Assembly (NCBI RefSeq): GCF_011799805.1
Contig: NZ_WXUB01000001.1
Span: 1,612,001 to 1,676,000 of the forward strand
DNA length: 64,000 bases
Direction of reading: 5' to 3'
Source of the DNA: Maribellus sediminis
GTDB lineage: Bacteria > Bacteroidota > Bacteroidia > Bacteroidales > Prolixibacteraceae
The notes under the pieces are model-generated. The model had not been told where the DNA came from and searched no databases. It worked only from the letters and a program-made list of their open reading frames with translations. Of the stretch, positions 1-64,000 are shown piece after piece. The first letter of the stretch is position 1. Every line of letters begins with the position of its first letter. A program made the position numbers and the translations under genes.

Positions 1-1
1 A

Positions 2-70
2 CGTGAACGCTTTCTAAAAAAACAGAGGAATAGAAGTTTCTATCAACGATTAATTGATGCAAAGAATTGA
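2..70 (+). CDS. C-terminal tail of an upstream gene (partial)
   Basis: An open frame enters from the left edge and ends at TGA 68-70 after 22 codons. The tail is strongly basic (RERFLKKQRNR near its start), as in many protein C-termini. A terminator hairpin follows 40 bases later on the same strand, which fits the end of a gene. Nothing in the tail identifies the family, and the short length means it could also be chance. Confidence 0.3.
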   Translation, partial: RERFLKKQRNRSFYQRLIDAKN

Positions 71-109
71 GGTAGCGAGTTTCCCGAATTCTCGGGATCG
101 TCACCGCTT

Positions 110-139
110 AAAAAAGCAGCTCTTTGGGCTGCTTTTTTT
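110..139 (+). terminator. Rho-independent terminator
   Basis: Stem GCAGC (116-120) pairs with GCTGC (128-132), extended by an A-tract (110-115) against a run of seven T (133-139). It probably ends the gene whose tail lies at 2-70. The symmetry would let it work on both strands, but the nearest minus-strand gene ends 400 bases away. Confidence 0.75.
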
Positions 140-252
140 GTATTCAATTGTGTATTCCAAACTGAATTGGAGAAGACTCACGTTAAAAATCCAGTGGATT
201 ATATTATTAGTACAACAGCAATACAATTTTAAATTATATGCCTGCCGGCGGC

Positions 253-298
253 CATACTATTAGCCTTGAACCAAATAGTATGCACAAAGTTCAAGGCT
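253..298 (+). other. Two mutually exclusive hairpins
   Basis: CATACTATT (253-261) is the exact complement of AATAGTATG (274-282). AGCCTTGAAC (262-271) is the exact complement of GTTCAAGGCT (289-298). The two stems interleave with no linker between their first strands, so only one can form fully at a time. The second stem is followed by GCTTTTG, a weak T-rich tail. The layout resembles an antiterminator/terminator pair, but no plus-strand gene follows, so its function is unknown. Confidence 0.5.
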
Positions 299-344
299 GC
301 TTTTGTTCATTTCCCTGCGTTTTCATAAAACCCAAGTTCGGTCG

Positions 345-364
345 CCTGCCTGCCGGTAGGCAGG
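345..364. repeat. Palindromic CCTGCC repeat
   Basis: CCTGCCT (345-351) and AGGCAGG (358-364) are exact complements around a GCCGGT centre, making a nearly perfect 20-base palindrome. A related half (CCTGCCGG) is at 241-248. Such palindromes occur as dispersed intergenic repeats in many genomes; copy number cannot be judged from one window. Confidence 0.5.
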
Positions 365-543
365 GGTGATCTCCTTCCCGAATACTCAGGAGAGTTTCCC
401 GCTCTCACTAAAGTTTTATTTCAACTCCGGGCAACGACCAAAAAAGACCAGTCCAATTTTGCACAGACAACAAATCTGAAAGTTACTTTGGAGCTTTGGC
501 GTCGGTTATTGAGCCAGAAATCTCATGTGTTCCAATCCATTTT

Positions 544-1668
544 TTAATGGTGGCTTTCCCGCAACTGACGATGCCGCTGATAATAGATCACTTTATCCAG
601 ATAATCCGGAGTAATTACGGGAAAAGTGGAATCGTAATCCGGGATGATTGATCGTGTATTCGTTACATCAAACTCACAATATTCATTCAAATAGGGCAAG
701 TACTGTTTTAACGACCGCAACATCATTTCTTCAGTGTAACTAAATTTTTCGGGGAATTTATACACGAACGACAGGTTGATAAAATCCTGTATGCCGAATG
801 CTTGTGCCATAAGTTTAACGATCTCGTAATTCGACTGAGGATGCGGATGACACAAATGATAAGTTTTGCACGGGGCAGTAGATTCTGTGCCTACTTTTAT
901 TAAGGCATCTACGATGGGATTAACCGGTGCGAGGTTCGGGCGGGCGGTAGGATCAATAGGCATCCTGAATTCCTTGCTGGGATTCACATTTTTATCGTTT
1001 TTGAAATGTTTCTGGATTCGTGTAACCACATAAACCAAAGCATTAAAATGTGTAAGCGTTGGCGAGCGGCCGGTTACCGAGTCATTGATGATAATTGAAG
1101 GACGGGTTATGCAAAGAGGCAGTTGAAGTTGTTCACACAATTTGGTTACTTCAACTTCGGCGCTTAGTTTACTTTTCTCATAATTATTACGGTGTTCCTG
1201 GCCTTCATCCAATTCGCCTTCCAAAATTTTACCTTTTCTTTTTCCTGCAACATATGCTGTGCTTACGTGCACCACTTTCGATAAATGGTTATGAAAAGCT
1301 TTGATGATATTTAAGGGGCCCGAAACATTAATGTTGTGTTGCATTTCAGGACTGGGAGGATTAAAACGTGTATCTCCTGCAACATGAAACAGTAAAGTTT
1401 CAGAATCGAAATGATGACTGTGGATAAGGTTTTGCATTTCCAGCCTCGGGTTGCAAATATCTACATCGTGACAAAACAGATTTTTAAACAAAGCTCTGTT
1501 TTCAGGAACGCCGGTGATATCGTCAATCGCATGAAAAATCCTTGTTTCGAATGATGTACTGTTTTTTGAGCGTCCCAGCACGTGGACAATCCAACCTTGT
1601 TTAAGTAATTTGAGCGCCAATCGGGAGCCGATAAATCCGGTTGCTCCGGTAACAATTGCGGTTTTCAT
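544..1668 (-). CDS. NAD(P)-dependent SDR-family reductase (thioester-reductase-like)
   Basis: A 374-residue extended short-chain dehydrogenase/reductase. The N-terminus carries the Rossmann nucleotide-binding motif TGATGFIGSRLALKL (residues 8-22). A YEKSK active-site signature with an upstream HVSTAYVAG strand follows in the middle third. The STAYVAG strand and the substrate-side C-terminal part resemble the thioester reductase / fatty-acyl reductase branch (NAD_binding_4) more than sugar epimerases, so an acyl or aldehyde substrate is plausible but not shown. No signal peptide; probably cytoplasmic. It is the last gene of a minus-strand run and is separated from its neighbour by 241 bases, so it may have its own promoter. 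Confidence 0.8.
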   Translation of the reverse strand: MKTAIVTGATGFIGSRLALKLLKQGWIVHVLGRSKNSTSFETRIFHAIDDITGVPENRALFKNLFCHDVDICNPRLEMQNLIHSHHFDSETLLFHVAGDTRFNPPSPEMQHNINVSGPLNIIKAFHNHLSKVVHVSTAYVAGKRKGKILEGELDEGQEHRNNYEKSKLSAEVEVTKLCEQLQLPLCITRPSIIINDSVTGRSPTLTHFNALVYVVTRIQKHFKNDKNVNPSKEFRMPIDPTARPNLAPVNPIVDALIKVGTESTAPCKTYHLCHPHPQSNYEIVKLMAQAFGIQDFINLSFVYKFPEKFSYTEEMMLRSLKQYLPYLNEYCEFDVTNTRSIIPDYDSTFPVITPDYLDKVIYYQRHRQLRESHH

Positions 1669-1909
1669 CTGTTTTACTTCATTTTTGATTAATTAATAAT
1701 AAATCAGCGTATTAGCAGGAAGTATAGTCTGGGATATCGTTTTCAAAGTACGGTTTCAACCTAAAATATACAGACAGGAGATAAAGGCAGTTTTTGGTAA
1801 AATTTGTTTACAGTCTCTAGTTTATACGAAAAAGAAAGATTTAGTTACATTTCGTAAAAGCAGAATATTTTGGGCGTTTCGTGGAGTGTAATGCTCTGTT
1901 CCGGGAAGT

Positions 1910-2926
1910 TTATTCCTCTTCGTTAATTAAGCGTTTTTTTATTCTGAAGGCTTCCACAGGATTTTTAAAGAAGACCTGGAAAATATCGTACTGGGCAACG
2001 CCGGCATTCTCCAGTGCTGGTATCAGATAATTTTCAATATCGGTAAATCCCCTGAAGTCCCCACCGTCCGGTTCTCCCGGTTTATACCAGCCTGCATCGT
2101 GCGAGAACAGCAAGGTATGCAGAACAGCATGTTTTTTCATAAAAAGGAAGAACTCAACGTAGCGCTCAGCATCTTCGGGTTTGAATTTATCCCACGAAAT
2201 AAAAGCTCCCATTTTTGCGGCTTTCAAAAGTTGGTTAATGTCCCTTTCGTCACTGGCGTGTGTCCAGATAAATGCAGATGGATCTATTCCATATTGCTGA
2301 AGTATTTCCAGTTGCTCGAAGGCCGGTTCCGCAGGTCCGGTGTGCGACATAATGGTCAGTCCGGTTTCAAGATGCGTTATGCAGGCAGCTTCAACGATTT
2401 TTCGGTTAATGTCCTGAAGTGGCGCACGTTCAACCGAAATTTTTATAAAACCCGGATAAACACTGGTCCCTTCAATTCCGTTTTTGGCTTCATCGATCCA
2501 GCGGGCGGCTATTTCCTGAGCTGTTTCAGTGAATGCATGTTGCGGCAAAAACTTTCCGTTGTAGGCTGAATAGTATCCGGTATTGGTTATAATCTGAACT
2601 CCCGATTTCTCGGAAAGTGTTTTTAATAACTCAACATCCCGCCCAAGATATGCCGGAGTGCAATCCACCAGGGTTTTATAATTCAGTTTTTTTATTTCGA
2701 TAAGATAGGGTAGTACTTTTTCAATTACTTCATCTTTATTCCAGCGATGATAACCGGTACTGTCGGCTCCGATAAAATCTACAAGGAGGTGTTCATGCAC
2801 CAGTGTCTTTCCCATTTTTTTAAGCGGGATTCCTCCCGTAACTGTTGTAATTTCAGGAAGATCGGAAGAACAGGAAATTAGTACGAGAAAGGAAAATGTA
2901 AAGATGAAAAGTCTTCTTAAAATCAT
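1910..2926 (-). CDS. Phosphotriesterase-family metal hydrolase, lipoprotein
   Basis: A 338-residue protein that starts with a lipoprotein signal (lipobox ending LISC, Cys at about residue 19), so it is likely anchored in an envelope membrane. The rest is a phosphotriesterase/amidohydrolase-fold TIM barrel. Visible metal-site candidates are the HEH pair in LVHEHLLVDF (strand 1), Lys in GFIKIS, His in MSHTGPAE, His in IWTHASDE and Asp in FSHDAGWY, matching the family set of four His, one Lys and one Asp. Family members hydrolyse phosphotriesters or lactones; many environmental ones act mainly on lactones, so the true substrate is open. Length is normal for the family plus signal peptide. Confidence 0.85.
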   Translation of the reverse strand: MILRRLFIFTFSFLVLISCSSDLPEITTVTGGIPLKKMGKTLVHEHLLVDFIGADSTGYHRWNKDEVIEKVLPYLIEIKKLNYKTLVDCTPAYLGRDVELLKTLSEKSGVQIITNTGYYSAYNGKFLPQHAFTETAQEIAARWIDEAKNGIEGTSVYPGFIKISVERAPLQDINRKIVEAACITHLETGLTIMSHTGPAEPAFEQLEILQQYGIDPSAFIWTHASDERDINQLLKAAKMGAFISWDKFKPEDAERYVEFFLFMKKHAVLHTLLFSHDAGWYKPGEPDGGDFRGFTDIENYLIPALENAGVAQYDIFQVFFKNPVEAFRIKKRLINEEE

Positions 2927-3015
2927 AGGATTTAGTTTTCTGTGAAGATAAACAATTAAACAGGTTCAGAGTTTAAGCCTGACCGAAGTAAAAAAGAATG
3001 AATTTTTACAGGATT

Positions 3016-3924
3016 CTATTTACTTGATTTTTTGGGTTGTTTGACTACCAAAATTGCACCGGTTAAAAGAATCAGTGCTCCAAATATTGTAACTGGAGTA
3101 AAACGTTCGTGCTGCACCCACGACACATCCATTTTTGTGAGGATTCCCATAGTAACGAAGGTGATCATCGGATTCATTATAAGAATAATGCTGACTTTAT
3201 TGGCTTCAATATATTGTAATGCTTTTGCCAAAAAAGTGTAGGCTACCAGGGTATTCATCCCCAGAAAAAAGAGGAGTACCCACCAGGTCCAGTGCAGATG
3301 AAGCAGCGGAGTCAGGTTTAGAAACGGAATGTAAAGAATGGCAGGCAACCCGAATAACACGAGATTCAAACTGTTTACAGGGTGTTTTACTACCAGTTTC
3401 TTTTGAAGAATGGCATAAGTAGCCCAGGCTGCGGCGCTTGAAAACGTGAAGAGGATGCCTGTATTGTAACTTCCTTTTGCTTCAAAAAATGCAGCTAACT
3501 GATCGCGGTAAAAGAAAACGAATCCAACAATGGCAATAGCAAAGCCGATGATCTGTTTTTTATGAAGCGGTTCTTTAAACAATACAAATCCTGCTGTCGC
3601 CAGTAGCAGCGGGCCACTCTGAATTATCAGGTTGGCATTGCTGGGTGTGGTGTAGTGCACTCCCAACATGTAACCCATATAATTCCACGAAAGAGCCAGG
3701 GCCGCCAAAATCAACAGAAGCGGCGGTCTGGTAATTATTTTAAATGAAGAAGGATTTTTTATTGCCAGCCATCCGGAAAGTCCAACGAAAGCAATTAAAA
3801 ACCTGAACCAAACTACGGTTACCGGATCAACTTCGCGAACAGCTACTTTTAAGGCAATCCCCAGAAACCCCCACAAAAAGGCTGTAATGCCTACGTAAAT
3901 GATACCTTTTGTGTGGTTCTGCAT
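3016..3924 (-). CDS. EamA/DMT-family membrane transporter
   Basis: A 302-residue protein with about ten hydrophobic segments and the internal duplication of two EamA halves (first half around 10-145, second around 155-295). The start reads GIIYVGITAFLWGFLGIALK, typical of the drug/metabolite transporter superfamily, and the second half repeats the pattern with an AWATYAIL segment. These proteins usually export metabolites or amino acids across the inner membrane; the substrate cannot be read from sequence. Its start codon lies three bases after the stop of the toxin gene, so the two are probably cotranscribed. Confidence 0.85.
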   Translation of the reverse strand: MQNHTKGIIYVGITAFLWGFLGIALKVAVREVDPVTVVWFRFLIAFVGLSGWLAIKNPSSFKIITRPPLLLILAALALSWNYMGYMLGVHYTTPSNANLIIQSGPLLLATAGFVLFKEPLHKKQIIGFAIAIVGFVFFYRDQLAAFFEAKGSYNTGILFTFSSAAAWATYAILQKKLVVKHPVNSLNLVLFGLPAILYIPFLNLTPLLHLHWTWWVLLFFLGMNTLVAYTFLAKALQYIEANKVSIILIMNPMITFVTMGILTKMDVSWVQHERFTPVTIFGALILLTGAILVVKQPKKSSK

Positions 3925-3927
3925 CTT

Positions 3928-4248
3928 TTAATCTAACTGAAAAATTTGGATGAGGTTTCGGTTCAAACGACTGATATAGTGATCTTCAATCCTTCCTAAT
4001 TCGCCAATAACAAGATCACTGTCAATTGTGGCTAATTTGCTAACTCGAATTAAGGAAGACTTTTTAATTCCATTTTCTGCTGAAGGTGTAATTTCGATGT
4101 CAAATTCTTCTTCCCATTGAAATTGTGTTGTGATGAAACATACAGTAACATCTTTTACCGAACTGCACAGTACCAGTGCCGGTCTAAGTTTCCTCCCTGA
4201 TAAATCTGTGAATGGAAAAGGAATTAGTACAATGTCACCTTTTTGCAT
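3928..4248 (-). CDS. PemK/MazF-family toxin
   Basis: A 106-residue protein with the hallmark N-terminus of the family, GDIVLIPFPFTDLSG followed by RKLRPALVL. The MazF/PemK fold is a small beta-barrel ribonuclease that cuts mRNA. The RPALV arginine and a downstream threonine-rich FITTQF strand are the expected active-site region. It lies 41 bases downstream of a small acidic gene in the antitoxin-first order usual for such pairs. Length is normal and there is no sign of decay. Whether it is an active toxin cannot be judged. Confidence 0.85.
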   Translation of the reverse strand: MQKGDIVLIPFPFTDLSGRKLRPALVLCSSVKDVTVCFITTQFQWEEEFDIEITPSAENGIKKSSLIRVSKLATIDSDLVIGELGRIEDHYISRLNRNLIQIFQLD

Positions 4249-4289
4249 GTCCAGCTAGTTTTGGAAGAAAGAATTATTGAAAAGATTAG

Positions 4290-4517
4290 TTATTTGTATC
4301 TTTCTTTCAGATCATTAACGGTATACAAATCTTCCTCATTCTGCAAATAATCGAAAACTTTTGATTCGGAAGTTAATTGTTGTATCCCTTCTGTTAAAAG
4401 GGCATCGTCAATTTTTTGCAACAGAAAATCCACAAAATCTTCTACTTCCGGAAGTTTCTCATCCGGAAGCCTGTTCAGTTTCCTAATCGTATTCTTTATG
4501 GTTAAATCTCTGTTCAT
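4290..4517 (-). CDS. Antitoxin partner of the PemK/MazF-type toxin
   Basis: A 75-residue protein with an N-terminal helical segment LPDEKLPEVEDFVDFLLQK, the pattern seen in DUF2281-like and VapB-type antitoxins (LP-E---EV-DF--FL). A more acidic C-terminal tail (LQNEEDLYTVNDLKERYK) could wrap the toxin. It directly precedes the toxin on the same strand. Antitoxins of this sort normally bind their own promoter; no operator repeat was obvious in the 32 bases up to pheT. Identity rests mainly on context. Confidence 0.7.
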   Translation of the reverse strand: MNRDLTIKNTIRKLNRLPDEKLPEVEDFVDFLLQKIDDALLTEGIQQLTSESKVFDYLQNEEDLYTVNDLKERYK

Positions 4518-4549
4518 TCTGTTTAAACAAAGATAGTTTCCTTTTTTGT

Positions 4550-7000
4550 TTAGCGCAACTCTGCAGCCAAATCGCGACCAAAAGCAGCAATAAGACGTTG
4601 CATAGTTTTATCGATTTGTTTGTCGTTCAGCGTTTTGTTGTCGTCGCGAAGAATAAAACTTACCGCGTACGATTTTTTACCTTCCGGTACACCTTTGCCC
4701 TCGTAAACATCAAACAAATCAACTTCGCGCAGGAGCTGACGTTCTGATTTAAATGCCAGTTGTTTTATTTGGTTGAATGTAATGCTCTTTTCGATTAACA
4801 AGGCAAGGTCTCTGCGAACAGCCGGAAACTTCGGTAACTCGTCAAACAGCACCTTGTGTTTTTTATGAGCATGGAAAACATTGTCCCAATTGAAATCGGC
4901 ATAGTAAACCGGAGAATCGATATCGAATTTTTTCAGGAAGCTGCCTGCGACGATACCCAATTCCAAAACCACCTTGTTGTTGTAAGTATAGCTTAAACCG
5001 TCGGAGAACAATTCGCTTTCCGAAGCAGCAACCTGTGTGTTCTGATTCAAGAGTCCAAGACGTTTCAAAATCTTTTCGGCATAGCTTTTCAATCCAAAAA
5101 ATGATGCGCTTTCTTCTTTGGTTGTCCAGTTTTCCTGTTCCTTATTGCCGGTAACGAATAATCCAAGATGATTTTCTTCCCAGTAATTATTGGCAGGCTG
5201 GTCTTTCAACTGCGTGCCTTTATAGAAATAGCAATTCCCAAACTCATAGAATTTAAGATTTTTACTTTGACGGTTAGCGTTGTAGGCAATCGATTCCAAA
5301 CCTCCAAACAGCAGTGTCTGGCGCATACCGTTCAAATCGGCACTTAGCGGATTCAAAATAATCACGGTTTGTTCGGCTTTGAAATCCTTTAAGTTCTCGT
5401 AATACGATGCTTTGGTTAACGAGTTCGACCAGATTTCATTAAAACCCTGGGCTGTCAGCATTTCGGCAACCAGATTTTTTACGCCGTCAGGGCTTGGTTT
5501 TTCTGCAGTTTGCAGCGATGCGTTTACCTGGGTTGGTATTTCAACATTGTTGTAACCGTAAATTCGGAGGATTTCCTCTATAACATCGGCCTCGCGTTTT
5601 ACATCAACACGGTAAGGAGGAACGCTGAGCGAAAGTCCTGTTTCAGTTTCAGCATCGATTTTTATTTCGAGTGAAGTAAGAATGTTTTTGATCAACTCAG
5701 CACCCAGATCTTTTCCGATCAGCCGGGCGATGTTGGCGTAACTTACTTCAACCTTGAAATCTTCGATCGGTTCGGGATAAATATCCACGATTTCAGAAGA
5801 GATGTTTCCACCTGCAATTTCCTTGATCAGCATGGCAGCACGTTTCAGCGCATAAATTGTGTTGTTTGGATCAACTCCACGTTCGAAACGGAACGACGCA
5901 TCGGTATTCAGTCCGTGGCGACGAGCCGTTTTTCGTATATAAACCGGATCGAAGCAGGCACTTTCAAGGAAAATATTTTTTGTCGATTCTTTTACGCCCG
6001 ATTTGATGCCACCAAAAACACCACCAATACACATGGCTTCTTCGGTGTTGCAGATCATCAGGTCGTCCTGGTGCAATTCACGTTCAACTTCATCCAAAGT
6101 GGTGAATTTTGTGCCGGCGTTCAGTGTTTTAACAACTACCTTGTTTCCTGCGATTTCGTCAGCATCAAAAGCGTGCAGCGGCTGACCGGTTTCGAAAAGC
6201 ACATAATTGGTAATGTCTACCACATTGTTGATGGGCGAGTGGCCAATCATTTTCAGGCGGTTTTGCAACCACTCCGGCGATTCTTTTATTTCAACTCCTG
6301 AAATGGTCACACCGGCATAACGCGGGCACGCTTCGGGCGTTCCTACTTCTACAGGAATTTCAAGGTCTTGATTGTCAACCATAAAGGCGTCAATCGAAGG
6401 TTTTGAATAGCTTGTCTTTTCCGCTTTACTTAAAAAGGCAGCCAAATCGCGGGCAACACCGATTACGGAAGCTCCGTCGATCCGGTTTGGAGTCAGATCG
6501 ATCTCGATCACCCAGTCCGATTCAATACGAAAGTAATCTTTGGCAGGGGTACCCACTTTTGCATTTTCATCCAACACCATGATGCCATCATGATCGGTAC
6601 CAATCCCAATTTCATCTTCGGCACAGATCATTCCCATGGACACTTCGCCCCTGATCTTCGATTTTTTGATCGTAAATTCCTGGTCTCCGTCGTAAAGTGT
6701 TGTTCCCACAGTAGCAACAACTACTTTTTGCCCGGCCGCCACATTTGGCGCACCGCAAACAATGGGTAAAGCTTCATCGGTTCCAACATTCACGGTGGTT
6801 ATGCTCAGGTGATCGGAGTTTGGATGTTCCTTGCAGGTCATAACCTCGCCAATAACCAGTCCTTCCAGGCCACCTTTTATTGTTTCTACTTCTTCCAGAC
6901 CACCAACTTCGAGGCCGGTTTGCGTTAGAATATCACAAATTTCTTCCGGAGACTTGTTCAATTGGATATATTCTTTTAACCAGGAATAAGCTATCTTCAT
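4550..7000 (-). CDS. pheT: Phenylalanine--tRNA ligase beta subunit
   Basis: An 816-residue protein, the normal length for bacterial PheT. The start is KIAYSWLKEYIQL, diagnostic for the family. In order: the EMAP/OB-type tRNA-binding domain (about 40-155; HPNSDHLSITTVNVG), the B3/B4 editing domain with PRYAGVTISGVEI (about 225-390; editing removes tyrosine from mischarged tRNA-Phe), the B5 domain (about 410-480), the catalytic-like core, and the anticodon-binding FDX-ACB domain at the C-terminus (FPAVRRDLALLIEKS). It works in the cytoplasm as an alpha2-beta2 enzyme; pheS is not in the window, which is common in Bacteroidota. A good -7 promoter box lies 35 bases upstream. Confidence 0.97.
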   Translation of the reverse strand: MKIAYSWLKEYIQLNKSPEEICDILTQTGLEVGGLEEVETIKGGLEGLVIGEVMTCKEHPNSDHLSITTVNVGTDEALPIVCGAPNVAAGQKVVVATVGTTLYDGDQEFTIKKSKIRGEVSMGMICAEDEIGIGTDHDGIMVLDENAKVGTPAKDYFRIESDWVIEIDLTPNRIDGASVIGVARDLAAFLSKAEKTSYSKPSIDAFMVDNQDLEIPVEVGTPEACPRYAGVTISGVEIKESPEWLQNRLKMIGHSPINNVVDITNYVLFETGQPLHAFDADEIAGNKVVVKTLNAGTKFTTLDEVERELHQDDLMICNTEEAMCIGGVFGGIKSGVKESTKNIFLESACFDPVYIRKTARRHGLNTDASFRFERGVDPNNTIYALKRAAMLIKEIAGGNISSEIVDIYPEPIEDFKVEVSYANIARLIGKDLGAELIKNILTSLEIKIDAETETGLSLSVPPYRVDVKREADVIEEILRIYGYNNVEIPTQVNASLQTAEKPSPDGVKNLVAEMLTAQGFNEIWSNSLTKASYYENLKDFKAEQTVIILNPLSADLNGMRQTLLFGGLESIAYNANRQSKNLKFYEFGNCYFYKGTQLKDQPANNYWEENHLGLFVTGNKEQENWTTKEESASFFGLKSYAEKILKRLGLLNQNTQVAASESELFSDGLSYTYNNKVVLELGIVAGSFLKKFDIDSPVYYADFNWDNVFHAHKKHKVLFDELPKFPAVRRDLALLIEKSITFNQIKQLAFKSERQLLREVDLFDVYEGKGVPEGKKSYAVSFILRDDNKTLNDKQIDKTMQRLIAAFGRDLAAELR

Positions 7001-7034
7001 TTTAATCGAATTTTCTGTCTTTTTTTGAATGCGA

Positions 7035-7042
7035 CAAAAGTA
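7035..7042 (-). promoter_or_regulatory. Candidate -7 promoter box of pheT
   Basis: The minus strand reads TACTTTTG, matching the Bacteroidota housekeeping -7 consensus TAnnTTTG. It is 35 bases upstream of the pheT start. No good TTTG -33 element was found at the usual spacing, so this is a half-supported site. Confidence 0.4.
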
Positions 7043-7220
7043 AGGATTTTTATCTGACCAACCGAACCGTAAAAGGCTTCCTTTAGAATTATGACCAAAA
7101 CTTTAGCAAACAGGTGCTTTAGCGGATTTTTTCAACTTCAAACCTTGCAGTCTGTCATATAAAACAAAGGCAGAAATGTTTATCTTGCGCGGCAAAATTG
7201 TAAATCATAATCTTTTAGAA

Positions 7221-9341
7221 ATGAAAAAACTGCTGTTTTTAATTATTGTTGCTGCACTGGCGTTTACCTCGTGCCAGTCGCAAAAAAATGAAAGTAAAAT
7301 TGATATGAATAATCCGTTTTTTAAGGAGTGGAATACGCCTTTTGGTGTGCCACCTTTCGATGAAATAAAGAATGAAGATTTCCGCCCTGCTTTTGCAGAG
7401 GGAATGCGTTTGCACAAGGAAGAAATTGATGCAATTGTAAATAACCCGGAAGAGCCAACTTTTGAAAACACAATGGTTGCCCTGGATAAATCCGGATCGT
7501 TTTTAAATCGTGTAAATAATGTGTTTAGCAACTTAAGTGGTGCACATACCAACGATAGTATTCAGACCATTGAAAAAGATATCGAACCGCTATTATCGGC
7601 ACACTACGACGATATTAACCTGAATGAAGGTTTATTCAAAAAAGTGAAAGCGGTTTACGAGCAGCGTGAAAACCTTGATCTGACTACTGAGGAAGCACGT
7701 TTTCTGGAGAAAAAATACAAGTCGTTTGTACGAGGTGGTGCGGAACTTCCAGCAGATAAAAAAGCTCGTATGCGCGAGATCAACGGTGAATTGGCAACGC
7801 TGTCGGTACAATTTGGCGAAAACGTTTTGAAAGATAACAATGCTTTCAAACTGGTTATTGAAGATGAAGCTGATTTAGAAGGTTTGCCGGCATCTTCTGT
7901 TTCGGCTGCTGCTGCCACTGCAAAAGAAGAAGGACAAGAAGGCAAATGGATTTTTACCATTAGCCGCCCGAGTTTGTATCCTTTCCTTACTTATTCGCCA
8001 AACCGGGCCTTGCGTGAGAAGTTGTACAAAGGTTACATCCTGAAAGGCGATAATGGCAATGAATACGACAACAATAAAATTGTAGCCCGAATTGTTGAAT
8101 TGCGCAGCGAGCGTGCAAAACTGTTTGGTTACAACAACCATGCAGAATATATTCTGGTAGAGAATATGGCTCAGAATCCTGAAAATGTGTACGATATTTT
8201 AACTCAGGTTTGGGAAAAGGCTTTGCCGGTAGCTAAACAAGAGGTGGTTGATATGCAGGCTATTGCCGACAAAGAAGGCGCCAATATTAAAATTGAAGGC
8301 TGGGATTGGTGGTATTATGCCGAGAAAGTTCGCCAGGATAAATATGCATTGAGCGAAGAAGATGTAAAACCCTATTTCCAGGTTGACAACGTACAGAAAG
8401 GAATTTTTACCCTGGCTAACAAGCTTTGGGGAATCACATTCACAGAAAGAACCGATTTGCCAAAATACCACAAAGACGGAAAAGTGTTTGAAGTGAAAGA
8501 AGCCGATGGTAAACCAATTGGTATTTTTTACACCGATTATTTTGCACGCCCAAGCAAACGTGGTGGTGCATGGATGAGCTCTTTCCGCAAACAGGAAATG
8601 AAGGACGGCGAAAATGTACTTCCGGTAATCACCAACGTGTGTAACTTCCCGGCTCCGACAGAAGACATGCCTTCGTTGCTGAGTTTGGATCAGGTAACAA
8701 CCATGTTCCATGAGTTTGGTCATGGCTTGCACGGCCTGCTTTCTGATTGCGAAACCAGAACCTTGTCGGGAACTTCGGTTTCACGCGACTTTGTTGAGCT
8801 TCCATCGCAAATTATGGAAAACTGGGCTTTTGAACCTGAAATGCTTGCATTGTATGCAAAGCATTATAAAACAGGTGAAGTAATTCCTGATGAACTGGTT
8901 AAGAAAATCAACAATGCAGCGCATTTTAACCAGGGTTTTACTACTATTGAATTCCTGGCAGCTGGTTTGCTGGACATGGATTTCCACACCTTAAATGAAG
9001 TGGATCCGAATATGGATGTTGCGGCTTTTGAAAAAGCGTCGATGGATAAATACGGATTGATTCCGCAAATTGCGCCACGTTACCGCAGTACCTACTTCTC
9101 ACATATCTTCTCGGGAGGTTATTCATCAGGTTACTACGCTTATTTGTGGGCCGAAGTATTGGATAAGGACGCATTTCAGGCGTTTAAAGAAAACGGTTTG
9201 TTTGACCAGGCAACTGCTGCTTCGTTCCGCGAGAATGTGTTGTCGAAAGGTGGATCAGACGATCCGATGAACCTGTACCTGCAGTTCCGTGGAAAAGAAC
9301 CGGGAATTGAGCCACTGTTGAAAGGCAGAGGATTGATGTAA
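7221..9341 (+). CDS. dcp: M3-family peptidyl-dipeptidase (Dcp-like), lipoprotein
   Basis: A 706-residue zinc metallopeptidase of family M3. The start at 7221 is chosen over the ATG at 7176 because it gives a clean lipoprotein signal (LAFTSC lipobox, Cys about 20). The zinc site is complete: HEFGH with H497, E498 and H501, and the third ligand E526 in DFVELPSQ. The Dcp-type C-terminal segment with PRYRSTYFSHIFSGGYSSGYY follows; it forms the substrate-tyrosine loop. Dcp removes dipeptides from peptide C-termini. As a lipoprotein it would act in the periplasm or at the membrane. It is monocistronic and ends at a perfect 14-bp terminator shared with mscS. Confidence 0.93.
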   Translation: MKKLLFLIIVAALAFTSCQSQKNESKIDMNNPFFKEWNTPFGVPPFDEIKNEDFRPAFAEGMRLHKEEIDAIVNNPEEPTFENTMVALDKSGSFLNRVNNVFSNLSGAHTNDSIQTIEKDIEPLLSAHYDDINLNEGLFKKVKAVYEQRENLDLTTEEARFLEKKYKSFVRGGAELPADKKARMREINGELATLSVQFGENVLKDNNAFKLVIEDEADLEGLPASSVSAAAATAKEEGQEGKWIFTISRPSLYPFLTYSPNRALREKLYKGYILKGDNGNEYDNNKIVARIVELRSERAKLFGYNNHAEYILVENMAQNPENVYDILTQVWEKALPVAKQEVVDMQAIADKEGANIKIEGWDWWYYAEKVRQDKYALSEEDVKPYFQVDNVQKGIFTLANKLWGITFTERTDLPKYHKDGKVFEVKEADGKPIGIFYTDYFARPSKRGGAWMSSFRKQEMKDGENVLPVITNVCNFPAPTEDMPSLLSLDQVTTMFHEFGHGLHGLLSDCETRTLSGTSVSRDFVELPSQIMENWAFEPEMLALYAKHYKTGEVIPDELVKKINNAAHFNQGFTTIEFLAAGLLDMDFHTLNEVDPNMDVAAFEKASMDKYGLIPQIAPRYRSTYFSHIFSGGYSSGYYAYLWAEVLDKDAFQAFKENGLFDQATAASFRENVLSKGGSDDPMNLYLQFRGKEPGIEPLLKGRGLM

Positions 9342-9385
9342 TTGATAAGAGTATTCAGTGGTGAGTACTGAGTATTGAGTATATG

Positions 9386-9423
9386 AAAAAAGCGTCGTAT
9401 CAGATTTGGTACGACGCTTTTTT
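9386..9423. terminator. Bidirectional terminator
   Basis: AAAAAAGCGTCGTA (9386-9399) and TACGACGCTTTTTT (9410-9423) are perfect 14-base complements around a 10-base loop. The A- and T-tracts make it work on both strands, ending dcp from the left and mscS from the right. Confidence 0.92.
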
Positions 9424-9479
9424 GGTATAGAAAACTTTGTGGATCTTTGTGAATTCTTCTTGGTATTTTGTGTAATAAA

Positions 9480-10316
9480 TTACGCCTTTTCTTCTTTCTG
9501 AATAATTGGAAATGGTTTGGTAACCTCGCCGGTGTATACCGTTACGTGTGGGAATGGAATCTCGATTCCTTCTGCATCGAAGGTGGATTTAATATCCAGG
9601 AAGATGGAATTTTTTACTGCCAGGTAATTGGTTTTTTCGAACCAAACTCCCAATAAAATATCGATACTACTTGAACCAAACTCTTTAAATACGATCAAAG
9701 GTTCGGGTTCGTCGAGGCAAAGTGGATTTTGTTTCGTCACTCTCTCAAGCAATTCTTTTACTTTTTTCAGATCTTCTTTGTAGGCAACGCTCACATTAAA
9801 ATCGAGACGGCGGATCGGAAACTTCGTAACATTCGTCAACTCGGTGCTAATAATGGTTTGATTTGGAATGCGCAACAATAAATTATCGAAGGTTTTAATT
9901 TTGATGGAGAGCAGGTCGATGCTGTATACAACGCCCGATTTATCGCCAACTCTAATTACATCGCCAATCTCAAACGATTTTTCAGAAACCAGGAAAAAGC
10001 CGCTTACAATGTTCCCGATACTTGTTTGAGAAGCTACACCCACTACTAAGCCGATTACCCCGGCAGTTCCAAAAAGTGGCGCAACCGGAATTTTCAGTTC
10101 GGCAATGATAACCGCTGCCAGAGCCAAATACCCGGTATAGTTTATGGCCCTGCTTATGATCATTTGCCGTTGCTTCGACAATGTTTTAGGTAGTAGCCTC
10201 TTTACTAAGTAAGATACGCCGTGAATCAGGATTAGTCCGACTACAATAATGATCACCGCTATTATCAAACGTTCCAGGTTTTCGGCATTAAAATATTTCG
10301 ACCAGTCAAATTCCAT
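9480..10316 (-). CDS. mscS: Small-conductance mechanosensitive channel, MscS family
   Basis: A 278-residue inner-membrane protein, the size of E. coli MscS. Three transmembrane helices occupy about residues 15-100. The third is followed by the pore-lining helix and the beta domain with GVVYSIDLLSIKIKTFDN and LLRIPNQTIIS, signature segments of the family. It opens under membrane tension and releases solutes at hypo-osmotic shock. Its ATG overlaps the TAA of the upstream gene by one base (TAATG), so the two are translationally coupled. Confidence 0.92.
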   Translation of the reverse strand: MEFDWSKYFNAENLERLIIAVIIIVVGLILIHGVSYLVKRLLPKTLSKQRQMIISRAINYTGYLALAAVIIAELKIPVAPLFGTAGVIGLVVGVASQTSIGNIVSGFFLVSEKSFEIGDVIRVGDKSGVVYSIDLLSIKIKTFDNLLLRIPNQTIISTELTNVTKFPIRRLDFNVSVAYKEDLKKVKELLERVTKQNPLCLDEPEPLIVFKEFGSSSIDILLGVWFEKTNYLAVKNSIFLDIKSTFDAEGIEIPFPHVTVYTGEVTKPFPIIQKEEKA

Positions 10317-11089
10317 TATTCAGTACGATTATAAATGTTTCTAATAAAATGAAAATTCGCTTTTAACAGGCTTTTGGTATCATCGTTTCGGGCTTTGGCC
10401 AGTACATTGGGATTATCGCCATGATATTGTTTCGAAGTTCCGTAACTGACCGAACTAATGTTGTCCTGTCCTCTGTATTCCAGTTTAACAACACTGGTTA
10501 CAAGTTTAAGATCGTTTCTGAACAGCGACATGTTATCCGCTTTTATGATCAGGCGTTGTACTTCAAGTTGCTGGTCCCAGTTATTGAAAATGGTAACCGG
10601 ACAAACAGCTTCCAGTTCGTTGAAATCTTTACTGTCGAAATTCAGATGATATTCGTTGCCCAGTGAAAAAGCAGCCACGCCATTGTCCGGCTCACCAAAC
10701 CAGGTGTCGGAAAGCCTGCGCGAAGGAATTTCCTTTAAGAGGTTATCTTCCTGAATTTTTGAAAAGTAAAGCTGTAAAACCAGAGGAATACGCACAAAAA
10801 AGGTCATGCGCTGATGCGGAGCAATCACCATTTTATTGCCTTTGAATACCAGTGGTTTATATTGAAGGGCAGGAGCTATGATCAGGCTGTTCGACTTTCC
10901 GGAATGGTAGTATTCTCCCTCACGGATGTCATCCTTATTCACTTCTTCAGGATTGGAAACATCGTCGAACACCTTAATAAACCAACCCTCTTTCTCCCGT
11001 CTTACACCCAAAACAAAGGTATTACAGGGAATCAGTTCCGCTTCACCGGGTTGAATTGACCACTTTCGAAACAATGAATTTTTTTCCAT
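10316..11089 (-). CDS. Uncharacterised protein coupled to mscS (possibly DUF432-like)
   Basis: A 257-residue protein without signal peptide or obvious membrane segment. It is mostly beta-strand-like, with polar and aromatic residues (WSIQPGEAELIPCNTFVLG near the start, MTFFVRIPLVLQL in the middle). I do not recognise it firmly; the length, the pairing with MscS and the general character recall DUF432 proteins, but that is from memory and untested. One-base overlap with mscS implies joint expression and perhaps a regulatory or stress role linked to the channel. Function unknown. Confidence 0.7.
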   Translation of the reverse strand: MEKNSLFRKWSIQPGEAELIPCNTFVLGVRREKEGWFIKVFDDVSNPEEVNKDDIREGEYYHSGKSNSLIIAPALQYKPLVFKGNKMVIAPHQRMTFFVRIPLVLQLYFSKIQEDNLLKEIPSRRLSDTWFGEPDNGVAAFSLGNEYHLNFDSKDFNELEAVCPVTIFNNWDQQLEVQRLIIKADNMSLFRNDLKLVTSVVKLEYRGQDNISSVSYGTSKQYHGDNPNVLAKARNDDTKSLLKANFHFIRNIYNRTE

Positions 11090-11143
11090 TTACATAATTT
11101 AAAAACTAAATGTACAAAAATTTGCAGATGAAGTAAATGCAGA

Positions 11144-11172
11144 CAAAAAAAATCCGGGACTCAGCCCGGATT
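11144..11172 (-). terminator. Terminator of the sigma/anti-sigma/DUF4252 operon
   Basis: On the minus strand AATCCGGG (11172-11165) pairs with CCCGGATT (11158-11151), followed by a run of T (complement of the A-tract ending at 11152). It lies 39 bases after the stop of the DUF4252 gene. Confidence 0.85.
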
Positions 11173-11210
11173 CGTTAAGTTGAATTGATATATCCTGATC
11201 GGTGACCGGC

Positions 11211-11711
11211 TTATTCCAGGTCACCTACTTCAATGTCGAGAGCTTTGGTGATTTTTCCGATCTGTTGCGGATCAATCATCCCCCGAATGCTGATCAGGGC
11301 GTTATCGTCGCCACCAACCACCAGCAGTAAGTCGGATAGTTTTCCGTTGCCTGCATCTTTTGCCAGGAAACGAACCACTTCATCGTCCTCAGTTACTTCC
11401 ATCAGTACTTCAAAATCGTTGTTTTTGAAAAAGCCGTCAGCTTCCAGCTCCTTGTAAAAATCAATCGATTTGTTCAGTTCATCGTTGTCTACGGTAAGCA
11501 CGCGAATGCCGTTCAAACTCGAAAGCATCTCCTGTGTTGCTTTATCTCCGGTTTCAATTCCGGCGGCAAAACCAAGCAGTTTGCCCGAAATATTCACGGT
11601 TGTAAATCCCTTTTGGTTGGCGTATTTTTCAAACAGTTTGTCAACCGGGTCTTTCTGTGCGAACACTGCCATGGGCAGCAAAATCGCTAAAATGATTATT
11701 AGTTTCTTCAT
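11211..11711 (-). CDS. DUF4252-family secreted protein
   Basis: A 166-residue protein with a Sec signal peptide (MKKLIIILAILLPMAVFAQ, cleaved after AQ). The mature part, with KLFEKYANQKGFTTVNISG near the start and LLLVVGGDDNALISIRG near the end, matches the DUF4252 family common in Bacteroidota, whose function is unknown. Members regularly sit, as here, downstream of an ECF sigma factor and a small anti-sigma protein, so it is probably a target or sensor part of that envelope circuit. Acidic, periplasmic or surface-exposed. Confidence 0.85.
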   Translation of the reverse strand: MKKLIIILAILLPMAVFAQKDPVDKLFEKYANQKGFTTVNISGKLLGFAAGIETGDKATQEMLSSLNGIRVLTVDNDELNKSIDFYKELEADGFFKNNDFEVLMEVTEDDEVVRFLAKDAGNGKLSDLLLVVGGDDNALISIRGMIDPQQIGKITKALDIEVGDLE

Positions 11712-11825
11712 GACGTTTTATTTTTTAATTTTTGTTACACTTGTTTTGTCTCCGAATTGCAGGTTGCCTGTTTCTTGTTGCATGCTCACCAAAACTTTGG
11801 CCTGCTTTTCAGTTGGTATTTTATT

Positions 11826-12368
11826 TTAATTGGTTTGTTGTTGGTCTTCAAGTCGTTCGATTCCTTCGTAGAATTCGGTAACCGGAGCAGTTCCTTTTTG
11901 GATGGGGTCTTTGGCTACCCTCAGCTTGTCGAAATTGCTTAATTCTGCAAGTCCTTTGTTGTATCTGCCGGAAACGAATTCCAGGGTTTCTTTGGCATAG
12001 GCATAAGCCTGTTCCGGATCTTCAAAGGTGTCGTTATACGATCTTTGCTGTTCCTGGTAAAAGAGGAAGCCCCCAAGTACAATGATAACCGAAGCCGCGA
12101 TGCCCGTTACAATCTTCCACATCGAACGGTAATGCGTTTTTTCGCGGTGTTCGTTTTCAAGAATGTAATCCATCACATCTTCCTCAATGGTCGGATCATC
12201 GGCGATACCGGCCAGTTCGGAAATTCCTCCAAAAAACTCTGCATATTGTGCTACCTCTTCAGCTATTTCTCCCGATTGGAAGTAGGCTTCCAGTTGTCGC
12301 TCCTCTGCCTCGGAACTTTCTCCGTTAAAATAGCGTTGCAGTAATTGTTTTACTTCTTCGGTCTTCAT
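11826..12368 (-). CDS. Small membrane anti-sigma-factor-like protein
   Basis: A 180-residue protein: an acidic cytoplasmic N-terminal half (residues 1-85, with LLQRYFNGESSEAEERQLEAY near the start, like the zinc-free anti-sigma N-termini of Bacteroidota), one transmembrane helix (about 88-108, IVTGIAASVIIVLGGFLF), and a short extracytoplasmic tail. Its start lies 43 bases inside the sigma-factor gene, in another frame, a tight coupling typical of sigma/anti-sigma pairs. It probably holds the sigma factor inactive at the membrane. The family assignment comes from layout more than from sequence signatures. Confidence 0.7.
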   Translation of the reverse strand: MKTEEVKQLLQRYFNGESSEAEERQLEAYFQSGEIAEEVAQYAEFFGGISELAGIADDPTIEEDVMDYILENEHREKTHYRSMWKIVTGIAASVIIVLGGFLFYQEQQRSYNDTFEDPEQAYAYAKETLEFVSGRYNKGLAELSNFDKLRVAKDPIQKGTAPVTEFYEGIERLEDQQQTN

Positions 12369-12867
12369 TTTCTCTCAATTTTAAAAATTCATCACGCACT
12401 TTTTTTCGTGCTCTCGACAGGTTTACCCTGATCGCATTGATCTGTAAATTAGTTACCTCGGCAATTTCGTCGTACGAAAGTTGTTCGATATCGCGCAGCT
12501 GCATAATTGTTCGTTGCAGATCGGGCAATTTCAAAATCAGGTTTCGTATCTGACCTGCCGTTTCACTTAATTCAACTTTTGAATGAACGTCCACCGTCTG
12601 AGCTTTTAGCTTCCGGTCGGTTTCTTCGTCAATGGCAACCACTTTGTTGGCTCGCAGTACATCGAGGCAGCGGTTGCGTGTCATGCGCATGGTAAACGCC
12701 TCTATGTTTTCTATTTCGCCCAGTGTATCGCGCTTTTGCCAGAGTTTCAGGAATACATCCTGAACTACGTCGCGCGCCTGCTCCTCGTCTTTCAGAAAGT
12801 GAGTGGCAAAACGCAGCAGCTTTCGGCTAAGCGGTAGTACACTTGTTTTAAAGTCTCGGGCAACCAT
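12325..12867 (-). CDS. ECF-type RNA polymerase sigma factor
   Basis: A 180-residue sigma-70-family protein with only regions 2 and 4. Region 2 includes ARDVVQDVFLKLWQKR (about 32-47) and the DNA-melting segment EAFTMRMTRNRCLDVLR. Region 4 is a helix-turn-helix with LSYDEIAEVTNLQINAIRV (about 132-150). It is the first gene of the operon with the anti-sigma-like and DUF4252 genes. Such factors direct a small regulon in response to envelope signals; the signal is not visible. Distinct from the PUL sigma factor at 30.4 kb. Confidence 0.92.
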   Translation of the reverse strand: MVARDFKTSVLPLSRKLLRFATHFLKDEEQARDVVQDVFLKLWQKRDTLGEIENIEAFTMRMTRNRCLDVLRANKVVAIDEETDRKLKAQTVDVHSKVELSETAGQIRNLILKLPDLQRTIMQLRDIEQLSYDEIAEVTNLQINAIRVNLSRARKKVRDEFLKLRENEDRRSKTITATLF

Positions 12868-12990
12868 GCTTTGTTTTTTGCTTCATTTCAAAGGTAAGAC
12901 GCAGGCCTGTGAAAAGCATTACATGGCGGATGAAAATTTTTTGTTTTTAGTTTGAAATGGCTGTTTGTACGGGCAATCTGAATGAAATAT

Positions 12991-13932
12991 TTACTCCATC
13001 TCGCCAACAATTATCGGAAGTTGCTGAGGAAGAATCTCAATTTGAAACTGACTTTTGCCAAGTGATTCTCCATCCACTTCGCCGGCCAGTGGCTTTTGCG
13101 ACCAGATGGTAACTTTTTTAGCCTGGTAACACGACACACGCCGATCTTTTACATAGTTTCCATTGTACAGCCCGATCAGGTTGCGAAGAATGCCTGCCAA
13201 TCCAATTTTTTTAATGATGGTAACTTCGAACAGTCCGTTGTTAGGGATAGCTCCGGGTGCCTGCATCATTCCGGCGCCATTGTATTTCCCTATTCCGAGG
13301 CTGGCAGAGAAAATATAATCTTCAAGCTCATTGTTATCGATCGATATTCGCGCCTTCTCTGTTTGGTATTCAAGGTAAGCCCTGAAGACACTCACCAGGT
13401 AAATCCACAGGCCGGTGTGCCCTTTGTCTTTTAGATGATTGGCTTTTTGTGCAGCAAGTGCGTCAAAACCAAAGCCTGCCATATTCAAAAAATAACGGGT
13501 GGATTCTGCTCCATTTTGCGTGTATGTAATTTTCCCGATATCCTGACGAAAAACTTTTCGTTCAACGATTTTTTTGACTGCTCCGTTATAGTTATTTGGA
13601 ATTCCAAATGTTCGTATCCAGTCGTTCCCGGTACCAACCGGAATGACGCCTGTTACTACCTCGTTTTTATGGCTTGCATTGCTCCGGAAGATCCCGTTCA
13701 ATACTTCGTTGAGTGTGCCGTCGCCTCCGGCAATAATAATTTGTGTGTCACCTTGTTCAACCGCATCTTGTGCCAGTTGAATGGCATGTTTGGGATATTC
13801 GGAAATAAGTAACTCGTATGTGAATCCCTCTTTTTTCAGGCTTTTTTCGATTTCTTCTTGATCTCTGCGGCCTTTACTGCCGCCGGCATGGGGATTTAGA
13901 ATGACGATCCATTTTTCGCTGGTCTTACTCAT
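12991..13932 (-). CDS. Diacylglycerol/lipid kinase family protein
   Basis: A 313-residue protein when started at 13932; the longer frame to 13989 adds an unlikely Ser/Thr-rich leader. The catalytic domain shows WIVILNPHAGG near the N-terminus and the ATP-site motif GGDGTLNEVLNG followed by GVIPVGTGNDW, the signature of the DAGK_cat family (also in YegS and sphingosine kinases). The C-terminal beta-sandwich ends with AGEVDGESL, also typical. It phosphorylates a lipid hydroxyl, probably diacylglycerol, at the cytoplasmic membrane face. Single gene, no operon partner. Confidence 0.9.
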   Translation of the reverse strand: MSKTSEKWIVILNPHAGGSKGRRDQEEIEKSLKKEGFTYELLISEYPKHAIQLAQDAVEQGDTQIIIAGGDGTLNEVLNGIFRSNASHKNEVVTGVIPVGTGNDWIRTFGIPNNYNGAVKKIVERKVFRQDIGKITYTQNGAESTRYFLNMAGFGFDALAAQKANHLKDKGHTGLWIYLVSVFRAYLEYQTEKARISIDNNELEDYIFSASLGIGKYNGAGMMQAPGAIPNNGLFEVTIIKKIGLAGILRNLIGLYNGNYVKDRRVSCYQAKKVTIWSQKPLAGEVDGESLGKSQFQIEILPQQLPIIVGEME

Positions 13933-14052
13933 ACAACTTAATGAAGTTGAGAAAGATAGTGTTTTTGTGTGATCTATTGAACCTGGCACTGAAAATTTTC
14001 CGGACTAGATTCAGCTTGCATTCACGTTTAGCTGGAAACGATCGATTTCGGT

Positions 14053-14084
14053 AAAAAAAAAGCAGCCCGGTTTCCCGGACTGCT
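14053..14084 (-). terminator. Terminator downstream of the repeat-bearing secreted protein
   Basis: On the minus strand AGCAG-CCGG stem arms (14084-14075 against 14070-14061, one mismatch) with a four-base loop are followed by eight T (complement of 14053-14060). It lies 38 bases after the gene ending at 14122. Confidence 0.85.
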
Positions 14085-14121
14085 TCAGCACATGGTGATT
14101 ATTAAAAAAGATTATCAGAAT

Positions 14122-15666
14122 TTAAAAAGCTCTTATTGCACGCACACCATGTGTATTCGATTTGCTTTGAGATGTTTCAGATCCTGAAGTGAAATCAAGC
14201 GCTTTTGCTGCGCTAAAAGTTACTTCGGTAGAACTCCAGTAGCTATCAGCAGCAAAGGCGCTTCCGCTATTTGCTGTCGCTGTTGTATTAATCTGGTCTT
14301 TACTTGCATACATCAGCGAAAGTTCATGTGCCGATGGCAAGTACCAGTTGCCGTAAGTCGATGAGCCTTCTGTAATCTGTAGTTCGTTGCTTACGCGTGC
14401 AGCATAGGTAGCACCGTCATCGCCGATTGCAGCAGTAGCAGCGATGATAATAAATGTATTTCCGGCACCGGCAAAAGCTCCGTCGCCCATTGCACGTGTA
14501 TTCCCATTGGTGCCTCCATCCCAGCGTACGGCTGCACTTTGGTCTTCTTTAGCACAAACCAAACCGTGTTGGCCGCTATCGTCAACCCAAAACACAATGC
14601 CGCCAAAAGCAAAATCGCCTATGACGTAAGAAGTACTTGCTACCTGGTCGTCAACATATTTTTTTGTTGCTGGTTCGTAGTCGTTATCAGGAGTGAATGC
14701 CGATGAATTATTCAAAGACAAAACATCAGCCTTTTTAGCGTAAGATGAAAGGTCCTGATCTCCGGTGTTTATTCCCGAAAGGTTGCCTAGCTTGCTTATG
14801 TGGGCGGCTGTAATATTTGCGGCCTCGCTGGCAGTGAATACCGGGTCGCTTTCAGTCGGTGATGATCCGGAAATTCCGCTTAAAGTAGTACGCACTGCGG
14901 CAACACTGTCTTGCAGGGCAGCAATTGTAGCCAGCTGACTCAGATCCTGATCGCCGGTATTTACTCCCGACAGATTACTCAGGTTGGTGATGTCGGTTGT
15001 TGTAATATTTACCGCTTCACTTGCAGCAAACACCGGATCGGTTTCGTCTCCTGAAGTTACTGAAAGTGAATTCAGCGTAGCGCGAATTGCAGCAGCAGTA
15101 TCAATAACTGCTGATTTGGTAGCTAAATTACTAAGGTCCTGATCACCTGTGTTAACACCTGAAAGATTACCCAGATTGGTGATGTCGGATGCAGTAATTT
15201 TTGCAGCTTCGCTTTCAGCATACAAAGGATCAGCTTCGCTTATGCCACCGGTTACAGTTTCAGCAGTTTTAGCATAAAGAGCATAAGGAACACTTAACAG
15301 CTGGCTTGTGCCCGTAATCGTGTAGTTGGTTCCACCGGTTGGATCGGTTTGAGTTTTAATAATATAGGTTCCTTTCGACCAATCGATATCAGAGAATACA
15401 CCATTCATAACGTTTGCATCTTCTGAACCAATTTGGATACTCACCAAACCATTTGAATTAGTTGTTGCTGTTTGAGTTTCAACATAAATAGAGGCACCGT
15501 AAATCGATCCTTCAAGGATGCTGATTTGCATGCCTACTTCCTGATTGGCAACTAATTGGCCAGCGTCATTACGTATAATGGCCTGGTAACTTAATTTCTC
15601 CGGACTCTGTGCCCAACTTGTAATTATTAGCAATAGGGCTGAGATTATTAGTACTGTTTTTTTCAT
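14122..15666 (-). CDS. Secreted repeat protein with Lcl/DUF1566-type C-terminal domain
   Basis: A 514-residue protein; the start at 15666 is preferred because it begins a Sec signal peptide (KKTVLIISALLLIITSWAQ). Residues 20-135 form an N-terminal domain (LSYQAIIRNDAGQLVANQE) common in Bacteroidota surface proteins. Residues about 144-318 hold three imperfect repeats of about 64 residues, each with a GVNTGDQDLS core. The C-terminal part (about 320-514) contains GGIVFWVDDSGQHGLV, WYLPSAHEL and YWSSTE, ending in VRAIRAF, as in the DUF1566/Lcl-C and FISUMP domains. It lies four bases after a T9SS-cargo gene. Function unknown; fibre-like surface adhesion is one guess. Confidence 0.8.
   Translation of the reverse strand: MKKTVLIISALLLIITSWAQSPEKLSYQAIIRNDAGQLVANQEVGMQISILEGSIYGASIYVETQTATTNSNGLVSIQIGSEDANVMNGVFSDIDWSKGTYIIKTQTDPTGGTNYTITGTSQLLSVPYALYAKTAETVTGGISEADPLYAESEAAKITASDITNLGNLSGVNTGDQDLSNLATKSAVIDTAAAIRATLNSLSVTSGDETDPVFAASEAVNITTTDITNLSNLSGVNTGDQDLSQLATIAALQDSVAAVRTTLSGISGSSPTESDPVFTASEAANITAAHISKLGNLSGINTGDQDLSSYAKKADVLSLNNSSAFTPDNDYEPATKKYVDDQVASTSYVIGDFAFGGIVFWVDDSGQHGLVCAKEDQSAAVRWDGGTNGNTRAMGDGAFAGAGNTFIIIAATAAIGDDGATYAARVSNELQITEGSSTYGNWYLPSAHELSLMYASKDQINTTATANSGSAFAADSYWSSTEVTFSAAKALDFTSGSETSQSKSNTHGVRAIRAF
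14713..15237 (-). repeat. Three in-frame repeats coding for GVNTGDQDLS-type units
   Basis: Within the secreted protein three units of about 64-66 codons follow each other, each running from a (E)xDPxxxASEA start through DITNLGNLSGVNTGDQDLS. The last one is cut short and changed to GINTGDQDLSS. The units differ at many positions, so they are old duplications, not a recent slippage array. Confidence 0.75.
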
Positions 15667-15670
15667 GAGT

Positions 15671-16156
15671 TTAATTTTTAATGATTTTGAAATTCTTGAG
15701 GGTTTGCTGATTATTTGAAATTTGCACAAAGTAGGTTGCAGCAACCAGGTGCTGCATGGAAATCTTTACTTCATGTTGATCCACCTGCTTTTCTTCCAGC
15801 AACTGTCCTTTCATGTCGAACACCCTGTAATACAGATTGGTGTAATCGACATTGTCGGTTTTTAAAGTCAAATAATCGGTAGTAGGATTTGGGTAGGCTA
15901 CAATTCCCAATTGAATCTCCGGGTATTCAACACCGGTAACAACCTGAATTTCGAATGGTTGTTGAACTCCCTGCGCCACCGAATACGTAGTATCCGATTG
16001 AAACGCATACAGGATTTGACCAACCGAGTAGCTTAGGGTACCTCCGGTTCCGGTAGCGGTGCCTCCTGCCACATTGGTTGATTCCTGCGCATATAAGCTG
16101 GTAAAGCTCATACAAAGCAGAAATAATGCGAATAGGCAAAATCTTTTCTTCTTCAT
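15671..16156 (-). CDS. Small secreted protein with T9SS type A sorting domain
   Basis: A 161-residue protein with a Sec signal peptide (ends SLYAQ). The short mature part (about 24-75) includes GTGGTLSYSVGQILYAFQS, a segment often found in Bacteroidota T9SS cargo. The C-terminal 80 residues are a type IX secretion sorting domain, seen in VAYPNPTTDYLTLK and the ending LKNFKIIKN. It is thus exported through the outer membrane and probably attached to the surface. It stands first in a two-gene unit with the repeat protein; the stop and the next start are four bases apart. Function unknown. Confidence 0.85.
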   Translation of the reverse strand: MKKKRFCLFALFLLCMSFTSLYAQESTNVAGGTATGTGGTLSYSVGQILYAFQSDTTYSVAQGVQQPFEIQVVTGVEYPEIQLGIVAYPNPTTDYLTLKTDNVDYTNLYYRVFDMKGQLLEEKQVDQHEVKISMQHLVAATYFVQISNNQQTLKNFKIIKN

Positions 16157-17010
16157 AAAATTCCTCCTTTTTTTGATTTAATGTTTAGTACTTCATTTAA
16201 TGGTTCTATTTTCAAAATACTGTCGGAAGAGAAACCGACATAAAAAAGCAATCTTTCTATATTATATAATTATAAATATGTTGTTCTAGCTTGTTGCAAC
16301 ATACCTATCCCTTATCACTAAATCACAATTCAACTTTTGCAAATTGAATGTGTTGAGCGACCCGTTTTATAGTACCCGTGTTTCAATGTCAGGAAGTATT
16401 TGTACATACTTCTTTCAGCCCGTGATGGGGATGAATTTTGAATTTATTGCCTGTGCAATTGTTCGAAGGTGTGTGCGTAATATCTTGAATATTAATTGCA
16501 TTGGTATTAACAGGAAGACCTGTAATATCACATTCAGTTTCGCTGTTTGCAAAACAAACAATCAGGAAATGCAACACCCTGCCTAAAAAAATAAAATATT
16601 ACATGATTAAATAAAATAATTGGTTTTAAAGTTCATTATTATCATCTTAAAAAGCGTAATCAAATGTAAATAATGAAACTGACAATCTCAAATATTATGT
16701 ATAGATGGAAAGTGTTTATCTAATCAAAACAGGTGAAATTAGTTCTGCTTTTCTGTAAGTTATTTCGCTCTAAAAATTTGAATAACAGTTTTATAGACAA
16801 TAAAAAATGCAATGTTAAATTGTTTATAAATGTGTTGATAACAAAAATGTATTATTTTATAATTCAGATCGTTGAGGTGTTGATAAATGGTATTTAACAT
16901 TGTTAAATACGAGGTATTCAGGACTAAATGATTCGACAAAATAGAGTCTGCTTGATAAAGAACTTATACAAATTAAGTGACTTGATCCTATAGGTTTGAA
17001 CATAAGGATG
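16157..17010. other. AT-rich gene-free region
   Basis: About 850 bases, strongly AT-rich, between the divergent-looking start of the T9SS gene and the end of the class IV aminotransferase-like gene. Short open frames at 16344-16586 (plus) and 16389-16577 (minus) have neither a ribosome site nor family resemblance. A 7-bp hairpin (GAAGTAT/ATACTTC, near 16393-16412) is the only structure noticed. It should contain the promoter of the gene pair to its left, though no clear box was found. Confidence 0.5.
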
Positions 17011-17847
17011 TTAGCGGGATTGATTGACTTTTAACTCCAAAAACTCGTTTATATTGTCGAAGATTGCGCGGGAAAAGGAGCGTACAAAACGTTTATTCTC
17101 AATTCCAAGGATCCATTCAAAACCTCTGGCTTCGCTAACCAGGAAGGCCTCATCCATGTCAAATAAAAGTTCGGTTTTTATCTCGGTCGGCTCCAGAATT
17201 TTTAATTGCATTTCAGCGGCCTGCTCTAAAACTATTTTTCTCATCACATCGTTGTAACAACCCGATTCAAGTGAGGGAGTAATCAAAACACCGTTCTTGA
17301 TAAAATAGACGTTAGCGGCTATGGATTCGATAACAAATCCTTGCTCATCACAAATAATGGAATTTTGAAACGGCGTTTCCGCTAAGGTAGTTTTTGCAGC
17401 ATTCCAAAAAAGCTGGTTTTGACTGCTTAAGTTGTTAAATGATTGTTTGCTTCCCTTTCTCGCTGAGGAAATATTTACGAGCAAGCCTTGTTCGTTGAGC
17501 GGGAAATTAAATCCGGTGTAGTTTTCCGCAGTAACCAGAAAATTGACCTCTTGGGCTGAAATTGAAAACTGAAATAGTAAGTGGCCTGAACGGTAATATT
17601 TGTTCTTATTAAGCAGGCGTTTGCACAAGCGAAACAGCTCGCGAAAATTGGTAAATAAAGGAGGTAAATCTGCCCCGAGAGAATTTAGTTGTTCTTTTAA
17701 ATTTGCAACATTCTCTTTTAAAAGAGGGATACCTCCAAATCCAAACCATACCTTTTGAGAAACTAGAATCGGGTCATTCCAGAGAAAGCCACTCAAATTG
17801 GCTTCTTCCTTTGCAATGATATTTCCGTTAACGATCAGGAATTGCAT
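17011..17847 (-). CDS. Class IV aminotransferase-like protein, probably lacking the PLP lysine
   Basis: A 278-residue protein of the PLP fold-type IV family (aminodeoxychorismate lyase PabC, branched-chain and D-amino-acid transaminases). The C-terminal half is recognisable: FVIESIAANVYFIKNG, ITPSLESGCYNDVMRK and a final FLVSEARGFEWI strand, matching the E---SNIF and TP----G--R motifs. The expected catalytic Lys, in family pattern NLK-xN, reads NNLSSQN here, so Ser seems to replace it, and the N-terminal half is weakly conserved. It may be a non-catalytic paralogue or an aminodeoxychorismate lyase that has diverged. It follows the rhomboid gene in the minus-strand direction by three bases, so is cotranscribed with rhomboid and holA. 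Confidence 0.7.
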   Translation of the reverse strand: MQFLIVNGNIIAKEEANLSGFLWNDPILVSQKVWFGFGGIPLLKENVANLKEQLNSLGADLPPLFTNFRELFRLCKRLLNKNKYYRSGHLLFQFSISAQEVNFLVTAENYTGFNFPLNEQGLLVNISSARKGSKQSFNNLSSQNQLFWNAAKTTLAETPFQNSIICDEQGFVIESIAANVYFIKNGVLITPSLESGCYNDVMRKIVLEQAAEMQLKILEPTEIKTELLFDMDEAFLVSEARGFEWILGIENKRFVRSFSRAIFDNINEFLELKVNQSR

Positions 17848-17850
17848 GGT

Positions 17851-18465
17851 TTACAGAAACGAAAACAACTGGTCGATAAAACGATCGAACAACGATGGTT
17901 TTAAAAGTATGGGAAAAATAAACCCAAAAACAGCTCCCAGGAAATGCGCGTCGTGTGCCACATTATCCTTTTGCTTTTTACTCATTTGGTAGGAATAAAA
18001 AAGGTAGCCGGCTGCAAACAAAATTCCCGGAATGGGCAGCACTGCAAAAAGATAAAGTGGTTCCCATGGATTGAAAAAGATGGTGGCAAACAAAACGGCC
18101 GACACAGCACCCGAAGCACCAACTGCATTGTAGTAATAATTATTTCTGTTTTTTATCAGGCTCCAGAGGTTCGAAGCCAATATACCGCCAAAATACAACA
18201 ACACAAAATAAGCAGTGGCACTTCGCCCGAAATAATACCCAAAGTATTGTTCAATGTTGCGGCCGAAGAAATAAAGTACCAGCATGTTAACACCCAGATG
18301 TGCCCAGCCCGCATGAATAAAGGCATGCGAAACCAGCCGGTAATACTCCTTCCGGTGAATAATTTGTGCAGCATTGAACTGTAATTTCGATGCCAGCTCG
18401 TGATTCTGAAATCCCAGGTACGAAATCAGTACGGTAATGCCTATAATAAACCAGGTTATCATCAA
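17851..18465 (-). CDS. Rhomboid-family intramembrane serine protease
   Basis: A 204-residue integral membrane protein with about six hydrophobic segments. Rhomboid signatures are visible: the N-terminal LVSHAFIHAGWAHLGVNML segment, the catalytic Ser in GASGAVSAVL, and the catalytic His in AHFLGAVFGF of the last helix. It cleaves membrane proteins within or near the bilayer; targets are unknown. Its ATG overlaps the last codons of holA by four bases (ATGA type), indicating coupled translation. Confidence 0.9.
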   Translation of the reverse strand: MMITWFIIGITVLISYLGFQNHELASKLQFNAAQIIHRKEYYRLVSHAFIHAGWAHLGVNMLVLYFFGRNIEQYFGYYFGRSATAYFVLLYFGGILASNLWSLIKNRNNYYYNAVGASGAVSAVLFATIFFNPWEPLYLFAVLPIPGILFAAGYLFYSYQMSKKQKDNVAHDAHFLGAVFGFIFPILLKPSLFDRFIDQLFSFL

Positions 18466-19463
18466 TGTAAAATTTTATAAATCATTTCTTTTTGCAGGTC
18501 GGCTGTGTCTACCATGGTTGAGGAGTTGAAGCCCTTGCTTTTCATATCGTACTCGCGCAAAATGCCCATTATTTCATACAATTTGGTGGGGGAGTAGCGT
18601 TTGGCTGCTGCCACATATTCTTTGGCAAAAAACGGGTGAACCCTTAATTCGGCAGCAACACTGCGTTCCGATTTATCTTTTAAGAAATGATAGGTAAACA
18701 ATTTTGAAAAATAGAAATACAAACCGGCAACCGTTTTCTGCATTGGATTAAGCGTGGCATTCGACCCAAAATAATTGATGATCTTGTTAGCTTTCAATAC
18801 ATTTTTTTCGCCCAGTGCGTTTTGTAACTCAAGCAGGTTAAAATCCTTGCTCACGCCAATATTAAGCTCAATATGCTCCGGGGTAATCCGGTTAGTATCT
18901 TTTACCGCAATCACCAGTTTATTCAGTTCGTTGGCTATTTTCCCTAACTCACTGCCCAGATAGGCTGTGAGTAACTGCGCTGCCTGTGGTGTGATGCTGT
19001 AGTTGTGTTCTTTCAGATAGGTGTCAATCCAACCCGGCACCTGGTTTTCGTACAACTTTTTCGAGGTAAAAACCACGCCGTTCTTTTTGATGGCTTTAAC
19101 CAGTTTACTTCGTGCATCAAGTGTTTTGTACTTATAAGCCAGCACCAGAATAGTCGATTCCAGTGGTTTTTCGGCATACGAAGCCAGCAATTCAATTTTG
19201 CTCAGACTTTGTGCTTCCTTTACAACAATCACCTGTTTGCTGGCCATCATCGGGAAACGCATCGAGCTTTCAGCAATATTTATCGGATCGGAATCCTTAC
19301 CGTAAAACACGGTTTGATTGAAGCCCTTTTCGGCATCTGTCAGCACATGGTCCTCAATGAAATCCGATAATACATCGATGTAATAGGGCTCTTCGCCTTG
19401 CAATAAATAAATGGGGTGATAAATACCCTTTTTGAGGTTTTGAAGAATAGTGAGATACTCCAT
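18462..19463 (-). CDS. holA: DNA polymerase III delta subunit
   Basis: A 333-residue protein of normal HolA length. The N-terminus has YLLQGEEPYYIDVLSDFIED, the family's equivalent of a P-loop region, and the central part contains LGSELGKIANELNKLVI, a signature helix. The C-terminal collar domain ends with TVDTADLQKEMIYKIL. Delta opens the beta sliding clamp within the clamp-loader complex during replication. First of a tight minus-strand unit holA-rhomboid-aminotransferase-like. Confidence 0.92.
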   Translation of the reverse strand: MEYLTILQNLKKGIYHPIYLLQGEEPYYIDVLSDFIEDHVLTDAEKGFNQTVFYGKDSDPINIAESSMRFPMMASKQVIVVKEAQSLSKIELLASYAEKPLESTILVLAYKYKTLDARSKLVKAIKKNGVVFTSKKLYENQVPGWIDTYLKEHNYSITPQAAQLLTAYLGSELGKIANELNKLVIAVKDTNRITPEHIELNIGVSKDFNLLELQNALGEKNVLKANKIINYFGSNATLNPMQKTVAGLYFYFSKLFTYHFLKDKSERSVAAELRVHPFFAKEYVAAAKRYSPTKLYEIMGILREYDMKSKGFNSSTMVDTADLQKEMIYKILH

Positions 19464-19464
19464 A

Positions 19465-20235
19465 TTAAAATCTCAGGTGTTTTACGGAAAGTCCGTTGTT
19501 TTTTATTTCCATCAAAGCGTCAATTCCAGCCTGAATGTGTTTTTCTACAAACTCTGAAGTTACCTTTTGGTCGCTGGCCGAGGTTTTCACGCCCGATGAG
19601 ATCATGGGTTGATCGGAAACCAGTAAAAGTGCTCCGGTTGGTATTGAATTGGTAAAACCTACCGTAAATAAAGTAGCGGTTTCCATATCGATGGCAATAG
19701 CACGGGTTTTCTTCAGGTATTTTTTAAAATTGTTATCGAACTCCCAAACCCGGCGGTTAATGGTGGTTACAACCCCCGTCCAGTAATCTTGCCCCGAGTT
19801 ACGCAGAATGTGCGAAACAGCTCGCTGCAAGCTAAATGCAGGCAGCGCCGGTATTTCCGGTGGAAGGTAATCATCAGAAGTTCCTTCGCGTCGGATGGCG
19901 GCTATTGGTAAGATAAGATCGCCCAGTTGATTTTTCTTTTTTAAACCGCCGCATTTGCCCAGAAAAAGTACACTTTTCGGATGAATGGCACTAAGCAAAT
20001 CCATTATTGTAGCTGCATTCGGACTTCCCATGCCAAAGTTGATGATGGTAATTCCTTCAGCGGTTGCACTAGGCATATTTCTATCGCTTCCTTCTACCGG
20101 AACTTCAAATTTACGGGCAAACTTTTCCACATAGTCCTGGAAATTGGTAAGTAGAATATAAGAGCCTATATCCTCCAGTTTTTTCCCGGTATAGCGCGGT
20201 AACCAGTTTTCAACAATCTCTTTTTTTGTCTTCAT
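19465..20235 (-). CDS. amn: AMP nucleosidase
   Basis: A 256-residue protein of the purine nucleoside phosphorylase/uridine phosphorylase fold. Family positions visible are FGMGSPNAATIMDLLSAI, SVLFLGKCGGLKKK and AIDMETATLFTVGF; the METAT segment carries the ribose-binding Met-Glu pair. Bacteroidota AMP nucleosidases have this short form without the extra N-terminal domain of the E. coli enzyme. It hydrolyses AMP to adenine and ribose 5-phosphate, tuning the adenylate pool. It ends one base before the holA start. Confidence 0.88.
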   Translation of the reverse strand: MKTKKEIVENWLPRYTGKKLEDIGSYILLTNFQDYVEKFARKFEVPVEGSDRNMPSATAEGITIINFGMGSPNAATIMDLLSAIHPKSVLFLGKCGGLKKKNQLGDLILPIAAIRREGTSDDYLPPEIPALPAFSLQRAVSHILRNSGQDYWTGVVTTINRRVWEFDNNFKKYLKKTRAIAIDMETATLFTVGFTNSIPTGALLLVSDQPMISSGVKTSASDQKVTSEFVEKHIQAGIDALMEIKNNGLSVKHLRF

Positions 20236-20352
20236 AAAAGTGAATTATCTTACCTTTGAACAATTGGAAATAACATAAGTTGATAGACAGTCACAAATGT
20301 ACATTTTTCAGCGTCGTCAGCCAAAATGAGTTAATAACTTACTGTTTAATAA

Positions 20353-20793
20353 ATGGAGAAACTGAATTTGCCGGAATATGATTTTCGAATAAAAACCGAG
20401 AACGGGAAACAACTGATTTTTGACAGCATTCGAAAAAAGTTTGTGGCATTGACGCCGGAAGAATGGGTGCGTCAGAATTTTGTTCAGTTTCTGAAACAGG
20501 AAAAGCATTTCCCGGAGAGTTTGATGGCAGTTGAAAAGCAAATAATGGTGAACAGTAATCCACGCCGTTTCGATTTGCTTGTTTATTCGCGAAAGGGGCA
20601 GCCGCATTTAATTGCTGAGTTTAAAGCACCCGGTGTTAAGATCACGCAGGAAACCTTCGATCAGGTGGTGCGTTACAACATGGCTTTGCGTGTTGAGCGC
20701 GTAGTGGTGTCGAACGGGATGCAGCATTTTGCCTGCGAAATCGATTATTCCACTAATTCGTATTCGTTTTTAAGGGAGATTCCGGAGTTTTAG
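20353..20793 (+). CDS. HsdR N-terminal-like (PD-(D/E)xK) protein
   Basis: A 146-residue stand-alone protein. The central FDLLVYSRKGQPHLIAEFKA gives the PD-(D/E)xK pattern (Asp in RRFDLLV, E-x-K in AEFKAP), as in the N-terminal nuclease domain of type I restriction HsdR subunits. There is no helicase part and no hsdM/hsdS gene nearby. Such small proteins are frequent housekeeping neighbours in Bacteroidota and are usually annotated only as HsdR-N-domain proteins. A nucleic-acid-processing role is plausible; restriction is unlikely. Its stop codon overlaps that of the convergent GNAT gene. Confidence 0.8.
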   Translation: MEKLNLPEYDFRIKTENGKQLIFDSIRKKFVALTPEEWVRQNFVQFLKQEKHFPESLMAVEKQIMVNSNPRRFDLLVYSRKGQPHLIAEFKAPGVKITQETFDQVVRYNMALRVERVVVSNGMQHFACEIDYSTNSYSFLREIPEF

Positions 20794-21317
20794 CACAACA
20801 TTTTCTGGTACAATTCTTCGTCCTTCCAGCCGTATAGCGTTTTAAGCCAGTTCTTTTTAACGCCAATCAGTTCATACCCTGTTTTTTTAAAAAGATGAAT
20901 GCTTTCTGTATTGTCAGAAGCAATGTCGGCATACAGTTGTTTTAACCCGAGAATTTCTAAAGCATAACCTGAAAGTGCTTCAAGTGCGTCGGTGGCATAA
21001 CCGTGTCTGCGGTCCTGTGTTTTATGAATCAGAATTCCAACCCCGGCGCGGAGGTGATAGGGTTCGAAATCAAAAAGATCGATAGCTCCCACAGCTTCGT
21101 TTTGTTCATTCTGAATGATCAGGCGCAGTTGTTTGGTAGCATAAATATCTTTGGCCGATTCAGCAATGTATTCGGCTAAAATGTGTTTCGAAAATGGCGT
21201 TTTGGTGTTGCTCACATCCCAAATCTCCATGCTGTTTTCCCATTGGTACAGCAGGTCGATATCCTCAGGCTCGAGGGGGCGGAGACTGATTTTGCCGTGT
21301 GTCAGGTATTTATTCAT
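20790..21317 (-). CDS. GNAT-family N-acetyltransferase (RimJ/RimL type)
   Basis: A 175-residue GNAT enzyme. The start SLRPLEPEDIDLLYQWENS is the usual acetyltransferase opening. The acetyl-CoA-binding region follows in GVGILIHKTQDRRHGYATDAL (about 90-112). The LYADIASDNTESIHLFKKTG segment completes the fold. Such proteins acetylate amino groups of proteins or small molecules; the target is unknown. The start codon overlaps the end of the glycosyltransferase gene by four bases, so the two are cotranscribed. Confidence 0.88.
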   Translation of the reverse strand: MNKYLTHGKISLRPLEPEDIDLLYQWENSMEIWDVSNTKTPFSKHILAEYIAESAKDIYATKQLRLIIQNEQNEAVGAIDLFDFEPYHLRAGVGILIHKTQDRRHGYATDALEALSGYALEILGLKQLYADIASDNTESIHLFKKTGYELIGVKKNWLKTLYGWKDEELYQKMLC

Positions 21318-23272
21318 TTTCTATCCAGCTTTTTCCATGCTTTTAGCAGGATCTCTGCATCAGTCAATATAAGATAATCTTTGGCATAAAGCATATTCAA
21401 GCGTTTAATTTTTTCATTATCAAGCGTTATTTCCGGAAAAAGATCGGCAGGATGCAGGATTCCCGGTTTAAGTCCAGGCAGGCTTTCAAATGTGCCTTCA
21501 ATCCCGGAATAGCCGATTATGGATTTTCTACCGAACAGTACTTTCCAAACGTTGGCGAAAAAAACGGTTTTCTGCTTGAAGAACCAGCCCAATACCGGAC
21601 TAAGTAACAGAAGAAGTATTGCGATCTCAACATCGAAAAGTCGTTTCTTTCTTCGGTTCGAAGATTTTGAAATGGCGTTTACATTCACCACATAAAGATC
21701 GCCGGCAGTGTGAATGGAATTGCTGCCAATAATGCTGATACTTTCGGGAGGTGCAATTTTATACTCTACATCCAGTTGCGTGAGGTCGAGCATGGCACGG
21801 ATGATTTCGGCAGAACTGATGTTTTCGGCACAAAAAATAAGTTCGTTAATCCGGTTAATGTTGATGATTTCGGTGAGTTGATCGATGTGGCCAATGTATT
21901 GTTCTCCGCTATCTTCCTCATCAATCGCAATAAAACCGGCCAGCTGCGAATTTAAACGGGTTTCCTCCAGGATCTGTTTTACACGGTTCGCTTCGTGCGA
22001 ATGACCAACAATGGCAATACGTTTTACCCGGGTAAGGTCGAGCCTGAATCCGGGGATTTTTAACCAGTGTCCAAAAAATCTTAAAAGCATTAGTGAAATT
22101 CCTGACCACGCTGTTCCAAGTAGAATAAGAGCGCGCGAAAAACGATAATGCTCATCGACCAGTGAATAGGCCAGCAGCAGCGAAATTACGCCCCATAAAA
22201 TTCCCCGTAATAATTTATAAATACTGAGTGGTTTGCGGTACCCTCCCGACGACAAAATCCCTGTAAGGAAGAATAGAATGTACACCGGAACGATCAAATA
22301 CATGAATTCGTCGGGGTAATATTCCCGGCTGTGAAAACGCATGTTTTCCCAGATCGGCGTGATCAAAAAGAAGCCCAGGAAAATAAGCAGTGCATCGAGC
22401 GCGGGGATCAGGATTTTTGCAAATATTCGCTTACAGATGGATAAAAAAGCCCTGAAATAGATGGCCAAATGAATCAGGAGCGAGAAAATACCTGCTTTGC
22501 GCGCGCTAAAGTGTTTGCGTGCAAAGATGGCCATAGCATTGTAAAATACTTTTACATAGTTCAGCGATCCTTTTTTGGTGCTTTCACCCTTGTAATGAAT
22601 GATGGTTGTCCGGGGCGAATAGTAATTTTTAAAGCCTGCTTTCTGAATACGATACGAGAGATCAATGTCTTCACCATACATGAAAAAGCTTTCATCGAGC
22701 AGGCCGACTTTTTCCAGTGTCGTTTTTCTGATCAGCATAAAGGCGCCTGCCAGCACGTCAACCTCGTGTGTTTCGTTTTCATCGAGATAGGAGAGGTGGT
22801 ATTTCCCGAAAACTTTCGATTTTGGGAAAAGTGCAGACAAGCCGAACATTTTGTAAAATGCTACCCATGGAGTTGGCAGTCCGCGTTTCGACTCAGGTAA
22901 AAAACGTCCCCGACCATCAATCATCTTTACTCCAAGTCCACCGGCATCAGGATGCAAATCCATAAACGTGATCACCTTTTCGAAAGTGTCCTCCTCAACC
23001 ACGGTGTCGGGATTGAGCAGCAACACATATTTCCCATTGGCAAGTTTAATGGCCTGGTTGTTGGCTTTCGAGAAACCCACGTTTTGGTGATTCTCGATCA
23101 GTGTAACATCGGGAAATTTATCGCGGAGTAATTGCGTGGAACCGTCAACCGAATTATTGTCGACAACAAATATTTCTGTTTGCACATTTTTAGCGGCTTT
23201 TTGCACCGAATGCAGACATTGCTCCAGAAAATGTTTGACGTTGTAATTGACGATAATTACCGATAGATCCAT
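21314..23272 (-). CDS. Glycosyltransferase family 2 protein fused to a PHPT-like membrane/sugar-transferase-like part
   Basis: A 652-residue protein. Residues 1-240 are a GT2 domain: DLSVIIVNYNVKHFLEQC at the start, NPDTVVEED (donor/metal site) and SFFMYGEDIDLSYRI (acceptor site), as in rhamnosyltransferase-like enzymes. Residues about 265-410 hold several membrane helices. Then comes a Rossmann-like domain (KRIAIVGHSHEANRVKQIL) and a C-terminal hydrophobic part with RLFDVEIAILLLLLSPVLGW, the layout of undecaprenyl-phosphate glycosyl-phosphotransferases. The classical catalytic segment of the latter is not obvious, so that half may be non-catalytic. It probably makes surface polysaccharide or glycolipid at the inner membrane. 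Confidence 0.85.
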   Translation of the reverse strand: MDLSVIIVNYNVKHFLEQCLHSVQKAAKNVQTEIFVVDNNSVDGSTQLLRDKFPDVTLIENHQNVGFSKANNQAIKLANGKYVLLLNPDTVVEEDTFEKVITFMDLHPDAGGLGVKMIDGRGRFLPESKRGLPTPWVAFYKMFGLSALFPKSKVFGKYHLSYLDENETHEVDVLAGAFMLIRKTTLEKVGLLDESFFMYGEDIDLSYRIQKAGFKNYYSPRTTIIHYKGESTKKGSLNYVKVFYNAMAIFARKHFSARKAGIFSLLIHLAIYFRAFLSICKRIFAKILIPALDALLIFLGFFLITPIWENMRFHSREYYPDEFMYLIVPVYILFFLTGILSSGGYRKPLSIYKLLRGILWGVISLLLAYSLVDEHYRFSRALILLGTAWSGISLMLLRFFGHWLKIPGFRLDLTRVKRIAIVGHSHEANRVKQILEETRLNSQLAGFIAIDEEDSGEQYIGHIDQLTEIININRINELIFCAENISSAEIIRAMLDLTQLDVEYKIAPPESISIIGSNSIHTAGDLYVVNVNAISKSSNRRKKRLFDVEIAILLLLLSPVLGWFFKQKTVFFANVWKVLFGRKSIIGYSGIEGTFESLPGLKPGILHPADLFPEITLDNEKIKRLNMLYAKDYLILTDAEILLKAWKKLDRK

Positions 23273-23351
23273 AGGTCAGCAAAAGCTAAGAGTTCAAATG
23301 TAGGCAATACTTTTGGATAACGGAAAAAACATAAAAATGTGATGTGAAATC

Positions 23352-23978
23352 TTACTTTCCGGTTGAACTTTCATAGGGTACACGGTTTACCAGCGAACGC
23401 CCCAGTGTTATTTCATCGGTATACTCCAGTTCGTCGCCAATTGAAACGCCACGCGCCAGTGTCGAGATTTTTACCTCAAAATCTTTCAATTTTCGGTAGA
23501 TGTAAAAGTTGGTGGTGTCGCCTTCCATAGTGGTCGAAAGTGCCAGAATAACTTCGATGATCTCGCCTTCCTGAATACGTTCGATCAGCGAGCCGATTTC
23601 GAGGTCGGATGGTCCGATCCCGTCCATCGGCGAAATAATGCCACCCAGAACATGGTAGAGTCCGTTGTATTGCTGCGTATTTTCAATCGACATAACATCG
23701 CGGATGTTTTCTACCACACAAATTACGCTGGTATTTCGTGACGTATTCGAACAGATATTACAAATTTCGGTATCCGAAATATTGTGGCAAATTTTGCAGT
23801 GTTTGATCTCAGTTCGCAATTGAATCAAACTGTTTCCAAAAGCTGAAACCTGTTCCTGATCCTGTCGCAGCAGGTGCAAAACCAGCCTCAAGGCACTTTT
23901 TCGTCCAATTCCTGGTAGTTTTGAAAATTCGTTCACGGCGTTCTCCAGTAAACGCGATGGGTATTTATCCATGTTCAT
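23352..23978 (-). CDS. recR: Recombination protein RecR
   Basis: A 208-residue protein with the full RecR layout. There is an N-terminal helix-hairpin-helix ([20 protein letters not shown]), a four-Cys zinc motif ([16 protein letters not shown]), a Toprim domain with [15 protein letters not shown], and a C-terminal Walker-B-like segment [17 protein letters not shown]. It acts with RecF and RecO to load RecA at single-strand gaps. A second ATG two codons in (23972) could also be the start. A CAAAAATA (TATTTTTG on the minus strand) just upstream could be a promoter box but lies very close to the start. Confidence 0.96.
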
Positions 23979-24106
23979 TTTTCAAAAATAGATTGAAAAA
24001 ATAAAATTACATCCTAAATCATCAGCTTTAATGGTACTCACTGCATTTTTATGTATATTAAAACTTTCAAATTGAAGTTATACCTAACAAATAAACAATT
24101 TAGAGA

Positions 24107-24658
24107 ATGAAATCACTCACATTAATTCTGATCATTTCTATACTGTCGCTGGTAAGTTATGGACAGGTAAATGATTCAACGCAAGTGGCCCAAGTTCAAA
24201 AAACCAAACTCGACAGAAGTAAGATTTATTATGGTGGTTACGTAACCATGAACTTTAGCAGGGATTATAGTGTAGTTGGTGCTCAGCCAATGGTGGCCTA
24301 CAAACTCACGCCAAAATTATCGACGGGAGTTCAGGTAACTTACGAGTACATAAATTACAAGGATTTCGACGATTACAGTGGTTCGAATTATGGAGCAAGT
24401 GTTTTTAGCCGGTATCGTTTTACGCCGCGTTTGTATGGACATGCCGAATTTCAGTTGATGAGTTATAAATGGCTGTACTCGGATGGGGACAACCGAAAAA
24501 CTGCACCTATGCTGTACCTCGGAGGTGGTTTTAGTCAGCCAATTTCCCGGAACACCTGGTTTACAGCTCAGGTTTTGTTCGATGTGCTGAACCATGAAAA
24601 CTCACCCTACAAAGATTGGGAACCTTATTTTAGTGTGGGCGTAGGTGTTGGATTCTAA
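24107..24658 (+). CDS. Putative outer-membrane beta-barrel protein
   Basis: A 183-residue protein with a Sec signal peptide (MKSLTLILIISILSLVSYGQ). The mature part alternates aromatic and hydrophilic residues in strands such as YYGGYVTMNFSRDYSV and ASVFSRYRFTPRLYGHAEF, and ends with a YFSVGVGVGF strand, the usual small outer-membrane beta-barrel pattern. No specific family is recognisable, and function is unknown. The repeat element at 24.7 kb follows its stop. Confidence 0.75.
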   Translation: MKSLTLILIISILSLVSYGQVNDSTQVAQVQKTKLDRSKIYYGGYVTMNFSRDYSVVGAQPMVAYKLTPKLSTGVQVTYEYINYKDFDDYSGSNYGASVFSRYRFTPRLYGHAEFQLMSYKWLYSDGDNRKTAPMLYLGGGFSQPISRNTWFTAQVLFDVLNHENSPYKDWEPYFSVGVGVGF

Positions 24659-24697
24659 GATTAAGTTTTATTGTGAATGTCGATGATGGTATGAGGA

Positions 24698-24868
24698 GAT
24701 TCCTCTCCGTCAGTTGACGGATCGGAATGACAAAAAATTAGGAAAGTTTGCAGGTCGTGGGGATATTTGGTGGCGCAGCCACCAAATATCCCCACGACCT
24801 GCGCTTGTCCGACCATCTGTTGGTCATCCTGAGCGTATCCGTCATCCGACGGAGGAGCGAAAGGATCT
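24698..24868. repeat. Composite palindromic element (REP/MITE-like)
   Basis: The centre is a perfect hairpin: 25-base arms 24750-24774 and 24778-24802 with a GCA loop. The ends are imperfect inverted copies of each other: 24698-24731 (AGATTCCTC..CCGTCA..TGACGGATCGGAATGAC) against the complement of 24823-24868 (GTCATCCTGAGCG..CCGTC..GACGG..AAAGGATCT). Each end carries its own CCGTC/GACGG mini-palindrome. A further GACCA/TGGTC hairpin lies at 24811-24825. The GTCATCCTGAGCG / GAAAGGATCT outer motif is a dispersed repeat often met in Bacteroidota. It ends five bases from the maeB stop, so it may also end both convergent transcripts. Confidence 0.8.
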
Positions 24869-24872
24869 TTTA

Positions 24873-27152
24873 TTAAAGTTCATCGCAGTTTGATTGTGCA
24901 TCGATAACCGCAATAGCAGTCATATTTATAATTTCCCTTACGGTGCTGTCGCGCTGCAAAATGTGGATTGGTTTTTTCATCCCCATTAAAATCGGGCCAA
25001 CGGCTTCAGCCGGTCCCAACGATTGCAAGATCTTATAGGTAATGTTTCCCGAACTCAGGTTGGGGAAAATCAACACATTGGCATCTTCGTCGCCCAGTTT
25101 ATTGAAGGGATAACGCGAGTAACGCAGCTTCCCGTTCAGGGCGTAATTGGCCTGCATTTCGCCGTCGACCATCAGATCCGGGTATTTTTCGTGCAACATC
25201 TGAACGGCTTCTTTCACACGAACCGGGCTGCCCTCACCTTTGTAAGCACCAAAATTGGAATACGATAACATGGCAATTTTCGGCTTAATGTTAAAGCACT
25301 GAACTTCGGCTGCGGTGAGGATGGTTGTGTCGGCCAACACCTGTGCCGATGGATTCATATTTACGGTGGTATCTGATAAAAACAGCGGGCCACGTTTTGT
25401 AAGCAGGATGTACATGCCGGCAATGTGATTGAATTTTTCTTTTACGCCAACCACCTGCAAAGCCGGACGAATGGTGGACGAATATTTACGTGAGAATCCT
25501 GAAATAAATGCGTCGGCTTCGCCGGTTTCAACCATCATGGAGCCAAAGTAGTCGCGATTGTACATTTTTTCCACGCATTCGTTGTAGGTCATTCCTTTTC
25601 GCTTGCGTTTCTCGTACAGGATTTTCGCGAATTCGTGCCGTTTTACGTCGCTTACTGATTCGTAAAGATCGATGATCGGGACATTGGTGATATCCAGTTG
25701 ATTTTCCTTGATCAAAGCGTGTATTTTGTCTTTATTGCCAATAAGGATGGGTTTGGCTATACCTTCGCGCAGCACAAACTGAACAGCTTTTAAGATGCGG
25801 TAACTATTGGCTTCGGCAAACACAATTCGTTTCGGATCTTGTCTCGCTTTATTCCTGATTCCCATGATCAGTTTGTTATCGATTCCCAGGCGGTTTCTCA
25901 ATTCCTGCTCATAGGCGGTCCAGCTCTTAATGGGATTTCGGGCTACTCCGGTTTCCATGGCCGCATGTGCCACTGCTGTAGAAACCGTAGTGATCAACCG
26001 TGGATCGAGTGGTTTTGGAATAATATAATCTTTTCCGAAAGTGATGTTTTGGACATTGTAAGCTCGTGCTACCATTTCGGGCACATAATCTTTCGCCAGT
26101 TTTGCAAGTGCCTTGGCAGCTGCAATTTTCATCTCTTCATTAATCGTGGTTGCACGAACATCAAGTGCTCCTCTGAAAATGAATGGAAATCCGAGTACAT
26201 TATTAATTTGATTCGGATAATCGCTACGACCGGTGGCCATAATAATGTCATCGCGAACCGAAGTTGCGTCTTCATAAGATATCTCGGGATCTGGATTAGC
26301 CATCGCGAAAACAATCGGATCTTTAGCCATCGATTTGATCATTTTTTTACTCACCACATCGCCAACCGAGAGTCCCAGAAAAACGTCAGCATCTTTCATG
26401 GCTTCCTGCAAAGTGTTTATTTTTCGTAGGGTAACAAATTCTTGCTTGATGGGATTCAGGTCGGTGCGCTCCATGTTTAGCACACCTTTACTATCCAGCA
26501 TCACAACATTTTCGTGCTTAACACCCAAACTCTCATAAAGCCTGATGCAGGAAACTGCTGCTGCACCGGCGCCATTTACGACCACCTTAATGTTTTCAAT
26601 CTTTTTATGGTTCAACTCCAGGGCATTTAATAATCCTGCAGCCGAAATAATGGCTGTTCCGTGCTGGTCGTCGTGAAACACCGGTATGTTTAATTCCTTT
26701 TTCAGGGTTTCTTCAATTTCAAAACACTCCGGTGCTTTTATATCTTCCAGATTTATTCCGCCAAAAGTTGGAGCTATGGCTTTTACCACTTCAATCAGTT
26801 TCTTCGGATCCTTCTCATTCACCTCAATATCGAAGACGTCGACGTCGGCAAAGATTTTGAAAAGCAGACCTTTGCCTTCCATGACTGGTTTCCCGGCTTC
26901 CGGACCGATATCACCCAACCCAAGTACGGCAGTACCGTTTGAAACCACAGCCACCAGGTTGCCTTTGGCCGTGTATTTATAGGCGTTGTCAACGTTTTTT
27001 TGGATTTCGAGACAAGGTTGGGCAACTCCGGGAGTGTACGCCAGTGAAAGGTCGTACTGGGTGTTGTGCGGTTTGGTTGGTACAACTTCAATTTTACCCG
27101 GCCTGTCTTTTTGATGGTAGTTGAGGGCATCGACTCTTCTCAGTTTAGCCAT
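24873..27152 (-). CDS. maeB: NADP-dependent malic enzyme with phosphotransacetylase-like domain
   Basis: A 759-residue two-domain protein, the normal MaeB length. Residues 1-430 are the malic enzyme: [30 protein letters not shown] and a nucleotide-binding [16 protein letters not shown]. Residues about 430-759 are a phosphotransacetylase-like domain ([28 protein letters not shown]-type end) which in MaeB is thought to be regulatory, not catalytic. It decarboxylates malate to pyruvate with NADP reduction, in the cytoplasm. A -7 box lies 24 bases upstream. Confidence 0.95.
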
Positions 27153-27175
27153 GGCGAATATTTTTTGGTTACACT

Positions 27176-27183
27176 CAAATTTA
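27176..27183 (-). promoter_or_regulatory. Candidate -7 promoter box of maeB
   Basis: The minus strand reads TAAATTTG, a match to TAnnTTTG, 24 bases upstream of the maeB start. No convincing -33 TTTG was found at the expected distance. Confidence 0.35.
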
Positions 27184-27385
27184 CTGATAAATAGCGGCCT
27201 AATGTCAGGATAAAAATCAGGTTAAAAATGATTTTAAAACACATTCCTGTATTTACAGAATCGCAAGATGTTCTCAAAAATGAGGAATAAAGAAAGCAGT
27301 AAATTCGTTTTAAGTTTATTGAACTTTATATCTGAACACAGTGATTTTTTATGTAAATTGAATCATTATCCTAAATTATTGACCT

Positions 27386-27940
27386 ATGAATGCAGCTCAT
27401 GTTGGCAACGTAAACAAACACTACTGGTGGATTCCCATGGTATCGGGATTAACTCTGTTGTTATTCGGAATCTGGTTTTTGGTGGCCCCGCTCGACAGTT
27501 TTAAATCGCTTACCATTGTATTCGGTTTGATAATCATGTTAAGCGGTGTTTACGAAATGTACATCGCTTTAAGAAACCGAAAGGCTGTACTGAATTATAT
27601 ATCGTTTTTATGGGGCGGTGTGTTAAATGTTATTTTGGGTATTTTGTTGATTTTGAATCCTGAAGCAATTTTATGGATCATTAGTTTGGTGATTGGCTTC
27701 TGGATGATTTTTAAGGGTGGAGAGCAAATTAAAAAAGCTTTTCAATTAAAAAAGGCGAAGAGTAAAAATTGGAAGGGTGTGATGATATTTGGGATTGTGC
27801 TGATTCTGATAGCGGCCATTTTGTTGTGGCATCCCGAGATTATCGGATTTACCATTGCCATCTGGACATCACTTGCATTTATGCTTATTGGAGTATTCCG
27901 GATTTATCTTGCGTTACAGTTCAGGAAAATGAATGATTAG
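27386..27940 (+). CDS. HdeD-like DUF308 membrane protein
   Basis: A 184-residue protein with six closely spaced hydrophobic segments arranged as three helix pairs, as in DUF308/HdeD proteins (WIPMVSGLTLLLFGIWFLV, then IISLVIGFWMIFKGGEQI). E. coli HdeD is an inner-membrane protein linked to acid resistance; the role elsewhere is unknown. Monocistronic and convergent with the XRE regulator (14-base gap). Confidence 0.85.
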   Translation: MNAAHVGNVNKHYWWIPMVSGLTLLLFGIWFLVAPLDSFKSLTIVFGLIIMLSGVYEMYIALRNRKAVLNYISFLWGGVLNVILGILLILNPEAILWIISLVIGFWMIFKGGEQIKKAFQLKKAKSKNWKGVMIFGIVLILIAAILLWHPEIIGFTIAIWTSLAFMLIGVFRIYLALQFRKMND

Positions 27941-27953
27941 AATCCTGATAAAG

Positions 27954-28826
27954 CTATTGCTGATCGGAGCCGGAAAGAAATTCATTAAAATTTCCACTGA
28001 TAAATGTTGCCTTTAAATCGGGGTGAGCGTCGAGCGTTTTCTCCCAAATTATCTGCATGTTCATTTCCCTGAAACGCTGAACCTTTAATTTCTGAAAGGT
28101 AATGCCGGCAAATATATAATCTTCTGGCGCCTGCTTTTTGAAGTACGACAACATTCGGTTTATGAGGTAATACGAATTGTCCAGTGAATTGGAATAGATG
28201 GAATAAAAGTAAAACACTTCGGGATTTTCGTCCTTAAATCTGGCCAGGTCGCTAACCGTTAGTTCGTTCTCCGTCATCTTCTGGTCGCGAATTTTTTCGT
28301 ATACCTCATATTTCAAGGGGAATATCGAAACATGTCCGCCATGATAACCTGATTGTTCCCGTATCACCAGGTTCAAACCGGGTAATAAACGGGCTGCGGT
28401 TTTTAGTACATCCAGTGGAATTGGACTGCAGTTCTTCTGATTTTTCTGAATATAACTGATAAACTCAAAATCTTTATCGTCGGCTATGGTCTCAATACGA
28501 GTGGTGTGGTATTCTTCTTCCGCAATAAAATCTTTCGAATGTCTTACCATGCTCGATAACAGCGTAAGCGAATACATCCAGCGTTTGAAATCAAAATACA
28601 CAGGTATGGGTTGTTCAGTATTCAGGTTTCGGATAACCTGGTGAGGGAATCCCATATTTTCAATCAAGAGCTTTTCTTTTTCGGCTTTTATAAGACTTTC
28701 GTTTTTTTCCCACCTGATCACGGTGCGAACATCCACATCAATCATGGCCGAAAAATCAATCTGAGTTAGTCCTCTGTGTTTGCGGTAATCAACAAGGAAC
28801 TCACCTAATGTGTGATACTTTTTCAT
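27954..28826 (-). CDS. XRE-family helix-turn-helix regulator with unknown C-terminal domain
   Basis: A 290-residue protein. Residues 5-60 form an XRE-type HTH (LGEFLVDYRKHRGLTQIDF then DVDVRTVIRWEKNESL). The remaining 230 residues are a larger effector-like domain with aromatic strands (PEVFYFYSIYSNSLDNSYY) and no recognised family; a GNAT-like or ligand-sensing fold is possible. It is divergently placed to the string of tiny genes starting at 28936, with 109 bases between, so it may control them. Also convergent with the HdeD-like gene. Confidence 0.8.
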   Translation of the reverse strand: MKKYHTLGEFLVDYRKHRGLTQIDFSAMIDVDVRTVIRWEKNESLIKAEKEKLLIENMGFPHQVIRNLNTEQPIPVYFDFKRWMYSLTLLSSMVRHSKDFIAEEEYHTTRIETIADDKDFEFISYIQKNQKNCSPIPLDVLKTAARLLPGLNLVIREQSGYHGGHVSIFPLKYEVYEKIRDQKMTENELTVSDLARFKDENPEVFYFYSIYSNSLDNSYYLINRMLSYFKKQAPEDYIFAGITFQKLKVQRFREMNMQIIWEKTLDAHPDLKATFISGNFNEFLSGSDQQ

Positions 28827-28935
28827 GGGTTATTTTATTCATCTAAATATAGTGAAAATAAAAAAATTGCCGACCTGACATTTCGTGTCATGTATGCCCC
28901 GGAATACTCCCCTTATTTTTGCCTTCGAAAGTTGA

Positions 28936-29217
28936 ATGATGATAATGAAGATATTCAAGGTGTTGGAGAGTTACCTCGGGGAAGGGCTTCCAGATAATGG
29001 AAGTAAAAAGATGGCCGCAGCAAACATTATCCGTTTGCTGTCGGCCGTCGACCTCGAAGCAGAAGTTATACCGGAACGGAATAAAGATATGTTGTGTAGG
29101 TTGATCGCCTCGCTAAAAGGAGATGAGTTAAGTGCTGAGGAAGAGGCGATCATTTTTGAAATTACAGGTAAAACAGAATTGGAAAGAAATTCGAAAGACA
29201 GTAAAAATGATAACTGA
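28936..29217 (+). CDS. Small hypothetical protein, first gene of a tiny-gene cluster
   Basis: A 93-residue, soluble, charged protein (KVLESYLGEGLPDNGSKKM near the start, EEEAIIFEITGKTE near the end), mostly helical. The ATGs at 28936, 28939 and 28945 are all possible starts. No family recognised. It is divergent from the XRE regulator and overlaps the next small frame by 11 bases, so it probably belongs to an operon under that regulator. Confidence 0.55.
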   Translation: MMIMKIFKVLESYLGEGLPDNGSKKMAAANIIRLLSAVDLEAEVIPERNKDMLCRLIASLKGDELSAEEEAIIFEITGKTELERNSKDSKNDN

Positions 29218-29317
29218 AATTAAACAAAATATTAGCCTGGAAAGAATTGCATTAAGAATATCGCTGGTTGCGATGATAACTTATGGTGTAATTCTGACCT
29301 TAGTGCTCTTACTCTGA
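29207..29317 (+). CDS. 36-residue single-pass membrane peptide
   Basis: Starts at ATG 29207, inside the end of the preceding gene in another frame, and ends at TGA 29315-29317. The peptide has a polar N-terminus (MITEIKQNISLERIALR) followed by one membrane-spanning stretch (ISLVAMITYGVILTLVLLL). The overlap and the terminator 62 bases later support real coupling. Function unknown. Confidence 0.5.
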   Translation: MITEIKQNISLERIALRISLVAMITYGVILTLVLLL

Positions 29318-29378
29318 GCCGTTTTAGGAACAATGTTCAGTATTGTAAACGGTTAAAACACAAAATCATAGCACATTC

Positions 29379-29407
29379 GACTCTGGGAATTTTCCCAGAG
29401 TCTTTTT
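29379..29407 (+). terminator. Terminator after the 36-residue peptide gene
   Basis: GACTCTGGG (29379-29387) pairs with CCCAGAGTC (29394-29402) around AATTTT, followed by five T. It separates the first two tiny genes from the next two. Confidence 0.85.
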
Positions 29408-29439
29408 AAAACGAAAACATTAAAAGAAAAAATAATCAT

Positions 29440-29631
29440 ATGAAAAAAGAAAAAAACACCAGCTCCATTAAAGAAAATTGGATAATGGAGGAAAGCATTA
29501 AGGCCTTACGGGCCGAGGCCGAAAAGAAGCACGGTAAGTCGAGAATGAACGAGATTGGAAAACAATACGAAAAAGTTCCGCACCCGACACTCAGGAATAC
29601 CTTTATTTTGAAAGAGAAAAAGCAATCGTAA
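29440..29631 (+). CDS. Small hypothetical charged protein
   Basis: A 63-residue, Lys/Glu-rich, probably helical protein (IKALRAEAEKKHGKSRMNE in the middle). The upstream AAAAGAAAAAATAAT gives a purine-rich ribosome site. No family recognised. It lies 28 bases before the TM2-like gene and is probably cotranscribed with it. Confidence 0.5.
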   Translation: MKKEKNTSSIKENWIMEESIKALRAEAEKKHGKSRMNEIGKQYEKVPHPTLRNTFILKEKKQS

Positions 29632-29659
29632 CTGAGATCGCAATTAGTACAGATAAGAC

Positions 29660-29935
29660 ATGAAGACATTCACAATACAGAAATCTGAGTTAAAGCCATA
29701 TAATGGCGGAAGCAAGCTTATGGCCTATCCTCAATTTTCGGCATTAAATCCCGGAATGGCGATAACACTCAGTTTAATAGTTCCCGGAGCCGGACATATT
29801 TATATGGGCCGGGTAAATTCGGGTTTAAAATGGTTTGCTGCAGTTATGCTTGGTTACATGCTGCTGGTAATTCCCGGAATAATTCTACACAGCGTTTGTT
29901 TATACCGTGCAGGTATAAACCGTAAAAATACTTAA
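29660..29935 (+). CDS. Small TM2-like membrane protein
   Basis: A 91-residue protein with two membrane helices. The first, ITLSLIVPGAGHIYMGRVN, carries the P-G-A/-H-Y-G pattern of TM2-domain proteins; the second is FAAVMLGYMLLVIPGIILH. The 26-residue N-terminal part is cytoplasmic. TM2 proteins are widespread and poorly understood. Followed 32 bases later by a strong terminator. Confidence 0.7.
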   Translation: MKTFTIQKSELKPYNGGSKLMAYPQFSALNPGMAITLSLIVPGAGHIYMGRVNSGLKWFAAVMLGYMLLVIPGIILHSVCLYRAGINRKNT

Positions 29936-29966
29936 GAACTTATATTGATTGTTGTTTAATGTTTTC

Positions 29967-30001
29967 AGGGGTTTTGGCTATTGAGCCGAAGCCCCTTTTT
30001 T
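29967..30001 (+). terminator. Terminator of the tiny-gene cluster
   Basis: A 13-bp stem (AGGGG..GGCT at 29967-29979 against AGCC..CCCCT at 29984-29996, with two G-T pairs) with a four-base loop is followed by six T. Confidence 0.88.
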
Positions 30002-30331
30002 GTGCTGCCAGTTTTTTGAAGCTTCTCTTTAATGTCAGGGCATTTTCAGTGAACTGGATTGCTTGAGGATAAATTTAGGCTCCCTTATTCTGTCATATAT
30101 GGTTGCTTGATCACTGTTTCAACAGAAGATTAAAATTGATAGGTTGAACTTTTTGGTATGGTTGAAACATTGAAGAATTTTAAATAGAATTCAAGGAAAA
30201 GAGGTTTAAGTATTGAATAAACTATCTCGCCGATTCGTATTAAAAAGTTTATAGTTGATATTCACTATAAGGAAGACCATGCTTTCAAACTTGGCGATAT
30301 CGGTAATGATTTTCAGAATATATACTGAGTT
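30002..30331. other. Gene-free spacer before the PUL
   Basis: About 330 AT-rich bases with no supported coding frame. Fragments such as the frame near 30251-30328 end in stops and match nothing I recognise; decayed transposon sequence is possible but unproven. It marks the junction between the backbone and the sulfatase locus. Confidence 0.4.
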
Positions 30332-30339
30332 TAGATTTG
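30332..30339 (+). promoter_or_regulatory. Candidate -7 promoter box of the PUL sigma factor
   Basis: TAGATTTG matches TAnnTTTG, 67 bases upstream of the sigma-factor start. A near-match -33 (TTTC at 30311-30314) lies 17 bases further up, slightly short of the usual spacing. Confidence 0.35.
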
Positions 30340-30406
30340 AATGGTTTTGAAATGAAATTAATTTTCTATTTTCACCAGAACTAACTAATCTATTCTCTGT
30401 GGTGCA

Positions 30407-31000
30407 ATGAGTTTCTCGGACTCAAATAGCGGTTCTCCAGACTTAACCTTATTTAAAAAAGGAGACGAGCATACCTTTGAACTCATTTTCGATAAGTACT
30501 ATGAAAGACTAGTTGGCTTTTGTAACCAGTTTATTTCAGATCTTGATAAGTCCAAAAGTCTAGCTCAGCAGGCATTCATAAAATTATGGATGAATCGTGA
30601 TAAAATAGAACAAATCAATGGAATTACTGCATTCCTGTACACAGCTGCAAAGACCGAGTGTCTTAATTTTCTACGCCAGGAAAAGTACAGATACACCTAC
30701 CAAAATAATGCACTACAGAATAGGGAAAAACTCTTAAATCAGGAAGTTCTGGAATCATTTCGATTCGACAGGCTTGAATACCAGGAACTGGAAGAGATGA
30801 TCCAATCGGCACTTGATAAACTTCCTGAAAAATGCCGACAGGTTTTTATAAAAAGCCGTTTCGAATACATGAAAAACCGAGAGATTGCAGAAGAACTGGG
30901 TATTGCGGTTAAGTCAGTAGAAGGAAATATCACCCGTGCGCTCAAATTCTTACGTAAAGAATTGCAAGACATACTGCCACTTGTGATGTGGATGTTCTAA
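30407..31000 (+). CDS. FecI-type ECF sigma factor of the PUL
   Basis: A 197-residue sigma factor with regions 2 and 4 only. Region 2 (about 15-90) has HTFELIFDKYYERLVGFC and SLAQQAFIKLWMNRDKI. Region 4 (about 125-185) has the LPEKCRQVFIKSRFE and MKNREIAEELGIAVKSVE helices. This is the FecI-like family typical of Bacteroidota glycan loci. It presumably drives transcription of the downstream susC after FecR releases it. Unusually, a lactonase gene stands between it and fecR. Confidence 0.92.
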   Translation: MSFSDSNSGSPDLTLFKKGDEHTFELIFDKYYERLVGFCNQFISDLDKSKSLAQQAFIKLWMNRDKIEQINGITAFLYTAAKTECLNFLRQEKYRYTYQNNALQNREKLLNQEVLESFRFDRLEYQELEEMIQSALDKLPEKCRQVFIKSRFEYMKNREIAEELGIAVKSVEGNITRALKFLRKELQDILPLVMWMF

Positions 31001-31081
31001 GATAATCTAAGATACAATCAGAAAGATATTCACTTTTATTTTATAGCTTTATAAGTGAGTAGATATTTAAAAGAAGAAAAA

Positions 31082-32089
31082 ATGCAGCAATTAATTTTAC
31101 TGGTACTTTTAAATATAATTTCGGTTGTTTGTTTTGCTCAGAACTATAAAACAACGGGCAAGATTATCATTAATGATAAAGAATTAAACAATCTAATTGA
31201 TACTGCTACAGGCATAGAAATTATTGCTGAAGGCTTTAACTGGCCGGAAGGGCCACTTTGGCTGGCTGCAGACAACAAACTAATATTTTCTGATGTTCCT
31301 GAAAATGTGATTTTTGAGTGGACAGAATCGCAAGGGATACAGATCTACCTTCGAACTTCAGGGTATACCGGAGACACCCAAAGAGGTGGGGAGATGGGTT
31401 CAAACGGACTTCTTTTAAGTCCCGAAGGAGATTTGGTTCTGTGCCAGCACGGAGACCGCAGAATTGCAAGAATGAAGACTTCTCCAACATCACCTGAATC
31501 AAAATTTGAAACGCTCGCCCACAAATATGAGGGGAAAAGATTAAACAGTCCTAATGATGCCGTTTATAGTAAAAGCGAAGAATTGTATTTTACTGATCCT
31601 CCTTATGGTTTGGAGAAGAAAATGGATGATTCGGCAAAGGAATTAAATTTTCAGGGTGTATTTAAAATTTCAAAAAATGGTACTGTTCAATTGCTTACTA
31701 ATGAATTAGAATGCCCAAATGGGATCGCATTTTCACCGGATTACTCAAAATTGTATGTTGCGAATTCTGATCCAAATTATGCGATTTGGATGGTTTATGA
31801 TGTAAAAAAGGATGGAACGCTTGAAAATGGTAAGGTCTTTTATGATGCGACTGATTTGGCACATAAAGAAAAAGGCCTACCTGACGGCATGAAAGTGCAC
31901 ATGAACGGAACTGTTTTTGCAACAGGGCCGGGCGGCATCTTTATTTTTTCCGGTGACGGTAAAATTCTTGGGCGAATAAAAACAGGTCAGGAAACTTCAA
32001 ATTGTGCTTTTAACGATGATTATTCGGCGCTGTACATAACTGCCGATAATTATATCTTACGGGTACGTTTAAAAAATGAAGGGCAGTAG
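31082..32089 (+). CDS. SMP-30/gluconolactonase/LRE-family secreted protein
   Basis: A 335-residue six-bladed beta-propeller enzyme. The start at 31082 is chosen because it begins the signal peptide (MQQLILLVLLNIISVVCFAQ). Likely metal ligands are visible: Glu in WPEGPLW, Asn in LNSPNDAVY, Asn in CPNGIAFS and Asp in LPDGMKV. The family hydrolyses sugar lactones with Ca or Zn; here it would act in the periplasm. Position between the sigma factor and fecR suggests it deals with a product or inducer of the sulfated glycan, perhaps an oxidised-sugar lactone, but this is inference. Confidence 0.88.
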   Translation: MQQLILLVLLNIISVVCFAQNYKTTGKIIINDKELNNLIDTATGIEIIAEGFNWPEGPLWLAADNKLIFSDVPENVIFEWTESQGIQIYLRTSGYTGDTQRGGEMGSNGLLLSPEGDLVLCQHGDRRIARMKTSPTSPESKFETLAHKYEGKRLNSPNDAVYSKSEELYFTDPPYGLEKKMDDSAKELNFQGVFKISKNGTVQLLTNELECPNGIAFSPDYSKLYVANSDPNYAIWMVYDVKKDGTLENGKVFYDATDLAHKEKGLPDGMKVHMNGTVFATGPGGIFIFSGDGKILGRIKTGQETSNCAFNDDYSALYITADNYILRVRLKNEGQ

Positions 32090-32246
32090 AACAATTTTCA
32101 CTTCTTTACATACTGCTGAAAGGAGAATGCTTCAGTTATTCTATTCCCATTAAATTGAAGAATCTCTTCAAATTTCTCTGCCAGGTATAAAAAATATGGA
32201 ATTTGATAAAGGGTATTTAACTTCTCATGTGTACTCAGTATAACAT

Positions 32247-33239
32247 ATGGCAAAAATGAACAACAATATTATTCAGAAATACCTGCAGGGAAAAGCAAGT
32301 AACAAAGAGAAGGAACAACTGTTTAACTGGTTGGATGAGAGTGCCTCCAATAAGGAAGAGTATATTGAAATAAAAAAAATATGGGCTTTAACTTCGCGTG
32401 AAAAGAATGTTGAGGGCAAAACCTGGAGTGATATAAAACCATCGGAATCAAAACCGGCAAAAACCAAAACATTACAACACTGGTTGGCACGAGCTGCAAT
32501 TTTTCTGCTTCTGATTAGTTGTGGCGCTATTGGCAGTCATTTCTTTTCAAAAACAATGGAAAACGAGAGCCCTGTTTACTCACAGATGTGCACCATTATT
32601 TCCCCTGCAGGGCAAATAACCAATGTTAAATTACCTGATGGTACTTTGGTAATGCTAAACTCCGGAACAAAAATTCAGTATTCAAATGATTTTACCTATG
32701 GAAATCGTGAGTTATACCTCGAAGGAGAAGCATTTTTTGATGTACAAAAAGATGTTGAACATCCATTTATTGTTAATTCCGAATTTCTTGGCGTAAAAGT
32801 GTATGGAACCTCTTTTAATATTCAGGCGTATCCTGAAGACAGAGCGTTTACTGCAACACTTATCGAGGGAAGCATCGGCCTGTTAAATACAAGCGGAGAT
32901 GAGGTGACAAAACTGGTGCCTGGTGAAAAAGCATATTTCGCTGAAAGTGAAACAAGGATAGATATTAGATACGTAGATACAGAGATGTATACCTCGTGGA
33001 AGGAAGGACTGGTTACTTACCGAAACGAACGCCTGGAGGATATAGCCAAACAAATTGAACGTTGGTATAATGTTGAAATAATTATTCAAAAAGAGGGCCT
33101 GGGTGATGAAAGGTATTTTGGTACTATTTTGAAAAACAAACCTATCGATCAAATTCTTGAGGTACTAAAATTAACCACTTCGCTGGAATACGAGATTATA
33201 CCCAGGGCAAATGAGCCAAGTCTGATTTACTGGAAATAA
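32247..33239 (+). CDS. FecR-family anti-sigma factor
   Basis: A 330-residue single-pass membrane protein. The cytoplasmic N-terminal part (1-80; IIQKYLQGKASNKEKEQLF) holds the sigma factor. A transmembrane helix lies around 84-105 (AAIFLLLISCGAIGSHFF). The periplasmic FecR domain (about 115-215; LPDGTLVMLNSGTKIQYS, LEGEAFFDVQKD) is followed by a DUF4974 C-terminal domain (about 250-325; RLEDIAKQIERWYNVEIII). It receives the signal from the STN domain of SusC and controls the FecI partner. Confidence 0.93.
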   Translation: MAKMNNNIIQKYLQGKASNKEKEQLFNWLDESASNKEEYIEIKKIWALTSREKNVEGKTWSDIKPSESKPAKTKTLQHWLARAAIFLLLISCGAIGSHFFSKTMENESPVYSQMCTIISPAGQITNVKLPDGTLVMLNSGTKIQYSNDFTYGNRELYLEGEAFFDVQKDVEHPFIVNSEFLGVKVYGTSFNIQAYPEDRAFTATLIEGSIGLLNTSGDEVTKLVPGEKAYFAESETRIDIRYVDTEMYTSWKEGLVTYRNERLEDIAKQIERWYNVEIIIQKEGLGDERYFGTILKNKPIDQILEVLKLTTSLEYEIIPRANEPSLIYWK

Positions 33240-33307
33240 GATATTGAATTAACTAATTAAACTTATTGCTGACTTATGAATAGAGCTGATACTTCCTAAA
33301 AAGACGA

Positions 33308-33340
33308 CAGGCCAAAAATACTGGAAATATTTTTAGCCTG
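33308..33340 (+). other. Hairpin in the susC leader
   Basis: CAGGC-AAAAATA (33308-33320) pairs with TATTTTT-GCCTG (33328-33340), one mismatch in 13 positions, loop CTGGAAA. No T-tract follows, so it is a poor terminator. It lies 78 bases before the susC start and may stabilise or regulate the leader. Confidence 0.5.
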
Positions 33341-33418
33341 TTCAGCTTTACCGGTACGCCAATACCAGTAACGCTTTGATAAATAAAACTTAGTATTTAC
33401 CAATAACATGTCAAATTT

Positions 33419-36400
33419 ATGAAAAAAACAGACAAGTGCCCTTGTGTATATGGGCAACTAAAAAAAGTTTTAATGATTATGAAACTAACAACCTTTCTTG
33501 TCCTACTACTAACTCTGAATGCATTTGCTGAATCCTATGCGCAATCCGCAAAAATTACGCTAACAATGGAACAGGCAACTGTAAAGGAGGTTATTGAGCA
33601 AATTGAAAGTGAAACCGAATTTTACTTCATGTTGAAGTATGATGATCACCTTATGAATCGATATGTGGATATTGCTTTTGATAATGCAAATATCCATGAT
33701 GTGCTTACCCAGCTTTTTGACGCCAACAAGTATAATTACAAGATAATTGACCGCTACATTGCTGTAACTCCGGTTGATGAAATTGCAATGGATGCAGATG
33801 ATCAGGCAACAATATCGGGAATTGTGACTGACACTAATGGGGAAGCTTTACCTGGAGTAACAGTACTGTTTAAAGGTACTACCAATGGTACGGTAACTGA
33901 TATTAATGGCTATTATGAATTGCCGGTAACCGAAGGGAAGATTCTTGTTTTCTCGTTTGTAGGAATGAAAACACAGGAAGTTGAACTGGAAGGGCAAACT
34001 AAACTCGATATTACGCTTCAAGTTGATGCAATTGGCCTTGAAGAAGTTGTGGCAATTGGGTATGGTACAGTGAAAAAGAGTGATTTAACCGGTTCTGTAG
34101 CATCACTACGAAAAGACGATTTGAACAAAGGAGTAACTCCTACAGTTGCCGGATTATTGCAAGGTAAAGCCGCCGGAGTACAGATCACACAAGCCAGTAA
34201 TGAACCTGGTGGTGGAACCACAGTGCAAATTCGAGGGGCTGGCTCTGTAAATGCAGGTTCCGGACCGCTATATGTTATCGACGGTCTTCCCATTGAAAAT
34301 GGTCAGGTAATTTCAGGTAACGGAACAACAATACCCGGGGTGAGGGTTCCTCGTAGTCCGATGGCTAATATCAATCCCGCAGACATTGAATCAATTGAGA
34401 TTTTAAAAGATGCTTCAGCTACGGCTATTTATGGTGCTCGTGGTGCCAACGGTGTTATACTGGTTACCACAAAGAAAGGTTCATCCGGGGCAATGAGAGT
34501 TACCTATAACGGATACACCGGGATTCAAACGCCAAAAGATATGATCGAAGTCCTTGGGGCGGAGGATTATATGAGAATACTTAATGATATTTTGGATACT
34601 CCCGGCTCAAACGTGCCGGAAGCAGAACGTGTCACCGAAATTCAGGACGGGGGTACCAATTGGCAGGACGAATTATTGCGTAACGCCGTTATTCAAAGCC
34701 ATAGTTTATCGTTCACGGGCGGAGGAAATAAAACCAAGTATTTTGCGTCCTTGAATTATTTTAATCAGGAAGGAGTTTTGATAACTTCAGGTTATGAACG
34801 TTATGATTCAAGACTTAATCTCGAACACAAAACAGATAAAATGACGTTTGGTGTAAACTTCTCTACCTCTTACACGCATGATAACACAGTGCCGATCGGT
34901 TTTAGTACCAATGAAGAGGGAAGTTCGTTATATGCAGCAAGGGGATATGATCCAACACTGAGCATTTTCGATGAAGATGGAAACTATCAAGTTGTTTCAT
35001 GGATGAACCTCGATAACCCACTTGCCCTTGTATATGGAAAAACAAGTAATACAGATAACTACAGAACGCTTGGGACCATATTCGGAGAATATACCCTATT
35101 GAAAGGATGGACTGCAAAGTTAAACATCGGTTTTGATAGCAGAAACAGCCGTAGGGATACCTACGTCTCGCGTTTGACAAAAGATGGAAGAGCAAATTCA
35201 GGAATTGGAACTGTATTAACCGGAACCAGAAATAACTATCTGGGCGAATTTACAAGTACCTACAACCGTAGTTTGGAAAATAACAGCAGTTTTACAGTAA
35301 TGGGTGGTATCACTTACCAAAAATTTATAAACAGCAATTTTTCCGGAACGGGGAAAGGCTTTCCGGTTGATGAATCAGAAACCAATAATATGTCGTTAGC
35401 GAATGCTGCGTTGTATACTATGGATAGCTCAAAAAATAACAATAAGTTGCTATCTTATATCGGACGCGCTAATTATAATTTATTCAATGAGTTCCTTTTT
35501 ACCGCTACTTTAAGGGTTGACGGATCGTCTCGTTTCGGCGAGAATAACAAGTATGGTTATTTTCCTTCAGGAGCATTTGCTTGGAAAATGCATGAACGTG
35601 AGTTTATTCAGGATCTGAATTTGTTCAGCATGTTAAAATTGAGAGCTAGTATAGGGCGTACTGGTAATCAGGATATTGGCAACTTTCTGTCGATCACTAC
35701 CTTTAACCAAGGAGGAAATGTTATTCTTGGGGGTGAACAATATGTTACATTGGCTCCAACACGAATTGCAAATCCTGACTTGAAGTGGGAAACCACAGAA
35801 CAAATTAATGTTGGTTTTGATATGGGATTTCTGGATAACCGGATATTGATTTCAATGGATTATTTCCAAAAGAATACGTTTGATATGTTGTTTGCTTTAC
35901 CGATACCTGCATCAACGGGTTATACATCCATCATGTCAAATATTGGTAATATAAAAAACAGTGGATTCGAATTTACTATTGACTCAAGGAACCTGACCGG
36001 TAAATTGAAATGGAACACTAATCTAAATTTCAGTACATTGAAAAACAAGGTAACAGATATTGGAGATATTTCCGAAATCATTCATACTGGTGCAGGTCAA
36101 TCGACATCTCAGATAGCCATTATCCGAAAAGGAGAAGCGCTTAATTCGTTCTATGGATATAAGACTGACGGCATATGGCAAACCCAGGACGAAATCGATG
36201 CTTCAGGTACATTAGACCCGGTAAAACCTGGAGATGTTAAATTTGTAGATATTAATGGTGATCATGTCGTTAATACCAATGATCGCGTTATTCTCGGGAA
36301 ATCAATCCCTTCATTTACAATGGGTTTAACGAACCAGCTGGAATACAAAAATTTCCAACTGAATTTCTTTATTGATGCCGCAACTAATGTTGAGATGTTA

Positions 36401-36802
36401 AACAATTCAAAGGTTGAAACCTACTACCCGGTAAGTCACCGAAGAAACAGAATGGCGGAACCTTACTTAAATCGTTGGACTGAAACAAACCCTTCGAACG
36501 AATGGCCGTCATTTGTAAATCCTGCGGGACAGGGGAACAAAGCTGTTAGTGATTTAACAGTTGAAGATGCCTCTTATATCCGACTATCTACCGCTCAATT
36601 AACATATCAGGTTCCGTTGAAGAGCAAAAAGATATTTGATCATATAAGTGTATATGTTAGTGGACAAAACCTATACACAATAACGAATTATTCAGGACAA
36701 GATCCTACAACTAACTCAAACGGTAACAGTAGTTTGAAAATTGATTTCAACTCATACCCTGTGTACCGGACTTATACTTTTGGAGTAGAATTAGGTTTTT
36801 AA
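33419..36802 (+). CDS. SusC/RagA-family TonB-dependent glycan transporter with STN domain
   Basis: A 1127-residue outer-membrane protein. In order: a long signal peptide ending ESYAQ (about residue 42), an STN domain (about 45-125; TMEQATVKEVIEQIESETE) which signals to FecR, a carboxypeptidase-regulatory-like domain (about 132-215; GIVTDTNGEALPGVTVLF), the plug (about 220-345; VVAIGYGTVKKSDLTGS, IYGARGANGVILVTTK), and the 22-strand barrel ending in the aromatic YTFGVELGF. With SusD it imports oligosaccharides using TonB energy. STN presence matches the FecI/FecR genes upstream. Confidence 0.96.
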   Translation: MKKTDKCPCVYGQLKKVLMIMKLTTFLVLLLTLNAFAESYAQSAKITLTMEQATVKEVIEQIESETEFYFMLKYDDHLMNRYVDIAFDNANIHDVLTQLFDANKYNYKIIDRYIAVTPVDEIAMDADDQATISGIVTDTNGEALPGVTVLFKGTTNGTVTDINGYYELPVTEGKILVFSFVGMKTQEVELEGQTKLDITLQVDAIGLEEVVAIGYGTVKKSDLTGSVASLRKDDLNKGVTPTVAGLLQGKAAGVQITQASNEPGGGTTVQIRGAGSVNAGSGPLYVIDGLPIENGQVISGNGTTIPGVRVPRSPMANINPADIESIEILKDASATAIYGARGANGVILVTTKKGSSGAMRVTYNGYTGIQTPKDMIEVLGAEDYMRILNDILDTPGSNVPEAERVTEIQDGGTNWQDELLRNAVIQSHSLSFTGGGNKTKYFASLNYFNQEGVLITSGYERYDSRLNLEHKTDKMTFGVNFSTSYTHDNTVPIGFSTNEEGSSLYAARGYDPTLSIFDEDGNYQVVSWMNLDNPLALVYGKTSNTDNYRTLGTIFGEYTLLKGWTAKLNIGFDSRNSRRDTYVSRLTKDGRANSGIGTVLTGTRNNYLGEFTSTYNRSLENNSSFTVMGGITYQKFINSNFSGTGKGFPVDESETNNMSLANAALYTMDSSKNNNKLLSYIGRANYNLFNEFLFTATLRVDGSSRFGENNKYGYFPSGAFAWKMHEREFIQDLNLFSMLKLRASIGRTGNQDIGNFLSITTFNQGGNVILGGEQYVTLAPTRIANPDLKWETTEQINVGFDMGFLDNRILISMDYFQKNTFDMLFALPIPASTGYTSIMSNIGNIKNSGFEFTIDSRNLTGKLKWNTNLNFSTLKNKVTDIGDISEIIHTGAGQSTSQIAIIRKGEALNSFYGYKTDGIWQTQDEIDASGTLDPVKPGDVKFVDINGDHVVNTNDRVILGKSIPSFTMGLTNQLEYKNFQLNFFIDAATNVEMLNNSKVETYYPVSHRRNRMAEPYLNRWTETNPSNEWPSFVNPAGQGNKAVSDLTVEDASYIRLSTAQLTYQVPLKSKKIFDHISVYVSGQNLYTITNYSGQDPTTNSNGNSSLKIDFNSYPVYRTYTFGVELGF

Positions 36803-36821
36803 CTTTTAAAACGAAATTATT

Positions 36822-38288
36822 ATGAATTTTAAATATTATTTTTCAACCGTTTTACTGGTAGTATCATTATTGTTTACCAGCTGTGAGGATCAATTAGAAG
36901 AAGAGGTATTTTCGCAACTTGATCCGGCCACTTTATTTAATTCTGCAAACGGAATAGAACGTGTTCTTTTTGGGGCATACCGCGACGCCCAAATTACCGA
37001 TAACTTTGGTGGTAATATTTGGTTTCAGGAAGAATGGACTTGCGACCATTTTTGGGAAACCGGTGGCGCTGTTAATCTTCAGGCAACCGTTATGCTTGCT
37101 TTCACTTGGGATGCATCTTATCCAACACACTGGACTGGCTTGTGGAACAACTGTTATTACTCAGTCAGAAATTGTAATCTTGTTTTGGAAAACATTGATC
37201 AATCGCCGGTTGATGATGCAACAAAGGCGAGATTAACAGCTGAAGCCCGATTTGTAAGGGCATCTGCATACTACATTTTGTATACCATGTGGGGACCCGT
37301 ACCGCTTAGGTTAAGCACCACAGGCGATTTGGAAATGGCCCGTGCTACCGATGCCGAAATGCGGGAGTTTTTTGAAAAAGAGTTTACCGATGTTTCTACT
37401 GTCCTTCCATCCAGGGATACACCCGGGTATCAGTATGGACGTGCTACAAAAGGAGCTGCACTGGGCTATCTTACAAAATTTTACCTTAATACAAAACAGT
37501 GGCAAAAATGCGCTGATGCAGCTAAAAAACTCATGGATTTAGATGAGTACGAGTTATGGTCTGATTATACAACTCTGTTCACGGTTGAAAACGAAACGAA
37601 GCAAAAGGAATTAGTCTGGGTTTATCCATGTAGTACACAGCGTCCAGGAAACGAGTTTATGAATGGAGCTTATCCTCCTCAATTTGCAAGAACAGTTGAT
37701 GGATCTATTGTATTTAAGGTGAACCAGAGGAACTGGGCAAGGCAGGATCGCGTATTGGATTCATTCTATAATTCGTTTGATCCGAATGATGAACGCAGAA
37801 AGTTGATAATTACCGAATATATCAATACCGCAGGCAAGACCGTGTCGTTGTTGAATAAGAATAATACACGATCATTCAAATATACGCCTGACCCGGATGC
37901 CGTTGGAAACAGCAATGGCAATGACCTTGCAGTTATTCGCTATGCTGATATTTTACTGTCACGTGCGGAAGCATTAAACGAGTTGAACGGGCCCACCCAG
38001 GAATCTCTGGATTTAATTCAGCAAGTTCGCGACAGAGCTGGTTTGACAACCCCACTTGTATTGGGCGATTATACAAAAGAATCATTGCGCGACCGGATTC
38101 TCGACGAAAGAGGGTGGGAATTATATGGAGAAAAAGTACGCAGACAGGATTTATTGCGTATGGGAAAATTCATCAGCTCAGCCAAGGCAAGAGGGATTAC
38201 CATTGCTGACGATCATCATAAGCTTTTTCCAATTCCACAAACTGAAATCAATGCTAATCCATTGTGTGAACAAAATCCAGGTTATTAG
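36822..38288 (+). CDS. SusD/RagB-family glycan-binding lipoprotein
   Basis: A 488-residue surface lipoprotein (lipobox LLFTSC, Cys 21, followed by acidic residues EDQLEEE, the usual lipoprotein export signal). The TPR-like N-terminal part carries YSVRNCNLVLENID and AEARFVRASAYYILYTMWG, standard SusD landmarks. The C-terminal part contains YADILLSRAEALNELNG and the ending HHKLFPIPQTEINANP. It forms the lid of the SusC channel and captures the glycan. It lies 19 bases after susC and before a hairpin. Confidence 0.96.
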   Translation: MNFKYYFSTVLLVVSLLFTSCEDQLEEEVFSQLDPATLFNSANGIERVLFGAYRDAQITDNFGGNIWFQEEWTCDHFWETGGAVNLQATVMLAFTWDASYPTHWTGLWNNCYYSVRNCNLVLENIDQSPVDDATKARLTAEARFVRASAYYILYTMWGPVPLRLSTTGDLEMARATDAEMREFFEKEFTDVSTVLPSRDTPGYQYGRATKGAALGYLTKFYLNTKQWQKCADAAKKLMDLDEYELWSDYTTLFTVENETKQKELVWVYPCSTQRPGNEFMNGAYPPQFARTVDGSIVFKVNQRNWARQDRVLDSFYNSFDPNDERRKLIITEYINTAGKTVSLLNKNNTRSFKYTPDPDAVGNSNGNDLAVIRYADILLSRAEALNELNGPTQESLDLIQQVRDRAGLTTPLVLGDYTKESLRDRILDERGWELYGEKVRRQDLLRMGKFISSAKARGITIADDHHKLFPIPQTEINANPLCEQNPGY

Positions 38289-38311
38289 TTAGAGCATAGT
38301 ATAGTTTAGGT

Positions 38312-38343
38312 AAAGCATATCCCTTGAAAAAGGGATATGCTTT
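38312..38343 (+). other. Perfect hairpin with GAAA tetraloop after susD
   Basis: AAAGCATATCCCTT (38312-38325) and AAGGGATATGCTTT (38330-38343) are perfect 14-base complements closed by a GAAA (GNRA) tetraloop, 23 bases after the susD stop. The T-tail is weak (TTTCATTT), so it may be a partial terminator or an mRNA-stabilising stem that sets susCD levels above those of the downstream enzymes. Confidence 0.8.
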
Positions 38344-38390
38344 CATTTCCTGCGAACAGAGTACATCAGTCAATAAAAAAATCCTATTTT

Positions 38391-38741
38391 ATGATTCAAT
38401 TTATTATGCTCAGTTGTATTACTTCCGGTATTCAGCATCAAAAAGGTACCCATCCGGGAGTGGCAGTTATTAAAGACAATTATAAACTGATCAAGTACTA
38501 CGAAGACAATTCTGAATACTTGTTTGATATGGATAAGGATCCTCAGGAGTTGAACAATATTGCTAATTTGAATCAGAAAATTCTCGAGGAGTTAAATCGG
38601 GATATCGACAGCTATTTTGAAACGCATGATATACAATTACCCACGCTAAATACAGATTACGATATTAGCAACGATCCGGGTAGAAACTATTTCGGAATTA
38701 AAGCGCAATTACTAAAAGAACCGTACTTTATCGTAAAGTAG
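38391..38741 (+). pseudogene. Sulfatase C-terminal remnant
   Basis: A 116-codon frame from ATG 38391 (a longer frame starts at 38337 inside the hairpin). From about residue 18 it reads like the last quarter of an S1 sulfatase: GTHPGVAVIKDNYKLIKYYE, then YLFDMDKDPQELNNIA, the standard end region where the product contacts the chain. The N-terminal 350 or so residues with the formylglycine and metal sites are missing. It is therefore a truncated gene and cannot be an active sulfatase. The remaining frame is intact, so the loss may be recent. Confidence 0.75.
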
Positions 38742-38936
38742 CATAGGGGTAAACTGCTTTAAAGCATTAAAATAGCTGGGTTCTGATGCTATTCTCCGCG
38801 ATGGAGTGTTTCCGGGGATTTTAGCAATAAATGTTGAAATCTGAACGAAAGTCCCCATGTCACGAAGATATTTGCTAACGAGAGCCAGTCGGTAGATGTA
38901 ATTTTGAAAGCTGTATAATATATAATCTAAACAAGT

Positions 38937-40343
38937 ATGTATAAAAACATCATCACTTTAGTTTTCGCATTTCTTTTTGTTAGCGTGTTGCATACAAATG
39001 CAGAACAAAAACCTAATATTCTAATCATCATGGCGGATGATTGTACGCACAGTGATTTGCCGCTTTACGGAGGACAGAATGTTAAAACACCACATATCGA
39101 TCAACTGGCTTCGCAGGGAATGACCTTTAATAATGCCTTTGTCACCATGTCGATGTGTGTGCCCTGCCGTGCTGAATTATATACCGGCTTGCAACCTGTT
39201 AGCAGCGGTGTTTGCTGGAACCATGCCATTGCACGAACTGGAACCCAAAGTATTGTTCAATATTTGGGAGAGCTGGATTACCGCGTTGGTATTACCGGTA
39301 AAGTACATGCCGACCCCCGCAGTGTTTATCCTTTTGAGATAGTGGAAGGAGTGGAAGACAATTGCGTTTCAACAACAGCAAAATACGATGCTGCCGGTAT
39401 GAGAGAGTTTATGGCACGCGATCAGGAACAACCCTTCTGTATGGTAACAGCCTTGGTGGTGCCTCATATTCCATGGACAGTTGGCGATCCTTCTCATTTC
39501 AAACCCGAAGAATTTGACCTTCCGCCATACCTGGCTGATAACAAAGAAACACGCACCGAATTTGCCAAATACCTGGCCGAAGTAGAGGTGCTTGACCAAC
39601 AAATAGGAGAAACTTTAGCCTTGCTTGATGAGCTTAATATTGCCGATAATACCATCGTGATTTTTACATCGGAGCAAGGTGCACAGTTGCCATTTTGTAA
39701 ATGGACCAACTGGAACAATGGCGTGCACACCGGATTTGTTGTGCGCTGGCCCGGAAAAGTAGAAAGTGGTGTCCGCACCGATGCACTTATTCAGTACAAC
39801 GATGTGTTGCCAACTTTGCTTGATGCACTTGGAAGTACTACCAAAGCCGAATTTGACGGTAGCAGCTTTTTACCCGTTCTGCTCGGAGAAAAAGATACGC
39901 ACCGCGAATATGCCTACTTTATGCATAACAACGTGCCCGAAGGTCCGGCATATCCAATTCGTTCAGTTACCGATGGTAAGTACCACTACATACGTAATCT
40001 TAGCCCTGAAAACCTTTATATCGAGCGGCATCTGATGGCGCGTATGCCACTAAATAAATACTGGCCATCATGGGTTTTCGATGCTTCGGATGATCCTGAA
40101 ATTTTGGATTTGGTAACCCGTTACCAGAAACGTCCGGCAGAAGAACTTTATAATTTGGTTGACGATCCGAACGAGATGAAGAACCTGAGCAATCAGAAAG
40201 AGGTAAGTGGAATTCAGAAAAAGCTTTCGAAGGAACTCGACAAATGGCTGAAAGAACAGGGCGATCCGGGTGCCGGACTCGACACTTACGAAGAGCTTCA
40301 AAATGCAAGAAAAGGCAATCATTTTAAAGCCTTAAATGATTGA
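38937..40343 (+). CDS. S1-family sulfatase with EQG metal motif (paralogue A)
   Basis: A 468-residue alkaline-phosphatase-fold sulfatase with a Sec signal peptide (ends TNAEQK). The N-terminal metal pair is in ILIIMADDCTHSD. The formylglycine cysteine is C74 in CVPCRAELYTG, a CxPxR motif with Cys in place of the usual Ser. The second metal region reads TSEQGAQLPFCKW, where most sulfatases have DNG or DHG; this EQG type is shared with the gene at 42367. The ending FDASDDPEILDL..PAEELYNLVDDPNE is typical. It removes sulfate from a saccharide in the periplasm; activity needs a maturase encoded elsewhere. Confidence 0.9.
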   Translation: MYKNIITLVFAFLFVSVLHTNAEQKPNILIIMADDCTHSDLPLYGGQNVKTPHIDQLASQGMTFNNAFVTMSMCVPCRAELYTGLQPVSSGVCWNHAIARTGTQSIVQYLGELDYRVGITGKVHADPRSVYPFEIVEGVEDNCVSTTAKYDAAGMREFMARDQEQPFCMVTALVVPHIPWTVGDPSHFKPEEFDLPPYLADNKETRTEFAKYLAEVEVLDQQIGETLALLDELNIADNTIVIFTSEQGAQLPFCKWTNWNNGVHTGFVVRWPGKVESGVRTDALIQYNDVLPTLLDALGSTTKAEFDGSSFLPVLLGEKDTHREYAYFMHNNVPEGPAYPIRSVTDGKYHYIRNLSPENLYIERHLMARMPLNKYWPSWVFDASDDPEILDLVTRYQKRPAEELYNLVDDPNEMKNLSNQKEVSGIQKKLSKELDKWLKEQGDPGAGLDTYEELQNARKGNHFKALND

Positions 40344-40474
40344 ATTGTAGGTTTTTGGTTGGGAGTTTGGTGGAAATCAAATTTCTGATTTATTAAATGA
40401 TTTTACCAGTTCTATAATTCAATATCCAGATAGAAATTTAAAACAAGAATAATTTTGCATAAACAATTTAAAAG

Positions 40475-42358
40475 ATGAAGAAGATTAAATTTAATTTAAC
40501 AGCCATTGTTCTGTTAATCAGCTTTGGACTTTATGCCCAGGATTGGCAGCCGGTAGGCGATAGAATTAAAACCCGCTGGGCTGAAAAAGTAACTCCTGAT
40601 AATGTTTGGAAAGAATACCCACGTCCTCAAATGGTGCGTCCTGAATGGAAAAGCCTGAACGGTCTTTGGGAATATGCTGTAACATCAAAAAACGCGACAA
40701 AACCTGAAGCCTGGGAACAAAATATCCTGGTTCCTTTTGCCTTGGAAACACCACTTTCAGGTGTTGGAAGACGAATTGAATCAAACGAAGTAATTTGGTA
40801 CAAACAGTCTTTTGAACTGGCTCCAAAAGCAAACGAACGCCAGTTGTTAAATTTCGAAGGTGTTGATTACAAATGTATGGTTTGGGTTAACGGCGAACTG
40901 GCCGGTTCGCATGTTGGCGGTAACCTGCCTTTTTCGTTTGATGTAACCGATTTGGTGAAACCGGGCGAAAACGAAGTAAAACTACGCGTGATCGACGGAA
41001 CAGATGATTTCGACTTATACCAGTTACGCGGAAAACAAAAGCGCGATAACGGTGGTATCTGGTACACGCCATCGTCAGGAATTTGGGCACCTGTTTGGAT
41101 TGAATCGGTTCCTGAAACCTATATTAAGTCGGTAAAACTATTGGCCGACATGTATGGCGAATTAAAGGCAGAAGCAACAATTGGCGGTTTACAACAAAAA
41201 GTCCAGTTGCAGGTTAGCGTTTTTGATAACGACGAGCTTGTGGCACAGAAAAAGGGGCTGTGTAACAACGTATTGTTAAGCGTAAAAAATGCTAAACTTT
41301 GGTCTCCTTCGTCTCCAAAACTTTACGATCTGAAAATTGAATTGCTCGATGAAGACGGACAAGTTCTTGATGTTGTAACTTCTTACACCGGATTCAGAAC
41401 AGTTGGAAAAGCCTGCGATGCAGAAGGTAACTGGCGATTCACTTTAAACGGCAAAGAAATTTTCCATTACGGACCACTTGATCAGGGATGGTGGCCTGAA
41501 AGTTTTTTGCTTCCTCCATCGGATGAGGCTATCGTTTGGGAAATGGATTTTCTGAAAAAGGCAGGATTTAACATGATCCGCAAGCATAAAAAAGCTGAAA
41601 TTCGTCGATATTATTACCATGCCGACCGTATGGGATTTGTAATTTGGCAAGACCAGACATCGGGTGGTAGCGGTGGCCGCGAATGGCCAAAATGGAAAAG
41701 ACTGCACATGGAGAGCGAAGATTATGCTCCGAAAAGACCAGATCAGTGGCACAGAGAAGATGCACTTGATGCAGACTGGCCGGACTGGGCACATGAGTTA
41801 TATAAAAACGAACTGAAAACAATGATTGATGTGCTTTACAATCATCCGTCGGTAGTAGTTTGGACAACCTTTAACGAACGCTGGGGGCAACATCGCAGTA
41901 TGGAAGTTGGTAACTGGGTAGAAGCCTACGATCCGTCGCGCCTGTTAAACATTGCCAGTGGTGGTAACTTCTTCGAAGTGGGCGACATTGCCGATCAGCA
42001 CGAGTATCCGCATCCAAATTATCCTTTAGACGTAGAACTTTACAATGATTACATAAAAGCTGTTGGTGAATTTGGTGGCCATGGTTGGGCTGAGAAAGAC
42101 CATATCTGGGATACATCAAAAAGGAACTGGGGTTACGGTGGAATGCCAAAAACTAAAGAAGAATACATCGAACGTTATGTTGAAAGTTGTAGAATTCTTG
42201 GTGAGTTAAGAAAAAAAGGAATCAGTGCGGGTGTTTATACCCAAACTACTGATGTTGAAGGTGAACTTAACGGACTGATAACCTACGATAGGGCAGTAAT
42301 GAAAATATCACCGGAAGAACTTTATGAAATTCATAAAAAAGCCGGATTACTTGATTAA
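40475..42358 (+). CDS. Glycoside hydrolase family 2 (beta-galactosidase-like)
   Basis: A 627-residue enzyme with a Sec signal peptide (KFNLTAIVLLISFGLYAQ). Domain order is sugar-binding jelly roll (about 45-200; GVDYKCMVWVNGELAGSH), immunoglobulin-like (about 205-300) and TIM barrel (about 310-627). The acid/base is E468 in TTFNERWGQ and the nucleophile E532 in AVGEFGGHG, with normal GH2 spacing. It ends with TDVEGELNGLITYDR. It is shorter than LacZ. GH2 members release beta-linked galactose, glucuronate or mannose; substrate not assignable. It stands between two related sulfatases, suggesting sequential desulfation and sugar removal. Confidence 0.92.
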   Translation: MKKIKFNLTAIVLLISFGLYAQDWQPVGDRIKTRWAEKVTPDNVWKEYPRPQMVRPEWKSLNGLWEYAVTSKNATKPEAWEQNILVPFALETPLSGVGRRIESNEVIWYKQSFELAPKANERQLLNFEGVDYKCMVWVNGELAGSHVGGNLPFSFDVTDLVKPGENEVKLRVIDGTDDFDLYQLRGKQKRDNGGIWYTPSSGIWAPVWIESVPETYIKSVKLLADMYGELKAEATIGGLQQKVQLQVSVFDNDELVAQKKGLCNNVLLSVKNAKLWSPSSPKLYDLKIELLDEDGQVLDVVTSYTGFRTVGKACDAEGNWRFTLNGKEIFHYGPLDQGWWPESFLLPPSDEAIVWEMDFLKKAGFNMIRKHKKAEIRRYYYHADRMGFVIWQDQTSGGSGGREWPKWKRLHMESEDYAPKRPDQWHREDALDADWPDWAHELYKNELKTMIDVLYNHPSVVVWTTFNERWGQHRSMEVGNWVEAYDPSRLLNIASGGNFFEVGDIADQHEYPHPNYPLDVELYNDYIKAVGEFGGHGWAEKDHIWDTSKRNWGYGGMPKTKEEYIERYVESCRILGELRKKGISAGVYTQTTDVEGELNGLITYDRAVMKISPEELYEIHKKAGLLD

Positions 42359-42366
42359 TCTGATTC

Positions 42367-43773
42367 ATGAAAAAGAAAGCTATAATACTTAGTATATTTT
42401 TCGGTTGTTTGTTGCTTGTTGTTCAAACAGTTTCAGCAGGTAACCCACCTTCCGAAGCAGCCGGTCAGCAACCAAATATCGTATTTATCCTCGCCGATGA
42501 TTGTACGCACTGGGATATTGGTTGCTACGGAAGTGTGGATTCAAAAACACCTAATATTGATAAGCTGGCTTCAGAGGGGATACTTTTTACACGATGCTAC
42601 GAAGCAGCTCCGATGTGTTCGCCAACCCGGCATAATATTTTTACCGGTTTGTACCCGGTAAAAACGGGGGCTTATCCAAATCATACTAACGCATATCAGG
42701 GAACCGAAAGTATTGTGCAATACCTGACCCCTCTGAGGTACAGGGTTGCACTTTCCGGTAAAAGGCATATTGGTCCCGAAGCGGTATTTCCTTTCGAGTA
42801 TCTCGGAACCAAAAATAATCCGGAGTTCGATTTGGTTGAAGGGTTTCTAAAGGAAGTGAAAGAAAGCAAAGAAGCCTTTGCATTGATGCTTACTTCAAAC
42901 GAACCACACACGCAGTGGAGCAAAGGCGATCCATCGCAGTTCGATCCCGAGAAAATTACTTTGCCGCCGCATTTTGTCGATACAAAAGAAACCCGCGAAG
43001 CCTATTGCCGGTACCTCGCCGAAATTAACTTCCTCGACGGGCAGGTAGAACAAGCACTCACTTTGCTCGATAAATACGGTTTTACCGAAAATACAATGGT
43101 TGTTTTTGCCAGCGAGCAGGGCAACAGTTTCCCCTTTGCCAAATGGACCTGTTACGAGGCCGGTGTTAAATCGGCACTAATAGCCAAAATGCCGCAAAAA
43201 ATTCAGCCCGGAACCACATCAAATGCCATTGTGGAATATTCCGATTTGCTGCCAACTTTTATTGATGCGGCTGGTGGTAAAATTCCCGAGAAACTGGATG
43301 GAAAAAGTCTATTACCGCTAATGCTCGGAAAAGCTGAAAAAGTAAAAGATTACGCTTACAGCCTGCAGACAACAAGAGGTATTCATAATGGCAGCGAACA
43401 GTATCCTATTCGGGCTATTGTAAACGATCGTTACCGCTATATCTGGAATATTACACCCGATGTTGAATTCAAAAACGTGGTAAACAACAGAGGTGAAAAA
43501 GGTACACTGTGGTACAAATCGTGGGAAGAAAAAGCGGAAACAGATAAGAACGCCGAGGCCCTCGTGAAAAAGTATCGAATTAGACCGGAAGAGGAACTTT
43601 ACGACATTATTGACGATAAGTGGTGTGAGAAAAACCTGGCCGAGTTGCCTGAATTTGAAAGCATAAAAAAGCAGCTTCGAAACGAGCTGATTAAATGGAT
43701 GGAAGAATGCGGAGACGAGGGATTAAAAACCGAAATGGAAGCTTTTGAACACATGCCGGGTAGACATAACTAA
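42367..43773 (+). CDS. S1-family sulfatase with EQG metal motif (paralogue B)
   Basis: A 468-residue sulfatase, the same length as and clearly related to the one at 38937 (shared ADDCTH start, SIVQYL, KETR-AY/F--YLAE, SEQG--FPF-KW). The Sec signal peptide ends QTVSAG. The formylglycine cysteine is C84 in CSPTRHNIFTG. The second metal region ASEQGNSFPFAKW has Glu-Gln in place of Asp-Asn. The gene starts eight bases after the GH2 stop, so both are certainly cotranscribed. Probably periplasmic. Confidence 0.92.
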   Translation: MKKKAIILSIFFGCLLLVVQTVSAGNPPSEAAGQQPNIVFILADDCTHWDIGCYGSVDSKTPNIDKLASEGILFTRCYEAAPMCSPTRHNIFTGLYPVKTGAYPNHTNAYQGTESIVQYLTPLRYRVALSGKRHIGPEAVFPFEYLGTKNNPEFDLVEGFLKEVKESKEAFALMLTSNEPHTQWSKGDPSQFDPEKITLPPHFVDTKETREAYCRYLAEINFLDGQVEQALTLLDKYGFTENTMVVFASEQGNSFPFAKWTCYEAGVKSALIAKMPQKIQPGTTSNAIVEYSDLLPTFIDAAGGKIPEKLDGKSLLPLMLGKAEKVKDYAYSLQTTRGIHNGSEQYPIRAIVNDRYRYIWNITPDVEFKNVVNNRGEKGTLWYKSWEEKAETDKNAEALVKKYRIRPEEELYDIIDDKWCEKNLAELPEFESIKKQLRNELIKWMEECGDEGLKTEMEAFEHMPGRHN

Positions 43774-43814
43774 AAAGTAAAACTATAAACACGAGTCTAA
43801 ACCAATTAAAAAAA

Positions 43815-45461
43815 ATGAAACAAATCTGCCTGCTTTTTTTTGTGAGCTTTTTACTGATCAATTGTAAAGGCGAAAAACAAAATACGGAACAATCGGAGCC
43901 CGGTCGTCCAAATATCATTTTAATTCTTTCGGACGATATGGGATATTCCGATCTGGGTTGCTACGGCGGCGAAGTGGAAACACCAAACCTGGATGCCCTG
44001 GCAGCAAACGGTTTACGTTTTACCCAGTTTTACAACGGTGCGCGTTGTTGCCCAACTCGTGCCAGTTTAATTTCGGGTTGTTACCCGCACCAGGTTGGAA
44101 TTGGGCACATGACCAACACACCAAATAATTTTGCCGAGCACGATTTGGGAATTACGGAATACCGTGGCTTTTTAAACGGTAATGCGGTTACCATTGGTGA
44201 AGTAATGAAAGATGCCGGTTATGCAACCCTGATGACCGGGAAATGGCACCTTGGAATTTCCGATAAACAAAAATGGCCGCTTCAACGTGGGTTTGATAAG
44301 TTTTACGGAATTATACCCGGCGCAAGTAACTTTTTTAAACCTACATATCCGCGCGGAATTACTTACATGAACGATACGATTTCAGTTACCGACGAGGATT
44401 ATTATACCACCGATGCTTTTACCGATTATGCGATTAAATTCATCGACGAATCGGCGCAGGAAGAACCTGAAAAACCGTTTTTCCTTTACCTGGCTTACAC
44501 CGCGCCACACTGGCCTATGAATGCCCCTCAAAATGTAGTTGAAAAATACAAAGGCAAATACATGGAGGGATGGACAAAGCTGCGCGAAACACGATTTGCC
44601 CGCATGAAAGAGATGGGAATCATTGATGAGAACTGGGAACTCAGCGACCAGGATTCAAGAGAATGGGATTCCTTGGACGATGAAAAGAAAAAGGAGATGG
44701 ATGTGCGCCGGGCTATTTATTCGGCAATGATCGATCAGATGGATCAGAACATTGGTAAACTGGTTGACTACCTTAAAAAAGAGGATGAATTGGATAATAC
44801 GCTGATCATTTTCCTGAATGACAACGGAGCATGTGCCGAAGGTGGAGAACTGGGCGGCGGTCCTGCAGAGCAGCTCGAAACCAAAGAGGGTTATTTCCTG
44901 ACCTATGGCGGCGCCTGGGCCAATGCATCAAACACACCCTACCGCGAATACAAACACTGGGTACACGAAGGTGGAATCGGTACACCTTTTATTGTGCACT
45001 ATCCCAACCTTATTCCTAAAGAAAAACAGGGACAGCTTGTTTCAGAATACGGCTTTTTGCCCGATCTGATGGCCACTTTTGTTGATGTTGCACAAACAAG
45101 CTACCCTACAGAATACAATGGAAACGAGATTGTACCGGCGGCTGGTAAAAGTTTGGTTCCGCTTTTCGAAGGAGAGAACAAACGCATTCATACCGAACCT
45201 ATTTTCTGGGAACACGAAGGAAACAAAGCCGTTCGTTTGGGTAAATACAAGCTGGTTTCGAAATGGAACAACAAACGCGAAACCGAGTGGGAATTGTACG
45301 ATATGGAAACCGACCGGACCGAGATGAACGATTTAGCCCAAAGTATGCCCGGGAAGGTTGCCGAGATGGACAAAATGTACAGAGAATGGGCCACAAAAAA
45401 TAATGTGCTGCCCTGGACTGAGATAAGGAAAATGTATCAGGAAAAGAGAAAAAAGAACTGA
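43815..45461 (+). CDS. Arylsulfatase-type S1 sulfatase, lipoprotein
   Basis: A 548-residue sulfatase with a lipoprotein signal (FLLINC lipobox, Cys 17), so it is membrane-anchored. Metal ligands lie in ILSDDMGYSDLG and in FLNDNGACAEGG. The formylglycine cysteine is C78 in CCPTRASLISG. The TGKWHLG segment with its substrate-binding Lys and His is complete. The middle insertion (about 250-310, rich in Glu/Lys) is typical for this arylsulfatase branch (S1_4-like). It ends WTEIRKMYQEKRKKN. Operon partner of its neighbours; 11 bases separate it from the next gene. Confidence 0.93.
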   Translation: MKQICLLFFVSFLLINCKGEKQNTEQSEPGRPNIILILSDDMGYSDLGCYGGEVETPNLDALAANGLRFTQFYNGARCCPTRASLISGCYPHQVGIGHMTNTPNNFAEHDLGITEYRGFLNGNAVTIGEVMKDAGYATLMTGKWHLGISDKQKWPLQRGFDKFYGIIPGASNFFKPTYPRGITYMNDTISVTDEDYYTTDAFTDYAIKFIDESAQEEPEKPFFLYLAYTAPHWPMNAPQNVVEKYKGKYMEGWTKLRETRFARMKEMGIIDENWELSDQDSREWDSLDDEKKKEMDVRRAIYSAMIDQMDQNIGKLVDYLKKEDELDNTLIIFLNDNGACAEGGELGGGPAEQLETKEGYFLTYGGAWANASNTPYREYKHWVHEGGIGTPFIVHYPNLIPKEKQGQLVSEYGFLPDLMATFVDVAQTSYPTEYNGNEIVPAAGKSLVPLFEGENKRIHTEPIFWEHEGNKAVRLGKYKLVSKWNNKRETEWELYDMETDRTEMNDLAQSMPGKVAEMDKMYREWATKNNVLPWTEIRKMYQEKRKKN

Positions 45462-45472
45462 AAATCAAGGAT

Positions 45473-47719
45473 ATGATCTCAATAAACATAAATAAGGTTA
45501 TTGTACTGCTGATTTTACTGTCAGGCTTTTTTATGGCTTGCACTAAAAAAAATCATACGGAACAAGCTAAACAATGGAGCATCGAAAAAGCCAATTCATG
45601 GTACGATCAGTACCCGTTTCTTGTAGGTGGAAATTATGTGCCGGCCTCGGCCATCAACCAGCTGGAAATGTGGCAGGAAGATACTTTCGACCCGGATCGA
45701 ATTGATTTTGAATTGCGCCGGGCCTCAGAAATCGGTATGAATACCATGCGCGTATTTCTACACGATTTGGCATGGAAACAAGATAACGAAGGATTTTTTA
45801 ATCGGGTAGATCAGTTTCTGACGATTGCCGACAAACACGGAATTAAACCCATGTTTGTGATCTTTGACGGTGTTTGGAATCCGTATCCAAAAGCAGGGAA
45901 ACAACCGGAGCCGGTGCCACATGTGCACAATTCGGGCTGGGTGCAATCGCCCGGTCGAGAAATTTTAGAGAACTCCGAAAAACAGGACGAGCTAAAAGAA
46001 TACGTTCAGGCTGTTATTACAAGATATAAAGATGACGAACGGGTTTTGATTTGGGATTTGTTTAACGAACCCGATAATTCGAATGCCGGAAACTTTGGAG
46101 GTGGAAGTAAAGAGCAGGAAATGGCTCCGGAAGAAAAACTGGAGCGGGCACTGGAGCTGTTGCAGAAGGCATTTGCCTGGGCGCGCGAAATAAATCCTTC
46201 GCAACCTTTAACTGCAGGTGTTTGGGGAGCTCCAACCTGGTTACAAGAACCTGATTCCATAGAAAAATTCAGTCTCGAAAATTCGGATATTATCTCATTT
46301 CACAGTTATGATGGTCTGGAATCAACGCAGAAAATGGTTGATGGTCTGAAAAAATATAAGCGCCCGTTAATGTGTACCGAGTACATGGCCCGCACGGCAG
46401 GTTCAACATTTGAAGCCATTCTGCCCATCTTTCATAAAAACAGGGTGGCCGCTTACAACTGGGGTTTGTTTTCCGGTAAATCGCAAACCATTTATCCATG
46501 GGAATCGTGGACAAAAGAATATACCGCTGAACCGGAGCTCTGGTTTCACGATGTGTTTAGGGAAGATGGAACACCCTATGATAAGCAGGAAACAAGGTTA
46601 ATTCAACAATTATCGATAAGGCCGGTTACCGTTTTAAGCAAAACTCCGGCAGTAGCAAAACCCGACAACCGGGAAACAATAGAAGCCGGACTACAGGCAC
46701 ACGATAAATCGTTGTTTATAAAAGACGGCTGGATTCGTGATCCATATATTGTTACAAGTCCCGATGGCGACTACTACCTCACCGGAACAACTCCTTTAAA
46801 TGATGAGGATTGGGTGAATACCGACCCGTACAATTTGGGATTGGGCGACTATTCCTGCGTGGGCTGGAAGGCGCACATTTGGAAAAGCAAGGATTTAATC
46901 GACTGGGAACCGGTGGAAAATGCCTTTAGTTTAAAAGATGGTATTTGGGCAAAAACACATCCGGAAAGTTTTGAGGACACCGATTCTTCAAAATGGTTGT
47001 TGTGGGCACCCGAAATTCACTGGACAGGCGATCGCTGGGCTTTGGTTCATACCAGCCCTTTCCCGCAAAACGGGGCAAACCTGTCGCTTTCAAACGGTGC
47101 AGAACCTGTTGGCCCATGGGAAAATCCAATGGGAGAGAAGATTGGACGGCGACATGATCCATCTTTATTTAAAGACGACGATGAAAGCTGGTGGCTGATT
47201 TGGGGCGCTACACAAATTGCTAAATTAAAACCTGACTTTTCAGGTTTTGAAGGTGAACCAATAAGAATAGGACCTAGTGGTGACACTAAGAATATGGGCC
47301 ACGAAGGTTGCCTGATTATGAAAATTGATGGGAAATACGTGTTGTTTGGTACGGGCTGGTCAACAGGCCTGATGCGACGTGGAACCTATAATTTGTATTA
47401 TGCCGTAGCCGATAAAATTACCGGCCCATACAGCGAACGCAAATTTGTGGGACGTTTCCTCGGGCACGGAACGCCTTTCAAAACCAAAGACGGAAACTGG
47501 TGGTGTACTGCCTTTTTTAACGCCAATGTGCCGCCGCTTGATCCAGCAGGGATTGAAGATGACAATTTGATTTTTACAGCAGCTTCCATTAATCAGCGCG
47601 GAACTACAATTGTTCCTCTCGATGTTTTTACTAACGATGAAGGAGAACTGATTATCCGCGCAAAAGTTTCGGAATACGCAACTCGGGGACCGGACGAAGC
47701 ACAGAAATTTGATGAATAA
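45473..47719 (+). CDS. Two-enzyme fusion: GH5-like barrel plus GH43-like propeller, lipoprotein
   Basis: A 748-residue lipoprotein (lipobox FFMAC, Cys about 23). Residues 35-385 are a GH-A clan TIM barrel: acid/base E199 in WDLFNEPDNS and nucleophile E303 in LMCTEYMAR. Residues about 410-740 are a five-bladed propeller of the GH43 kind: base Asp in WIRDPYIV, second Asp in RRHDPSLF and acid Glu in GHEGCLIM. All five catalytic positions look intact. Such fusions can remove two linked sugars in turn. Substrate unknown; pentose or galactose side chains are plausible. Probably on the surface or periplasmic face. Confidence 0.87.
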   Translation: MISININKVIVLLILLSGFFMACTKKNHTEQAKQWSIEKANSWYDQYPFLVGGNYVPASAINQLEMWQEDTFDPDRIDFELRRASEIGMNTMRVFLHDLAWKQDNEGFFNRVDQFLTIADKHGIKPMFVIFDGVWNPYPKAGKQPEPVPHVHNSGWVQSPGREILENSEKQDELKEYVQAVITRYKDDERVLIWDLFNEPDNSNAGNFGGGSKEQEMAPEEKLERALELLQKAFAWAREINPSQPLTAGVWGAPTWLQEPDSIEKFSLENSDIISFHSYDGLESTQKMVDGLKKYKRPLMCTEYMARTAGSTFEAILPIFHKNRVAAYNWGLFSGKSQTIYPWESWTKEYTAEPELWFHDVFREDGTPYDKQETRLIQQLSIRPVTVLSKTPAVAKPDNRETIEAGLQAHDKSLFIKDGWIRDPYIVTSPDGDYYLTGTTPLNDEDWVNTDPYNLGLGDYSCVGWKAHIWKSKDLIDWEPVENAFSLKDGIWAKTHPESFEDTDSSKWLLWAPEIHWTGDRWALVHTSPFPQNGANLSLSNGAEPVGPWENPMGEKIGRRHDPSLFKDDDESWWLIWGATQIAKLKPDFSGFEGEPIRIGPSGDTKNMGHEGCLIMKIDGKYVLFGTGWSTGLMRRGTYNLYYAVADKITGPYSERKFVGRFLGHGTPFKTKDGNWWCTAFFNANVPPLDPAGIEDDNLIFTAASINQRGTTIVPLDVFTNDEGELIIRAKVSEYATRGPDEAQKFDE

Positions 47720-49121
47720 TATGAAGAACTGGTATTTACAAACAATAGTACTTCTCGCAATAGTTGCAGTTGGCAGCTTTGGGTCATTTGCCGGAAACGA
47801 AACCACTTCAAAGCCAAATATCATTATCATTCTTGCTGATGATCTTGGTTATGCTGATGTTGGTTTTCATGGAAGCGATATTAAAACACCACATATCGAT
47901 CGTATTGCAAGCGAAGGTGTGGTGCTTGAGCAGTATTACGCCTGCCCGATGTGTTCGCCAACCCGGGCCGGATTAATGACCGGCCGTTACCCCATTCGTT
48001 TCGGATTGATGCGCGCGGTTGTTCCGCCTCAACGTGTGTTTGGTATGCCACCCGAGGAAACAACCATTGCCGAAATGCTAAGCGAAGCAGGGTACAAATA
48101 CCGCGGTATAACCGGAAAGTGGCACCTTGGTCACCAGGAAAAGAAATGGACACCGGCCAACCAGGGGTTTACGTTTTTTGAAGGATGTCACAACGGTGCA
48201 GTCGATTATTTTACACAAGACAGAAACGGAGAACGGGATTGGCAGGAATTGGCCAAACCTTCGGAAAAGACTGGTTATACAACCGATTTAATTGGCAACG
48301 CTGCCGTTGAATTTATTCAATCTGTTCCAAAGGATGAACCTTTCTTTTTGTATGTGCCTTTTACGGCTCCTCATTCGCCGTTTCAAGCCAAAGATGAGGA
48401 TTTGAAAAAATATCCAAATCGGCAAGGAGACAAGAAAACTTATGCCGCCATGGTTGATTGTATGGATCAGAATATTGGAAGAATATTGGCCAGCATCGAA
48501 GATCGTGGACAGTTGGATAATACCTTCATATTGTTTTGCAGCGATAATGGTGGCGTTAAAAAGGTGGCCGATAATTCACCTCACCGTGGTTCAAAACTTA
48601 CTGTTTACGAAGGAGGAATAAATGTTGTTGCCGCAGTCAGGTGGCCGGCCGGAAATATTTCGGGTGGCAAAATAATTGAAGAGAGAGTTGGATACATTGA
48701 TGTATTTCCAACAATTGCCGGAATTGCCGGTTGCAATCAATTACCGGCTGAATTGGATGGGATAGATATGATAGAAGCACTACAAGGTGAAAAATTGCCG
48801 GATCGCACCTGGTTTACCTATCTCGACCAAGGCGGGGAGAAAGTGGAGCAGTTTGCCTTAAATACCGACGAGTGGAAGTTAATATGGCGACGTAATGCAG
48901 CTGATAGTTCGAGAGAACAAGAAAAAACCGAGCTGTACCGGATAGGTGAGGATCCTGGTGAAGTCGTTAATTTAAATACGGAACAAGAGGCAGTTGTCGA
49001 AAAGCTAAAAATGGAAATCGGTAATATTTATAAGTTAAAATCGAAAAATCAAATACCGAGATACGATGAAAAAGAAAAGCTTTCCGGTCCGGTCTTGCCA
49101 AACTGGTTTCCGGAAAATTAA
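47712..49121 (+). CDS. S1-family sulfatase (arylsulfatase B-like)
   Basis: A 469-residue sulfatase; ATG 47712 overlaps the stop of the fusion gene by eight bases (a second ATG at 47721 gives the same signal peptide). The Sec signal ends near GSFAGN. Metal ligands lie in ILADDLGYADVG and in CSDNGGVKK. The formylglycine cysteine is C81 in CSPTRAGLMTG; GKWHLGHQEKKW provides the sulfate-binding Lys and His. The downstream HRGSKLTVYEGG segment is typical of the arylsulfatase B-like branch. Periplasmic. Confidence 0.93.
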   Translation: MNNMKNWYLQTIVLLAIVAVGSFGSFAGNETTSKPNIIIILADDLGYADVGFHGSDIKTPHIDRIASEGVVLEQYYACPMCSPTRAGLMTGRYPIRFGLMRAVVPPQRVFGMPPEETTIAEMLSEAGYKYRGITGKWHLGHQEKKWTPANQGFTFFEGCHNGAVDYFTQDRNGERDWQELAKPSEKTGYTTDLIGNAAVEFIQSVPKDEPFFLYVPFTAPHSPFQAKDEDLKKYPNRQGDKKTYAAMVDCMDQNIGRILASIEDRGQLDNTFILFCSDNGGVKKVADNSPHRGSKLTVYEGGINVVAAVRWPAGNISGGKIIEERVGYIDVFPTIAGIAGCNQLPAELDGIDMIEALQGEKLPDRTWFTYLDQGGEKVEQFALNTDEWKLIWRRNAADSSREQEKTELYRIGEDPGEVVNLNTEQEAVVEKLKMEIGNIYKLKSKNQIPRYDEKEKLSGPVLPNWFPEN

Positions 49122-49210
49122 AACGCAGGACTTAGAAGATAAGGAGAGAGGAAAAGCAGTAAAGAGCAGATAGCTAAGAATAAAAATTTTTGTATAAACA
49201 GTATTACGAT

Positions 49211-50722
49211 ATGAAAAATCGAATTTATTTTATCATTGCACTGGTGTTGTTGGTAAGCAACGTAAAATACACTTTTGCACAGAAATCAGAAAAACCCAAT
49301 GTACTATTGATTTTGGTCGACGACTTGAAACCCAACCTGGGGGTTTATGGCGATGAAACCGCAAAAAGTCCGAATATCGATCGGCTGGCTTCAAAAGGAA
49401 TGACCTTTAAAAATGCTTATTGTAACCAGGCAGTTTGTATGGCATCGCGCTATAACTTATTACTTGGGGCCCGTTCAACCAGTACCGGAATTTTCAATTT
49501 TGGCACCCAGTTTCGCGAAGTATACCCTGATGCAGTTACTTTGCCTCAGTATTTTATGAATGCAGGTTACCACGTTGAATCGATGGGTAAGGTATTTCAT
49601 ATCGGGCACGGAAACGACAACGACGAAGCATCGTGGAGTATTCCTCACCACAAAGAAAAAGTAATTGAATACCTGGTTCCTGAAAGTACCAACAGAGAGT
49701 TAACCCGTGAAGAGGCTTATTTCCAAAACTCGGCAATGTTTATCGAAGATCTTCCTAAAAACTGGAAATTACCAAGAGGTGCAGCCTGGGAAAGCCCTGA
49801 TGTGCTGGACGAAGCGTATGCCGATGGACGTGTAGCAACACATGCTATTAACCGCTTGCGAAAATTGAGTAAAAATCCTGATCAGCCGTTTTTTATGGCC
49901 GTTGGATTTGCCCGTCCGCACCTGCCATTCTGTGCTCCTAAAAAATACTGGGATATGTATGATCCCAACGAACTACCTATGCCAGTAAACGAAGAGCAAC
50001 CCAAGGATGCACCTGAATGTGCCTTAAAACGAAGGGGCGAAATTGTTCAGTTTTTCCCGATTCCTGAACAGGAAACAGGGATTTATGATGACGACTTAAA
50101 GCGAAAGCTGATTCACGGTTATTATGCCAGTATGAGTTACATGGATGCTCAGCTGGGGCGCGTAGTTGAAGAGTTGGAACGTCTGGGCCTGGACGAAAAC
50201 ACCATCATTGTGTTATGGGGCGACCACGGCTGGCATTTGGGCGATCACGGAACATGGACAAAACATACGAACTTTGAACAGGCAACCCGAATTCCTATTG
50301 TTTATGTTGCTCCGGGTGTAACAACTCCGGGTACAAAAACCGACCAGTTAACTGAAACTGTTGATATTTACACCACTTTGGCTGACCTTGCAGGCCTTGG
50401 AAAACCAGATGTTCCGCAACCAATTGACGGAACCAGTTTGGTACCTGTTTTAAAAGATGGTACAAAGCGAGTGAAGGATCATGCCTATCATGCTTTTAAC
50501 AAAGGTGGCTATATGGGAGAAGCCATACGCACAGAGCAGTACCGTATGGTGCGCTGGACACCAATGAGAGATGCGAACAAAGAAGTTTTGTATGAGTTGT
50601 ACGACTACGTAAACGATCCGCATGAAACTCAAAACTGGGCAGCGCAAAAGCCTGAAAAGGTTGCTGAACTGGAACAGTTGTTAAACAGTCACCCAAAGGC
50701 AAAAACAAGGCCTGGGAAGTAG
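49211..50722 (+). CDS. Iduronate-2-sulfatase-like S1 sulfatase
   Basis: A 503-residue sulfatase starting at ATG 49211, where the signal peptide begins (ends KYTFAQ); the longer TTG-started frame is unlikely. Metal ligands are in LLILVDDLKPNLG and in LWGDHGWHLGDHG. The formylglycine cysteine is C76 in CMASRYNLLLG, the CxASR variant seen in iduronate-2-sulfatase relatives (S1_7-like). The RPHLPFCAPKKYWDMY segment is also characteristic of that branch. A 2-O-sulfated uronic acid or a related sugar is the likely target type, by family. 20 bases before the next gene. Confidence 0.93.
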   Translation: MKNRIYFIIALVLLVSNVKYTFAQKSEKPNVLLILVDDLKPNLGVYGDETAKSPNIDRLASKGMTFKNAYCNQAVCMASRYNLLLGARSTSTGIFNFGTQFREVYPDAVTLPQYFMNAGYHVESMGKVFHIGHGNDNDEASWSIPHHKEKVIEYLVPESTNRELTREEAYFQNSAMFIEDLPKNWKLPRGAAWESPDVLDEAYADGRVATHAINRLRKLSKNPDQPFFMAVGFARPHLPFCAPKKYWDMYDPNELPMPVNEEQPKDAPECALKRRGEIVQFFPIPEQETGIYDDDLKRKLIHGYYASMSYMDAQLGRVVEELERLGLDENTIIVLWGDHGWHLGDHGTWTKHTNFEQATRIPIVYVAPGVTTPGTKTDQLTETVDIYTTLADLAGLGKPDVPQPIDGTSLVPVLKDGTKRVKDHAYHAFNKGGYMGEAIRTEQYRMVRWTPMRDANKEVLYELYDYVNDPHETQNWAAQKPEKVAELEQLLNSHPKAKTRPGK

Positions 50723-50743
50723 AGTCAAATTAATCATCGAATT

Positions 50744-52183
50744 ATGAATCGAATAATTATTTTTCTATCAATAATTTTATCGTTTTGCTTTACAAATACC
50801 TTTGCCGGCAATGGTGTTCAGCAAAACAACGATAAAAAAACAAACATCCTTTTTGTCTTTATCGACGATATGGGCTTTGCCGATTTAGGATGTTATGGAC
50901 GAGAAGATGTTCATACGCCAAATATCGATCGTTTGGCGAGTGAGGGGATTTTATTTACCCAGTTTTATGTGAACTCGCCAATTTGTTCTCCATCGCGAAC
51001 AGCGGCTACAACCGGGCAATATCCGGCGCGTTGGGGAATAACTTCCTACATCGACAGCCGTAAAGCGAATGAAAACCGGGGAATGAAAAATTACCTCGAT
51101 TTGTCGGCTCCGTCGGTAGCCCGCAACATTCAGGCAGCAGGCTATTACACCGCACACATTGGCAAATGGCACATGGGTGGCGGACGCGATGTCGGTGAGG
51201 CTCCGTTAATTACGGAGTACGGTTTTGACGAATCGGTAACACAGTTTGAAGGTTTGGGCGAGCGTTTTCTGGCGACCTACGAAACGCTGAATCTTCCAGA
51301 CAGTACGCGCGGATTGGAAAAACAATCTGCCCGCTTGGGAAGGGGAGAAGTACATTGGGCAAAACGCGAGAATTTTACACAGATTTTTGTCGACCGCACC
51401 ATTGATGCCATTGAAAATGCACAAAAAGCGAACAAGCCTTTTTACATTAATCTTTGGCCCGATGATATCCATACGCCGCTTGAGCCGCCAAAAGAATTAC
51501 GTGGTGACCTATCAACAAAAGCACGGTTTTTGGGTGTGATGCAAGAGATCGACAAACACATGGGCCGACTTTTTGATTACATTCGAAGTAATCCGCAACT
51601 CCGCGATAATACGCTGATAATTTTTACCAGCGATAATGGTCCCGACAAAGCAGTGAACACAGCAGGACCATTTCGTGGCTACAAAACAGTGCTGTACGAA
51701 GGCGGATTCCGTGAACCGTTTATCAGCTGGTGGCCGGGTAAAATTTCAGAGAAGAAAGCGGGCACAAAGAACACTAAAACGGTAATGGCCGCAATCGATC
51801 TTCCTTTGGTATTTATGGAAATTGCGGGAGCCACTCCGGATGAAAATGTAACATACGATGGCGAGTTGATGCTGGATGCCATTTCTGGGAAAAAACAACA
51901 AAAAAGATCAAAACCGATTTTTTGGATTCGCCCACCGGATCGCCCGGGGTATGAAGGAACCCGAGCGCCGGATTTGGCTGTTCGAAAAGGAGATTACAAG
52001 TTGCTGATGAATTTCGATGGATCGAATGTTCAGCTGTATAACCTTGAAAAAGACATGGGCGAAACACAGAACTTAAAAGATAAGGAACCCGGCAAAGCTG
52101 CCGAGTTAAAAAAAGAGCTGGAAGAATGGTTTAACACCTATCCGTTAGACATTGATTTAACAAAGTTCTCCTTTAAAAAATGA
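50744..52183 (+). CDS. S1-family sulfatase (arylsulfatase A-like)
   Basis: A 479-residue sulfatase with a Sec signal peptide (ends NTFAGN). Metal ligands lie in FIDDMGFADLG and in FTSDNGPDK. The formylglycine cysteine is C81 in CSPSRTAATTG, the classic CxPSR motif. GKWHMGGGRD supplies the sulfate-binding Lys/His, and YKTVLYEGGFREPF follows. It ends in LDIDLTKFSFKK. Its stop overlaps the next start in ATGA fashion, so the next gene is translationally coupled to it. Periplasmic. Confidence 0.93.
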   Translation: MNRIIIFLSIILSFCFTNTFAGNGVQQNNDKKTNILFVFIDDMGFADLGCYGREDVHTPNIDRLASEGILFTQFYVNSPICSPSRTAATTGQYPARWGITSYIDSRKANENRGMKNYLDLSAPSVARNIQAAGYYTAHIGKWHMGGGRDVGEAPLITEYGFDESVTQFEGLGERFLATYETLNLPDSTRGLEKQSARLGRGEVHWAKRENFTQIFVDRTIDAIENAQKANKPFYINLWPDDIHTPLEPPKELRGDLSTKARFLGVMQEIDKHMGRLFDYIRSNPQLRDNTLIIFTSDNGPDKAVNTAGPFRGYKTVLYEGGFREPFISWWPGKISEKKAGTKNTKTVMAAIDLPLVFMEIAGATPDENVTYDGELMLDAISGKKQQKRSKPIFWIRPPDRPGYEGTRAPDLAVRKGDYKLLMNFDGSNVQLYNLEKDMGETQNLKDKEPGKAAELKKELEEWFNTYPLDIDLTKFSFKK

Positions 52184-53256
52184 TGAATAATACCCTTAAA
52201 TTCCTGGTGTTTCTGTTAGCTTCATTTTGTTTTGTTGCTTGTGCGCACAACAATAGCAAGAAGCAAAATGATGTTCCGGCACCTCTTTTTGTAGATCCAA
52301 ACTATCAGGGATCCTGCGACCCGGAGATCGTTTGGAACGAACACGAACAGCAGTGGTACATTTATTATACAGCCCGTCGTCCGATGCTGGAAAATACCTG
52401 GCTGCAAACACCAATTGGGGTGGCTGTTTCAAAAGACATGATAAACTGGGAATTTAAGGGTTATTGCAAATTTGATGGTGTAGGCGGTGAAAAAAATGCA
52501 GCATCAACATTTTGGGCGCCTGCAATTATTTCGGCCACCGATACTTTGCACATGTTTGTAACCTGGAAACCCGACACCATCCCAACTCAGGGTGCCTGGG
52601 GTGGGCAGGGGTGGATTGTGCATTATAAAACACCTCTTACGAACCCTGTTGATGGCTGGCAAAAGGTAAGTGCCTTGCATGGCGATAACCTGAATACAAT
52701 CGATGCTACCGTTTACCAAAGTAAAAATCAGTATCACGTTTGGTTTAAAGGAAAGGAACAGGGAGCAAAGAAAAATGAGCTCTACCATTTAACCACTTCC
52801 GATTTTACAAACTGGCAAAAAGCCGGCTTTTCAAAAAGCGATGTATTTAATGCCGAAGCAACCGGATCCAATTTCGAGGAGGCTCCTTATATTTTTCAGT
52901 GGAAAGGGAAGTATTGGTTGATTACCGATCCGCACAACGGCTTTTTTGTATACAGTTCTGCCGATGCCGAAAACTGGAAATTTCAGGGTACGATATTAAA
53001 AGAAGGTGGCACACGAAATTTGGATAATTCGATGGCGCGGCATTGCAGCGTTGCAGTAAAAGACGGCCGGGCTTTTATTTTTTATCATGTGGAACCCTGG
53101 CGGCGTTACGATCTCGAAAAACTAAAAGGCGAGGGGAGAAAACGGATTTTCGATCAGCCATTAAAAAACAGGGAAAGTGTGCTGCAAATGGCAGAGCTGG
53201 AAATAGTTAACGGCCAATTGATTTGTAACAGAAATAAAAGAGTAGAATTGGAATAA
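52180..53256 (+). CDS. GH43-like five-bladed propeller glycosidase, lipoprotein
   Basis: A 358-residue lipoprotein (lipobox CFVAC, Cys 21). It is a clan GH-F propeller: general base Asp in QGSCDPEIVWNE, pKa-modulating Asp in NTIDATVYQS, and general acid Glu in NFEEAPYIFQWKG. Blade repeats such as QWYIYYTAR and KYWLITDP are seen. GH43 enzymes release arabinose, xylose or galactose; GH117-type anhydro-galactosidases have a related fold, so the substrate is not certain. It is coupled by a four-base overlap to the preceding sulfatase, suggesting that the sugar it releases was sulfated. Confidence 0.85.
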   Translation: MMNNTLKFLVFLLASFCFVACAHNNSKKQNDVPAPLFVDPNYQGSCDPEIVWNEHEQQWYIYYTARRPMLENTWLQTPIGVAVSKDMINWEFKGYCKFDGVGGEKNAASTFWAPAIISATDTLHMFVTWKPDTIPTQGAWGGQGWIVHYKTPLTNPVDGWQKVSALHGDNLNTIDATVYQSKNQYHVWFKGKEQGAKKNELYHLTTSDFTNWQKAGFSKSDVFNAEATGSNFEEAPYIFQWKGKYWLITDPHNGFFVYSSADAENWKFQGTILKEGGTRNLDNSMARHCSVAVKDGRAFIFYHVEPWRRYDLEKLKGEGRKRIFDQPLKNRESVLQMAELEIVNGQLICNRNKRVELE

Positions 53257-53258
53257 TT

Positions 53259-53538
53259 GAGGTATACTTGTTTTCTCATGGTGCAGCAGCTGTCTGTTAT
53301 GATCTCTGGGATGACAATTATGCGCCAAATATTCTGATGGAAAGTCGCAGGTCAGAAAATTTGAATATCGCCTTATTTGCATTTAATTTGCCAATTCATC
53401 GATCACAAAGAACCTTTTATTAAAACTCTTAAGGAAGTGCACGAATTTTTGGATCGTCACCATAACATTAAGGCGGCTTGCACAGATTTTGGGGGAAGTT
53501 TGAATTTGGTGCCTACTAATTGGAAATTTGAAGAATAG
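53259..53538 (+). pseudogene. Frameshifted remnant of an unrecognised gene
   Basis: Two adjacent frames look coding but are broken. Frame A (53259-53423) contains YLFSHGAAAVCYDLWDDN and ends at TAA. Frame B (53365-53538) contains EVHEFLDRHHNIKAACTDF and ends at TAG with WKFEE. Neither has a proper start or ribosome site. Together they look like the end of one protein after deletion and frameshift. I do not recognise the family. It lies directly before the last sulfatase. Confidence 0.45.
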
Positions 53539-53621
53539 TAGTGCATTAGAATATATAGTTTAATTTAGGATTGCGAATCATAATCGAAACCAAGTTATTC
53601 AGAACCAAAAACTAATCAAAT

Positions 53622-55205
53622 ATGAAACAAATTCTTTCAATAGCAGCAATTCTGGTTGTTAGCATTTTGAGTGGATGTCAGCCAGGTAAAGAAAGAGTGG
53701 AAAAGCGAGCTCCCAATATCCTTTTTGCTATTGCTGATGATGCTTCCTGGAAACATTTTGGTGCTTACGGATGCGACTGGGTGAAAACACCAGCTTTTGA
53801 CCGAATTGCCAAAAATGGAATTCTGTTTACTCGTGCCTACACTCCCAATGCTAAATGTGCGCCATCACGGTCGTGCATATTAACCGGGCGTAACACCTGG
53901 CAAATGGAAGAAGCTTGTAACCATTCACCAAATTTCCCGGCCAAATTTAAAACATATCCTGAGGTGTTAAGCGAAAACGGTTACTTTGTTGGAAGTGTCG
54001 GGAAAGGTTGGGCTCCGGGTAATCCGGGCAAAATAAATGGGAAAAGACGGGAGCTTACCGGTGTCAAATTCGATGAACTTAAAGTACCCCCGGTTACCAC
54101 CGGCATTTCAACAAATGACTATGCTGCAAATTTTGAGGCATTTCTGGCTGCACGTCCTGCTGACAAGCCATTTTGTTTTTGGTACGGTTGTTTCGAGCCA
54201 CACCGGAATTATGAGTTTAAATCAGGAATAAACAAGGGAAATAAGAATATTGACGAAATCGATGAAGTACCTTCATTTTGGCCCGATGTTGACACCGTAA
54301 GGGCAGACATGCTGGATTATGCTTTTGAGATAGAGCATTTTGATGCACATTTAAACCGGATGTTACGAAAGCTGGAGGAAATTGGAGAATTAGAAAATAC
54401 CATCGTTATTGTAACTGCAGACAACGGAATGCCATTTCCGCGCATTAAAGGGCAGGAATACGAGTACTCTAATCATTTGCCACTGGCAATATGTTGGCCC
54501 AATGGTATTAAAAATCCTGGTCGTATTGTCGATGATTTTGTGAATTTTATTGATTTTGTACCTACCTATCTTGAATTGACAGGATTGACAGCAGAGCAAG
54601 TTGGAATGCAGCCAACTACTGGTAATAGCCTTACTGATATTTTTTATTCAAAAAAAGATGGAACTGTAAATCCCGAACGTGATTTTGTTCTGATAGGAAA
54701 AGAACGTCACGATATTGGCCGGCCAAATGATCAGGGCTACCCCATCCGGGGAATAATCCGTGATAATTATTTGTACATCCGCAATTTCAAACCGGAGCGT
54801 TGGCCCGCTGGAAATCCCGAGACCGGATATCTAAATTGTGATGGAAGTCCTACAAAGACATACATTCTCGATACCCGGAGAAAGAAAGGACAACTTGAAT
54901 ATTGGCAGCTCAATTTTGGAAAACGCGTTTCAGAAGAGCTATACAATATTAACACGGATCCGTTTTGTATGAAAAATCTTGCCTTAGATGAAGCTTTTGC
55001 TGAGCTCAAAAACAAAATGGATGAAGAGATGCTGGAAAAATTAAGGATGCAAGGCGATCCCAGGATACTTGGCAACGGCGATGTTTTCGATAATTATGAA
55101 TACTCTGGTGTAGTCAGAAATTACTACAATCGTTATATGCAAGGTGAAGAAGTGCCTGCTAATTGGGTGAACAAGAGTGATTACGATGCTGAACTGGCGG
55201 AATAA
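53622..55205 (+). CDS. S1-family sulfatase (heparan N-sulfatase-like), lipoprotein
   Basis: A 527-residue sulfatase with a lipoprotein signal (ILSGC lipobox, Cys 19). Metal ligands lie in [13 protein letters not shown] and in [14 protein letters not shown]. The formylglycine cysteine is C79 in [12 protein letters not shown]. The NADDASW-type start and the ADNGMPFPR segment place it near heparan-N-sulfatase relatives (S1_8-like). The C-terminal [14 protein letters not shown] is typical. It is separated from the rest of the locus by 365 bases with a broken gene, so may have its own promoter. Last gene of the PUL. Confidence 0.92.
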
Positions 55206-55440
55206 ATTGGTGTTTTATCCAATATCTTTAATCGAAAAGGCTAAAAAAGTGTAGAAAGGAGCAACAATTTATTTAGGTTGAGAGCATTTCTGCGTGATGT
55301 TCAATTAGCTTAATAATGGCAGTACAACCCTAACAGCTTTGTCAAAAATCCGTGTATCCCTGCATTGGTGCTTCCTTTAGGAATGGAACTATTTATTAGT
55401 TATTTATGGTCTTTTTTTGATGACAATTTTGTGCAAATAA
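55206..55440. other. Short AT-rich spacer, nothing recognised
   Basis: About 235 bases between the last sulfatase and the terminator. No coding frame, hairpin or repeat was convincing. Confidence 0.4.
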
Positions 55441-55485
55441 AAAGGGCTCACAACTTAATTCGGTTGTGAACCCTTTCGTTTTTTT
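55441..55485 (+). terminator. Strong terminator at the end of the PUL
   Basis: AAAGGG-TCACAAC (55441-55454) pairs with GTTGTGA-CCCTTT (55463-55476), one mismatch in 14 positions, then CG and seven T. It closes the sulfatase transcript. The arms begin with A and end with T, so some action on the other strand is possible. Confidence 0.88.
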
Positions 55486-55488
55486 CAG

Positions 55489-55528
55489 TAGCGAGAGGCG
55501 GGCTTGAACCGCCGACCCCCTGATTACA
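55489..55528 (-). other. tRNA-Thr-like 3' half, probable integration scar
   Basis: The minus strand shows the 3' part of a tRNA: anticodon-like TGT at 55528-55526, AATCAG of the anticodon stem, GGGGTC as variable-loop region, T-arm GGCGG-TTCAAGC-CCGCC, then TCTCGCT as the acceptor 3' strand and A as discriminator (55489). The 5' half (D arm, acceptor 5' strand, first anticodon strand) is absent; the sequence diverges exactly at the anticodon. This is the pattern left when an integrase crosses over in a tRNA anticodon loop. It is not a functional tRNA. Confidence 0.65.
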
Positions 55529-55691
55529 TGTCATAATATTTAAAGAGCATAGCCCACGCAGTATGAAAGTTGAATATGTTTTCTATTTTATTCAACGATA
55601 CAGCCGAATAAATCCACTTAATTTCTGTGTGTCCAATACTCTTTATACACCAGCTTGATTCAATATTTAATCCGAAATAACTTTTCTATAG
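55529..55691. other. Spacer after the tRNA fragment
   Basis: AT-rich, without coding frame. Lies downstream of the 112-residue gene that reads toward it; nothing else recognised. Confidence 0.4.
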
Positions 55692-56030
55692 TTATGCTTT
55701 TAACATCGAAATCTGTCTGTCAATGAGGCTTTTCCAGTCTTTTGGAAATTGTACTTTAATAGTGTAATAAGAATTCTCATGCCCAAAGAAGATGTCTTTA
55801 CTAAATAATCCGAACCACTTGCGTATGTTTAATGAATGAATCTGAGCAAGATTAAAAGTCTCCAAAATCCTGCCTTCCTCATTCGCAAAGAATAATTTTT
55901 TCTTAGTTAAAATTAATTTTCCCCTTGTTTTGCTTTTGATAGTAACCAGTTTGCAGTCGGTCTCAATCTCAATCACGATCCTTTCGTTGATTAGCTGTTC
56001 TGTGATAACCATTTTATTTAGTTTAGCCAT
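55692..56030 (-). CDS. Small protein with GRAM/PH-like fold
   Basis: A 112-residue soluble protein. The central strands GKLILTKKKLFFANEEG and HSLNIRKWFGLF look like the start of a GRAM or bacterial-PH domain, in which a first strand pair is followed by a conserved aromatic loop; a final helix (WKSLIDRQISML) fits too. No signal peptide. It lies 11 bases after the subtilisin gene in transcription order and may be cotranscribed. Function unknown; the fold call is a pattern judgement. Confidence 0.6.
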   Translation of the reverse strand: MAKLNKMVITEQLINERIVIEIETDCKLVTIKSKTRGKLILTKKKLFFANEEGRILETFNLAQIHSLNIRKWFGLFSKDIFFGHENSYYTIKVQFPKDWKSLIDRQISMLKA

Positions 56031-56041
56031 AGCACTATTTT

Positions 56042-59000
56042 TTACTTGATCACAAATTTGCCGGCTTCAAAACTTTCGTCGTCCTTAATCAGCCTGCATA
56101 TGTACATGCCGGAAACATATCCCCCAAGTTCTAATTCGTGTTGATATTCACCGGAGGTCAAATTCCCCAAATCAACAGACTGCACTTTTATCCCGGTAGC
56201 GTTGTAAATCTCGATCCTGGTATTCGAATCGTTTTCAAGTCGGAAAACAAGGTTCGTGCGTCCATTCGTAACCGGGTTTGGATAGATATTCATCGTTTGC
56301 TCCGAACTGAGTTTTATATCCGGATTATTCCTGTTACCGTAAGGGCTTGCTTTTACTGCATCCGGGTCGTCGAAAACCTGTACATATACATAGCTATATA
56401 CAAAGCCATCTTCTTTGCCATCGTCGGCCGCAAAAATCAGTACGGCAGTTCCCTCCATTATCGGGTAAAGTCCGATGTAAACCGTTCCAAAAGCCATGTC
56501 CACAATTTCCGGATTATAGTTTCCGGCATAGGTCTGTAATTCATCTCCATCCGGATCGGTGAATAATTCGGCCGGGTCGATGGTAAACGGATTTGGATCA
56601 GACAGGTTTAGTTCAATGTTTTCGAAGTCGGTATTAAAAACAGGTGGCCTGTTCTTATTCTCAACTTCCAGTAATACTGTGTCAGCAGAAACGTTCCCGG
56701 CTGCATCGGTAACAAACACCGGGATTTTGTAGAACCCTTCACTTTCGTAATTGGTATTTACAGTCAACTGAGCGGTGTTGTTCGAAGTTTGATTGGATGT
56801 AAGTTCTATACCATCTTCAAACTGCCCGGTTTCAAAAGTCATGGATTCTCCTTCATTATCTTTAAACAGGTAATTCAGAACAGTCTCTTCAGTTTCTGTC
56901 ACTCTTAAAGTATCCTTGTAAATGTTTGGGAAATATTCAAAATCAGGTGCTCCATTTACTCTCAGTTCAATATTGAACTCATCACTCGATCTATTCACAT
57001 CGTTGCTTGTTGCTAAAACTTTTGCGATGTGTTCGCCTGCTCGGGCCAATTTTGCATCAACCATGGCTTTTATTGCCACCGACTCGCCGGAATTTACTTC
57101 GCCACCTAAATTATCCAGCGACAACCAGGCGCCATCTCCGGCAGCTGTAACTGCTCTCATCTTCCAAACCCGGGTATCACTGGGGGGTTCATTTTTAATC
57201 CAGTAGAATGTGTCTTCGGGTCGAATTAATCCCGTAAAATTACGTGGTACTATATCTAGATCGTTGGCTAGCTCAAATCCAAAATAGCGAAAGCTAGGTG
57301 GTTGTACAATGATGATATAGAAATCTTCTCCTTCAGGAATTTGAATACCCTGTTCCAAAGGAATATTAATCCATTGCTGGTCGATAGTACGATCAATAAC
57401 ATATTTTTGTTCGTACAGTTTTTCACCTGCCGTAGGATCTTCTCCTCCAAGGTAAACCATCAGCCTTAGGTATTCGTTAACAGCGGTTAAATATTCGAAT
57501 GCCCTGACATGAGTAAGGAAGAATCCTCCGCTTGGTGCAGTTAAACGAGAGGCAAATGCCAGGTCGCCCATTTCAATCATAGGAGTGAAAACACCGTCAG
57601 CAGGTTCTTTTGTATCCAATGCGACTTCGCGTACAGAAGCCAGTTGGTCGGTATTGAAATTCCCGATTTCATCAACAATAAGCGGAAGTTCTATATCTCC
57701 GCCTTCGGGTATAATCGTTGGCAATAAATCGTACGTTAAAATTCCGGGACCATCATTTTTTATTGAAAATCTATACTCCTGAATGTCATCACTATTGGCG
57801 TTAAATACCTGATCGGTAGCGGTCCATGCAAATACCGGAGAATCGACCGGTTTTGCCAGGATACGGATATTGGTAGTTTCTGAATCACCTGCAAATCGAA
57901 TCATTCCATTTACATCGTTTTGTGTCTTTACCGGAATTTCAAGTTTTAGTACAAATTCATCCCACGGATTGATTGTAATAGGATTTAACAAGGTACCGGA
58001 ACTGTTTTTGATAATCTTGTCGCCATTTGAATCATAAAGCAGCAAATCATCCAAACCTTCACCTTTTATAGATATAATGGTTAACGGATCCGATCCGGGA
58101 TTATTCAGTTTTATGGTCTCGTTTAAAGTAAGGTCCTGTGTGAAAATAACATCTCCCCAGTTTAATGTATCAGGGGCACTTAATTCAGGCTTGCCCGTTA
58201 CATTTACTTGTACCGGAATAGTGTACTTTGACTGAGAATCGCTGTTGCTGTATAAAACCACAGTATCGCGGTAGGTGCCGCTTTTGTATATTCTTTCGGC
58301 TGAAATTTCAAGATCGAAGTTTTTGTTTTCGCCACTTGAAATTTTATTTCGGAGCGGAGGAATAAATGCCAGTGAACTTTTGTCGGAAAGAATGGACCAG
58401 TCCAATATCCACGATCTTGTTGTTTCCACTGTTTCCTCTTCATCGGGGCTTTCCAAACCGTAATTTAACACGCCTTGCCATCCCGATACTTTTTTATAGT
58501 GGAAATAGATGGATCCATCGGCCTGCATTTCCAACTGAAAAGTCAGTTTTCCGGGTGATATTGACGACTCAACTGCCTGAAACTGGTTCCATTGAAGTAT
58601 AACTCTGGAGTCTTCTGTTCTTAGTCGAACTCCATCACCTTCAATCGAAGGAACTATATTTTCTGACCAAAACGGAGCTATAACCCCGGCAAATCCGTCT
58701 CCCTTCTCAAAATCCAAACGATAATCGTCCGACTCGGGTTCCACAACCGCGACATAACCATTTTTTGAAATCCAGATGGTATCGTACATTTTGCCAAAAA
58801 ACGGGAATTCAAAAGGTAAGGGCAGCATGTACTGCTCACCTTGTTCTATTATTAACACCTCTGAGCTATCATTGATGTCTTCCCATTTATAGAATGGCCT
58901 TTCTTCACCGCTCTTGCCCCACCAGTATCCGAATTTCGAATCGACATCTACTGAGTTTGTACTTCCGCCTCTCTTCTGTCCTTCGGCATTTATCCAGGAG

Positions 59001-62000
59001 AACCAGTTGTTTGCAAAAGTAGAATGCAGGTCAATGTTTTTGGGTAAGTTTTCAAGAGACAGGGGAACAGTTTTGTGTTCACCGGCAAGCAGGTCAACTA
59101 CAATATTGTCCGGAACTGAAATAGTATACGAAGGATCCTCGAACGCATTTGCCACTAACACCACTGATTTTTGTGTTCCGTTATCAAAAGTAATGTTCAT
59201 TGTCCCGGTAAGCTCACCTGTTGCAGAGGGAGTAAACGTTAGAGGAATTTGAACTTTAGAATTGGCACCCAATGCATAAGGAAGACTTAATTGGCTTGAA
59301 AATTCAGCTTGGCTGAAGCTAACAGATTTGATCTTAACTTCAGATGTTCCCTGGTTTGTAATTTTTGCAAATGAATTTGAAGCAAATCCAAGCTTAACTG
59401 GATTGAACAGTGCGCTGTCAATTGATAAAATCTCAGGTGTTCCGGTTACTTTAATTATCAAGGGATAGTATTCATATCCGTTTACAGTATTTGTTTTAAC
59501 CACGAACGGATTGTTGTAAACACCTTCATACGCATTAACCATTTCAGGATTGATGGTTAATTCGATATTTTTTGAAGTTTCGGTGTTTACTATTCCGTCT
59601 CTTGAATTGGCTGATACAATCATATTAATCCCGGCATCGGGTTCAAACCGGATTACCTGGCCGCTGTATAATTTGTTGGTTGAACCAAAATCCTTAAACA
59701 ATAAAAGTTGCTCACGTGTGAGGCCCTGAATAGCAACAGTATAATCCATTTCCTCAGTAATAGCCTCCAGGTTTTTGTAGCGGAATTCAATAGCTCCATT
59801 GCGGAACAAAACTATCTGGTAGTCGATAATCCCAGCAGAAACAGAACCCGATTGACCGGGATCTATGATGTCTGCTGATACCGTAAATACACTATGATCG
59901 CCAAAAGAATACTGCTGTAATTCGCGTATTTTTAAGTAGTGATCCTTTATCCGTATTGGAATGAAAAGCCCTTTTGAAAAACCATAAACGTCGGCTTCGG
60001 GATCGTTTCCTAAAAGTCCATCGTAATAAAGAAACAGTTGGCCACGCAGATTGGCATAAATTATCTCAGGCATTTCGTTAAAAAATGGAAATTTCATTGC
60101 CAGATCCATTGTGGCTTCCTTTATATCCGTGTTTCCGTATTTATTCGAATAGGCTGAAATATCTTCCCATTGATTATCCTCCGGCCCTCCTACATCCTGC
60201 GAGGTGAGTATTTCGTAATGAAAGGTGTATGGTAAGATCCCGTTTGTACTGTTTATAATCGAATAATGAGATAAATCGTATTCAAGTGCTGTAGAAGAAC
60301 TATTGTTTTTTAGTTGAACATCTACCTTCCTGATTTCGTTATAAGCAAGTTCTATAGTATCAATCGCTGTTGAAATTTCCAGCTCAGGAGACTCAGTTAC
60401 CGTAAATTCTGTAGGTAATTCAATGGTTCCGATATTGGTTTCCAGTATTAGCCTGGTTTGAATCAAGCCGGTATTATCGGGAGTGTATTTAAATGGTATA
60501 AAGCTTTTAAATGAGGGGCCAATAACCACACTGTCTGTAAAATTCTTTTCCACTCCGTCAACAACCGCAGATATATTGTAAATTTCAAGGTCGGCCAATC
60601 CTTTATTGGTGATTTCAAATTCCAGTTTATTTTCGCTTTGATTGTAGGCTTTGAAAGCATAAACTTCCTTGTTTTCAACTTCTGGTTGCTGTCCGCTAAC
60701 ATCTACTTTAACCTCGATGTTTACAACCGGTTTATGAATATCATTGGTAAGAATACCCAGTGAAGCAAGGTGCTTCCCATTGGTAAGGTTTGTTGCATCG
60801 ATAACCACTTCCTGTGTTGTGGTTTGTTTGCTGGCAATTTCGCCGTTGTTCGGATTCATAAATACATACGAACCGTCGTCTCCTGTGCTCAAGGCAGCGA
60901 GCATTGGCACTACCATTCTGGAAAATGCGAAATAAGCGTTTTGAAAAGTTAGCCCATTGTTTTTCGACATTAAAAAGTAATTAAAGAAGTCGGGATTTCC
61001 ACCAAACTGAACAGCCAGAGGATAAGCCATTTCTTTTGGGAAATGCAGTACTACCCAAAGAATTTCATTGTCTTCAAATTTTTGCGGGCGATAAATAGGC
61101 ATTAGAAAATATTTCAACACATTGGTTGTATCCGGATAATATTCCTGTAAATAAACAGTCTCCGCTTCTTCCACACGTTTCGACCCTTTTTTTAGCTCTA
61201 TTATAATGGGTTTGTCTTTAATGGTGGGGAATAGAGCAACCGCCAGATGGGTCATATTAAATTTATAATCATAAGGGATATCGAAACGGGTAGCAAATAT
61301 CAGGCCTGCGTTTGTGTTTCCCGAACCCATAAGGTTATCCGGATAACCTGAAGCAGTCTCATAAGATAGTCCATATTTAAACTGTGTATCATCGTTTCGC
61401 CAGTGTTCAAGTTCGGCAGGAACAGAAGTGGCAGATTTTAAGGACTGATAAGGCAGGGCGTAAGATCTTGAACTGGAAAAATCACTTTCGTTAGCGGCAG
61501 CTTCTGCTTTTTTCTCGTCAATTTGAGTTTGAAGTTCTTCTGCAGTTTCCTGGTAATAGGTTTCGTTTTCAATAGAAGTGTTCCAGTAAATAATACCATC
61601 GCCAATATTTGAAAAATTGATGGGTACCTTTTTTATTGTCTCGCTATTTACATCGATGCTAACATCCACTAAACGTGTGGACTCCATAAAGTGCGGTAAA
61701 TCGGATGTTTTAACATGAAGGATATTGGAAATATCGGATAAATTATCGAACTGATCAGCCGATTTTACAGCAAACCAATAATTGCTTTGCTTTTGAAAGC
61801 CGGTAATATTAATATTGAAAGTATCGCCGGCACTCAACTCATTTTCTAATACAAAATAGCCAAATTCGTCAAAATTCTTTTCCGTAATTTCAGAAGAGCC
61901 AATTGCCAGGTAATAATAACGCGGTTCGCCGTTATCCTCATCTGCCGGAACGGTCCATTCCAGTCTTATTTCACTATGAAATATTTCGGAAGCATGTAAA

Positions 62001-63568
62001 TCGGTAATGGCATCGGGTGAAATACGGTTATCATCGGCAAGAGCATTAACAGCATTTAATATACCTGTTCCGTATTTTCCTTCGTGAACAAAAGTGAATC
62101 TTTTGGTCGAGTTCAGAATAATACGGGTAAGATCGTCAGCTGTAAAATCTTCGCCACCAAATTTCGACAGTACCAGCGCTGCCACACCCGATACATGCGG
62201 ACATGCCATTGATGTTCCTTCCATATAGCCGTACTGGTCGTTGGGCAGTGTACTTAAGATGCCTGCTTTTTCTCCATAATTTGTTGCATCGCCACCAGGA
62301 GCTGCAATGTCGGCCCATTCGCCACGATTGGAATAGGGTGCCGGGTAACCTTCGGGGCCAAATGCAGTTACCGCAACTACTTCGTCAAATGCTGCAGGGT
62401 AGCGTAATGCATCTTCAAGTCCTTCGTTTCCCGCCGCAAAGAATAATACCCCACCTTTCATCGGGCTACCTTCGTATTGCCCGGCTTCGGCTACAAAATA
62501 CCGGATAGCATCCAGTACTTCCGGCTCGTAATAATTTGTTGTATTATAACCCCATGAATTTTGGGAAATTACAGCTCCGTTGTCGGCTCCATATACAATA
62601 GCTGCTGCAAAATTACCTCCGTTAAAAGACCTGTTGTCAAATACCTGGCACGAGATCATTTTTACTCCGTTTCCATTGCCATCTCCACCGGCAACACCCG
62701 ATACACCAATCCCGTTATTTGATACTGCACCAACGGTTCCGGCCACGTGCGTCCCGTGATCGCCTATGGAGAGTGCGCCATCCATTACGAAGTTATATCC
62801 GTGATAATCATCGATATATCCGTTCTGGTCGTCGTCAACACCTTCAACCCCGTTAATTTCAGCTTCGTTGTTCCAAATATTTTTTTTCAGGTCTTCGTGC
62901 TCAACATCAACTCCCTGGTCAACAATGGCAACAATAATATCTGAATTCCCGCTTGTTTGTTCCCAGGCCCCAAACAGATCTATGTCAACCGTATTTTCAA
63001 CAATGCTTCCGTTACTCTCGTAGTGCCACTGGTCAATCAATAGCGGGTCATTAAAAAAAGGTATATATGAATCCTGGCTTTGAGCCGATTTAACCGTGGT
63101 ATTTTTACTAACTACCTCAACATTGTATGGAACCGCTTTCTTATCCTGATCAATGCTTACTTTTTTGTAAACAGGCTTTGCATATTCCAACTCGCTTAAT
63201 CCTGTGTATTTATCAGCTACACTGCGCGGATCAATCGTTGGATCAAATTCAAGTTCAACCCAAAGGTGCAGGCCATATTCGCGGTGTTTGGCTTCATGTT
63301 TTGGCGAAAAGGGAAACACCCTTCTTAACCGTTGAATACCAACTTCCCTGCTCACCTGGTCAATACCCGGAACGCCAAGTTCAGAACCTTCAACTTCGGT
63401 GGAAAGCGTGGTTAAAAGATTCACACTTTTAAGTTGACTTTCTTTCAGTTTAATCCTTATCAGTCCTTCTACACAATCTTCCTGCTGAAGCTCGGTTGTT
63501 TGTCCGAAGACTGAACTAACTGCCACCAGCCAGGCGATAACTAAAAGGAATATTATCTTATTGCTCAT
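56042..63568 (-). CDS. Giant secreted subtilisin-family (S8) protease with T9SS tail
   Basis: A 2508-residue protein; the start at 63568 begins the signal peptide (NKIIFLLVIAWLVAVSSVFGQ). The S8 triad is complete: D217 in VDQGVDVEHED, H271 in GDHGTHVAGT and S453 in GTSMACPHVSG. An FN3-like domain follows (about 510-600; FHSEIRLEWTVPADED). A very long tail holds ASH/HYDIN-like beta-domains (GKPELSAPDTLNWGDVIF; GTPEILSIDSALFNPVKLG), cadherin-like repeats and a type A T9SS sorting domain (NIYPNPVTNGRTN, ending EAGKFVIK). It acts on the cell surface or is released. It stands 51 bases after the FISUMP gene. Confidence 0.92.
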   Translation of the reverse strand: MSNKIIFLLVIAWLVAVSSVFGQTTELQQEDCVEGLIRIKLKESQLKSVNLLTTLSTEVEGSELGVPGIDQVSREVGIQRLRRVFPFSPKHEAKHREYGLHLWVELEFDPTIDPRSVADKYTGLSELEYAKPVYKKVSIDQDKKAVPYNVEVVSKNTTVKSAQSQDSYIPFFNDPLLIDQWHYESNGSIVENTVDIDLFGAWEQTSGNSDIIVAIVDQGVDVEHEDLKKNIWNNEAEINGVEGVDDDQNGYIDDYHGYNFVMDGALSIGDHGTHVAGTVGAVSNNGIGVSGVAGGDGNGNGVKMISCQVFDNRSFNGGNFAAAIVYGADNGAVISQNSWGYNTTNYYEPEVLDAIRYFVAEAGQYEGSPMKGGVLFFAAGNEGLEDALRYPAAFDEVVAVTAFGPEGYPAPYSNRGEWADIAAPGGDATNYGEKAGILSTLPNDQYGYMEGTSMACPHVSGVAALVLSKFGGEDFTADDLTRIILNSTKRFTFVHEGKYGTGILNAVNALADDNRISPDAITDLHASEIFHSEIRLEWTVPADEDNGEPRYYYLAIGSSEITEKNFDEFGYFVLENELSAGDTFNINITGFQKQSNYWFAVKSADQFDNLSDISNILHVKTSDLPHFMESTRLVDVSIDVNSETIKKVPINFSNIGDGIIYWNTSIENETYYQETAEELQTQIDEKKAEAAANESDFSSSRSYALPYQSLKSATSVPAELEHWRNDDTQFKYGLSYETASGYPDNLMGSGNTNAGLIFATRFDIPYDYKFNMTHLAVALFPTIKDKPIIIELKKGSKRVEEAETVYLQEYYPDTTNVLKYFLMPIYRPQKFEDNEILWVVLHFPKEMAYPLAVQFGGNPDFFNYFLMSKNNGLTFQNAYFAFSRMVVPMLAALSTGDDGSYVFMNPNNGEIASKQTTTQEVVIDATNLTNGKHLASLGILTNDIHKPVVNIEVKVDVSGQQPEVENKEVYAFKAYNQSENKLEFEITNKGLADLEIYNISAVVDGVEKNFTDSVVIGPSFKSFIPFKYTPDNTGLIQTRLILETNIGTIELPTEFTVTESPELEISTAIDTIELAYNEIRKVDVQLKNNSSSTALEYDLSHYSIINSTNGILPYTFHYEILTSQDVGGPEDNQWEDISAYSNKYGNTDIKEATMDLAMKFPFFNEMPEIIYANLRGQLFLYYDGLLGNDPEADVYGFSKGLFIPIRIKDHYLKIRELQQYSFGDHSVFTVSADIIDPGQSGSVSAGIIDYQIVLFRNGAIEFRYKNLEAITEEMDYTVAIQGLTREQLLLFKDFGSTNKLYSGQVIRFEPDAGINMIVSANSRDGIVNTETSKNIELTINPEMVNAYEGVYNNPFVVKTNTVNGYEYYPLIIKVTGTPEILSIDSALFNPVKLGFASNSFAKITNQGTSEVKIKSVSFSQAEFSSQLSLPYALGANSKVQIPLTFTPSATGELTGTMNITFDNGTQKSVVLVANAFEDPSYTISVPDNIVVDLLAGEHKTVPLSLENLPKNIDLHSTFANNWFSWINAEGQKRGGSTNSVDVDSKFGYWWGKSGEERPFYKWEDINDSSEVLIIEQGEQYMLPLPFEFPFFGKMYDTIWISKNGYVAVVEPESDDYRLDFEKGDGFAGVIAPFWSENIVPSIEGDGVRLRTEDSRVILQWNQFQAVESSISPGKLTFQLEMQADGSIYFHYKKVSGWQGVLNYGLESPDEEETVETTRSWILDWSILSDKSSLAFIPPLRNKISSGENKNFDLEISAERIYKSGTYRDTVVLYSNSDSQSKYTIPVQVNVTGKPELSAPDTLNWGDVIFTQDLTLNETIKLNNPGSDPLTIISIKGEGLDDLLLYDSNGDKIIKNSSGTLLNPITINPWDEFVLKLEIPVKTQNDVNGMIRFAGDSETTNIRILAKPVDSPVFAWTATDQVFNANSDDIQEYRFSIKNDGPGILTYDLLPTIIPEGGDIELPLIVDEIGNFNTDQLASVREVALDTKEPADGVFTPMIEMGDLAFASRLTAPSGGFFLTHVRAFEYLTAVNEYLRLMVYLGGEDPTAGEKLYEQKYVIDRTIDQQWINIPLEQGIQIPEGEDFYIIIVQPPSFRYFGFELANDLDIVPRNFTGLIRPEDTFYWIKNEPPSDTRVWKMRAVTAAGDGAWLSLDNLGGEVNSGESVAIKAMVDAKLARAGEHIAKVLATSNDVNRSSDEFNIELRVNGAPDFEYFPNIYKDTLRVTETEETVLNYLFKDNEGESMTFETGQFEDGIELTSNQTSNNTAQLTVNTNYESEGFYKIPVFVTDAAGNVSADTVLLEVENKNRPPVFNTDFENIELNLSDPNPFTIDPAELFTDPDGDELQTYAGNYNPEIVDMAFGTVYIGLYPIMEGTAVLIFAADDGKEDGFVYSYVYVQVFDDPDAVKASPYGNRNNPDIKLSSEQTMNIYPNPVTNGRTNLVFRLENDSNTRIEIYNATGIKVQSVDLGNLTSGEYQHELELGGYVSGMYICRLIKDDESFEAGKFVIK

Positions 63569-63619
63569 TTTTATTTGATTCTGAGATTTTATTTTATCGA
63601 TTGCAATAATTTGCATGTA

Positions 63620-64000
63620 CTAATTCTCTTCCGCTATATCTCGTACATAACGGACAGACAGGGCGTAAAAATCTACCGGTAAAGAACTCAATGTCGGTTG
63701 AGATGCACCGGGCGAAACTTCAACCATGCTGGCATATCTGTATGTTTCACTATAATCTTTAAACCAAAATAAACCGTAATTATCCAGTTGATTACTCACA
63801 TTTCTGTATGCAGGGTCGGCAGAACTCGATTTTTCTATGTAACCCGCCAGGTTTAATTCGAGGCCGGTTTCTCCTCCTTCAAGAATATCGTCGAGGGCAT
63901 ATAATGGCCCACCTAAAGAGTTAACCAGCTCGCTGAATTCTTCTACCGAAGGCAAACGCCATCCATCGGGAGCCTGGTAGTTTGCTGCTTGCCAGGAATA
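63620..64000 (-). CDS. FISUMP-domain protein, 5' end outside the window
   Basis: The frame runs off the right edge, so only the C-terminal 126 residues are seen. They read APDGWRLPSVEEFSELVNSL, then LELNLAGYI, YGLFWFKDYSET and end in SVRYVRD, the layout of the Fibrobacter succinogenes major paralogous (FISUMP) domain (LPSxxEF, G--WSS, SVRCVRD). The domain is common in secreted Bacteroidota proteins; function unknown. Related in C-terminal architecture to the protein at 14122. It is immediately upstream of the giant protease and perhaps cotranscribed. Confidence 0.82.
   Translation of the reverse strand, partial: YSWQAANYQAPDGWRLPSVEEFSELVNSLGGPLYALDDILEGGETGLELNLAGYIEKSSSADPAYRNVSNQLDNYGLFWFKDYSETYRYASMVEVSPGASQPTLSSLPVDFYALSVRYVRDIAEEN

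Follow-up and report, generated by a model that had tools for sequence, protein, structure and literature searches.

A displaced tRNA-Met 3' fragment as the probable left end of a 60 kb island at a tRNA-Met hotspot in Maribellus sediminis

The window, that is, the whole stretch of DNA analysed here, comprises 64,000 bases (G000:C5:1612001-1676000) of the Maribellus sediminis genome (G000; 5.6 Mb in 13 contigs). It carries, from left to right, a backbone gene of the maeB type, a segment holding a sulfatase PUL (segment A), a fragment of a tRNA gene (hereafter the stub), and the first genes of a second segment that runs on beyond the window (segment B). The features are listed in Table 1. The stub (55489-55528) is a real 3' tRNA part that is read from the minus strand, and ARAGORN detected no intact tRNA gene in the whole window.

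Table 1. Features of the window around the tRNA-Met stub (positions are those of the window).
Feature	Position	Strand	Basis or remark
Malic enzyme-phosphotransacetylase (maeB type), backbone	24873-27152	-	Adjoins tRNA-Met at the empty site of G011 (244 bp)
Segment A (28.2 kb), maeB to stub, holds the sulfatase PUL	27153-55373		No tRNA stub at its left end
Sulfatase PUL (ECF sigma, FecR, SusC, SusD, GH2, GH43, sulfatases)	30407-55205	+	Gene content
Part of the PUL (14.8 kb) 95.0% identical to G002 (C1:2538002-2552783)	38410-53204	+	Sequence comparison
Left copy of the ~150 bp direct repeat (3' flank, arm-like repeat, hairpin, tRNA-Met 3' part)	55374-55526		Right copy at C5:1727809-1727969, 60.4 kb away
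Arm-site-like repeat TTTTGTGCAAATA	55427-55439		Doubled beside the intact tRNA-Met; at both ends of the G002 element
Bidirectional terminator-like hairpin of the tRNA-Met repeat	55441-55476		Fold; same hairpin at the intact copy
T-arm/acceptor 3' part of tRNA-Met(CAT)	55489-55517	-	29 bases identical to intact gene G000:C5:1727929-1728005
24-base core GACCCCCTGATTACATGTCATAAT at the broken end	55514-55537	+	Four other loci in 37 genomes (0-2 mismatches)
Left end of segment B (60.2 kb), on past the window to C5:1727742	55567-64000		Collinear in D. aestuarii
First ORF of segment B, 112 aa	55692-56030	-	No Pfam family
Secreted subtilase, 2524 aa (Peptidase_S8, Por sorting domain), second gene of segment B	56042-63616	-	97% identical in D. 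aestuarii

An earlier note on this DNA had described the stub as the 3' half of a tRNA-Thr gene that kept its anticodon TGT. The presence of a 3' tRNA part was borne out by the perfect match to the T-arm and acceptor of an intact gene; its assignment to tRNA-Thr was not. When the 171 bases around the fragment were compared with the genome itself by BLAST, one strong second copy was found (C5:1727874-1727969; 97 bases, 92%, E = 1.1e-32), and at this copy ARAGORN predicts an intact tRNA-Met with anticodon CAT on the minus strand, 60.4 kb to the right of the stub and outside the window. This tRNA-Met was the best match in the genome, and no Thr gene was among the matches. The intact gene and the second copy of the end that the note had proposed to look for therefore both exist, but the gene is tRNA-Met and not tRNA-Thr, and the stub is a displaced 3' part of the tRNA-Met(CAT) gene. 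Uninterrupted identity to tRNA-Met stops at 55517, in the variable loop, while an alignment with mismatches can be extended to 55526; after GACC, the stub has CCCTGATTACATGTCATAAT and the intact tRNA-Met has TCATGATTATGAATCATG. The TGT at the anticodon position is an accident, as it belongs to the 24-base core, which recurs elsewhere.

The repeated sequence is not limited to the 40 bases first reported, since local alignment extends it to a direct repeat of ~150 bp with its right copy next to and within the intact tRNA-Met. Within it, TTTTGTGCAAATA is a candidate arm-type binding site. The hairpin folds well on both strands (-18.2 kcal/mol, z -4.8, on the plus strand; -22.4, z -6.4, on the minus strand); it adjoins the intact tRNA-Met copy and is present in relatives too. 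It had been taken for the terminator of the PUL, a reading that does not hold as a PUL-specific one: as the hairpin lies in the repeat at both copies, it is the tRNA's own 3' flank. Because it folds on both strands, it may also end PUL transcripts. Double repeats of the TTTGTGCAAAT/TTTGCACA type were also seen at G000:C5:589194-589223 and C5:468153-468177, downstream of tRNA-Gln and of a second CAT-anticodon tRNA, which suggests further integration sites there.

The site was compared with 36 other genomes of the genus (37 with G000), in which variable DNA follows tRNA-Met. An empty site is found in G011, where maeB is separated by 244 bp from tRNA-Met, itself followed by START-like and LptF/G-like genes; the same two genes follow tRNA-Met in G000, where the distance from maeB to tRNA-Met is 88.7 kb and is split by the stub into segments A and B. 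Five relatives (G007, G034, G018, G032, and G002) carry a tRNA-Met 3' stub whose order and orientation relative to the intact gene are those of G000, at a distance of 15-43 kb. In all five, the gene for a tyrosine integrase of 409-450 aa lies within 80-180 bp of the stub, and the cargo and then the intact tRNA-Met come after it. These integrases contain Phage_integrase, SAM_5, and usually Arm-DNA-bind_5 domains and read into the element. In alignment, the five canonical stubs match tRNA-Met as far as ...GATTATGAAT(C), which is their point of divergence; the break in the G000 stub differs from theirs. The tRNA-Met interval of G002 also encodes MobC, a MobA-type relaxase, and two fructan PULs, so that in this genome a mobility module is joined to cargo at tRNA-Met. 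Three further genomes (G009, G026, and G031) have cargo at the hotspot without any stub; thus, another insertion route also works there. In G031 (C1:4446001-4464000), a different sulfatase PUL of 10.7 kb lies directly between maeB and tRNA-Met, with neither stub nor integrase.

Segment B encodes the subtilase, SusC/D, CoA-transferase/enoyl-CoA hydratase, amidohydrolase, and porin proteins, among others listed in Table 1. A scan of named genomes with the subtilase returned a single locus, in Draconibacterium aestuarii Z1-6 (G007), and the segment proved collinear with contig C4:93682-158736 of that genome, at 92.0% nucleotide identity over 60,165 aligned bases. The backbone of the two genomes around maeB and tRNA-Met is 69-79% identical over aligned stretches. 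Homology starts at 55567, 39 bases past the stub, and stops at C5:1727742, ~110 bases before the right repeat. Only G000 and G007 (2/37 genomes) have the segment. When three of its genes were tested across the genus, the first was found in these two genomes only (97%); the second, present at 95% in G007, had no other match than one of 55% in G026; and the last segment-B gene (AraC-type) had a 94% copy in G007 alone, all other matches being at or below 53%. The G007 locus has no tRNA, stub, att sites, or integrase, while the tRNA-Met of G007 carries a different, integrase-bearing element. Its distribution (2/37) and its identity (92.0% against 69-79% for the backbone) single segment B out as a horizontal block. 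On the grounds of this patchy distribution, this identity, and the different element at the G007 tRNA-Met, segment B is a discrete unit that was recently exchanged between species. As it is discrete, shared with D. aestuarii, and has its edges at the stub and the repeat, the stub marks a horizontally acquired island. The view of the stub as an att-site remnant and a boundary, put forward in the earlier note, is thus upheld by the D. aestuarii synteny together with the succession of stub and integrase in the five relatives. As att sites and integrase are absent from the D. aestuarii copy, an autonomous version of the element was not seen.

As the earlier note had remarked, no integrase is visible. 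Across the 88.7 kb that separate maeB from tRNA-Met, none was detected by a Phage_integrase family search, by tblastn, or by a Pfam scan of most segment-B ORFs (all but a few, including one 589-aa ORF and some amidohydrolase copies). The Pfam scan was added because the family search of the genome had missed at least one SAM-like integrase (C5:1734336-1735580, beside tRNA-Trp). Nor was a degenerate integrase detected in the 88.7 kb, as tblastn with the integrases of the five relatives gave no match below E = 0.1 (best E ~0.16). At the tRNA-Trp locus itself (G000:C5:1734141-1735580), the tRNA gene is followed by a 414-aa SAM-like integrase with no Phage_integrase match and by restriction-modification genes, as judged from ORF sequence only. 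Lying 6 kb from tRNA-Met, this locus probably forms a further island.

The stub separates segment B from the sulfatase PUL. A 14.8 kb part of this PUL is 95.0% identical to G002, its left part (sigma/FecR/SusC/SusD) is only 72% identical, with a mosaic junction inside the PUL, and the matching PUL of G002 sits ~270 kb from tRNA-Met; the PUL is therefore a mosaic with a recent exchange of its own, independent of the stub. At the mosaic junction, ~1.1 kb is absent from G000 relative to G002, and a 134-aa remnant of a sulfatase C-terminus (38337-38741 of the window) is found where G002 has a full ORF of 489 aa. A second stub was searched for at the maeB end of the PUL segment, and none was found. 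The PUL was considered as cargo of a stub-bounded island and rejected, since it lies outside the repeats. It borders the stub on the chromosomal side, as neighbouring accreted DNA that is older or was added separately. Of the proposal that the stub bounds an island carrying or adjoining the sulfatase locus, the adjacency stands, as the PUL adjoins the stub at the same hotspot, but it is the sequence rightward of the stub, and not the PUL, that forms the island. At the equivalent place in D. aestuarii, a tRNA-Met stub occurs and a PUL does not, so the stub belongs to the hotspot rather than to the PUL, which in part goes against the link first drawn between the two.

The 24-base core at the broken end recurs at C6:433742 of G000 and once each in G002, G003, and G005; G002 also has two weak matches with three mismatches. 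A reversed control pattern had no matches, and in an order-wide sample of 393 genomes (including one other of the genus) the core was matched only in G000. All four of these other loci (4/4) are junctions between a mobility module and a PUL. In G002, G003, and G005, the core lies directly after the relaxase gene and before a fructan PUL, with the same flanks. The C6 core separates an integrase-bearing module (integrase at 440954-442228) from a 46 kb cargo of carbohydrate and SusC/D-type genes. A tRNA-Met 3' half (387247-387356) lies at the far end of this cargo, beside tRNA-Leu(cag). The whole forms a 55 kb island (G000:C6:387055-442430) that runs from tRNA-Leu(cag) to a degenerate tRNA-Leu 3' half, which the integrase adjoins, and that holds both the tRNA-Met 3' half and the core. 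Also on C6, within 91165-107254, only 3 bases lie between the end of a fructan PUL (G000:C6:91165-107191; 89% identity to the one in G002) and a further tRNA-Met 3' piece. A degenerate tRNA-Met 3' piece at G000:C10:122851-122923 lies ~100 bp after tRNA-Leu(gag), in an arrangement that resembles the tRNA-Leu(cag) site.

Besides the stub, G000 has three more clear tRNA-Met 3' pieces. Scattered copies had been named as a sign of an ordinary repeat, and such copies do occur, but at least two of them sit at the ends of PUL cargo, so they are not an ordinary repeat. Two are found at the far ends of the C6:387 kb and C6:107 kb cargo; tRNA-Met 3' pieces thus tag cargo ends. The idea that the core is the end of one particular element was weakened, as the C6 integrase is distant (~19% over 166 aa with the best relative integrase) and both flanks are kept in G002, G003, and G005. 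A bolder reading, to which we give little credence, is that the core could be a shared docking site where mobility modules with unrelated integrases gain or release cargo modules (PUL or metabolic), each of which ends in a tRNA-Met 3' half, the PULs of this genus then being exchangeable cassettes. Consistent with it are three unrelated contexts in which the core marks the junction of module and cargo (the window; C6:433742, beside a different integrase; and G002/G003/G005, after the relaxase), as well as the tRNA-Met 3' halves at the far ends of the two C6 cargo segments.

Taken together, these observations make it probable, at roughly 87%, that the stub is the attL remnant of a 60 kb island, segment B, inserted at a tRNA-Met hotspot that is flanked by maeB on one side and by the intact tRNA-Met and lptG-like genes on the other. 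In support of this are the direct repeat and the intact tRNA-Met 60.4 kb away in the required order and orientation, the empty site in G011, the five integrase-bearing relatives, and the transfer of segment B as one block. A tyrosine integrase would have acted in the anticodon arm of tRNA-Met, and we infer this action for G000 itself. The incoming element would have brought its own copy of the tRNA 3' end, the arm-like sites, and the terminator, rebuilding a working tRNA-Met at the right end and pushing the old 3' end to the left end. The integrase would then have been lost, leaving an island with att sites only. As no integrase was found, we call the island CIME-like (CIME, cis-mobilizable element), a class that segment B appears to fit on gene content.

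The route of this loss might be specified further, in a way that refines the reading as an attL remnant and does not oppose it. An integrase-relaxase module may once have lain between the stub and segment B and have been removed by recombination between the stub (GACCTCATGATTA) and an internal core (GACCTCCTGATTACATGTCATAAT), while the cargo stayed. The stub is indeed a hybrid, with tRNA-Met T-arm sequence to GACC and then CCTGATTACATGTCATAAT, and G002 displays the proposed earlier layout (stub, integrase, relaxase, core, PUL cargo, tRNA-Met). We nevertheless hold this route to have less than an even chance, as the neighbours of the core are the same on both sides in G002, G003, and G005, which does not require the core to be an active site; its position 5 reads C in the window and T elsewhere; and no genome has segment B and the module together. 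It is rather unlikely that homologous recombination between tRNA-Met 3' repeats or flanking genes, and not site-specific integration, brought segment B. Such recombination would fit the several tRNA-Met 3' pieces of G000, the stubless cargo in G009, G026, and G031, and the report that integrase-free hotspots are common and that core genes beside hotspots recombine more (PMC5635113), but such repeats are absent from the ends of segment B in D. aestuarii, and in G000 its edges match the repeats to within 39 and ~110 bases. That the stub is an ordinary repeat or a chance tRNA-like sequence, unrelated to mobility, is highly improbable: pieces of tRNA-Met 3' sequence are scattered in the genome, but the strength of the match (E = 1e-32), the synteny break at the stub, and the layout of stub, integrase, and tRNA in five relatives contradict it, as do the other pieces at PUL cargo ends.

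With segment B read as the island, the locus provides a precisely delimited 60 kb metabolic island and a tRNA-Met hotspot that takes up PULs and catabolic blocks in related species. The tRNA-Met 3' pieces could be used as tags for moved PULs and offer a way to trace the exchange of polysaccharide-degradation genes among Bacteroidota. If the shared core were active, it would explain the movement of PULs without an integrase inside the island. Our literature search returned no paper combining PUL, ICE, and tRNA. The kind of island is an ordinary and known one, and this is a clear, recent example in a chromosome of the Draconibacterium group. What is new is a clear exchange across species bounded by tRNA repeats, together with a recurring core of putative function.

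Several known systems can be compared with this locus. Islander describes a tDNA-bounded island as an intact tRNA gene and a displaced fragment, with an integrase required inside (PMC4383910). In G000, the intact tRNA and the fragment are both on the minus strand, with the fragment 60.4 kb downstream (range 2-200 kb), and the empty site in G011 is a supporting feature; the ends and their orientation, the sublocation in the anticodon arm, and the size of 60 kb are the same. Segment B lacks an integrase, so the island would fail the Islander filter. The five canonical stubs, which diverge after the tRNA-Met sequence given above, bear the signature of anticodon-arm islands as in Islander (PMC4383910). 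A CIME keeps attL and attR, carries genes for neither integration nor transfer, and can be mobilized through accretion with an ICE or IME (PMC5704250, citing Pavlovic et al. 2004). Our island has att-like ends, the stub and the intact-tRNA repeat being candidates for attL and attR, although the core of the putative attL differs from the canonical stubs. Like a CIME, it has no recognised integration, conjugation, or transfer genes, and it sits in a hotspot that also holds an IME with integrase and relaxase. The cited CIME examples are streptococcal; here, att activity and mobilization in cis are putative, and no full-length parent with an integrase was found.

The closest counterpart within the genus is the tRNA-Met element of G002, which has the same target tRNA, the same order (stub, core, cargo, arm-like repeats, tRNA-Met), and PUL-type cargo. 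It differs in having an integrase, MobC, and a relaxase between the stub and the core, and in carrying two fructan PULs in place of segment B. Finally, the integrase-free hotspots of Oliveira et al. 2017 (PMC5635113) share with this site variable cargo between conserved genes (here maeB and the lptG-like gene), often without mobility genes; unlike at those hotspots, two tRNA repeats bound the transferred block here.
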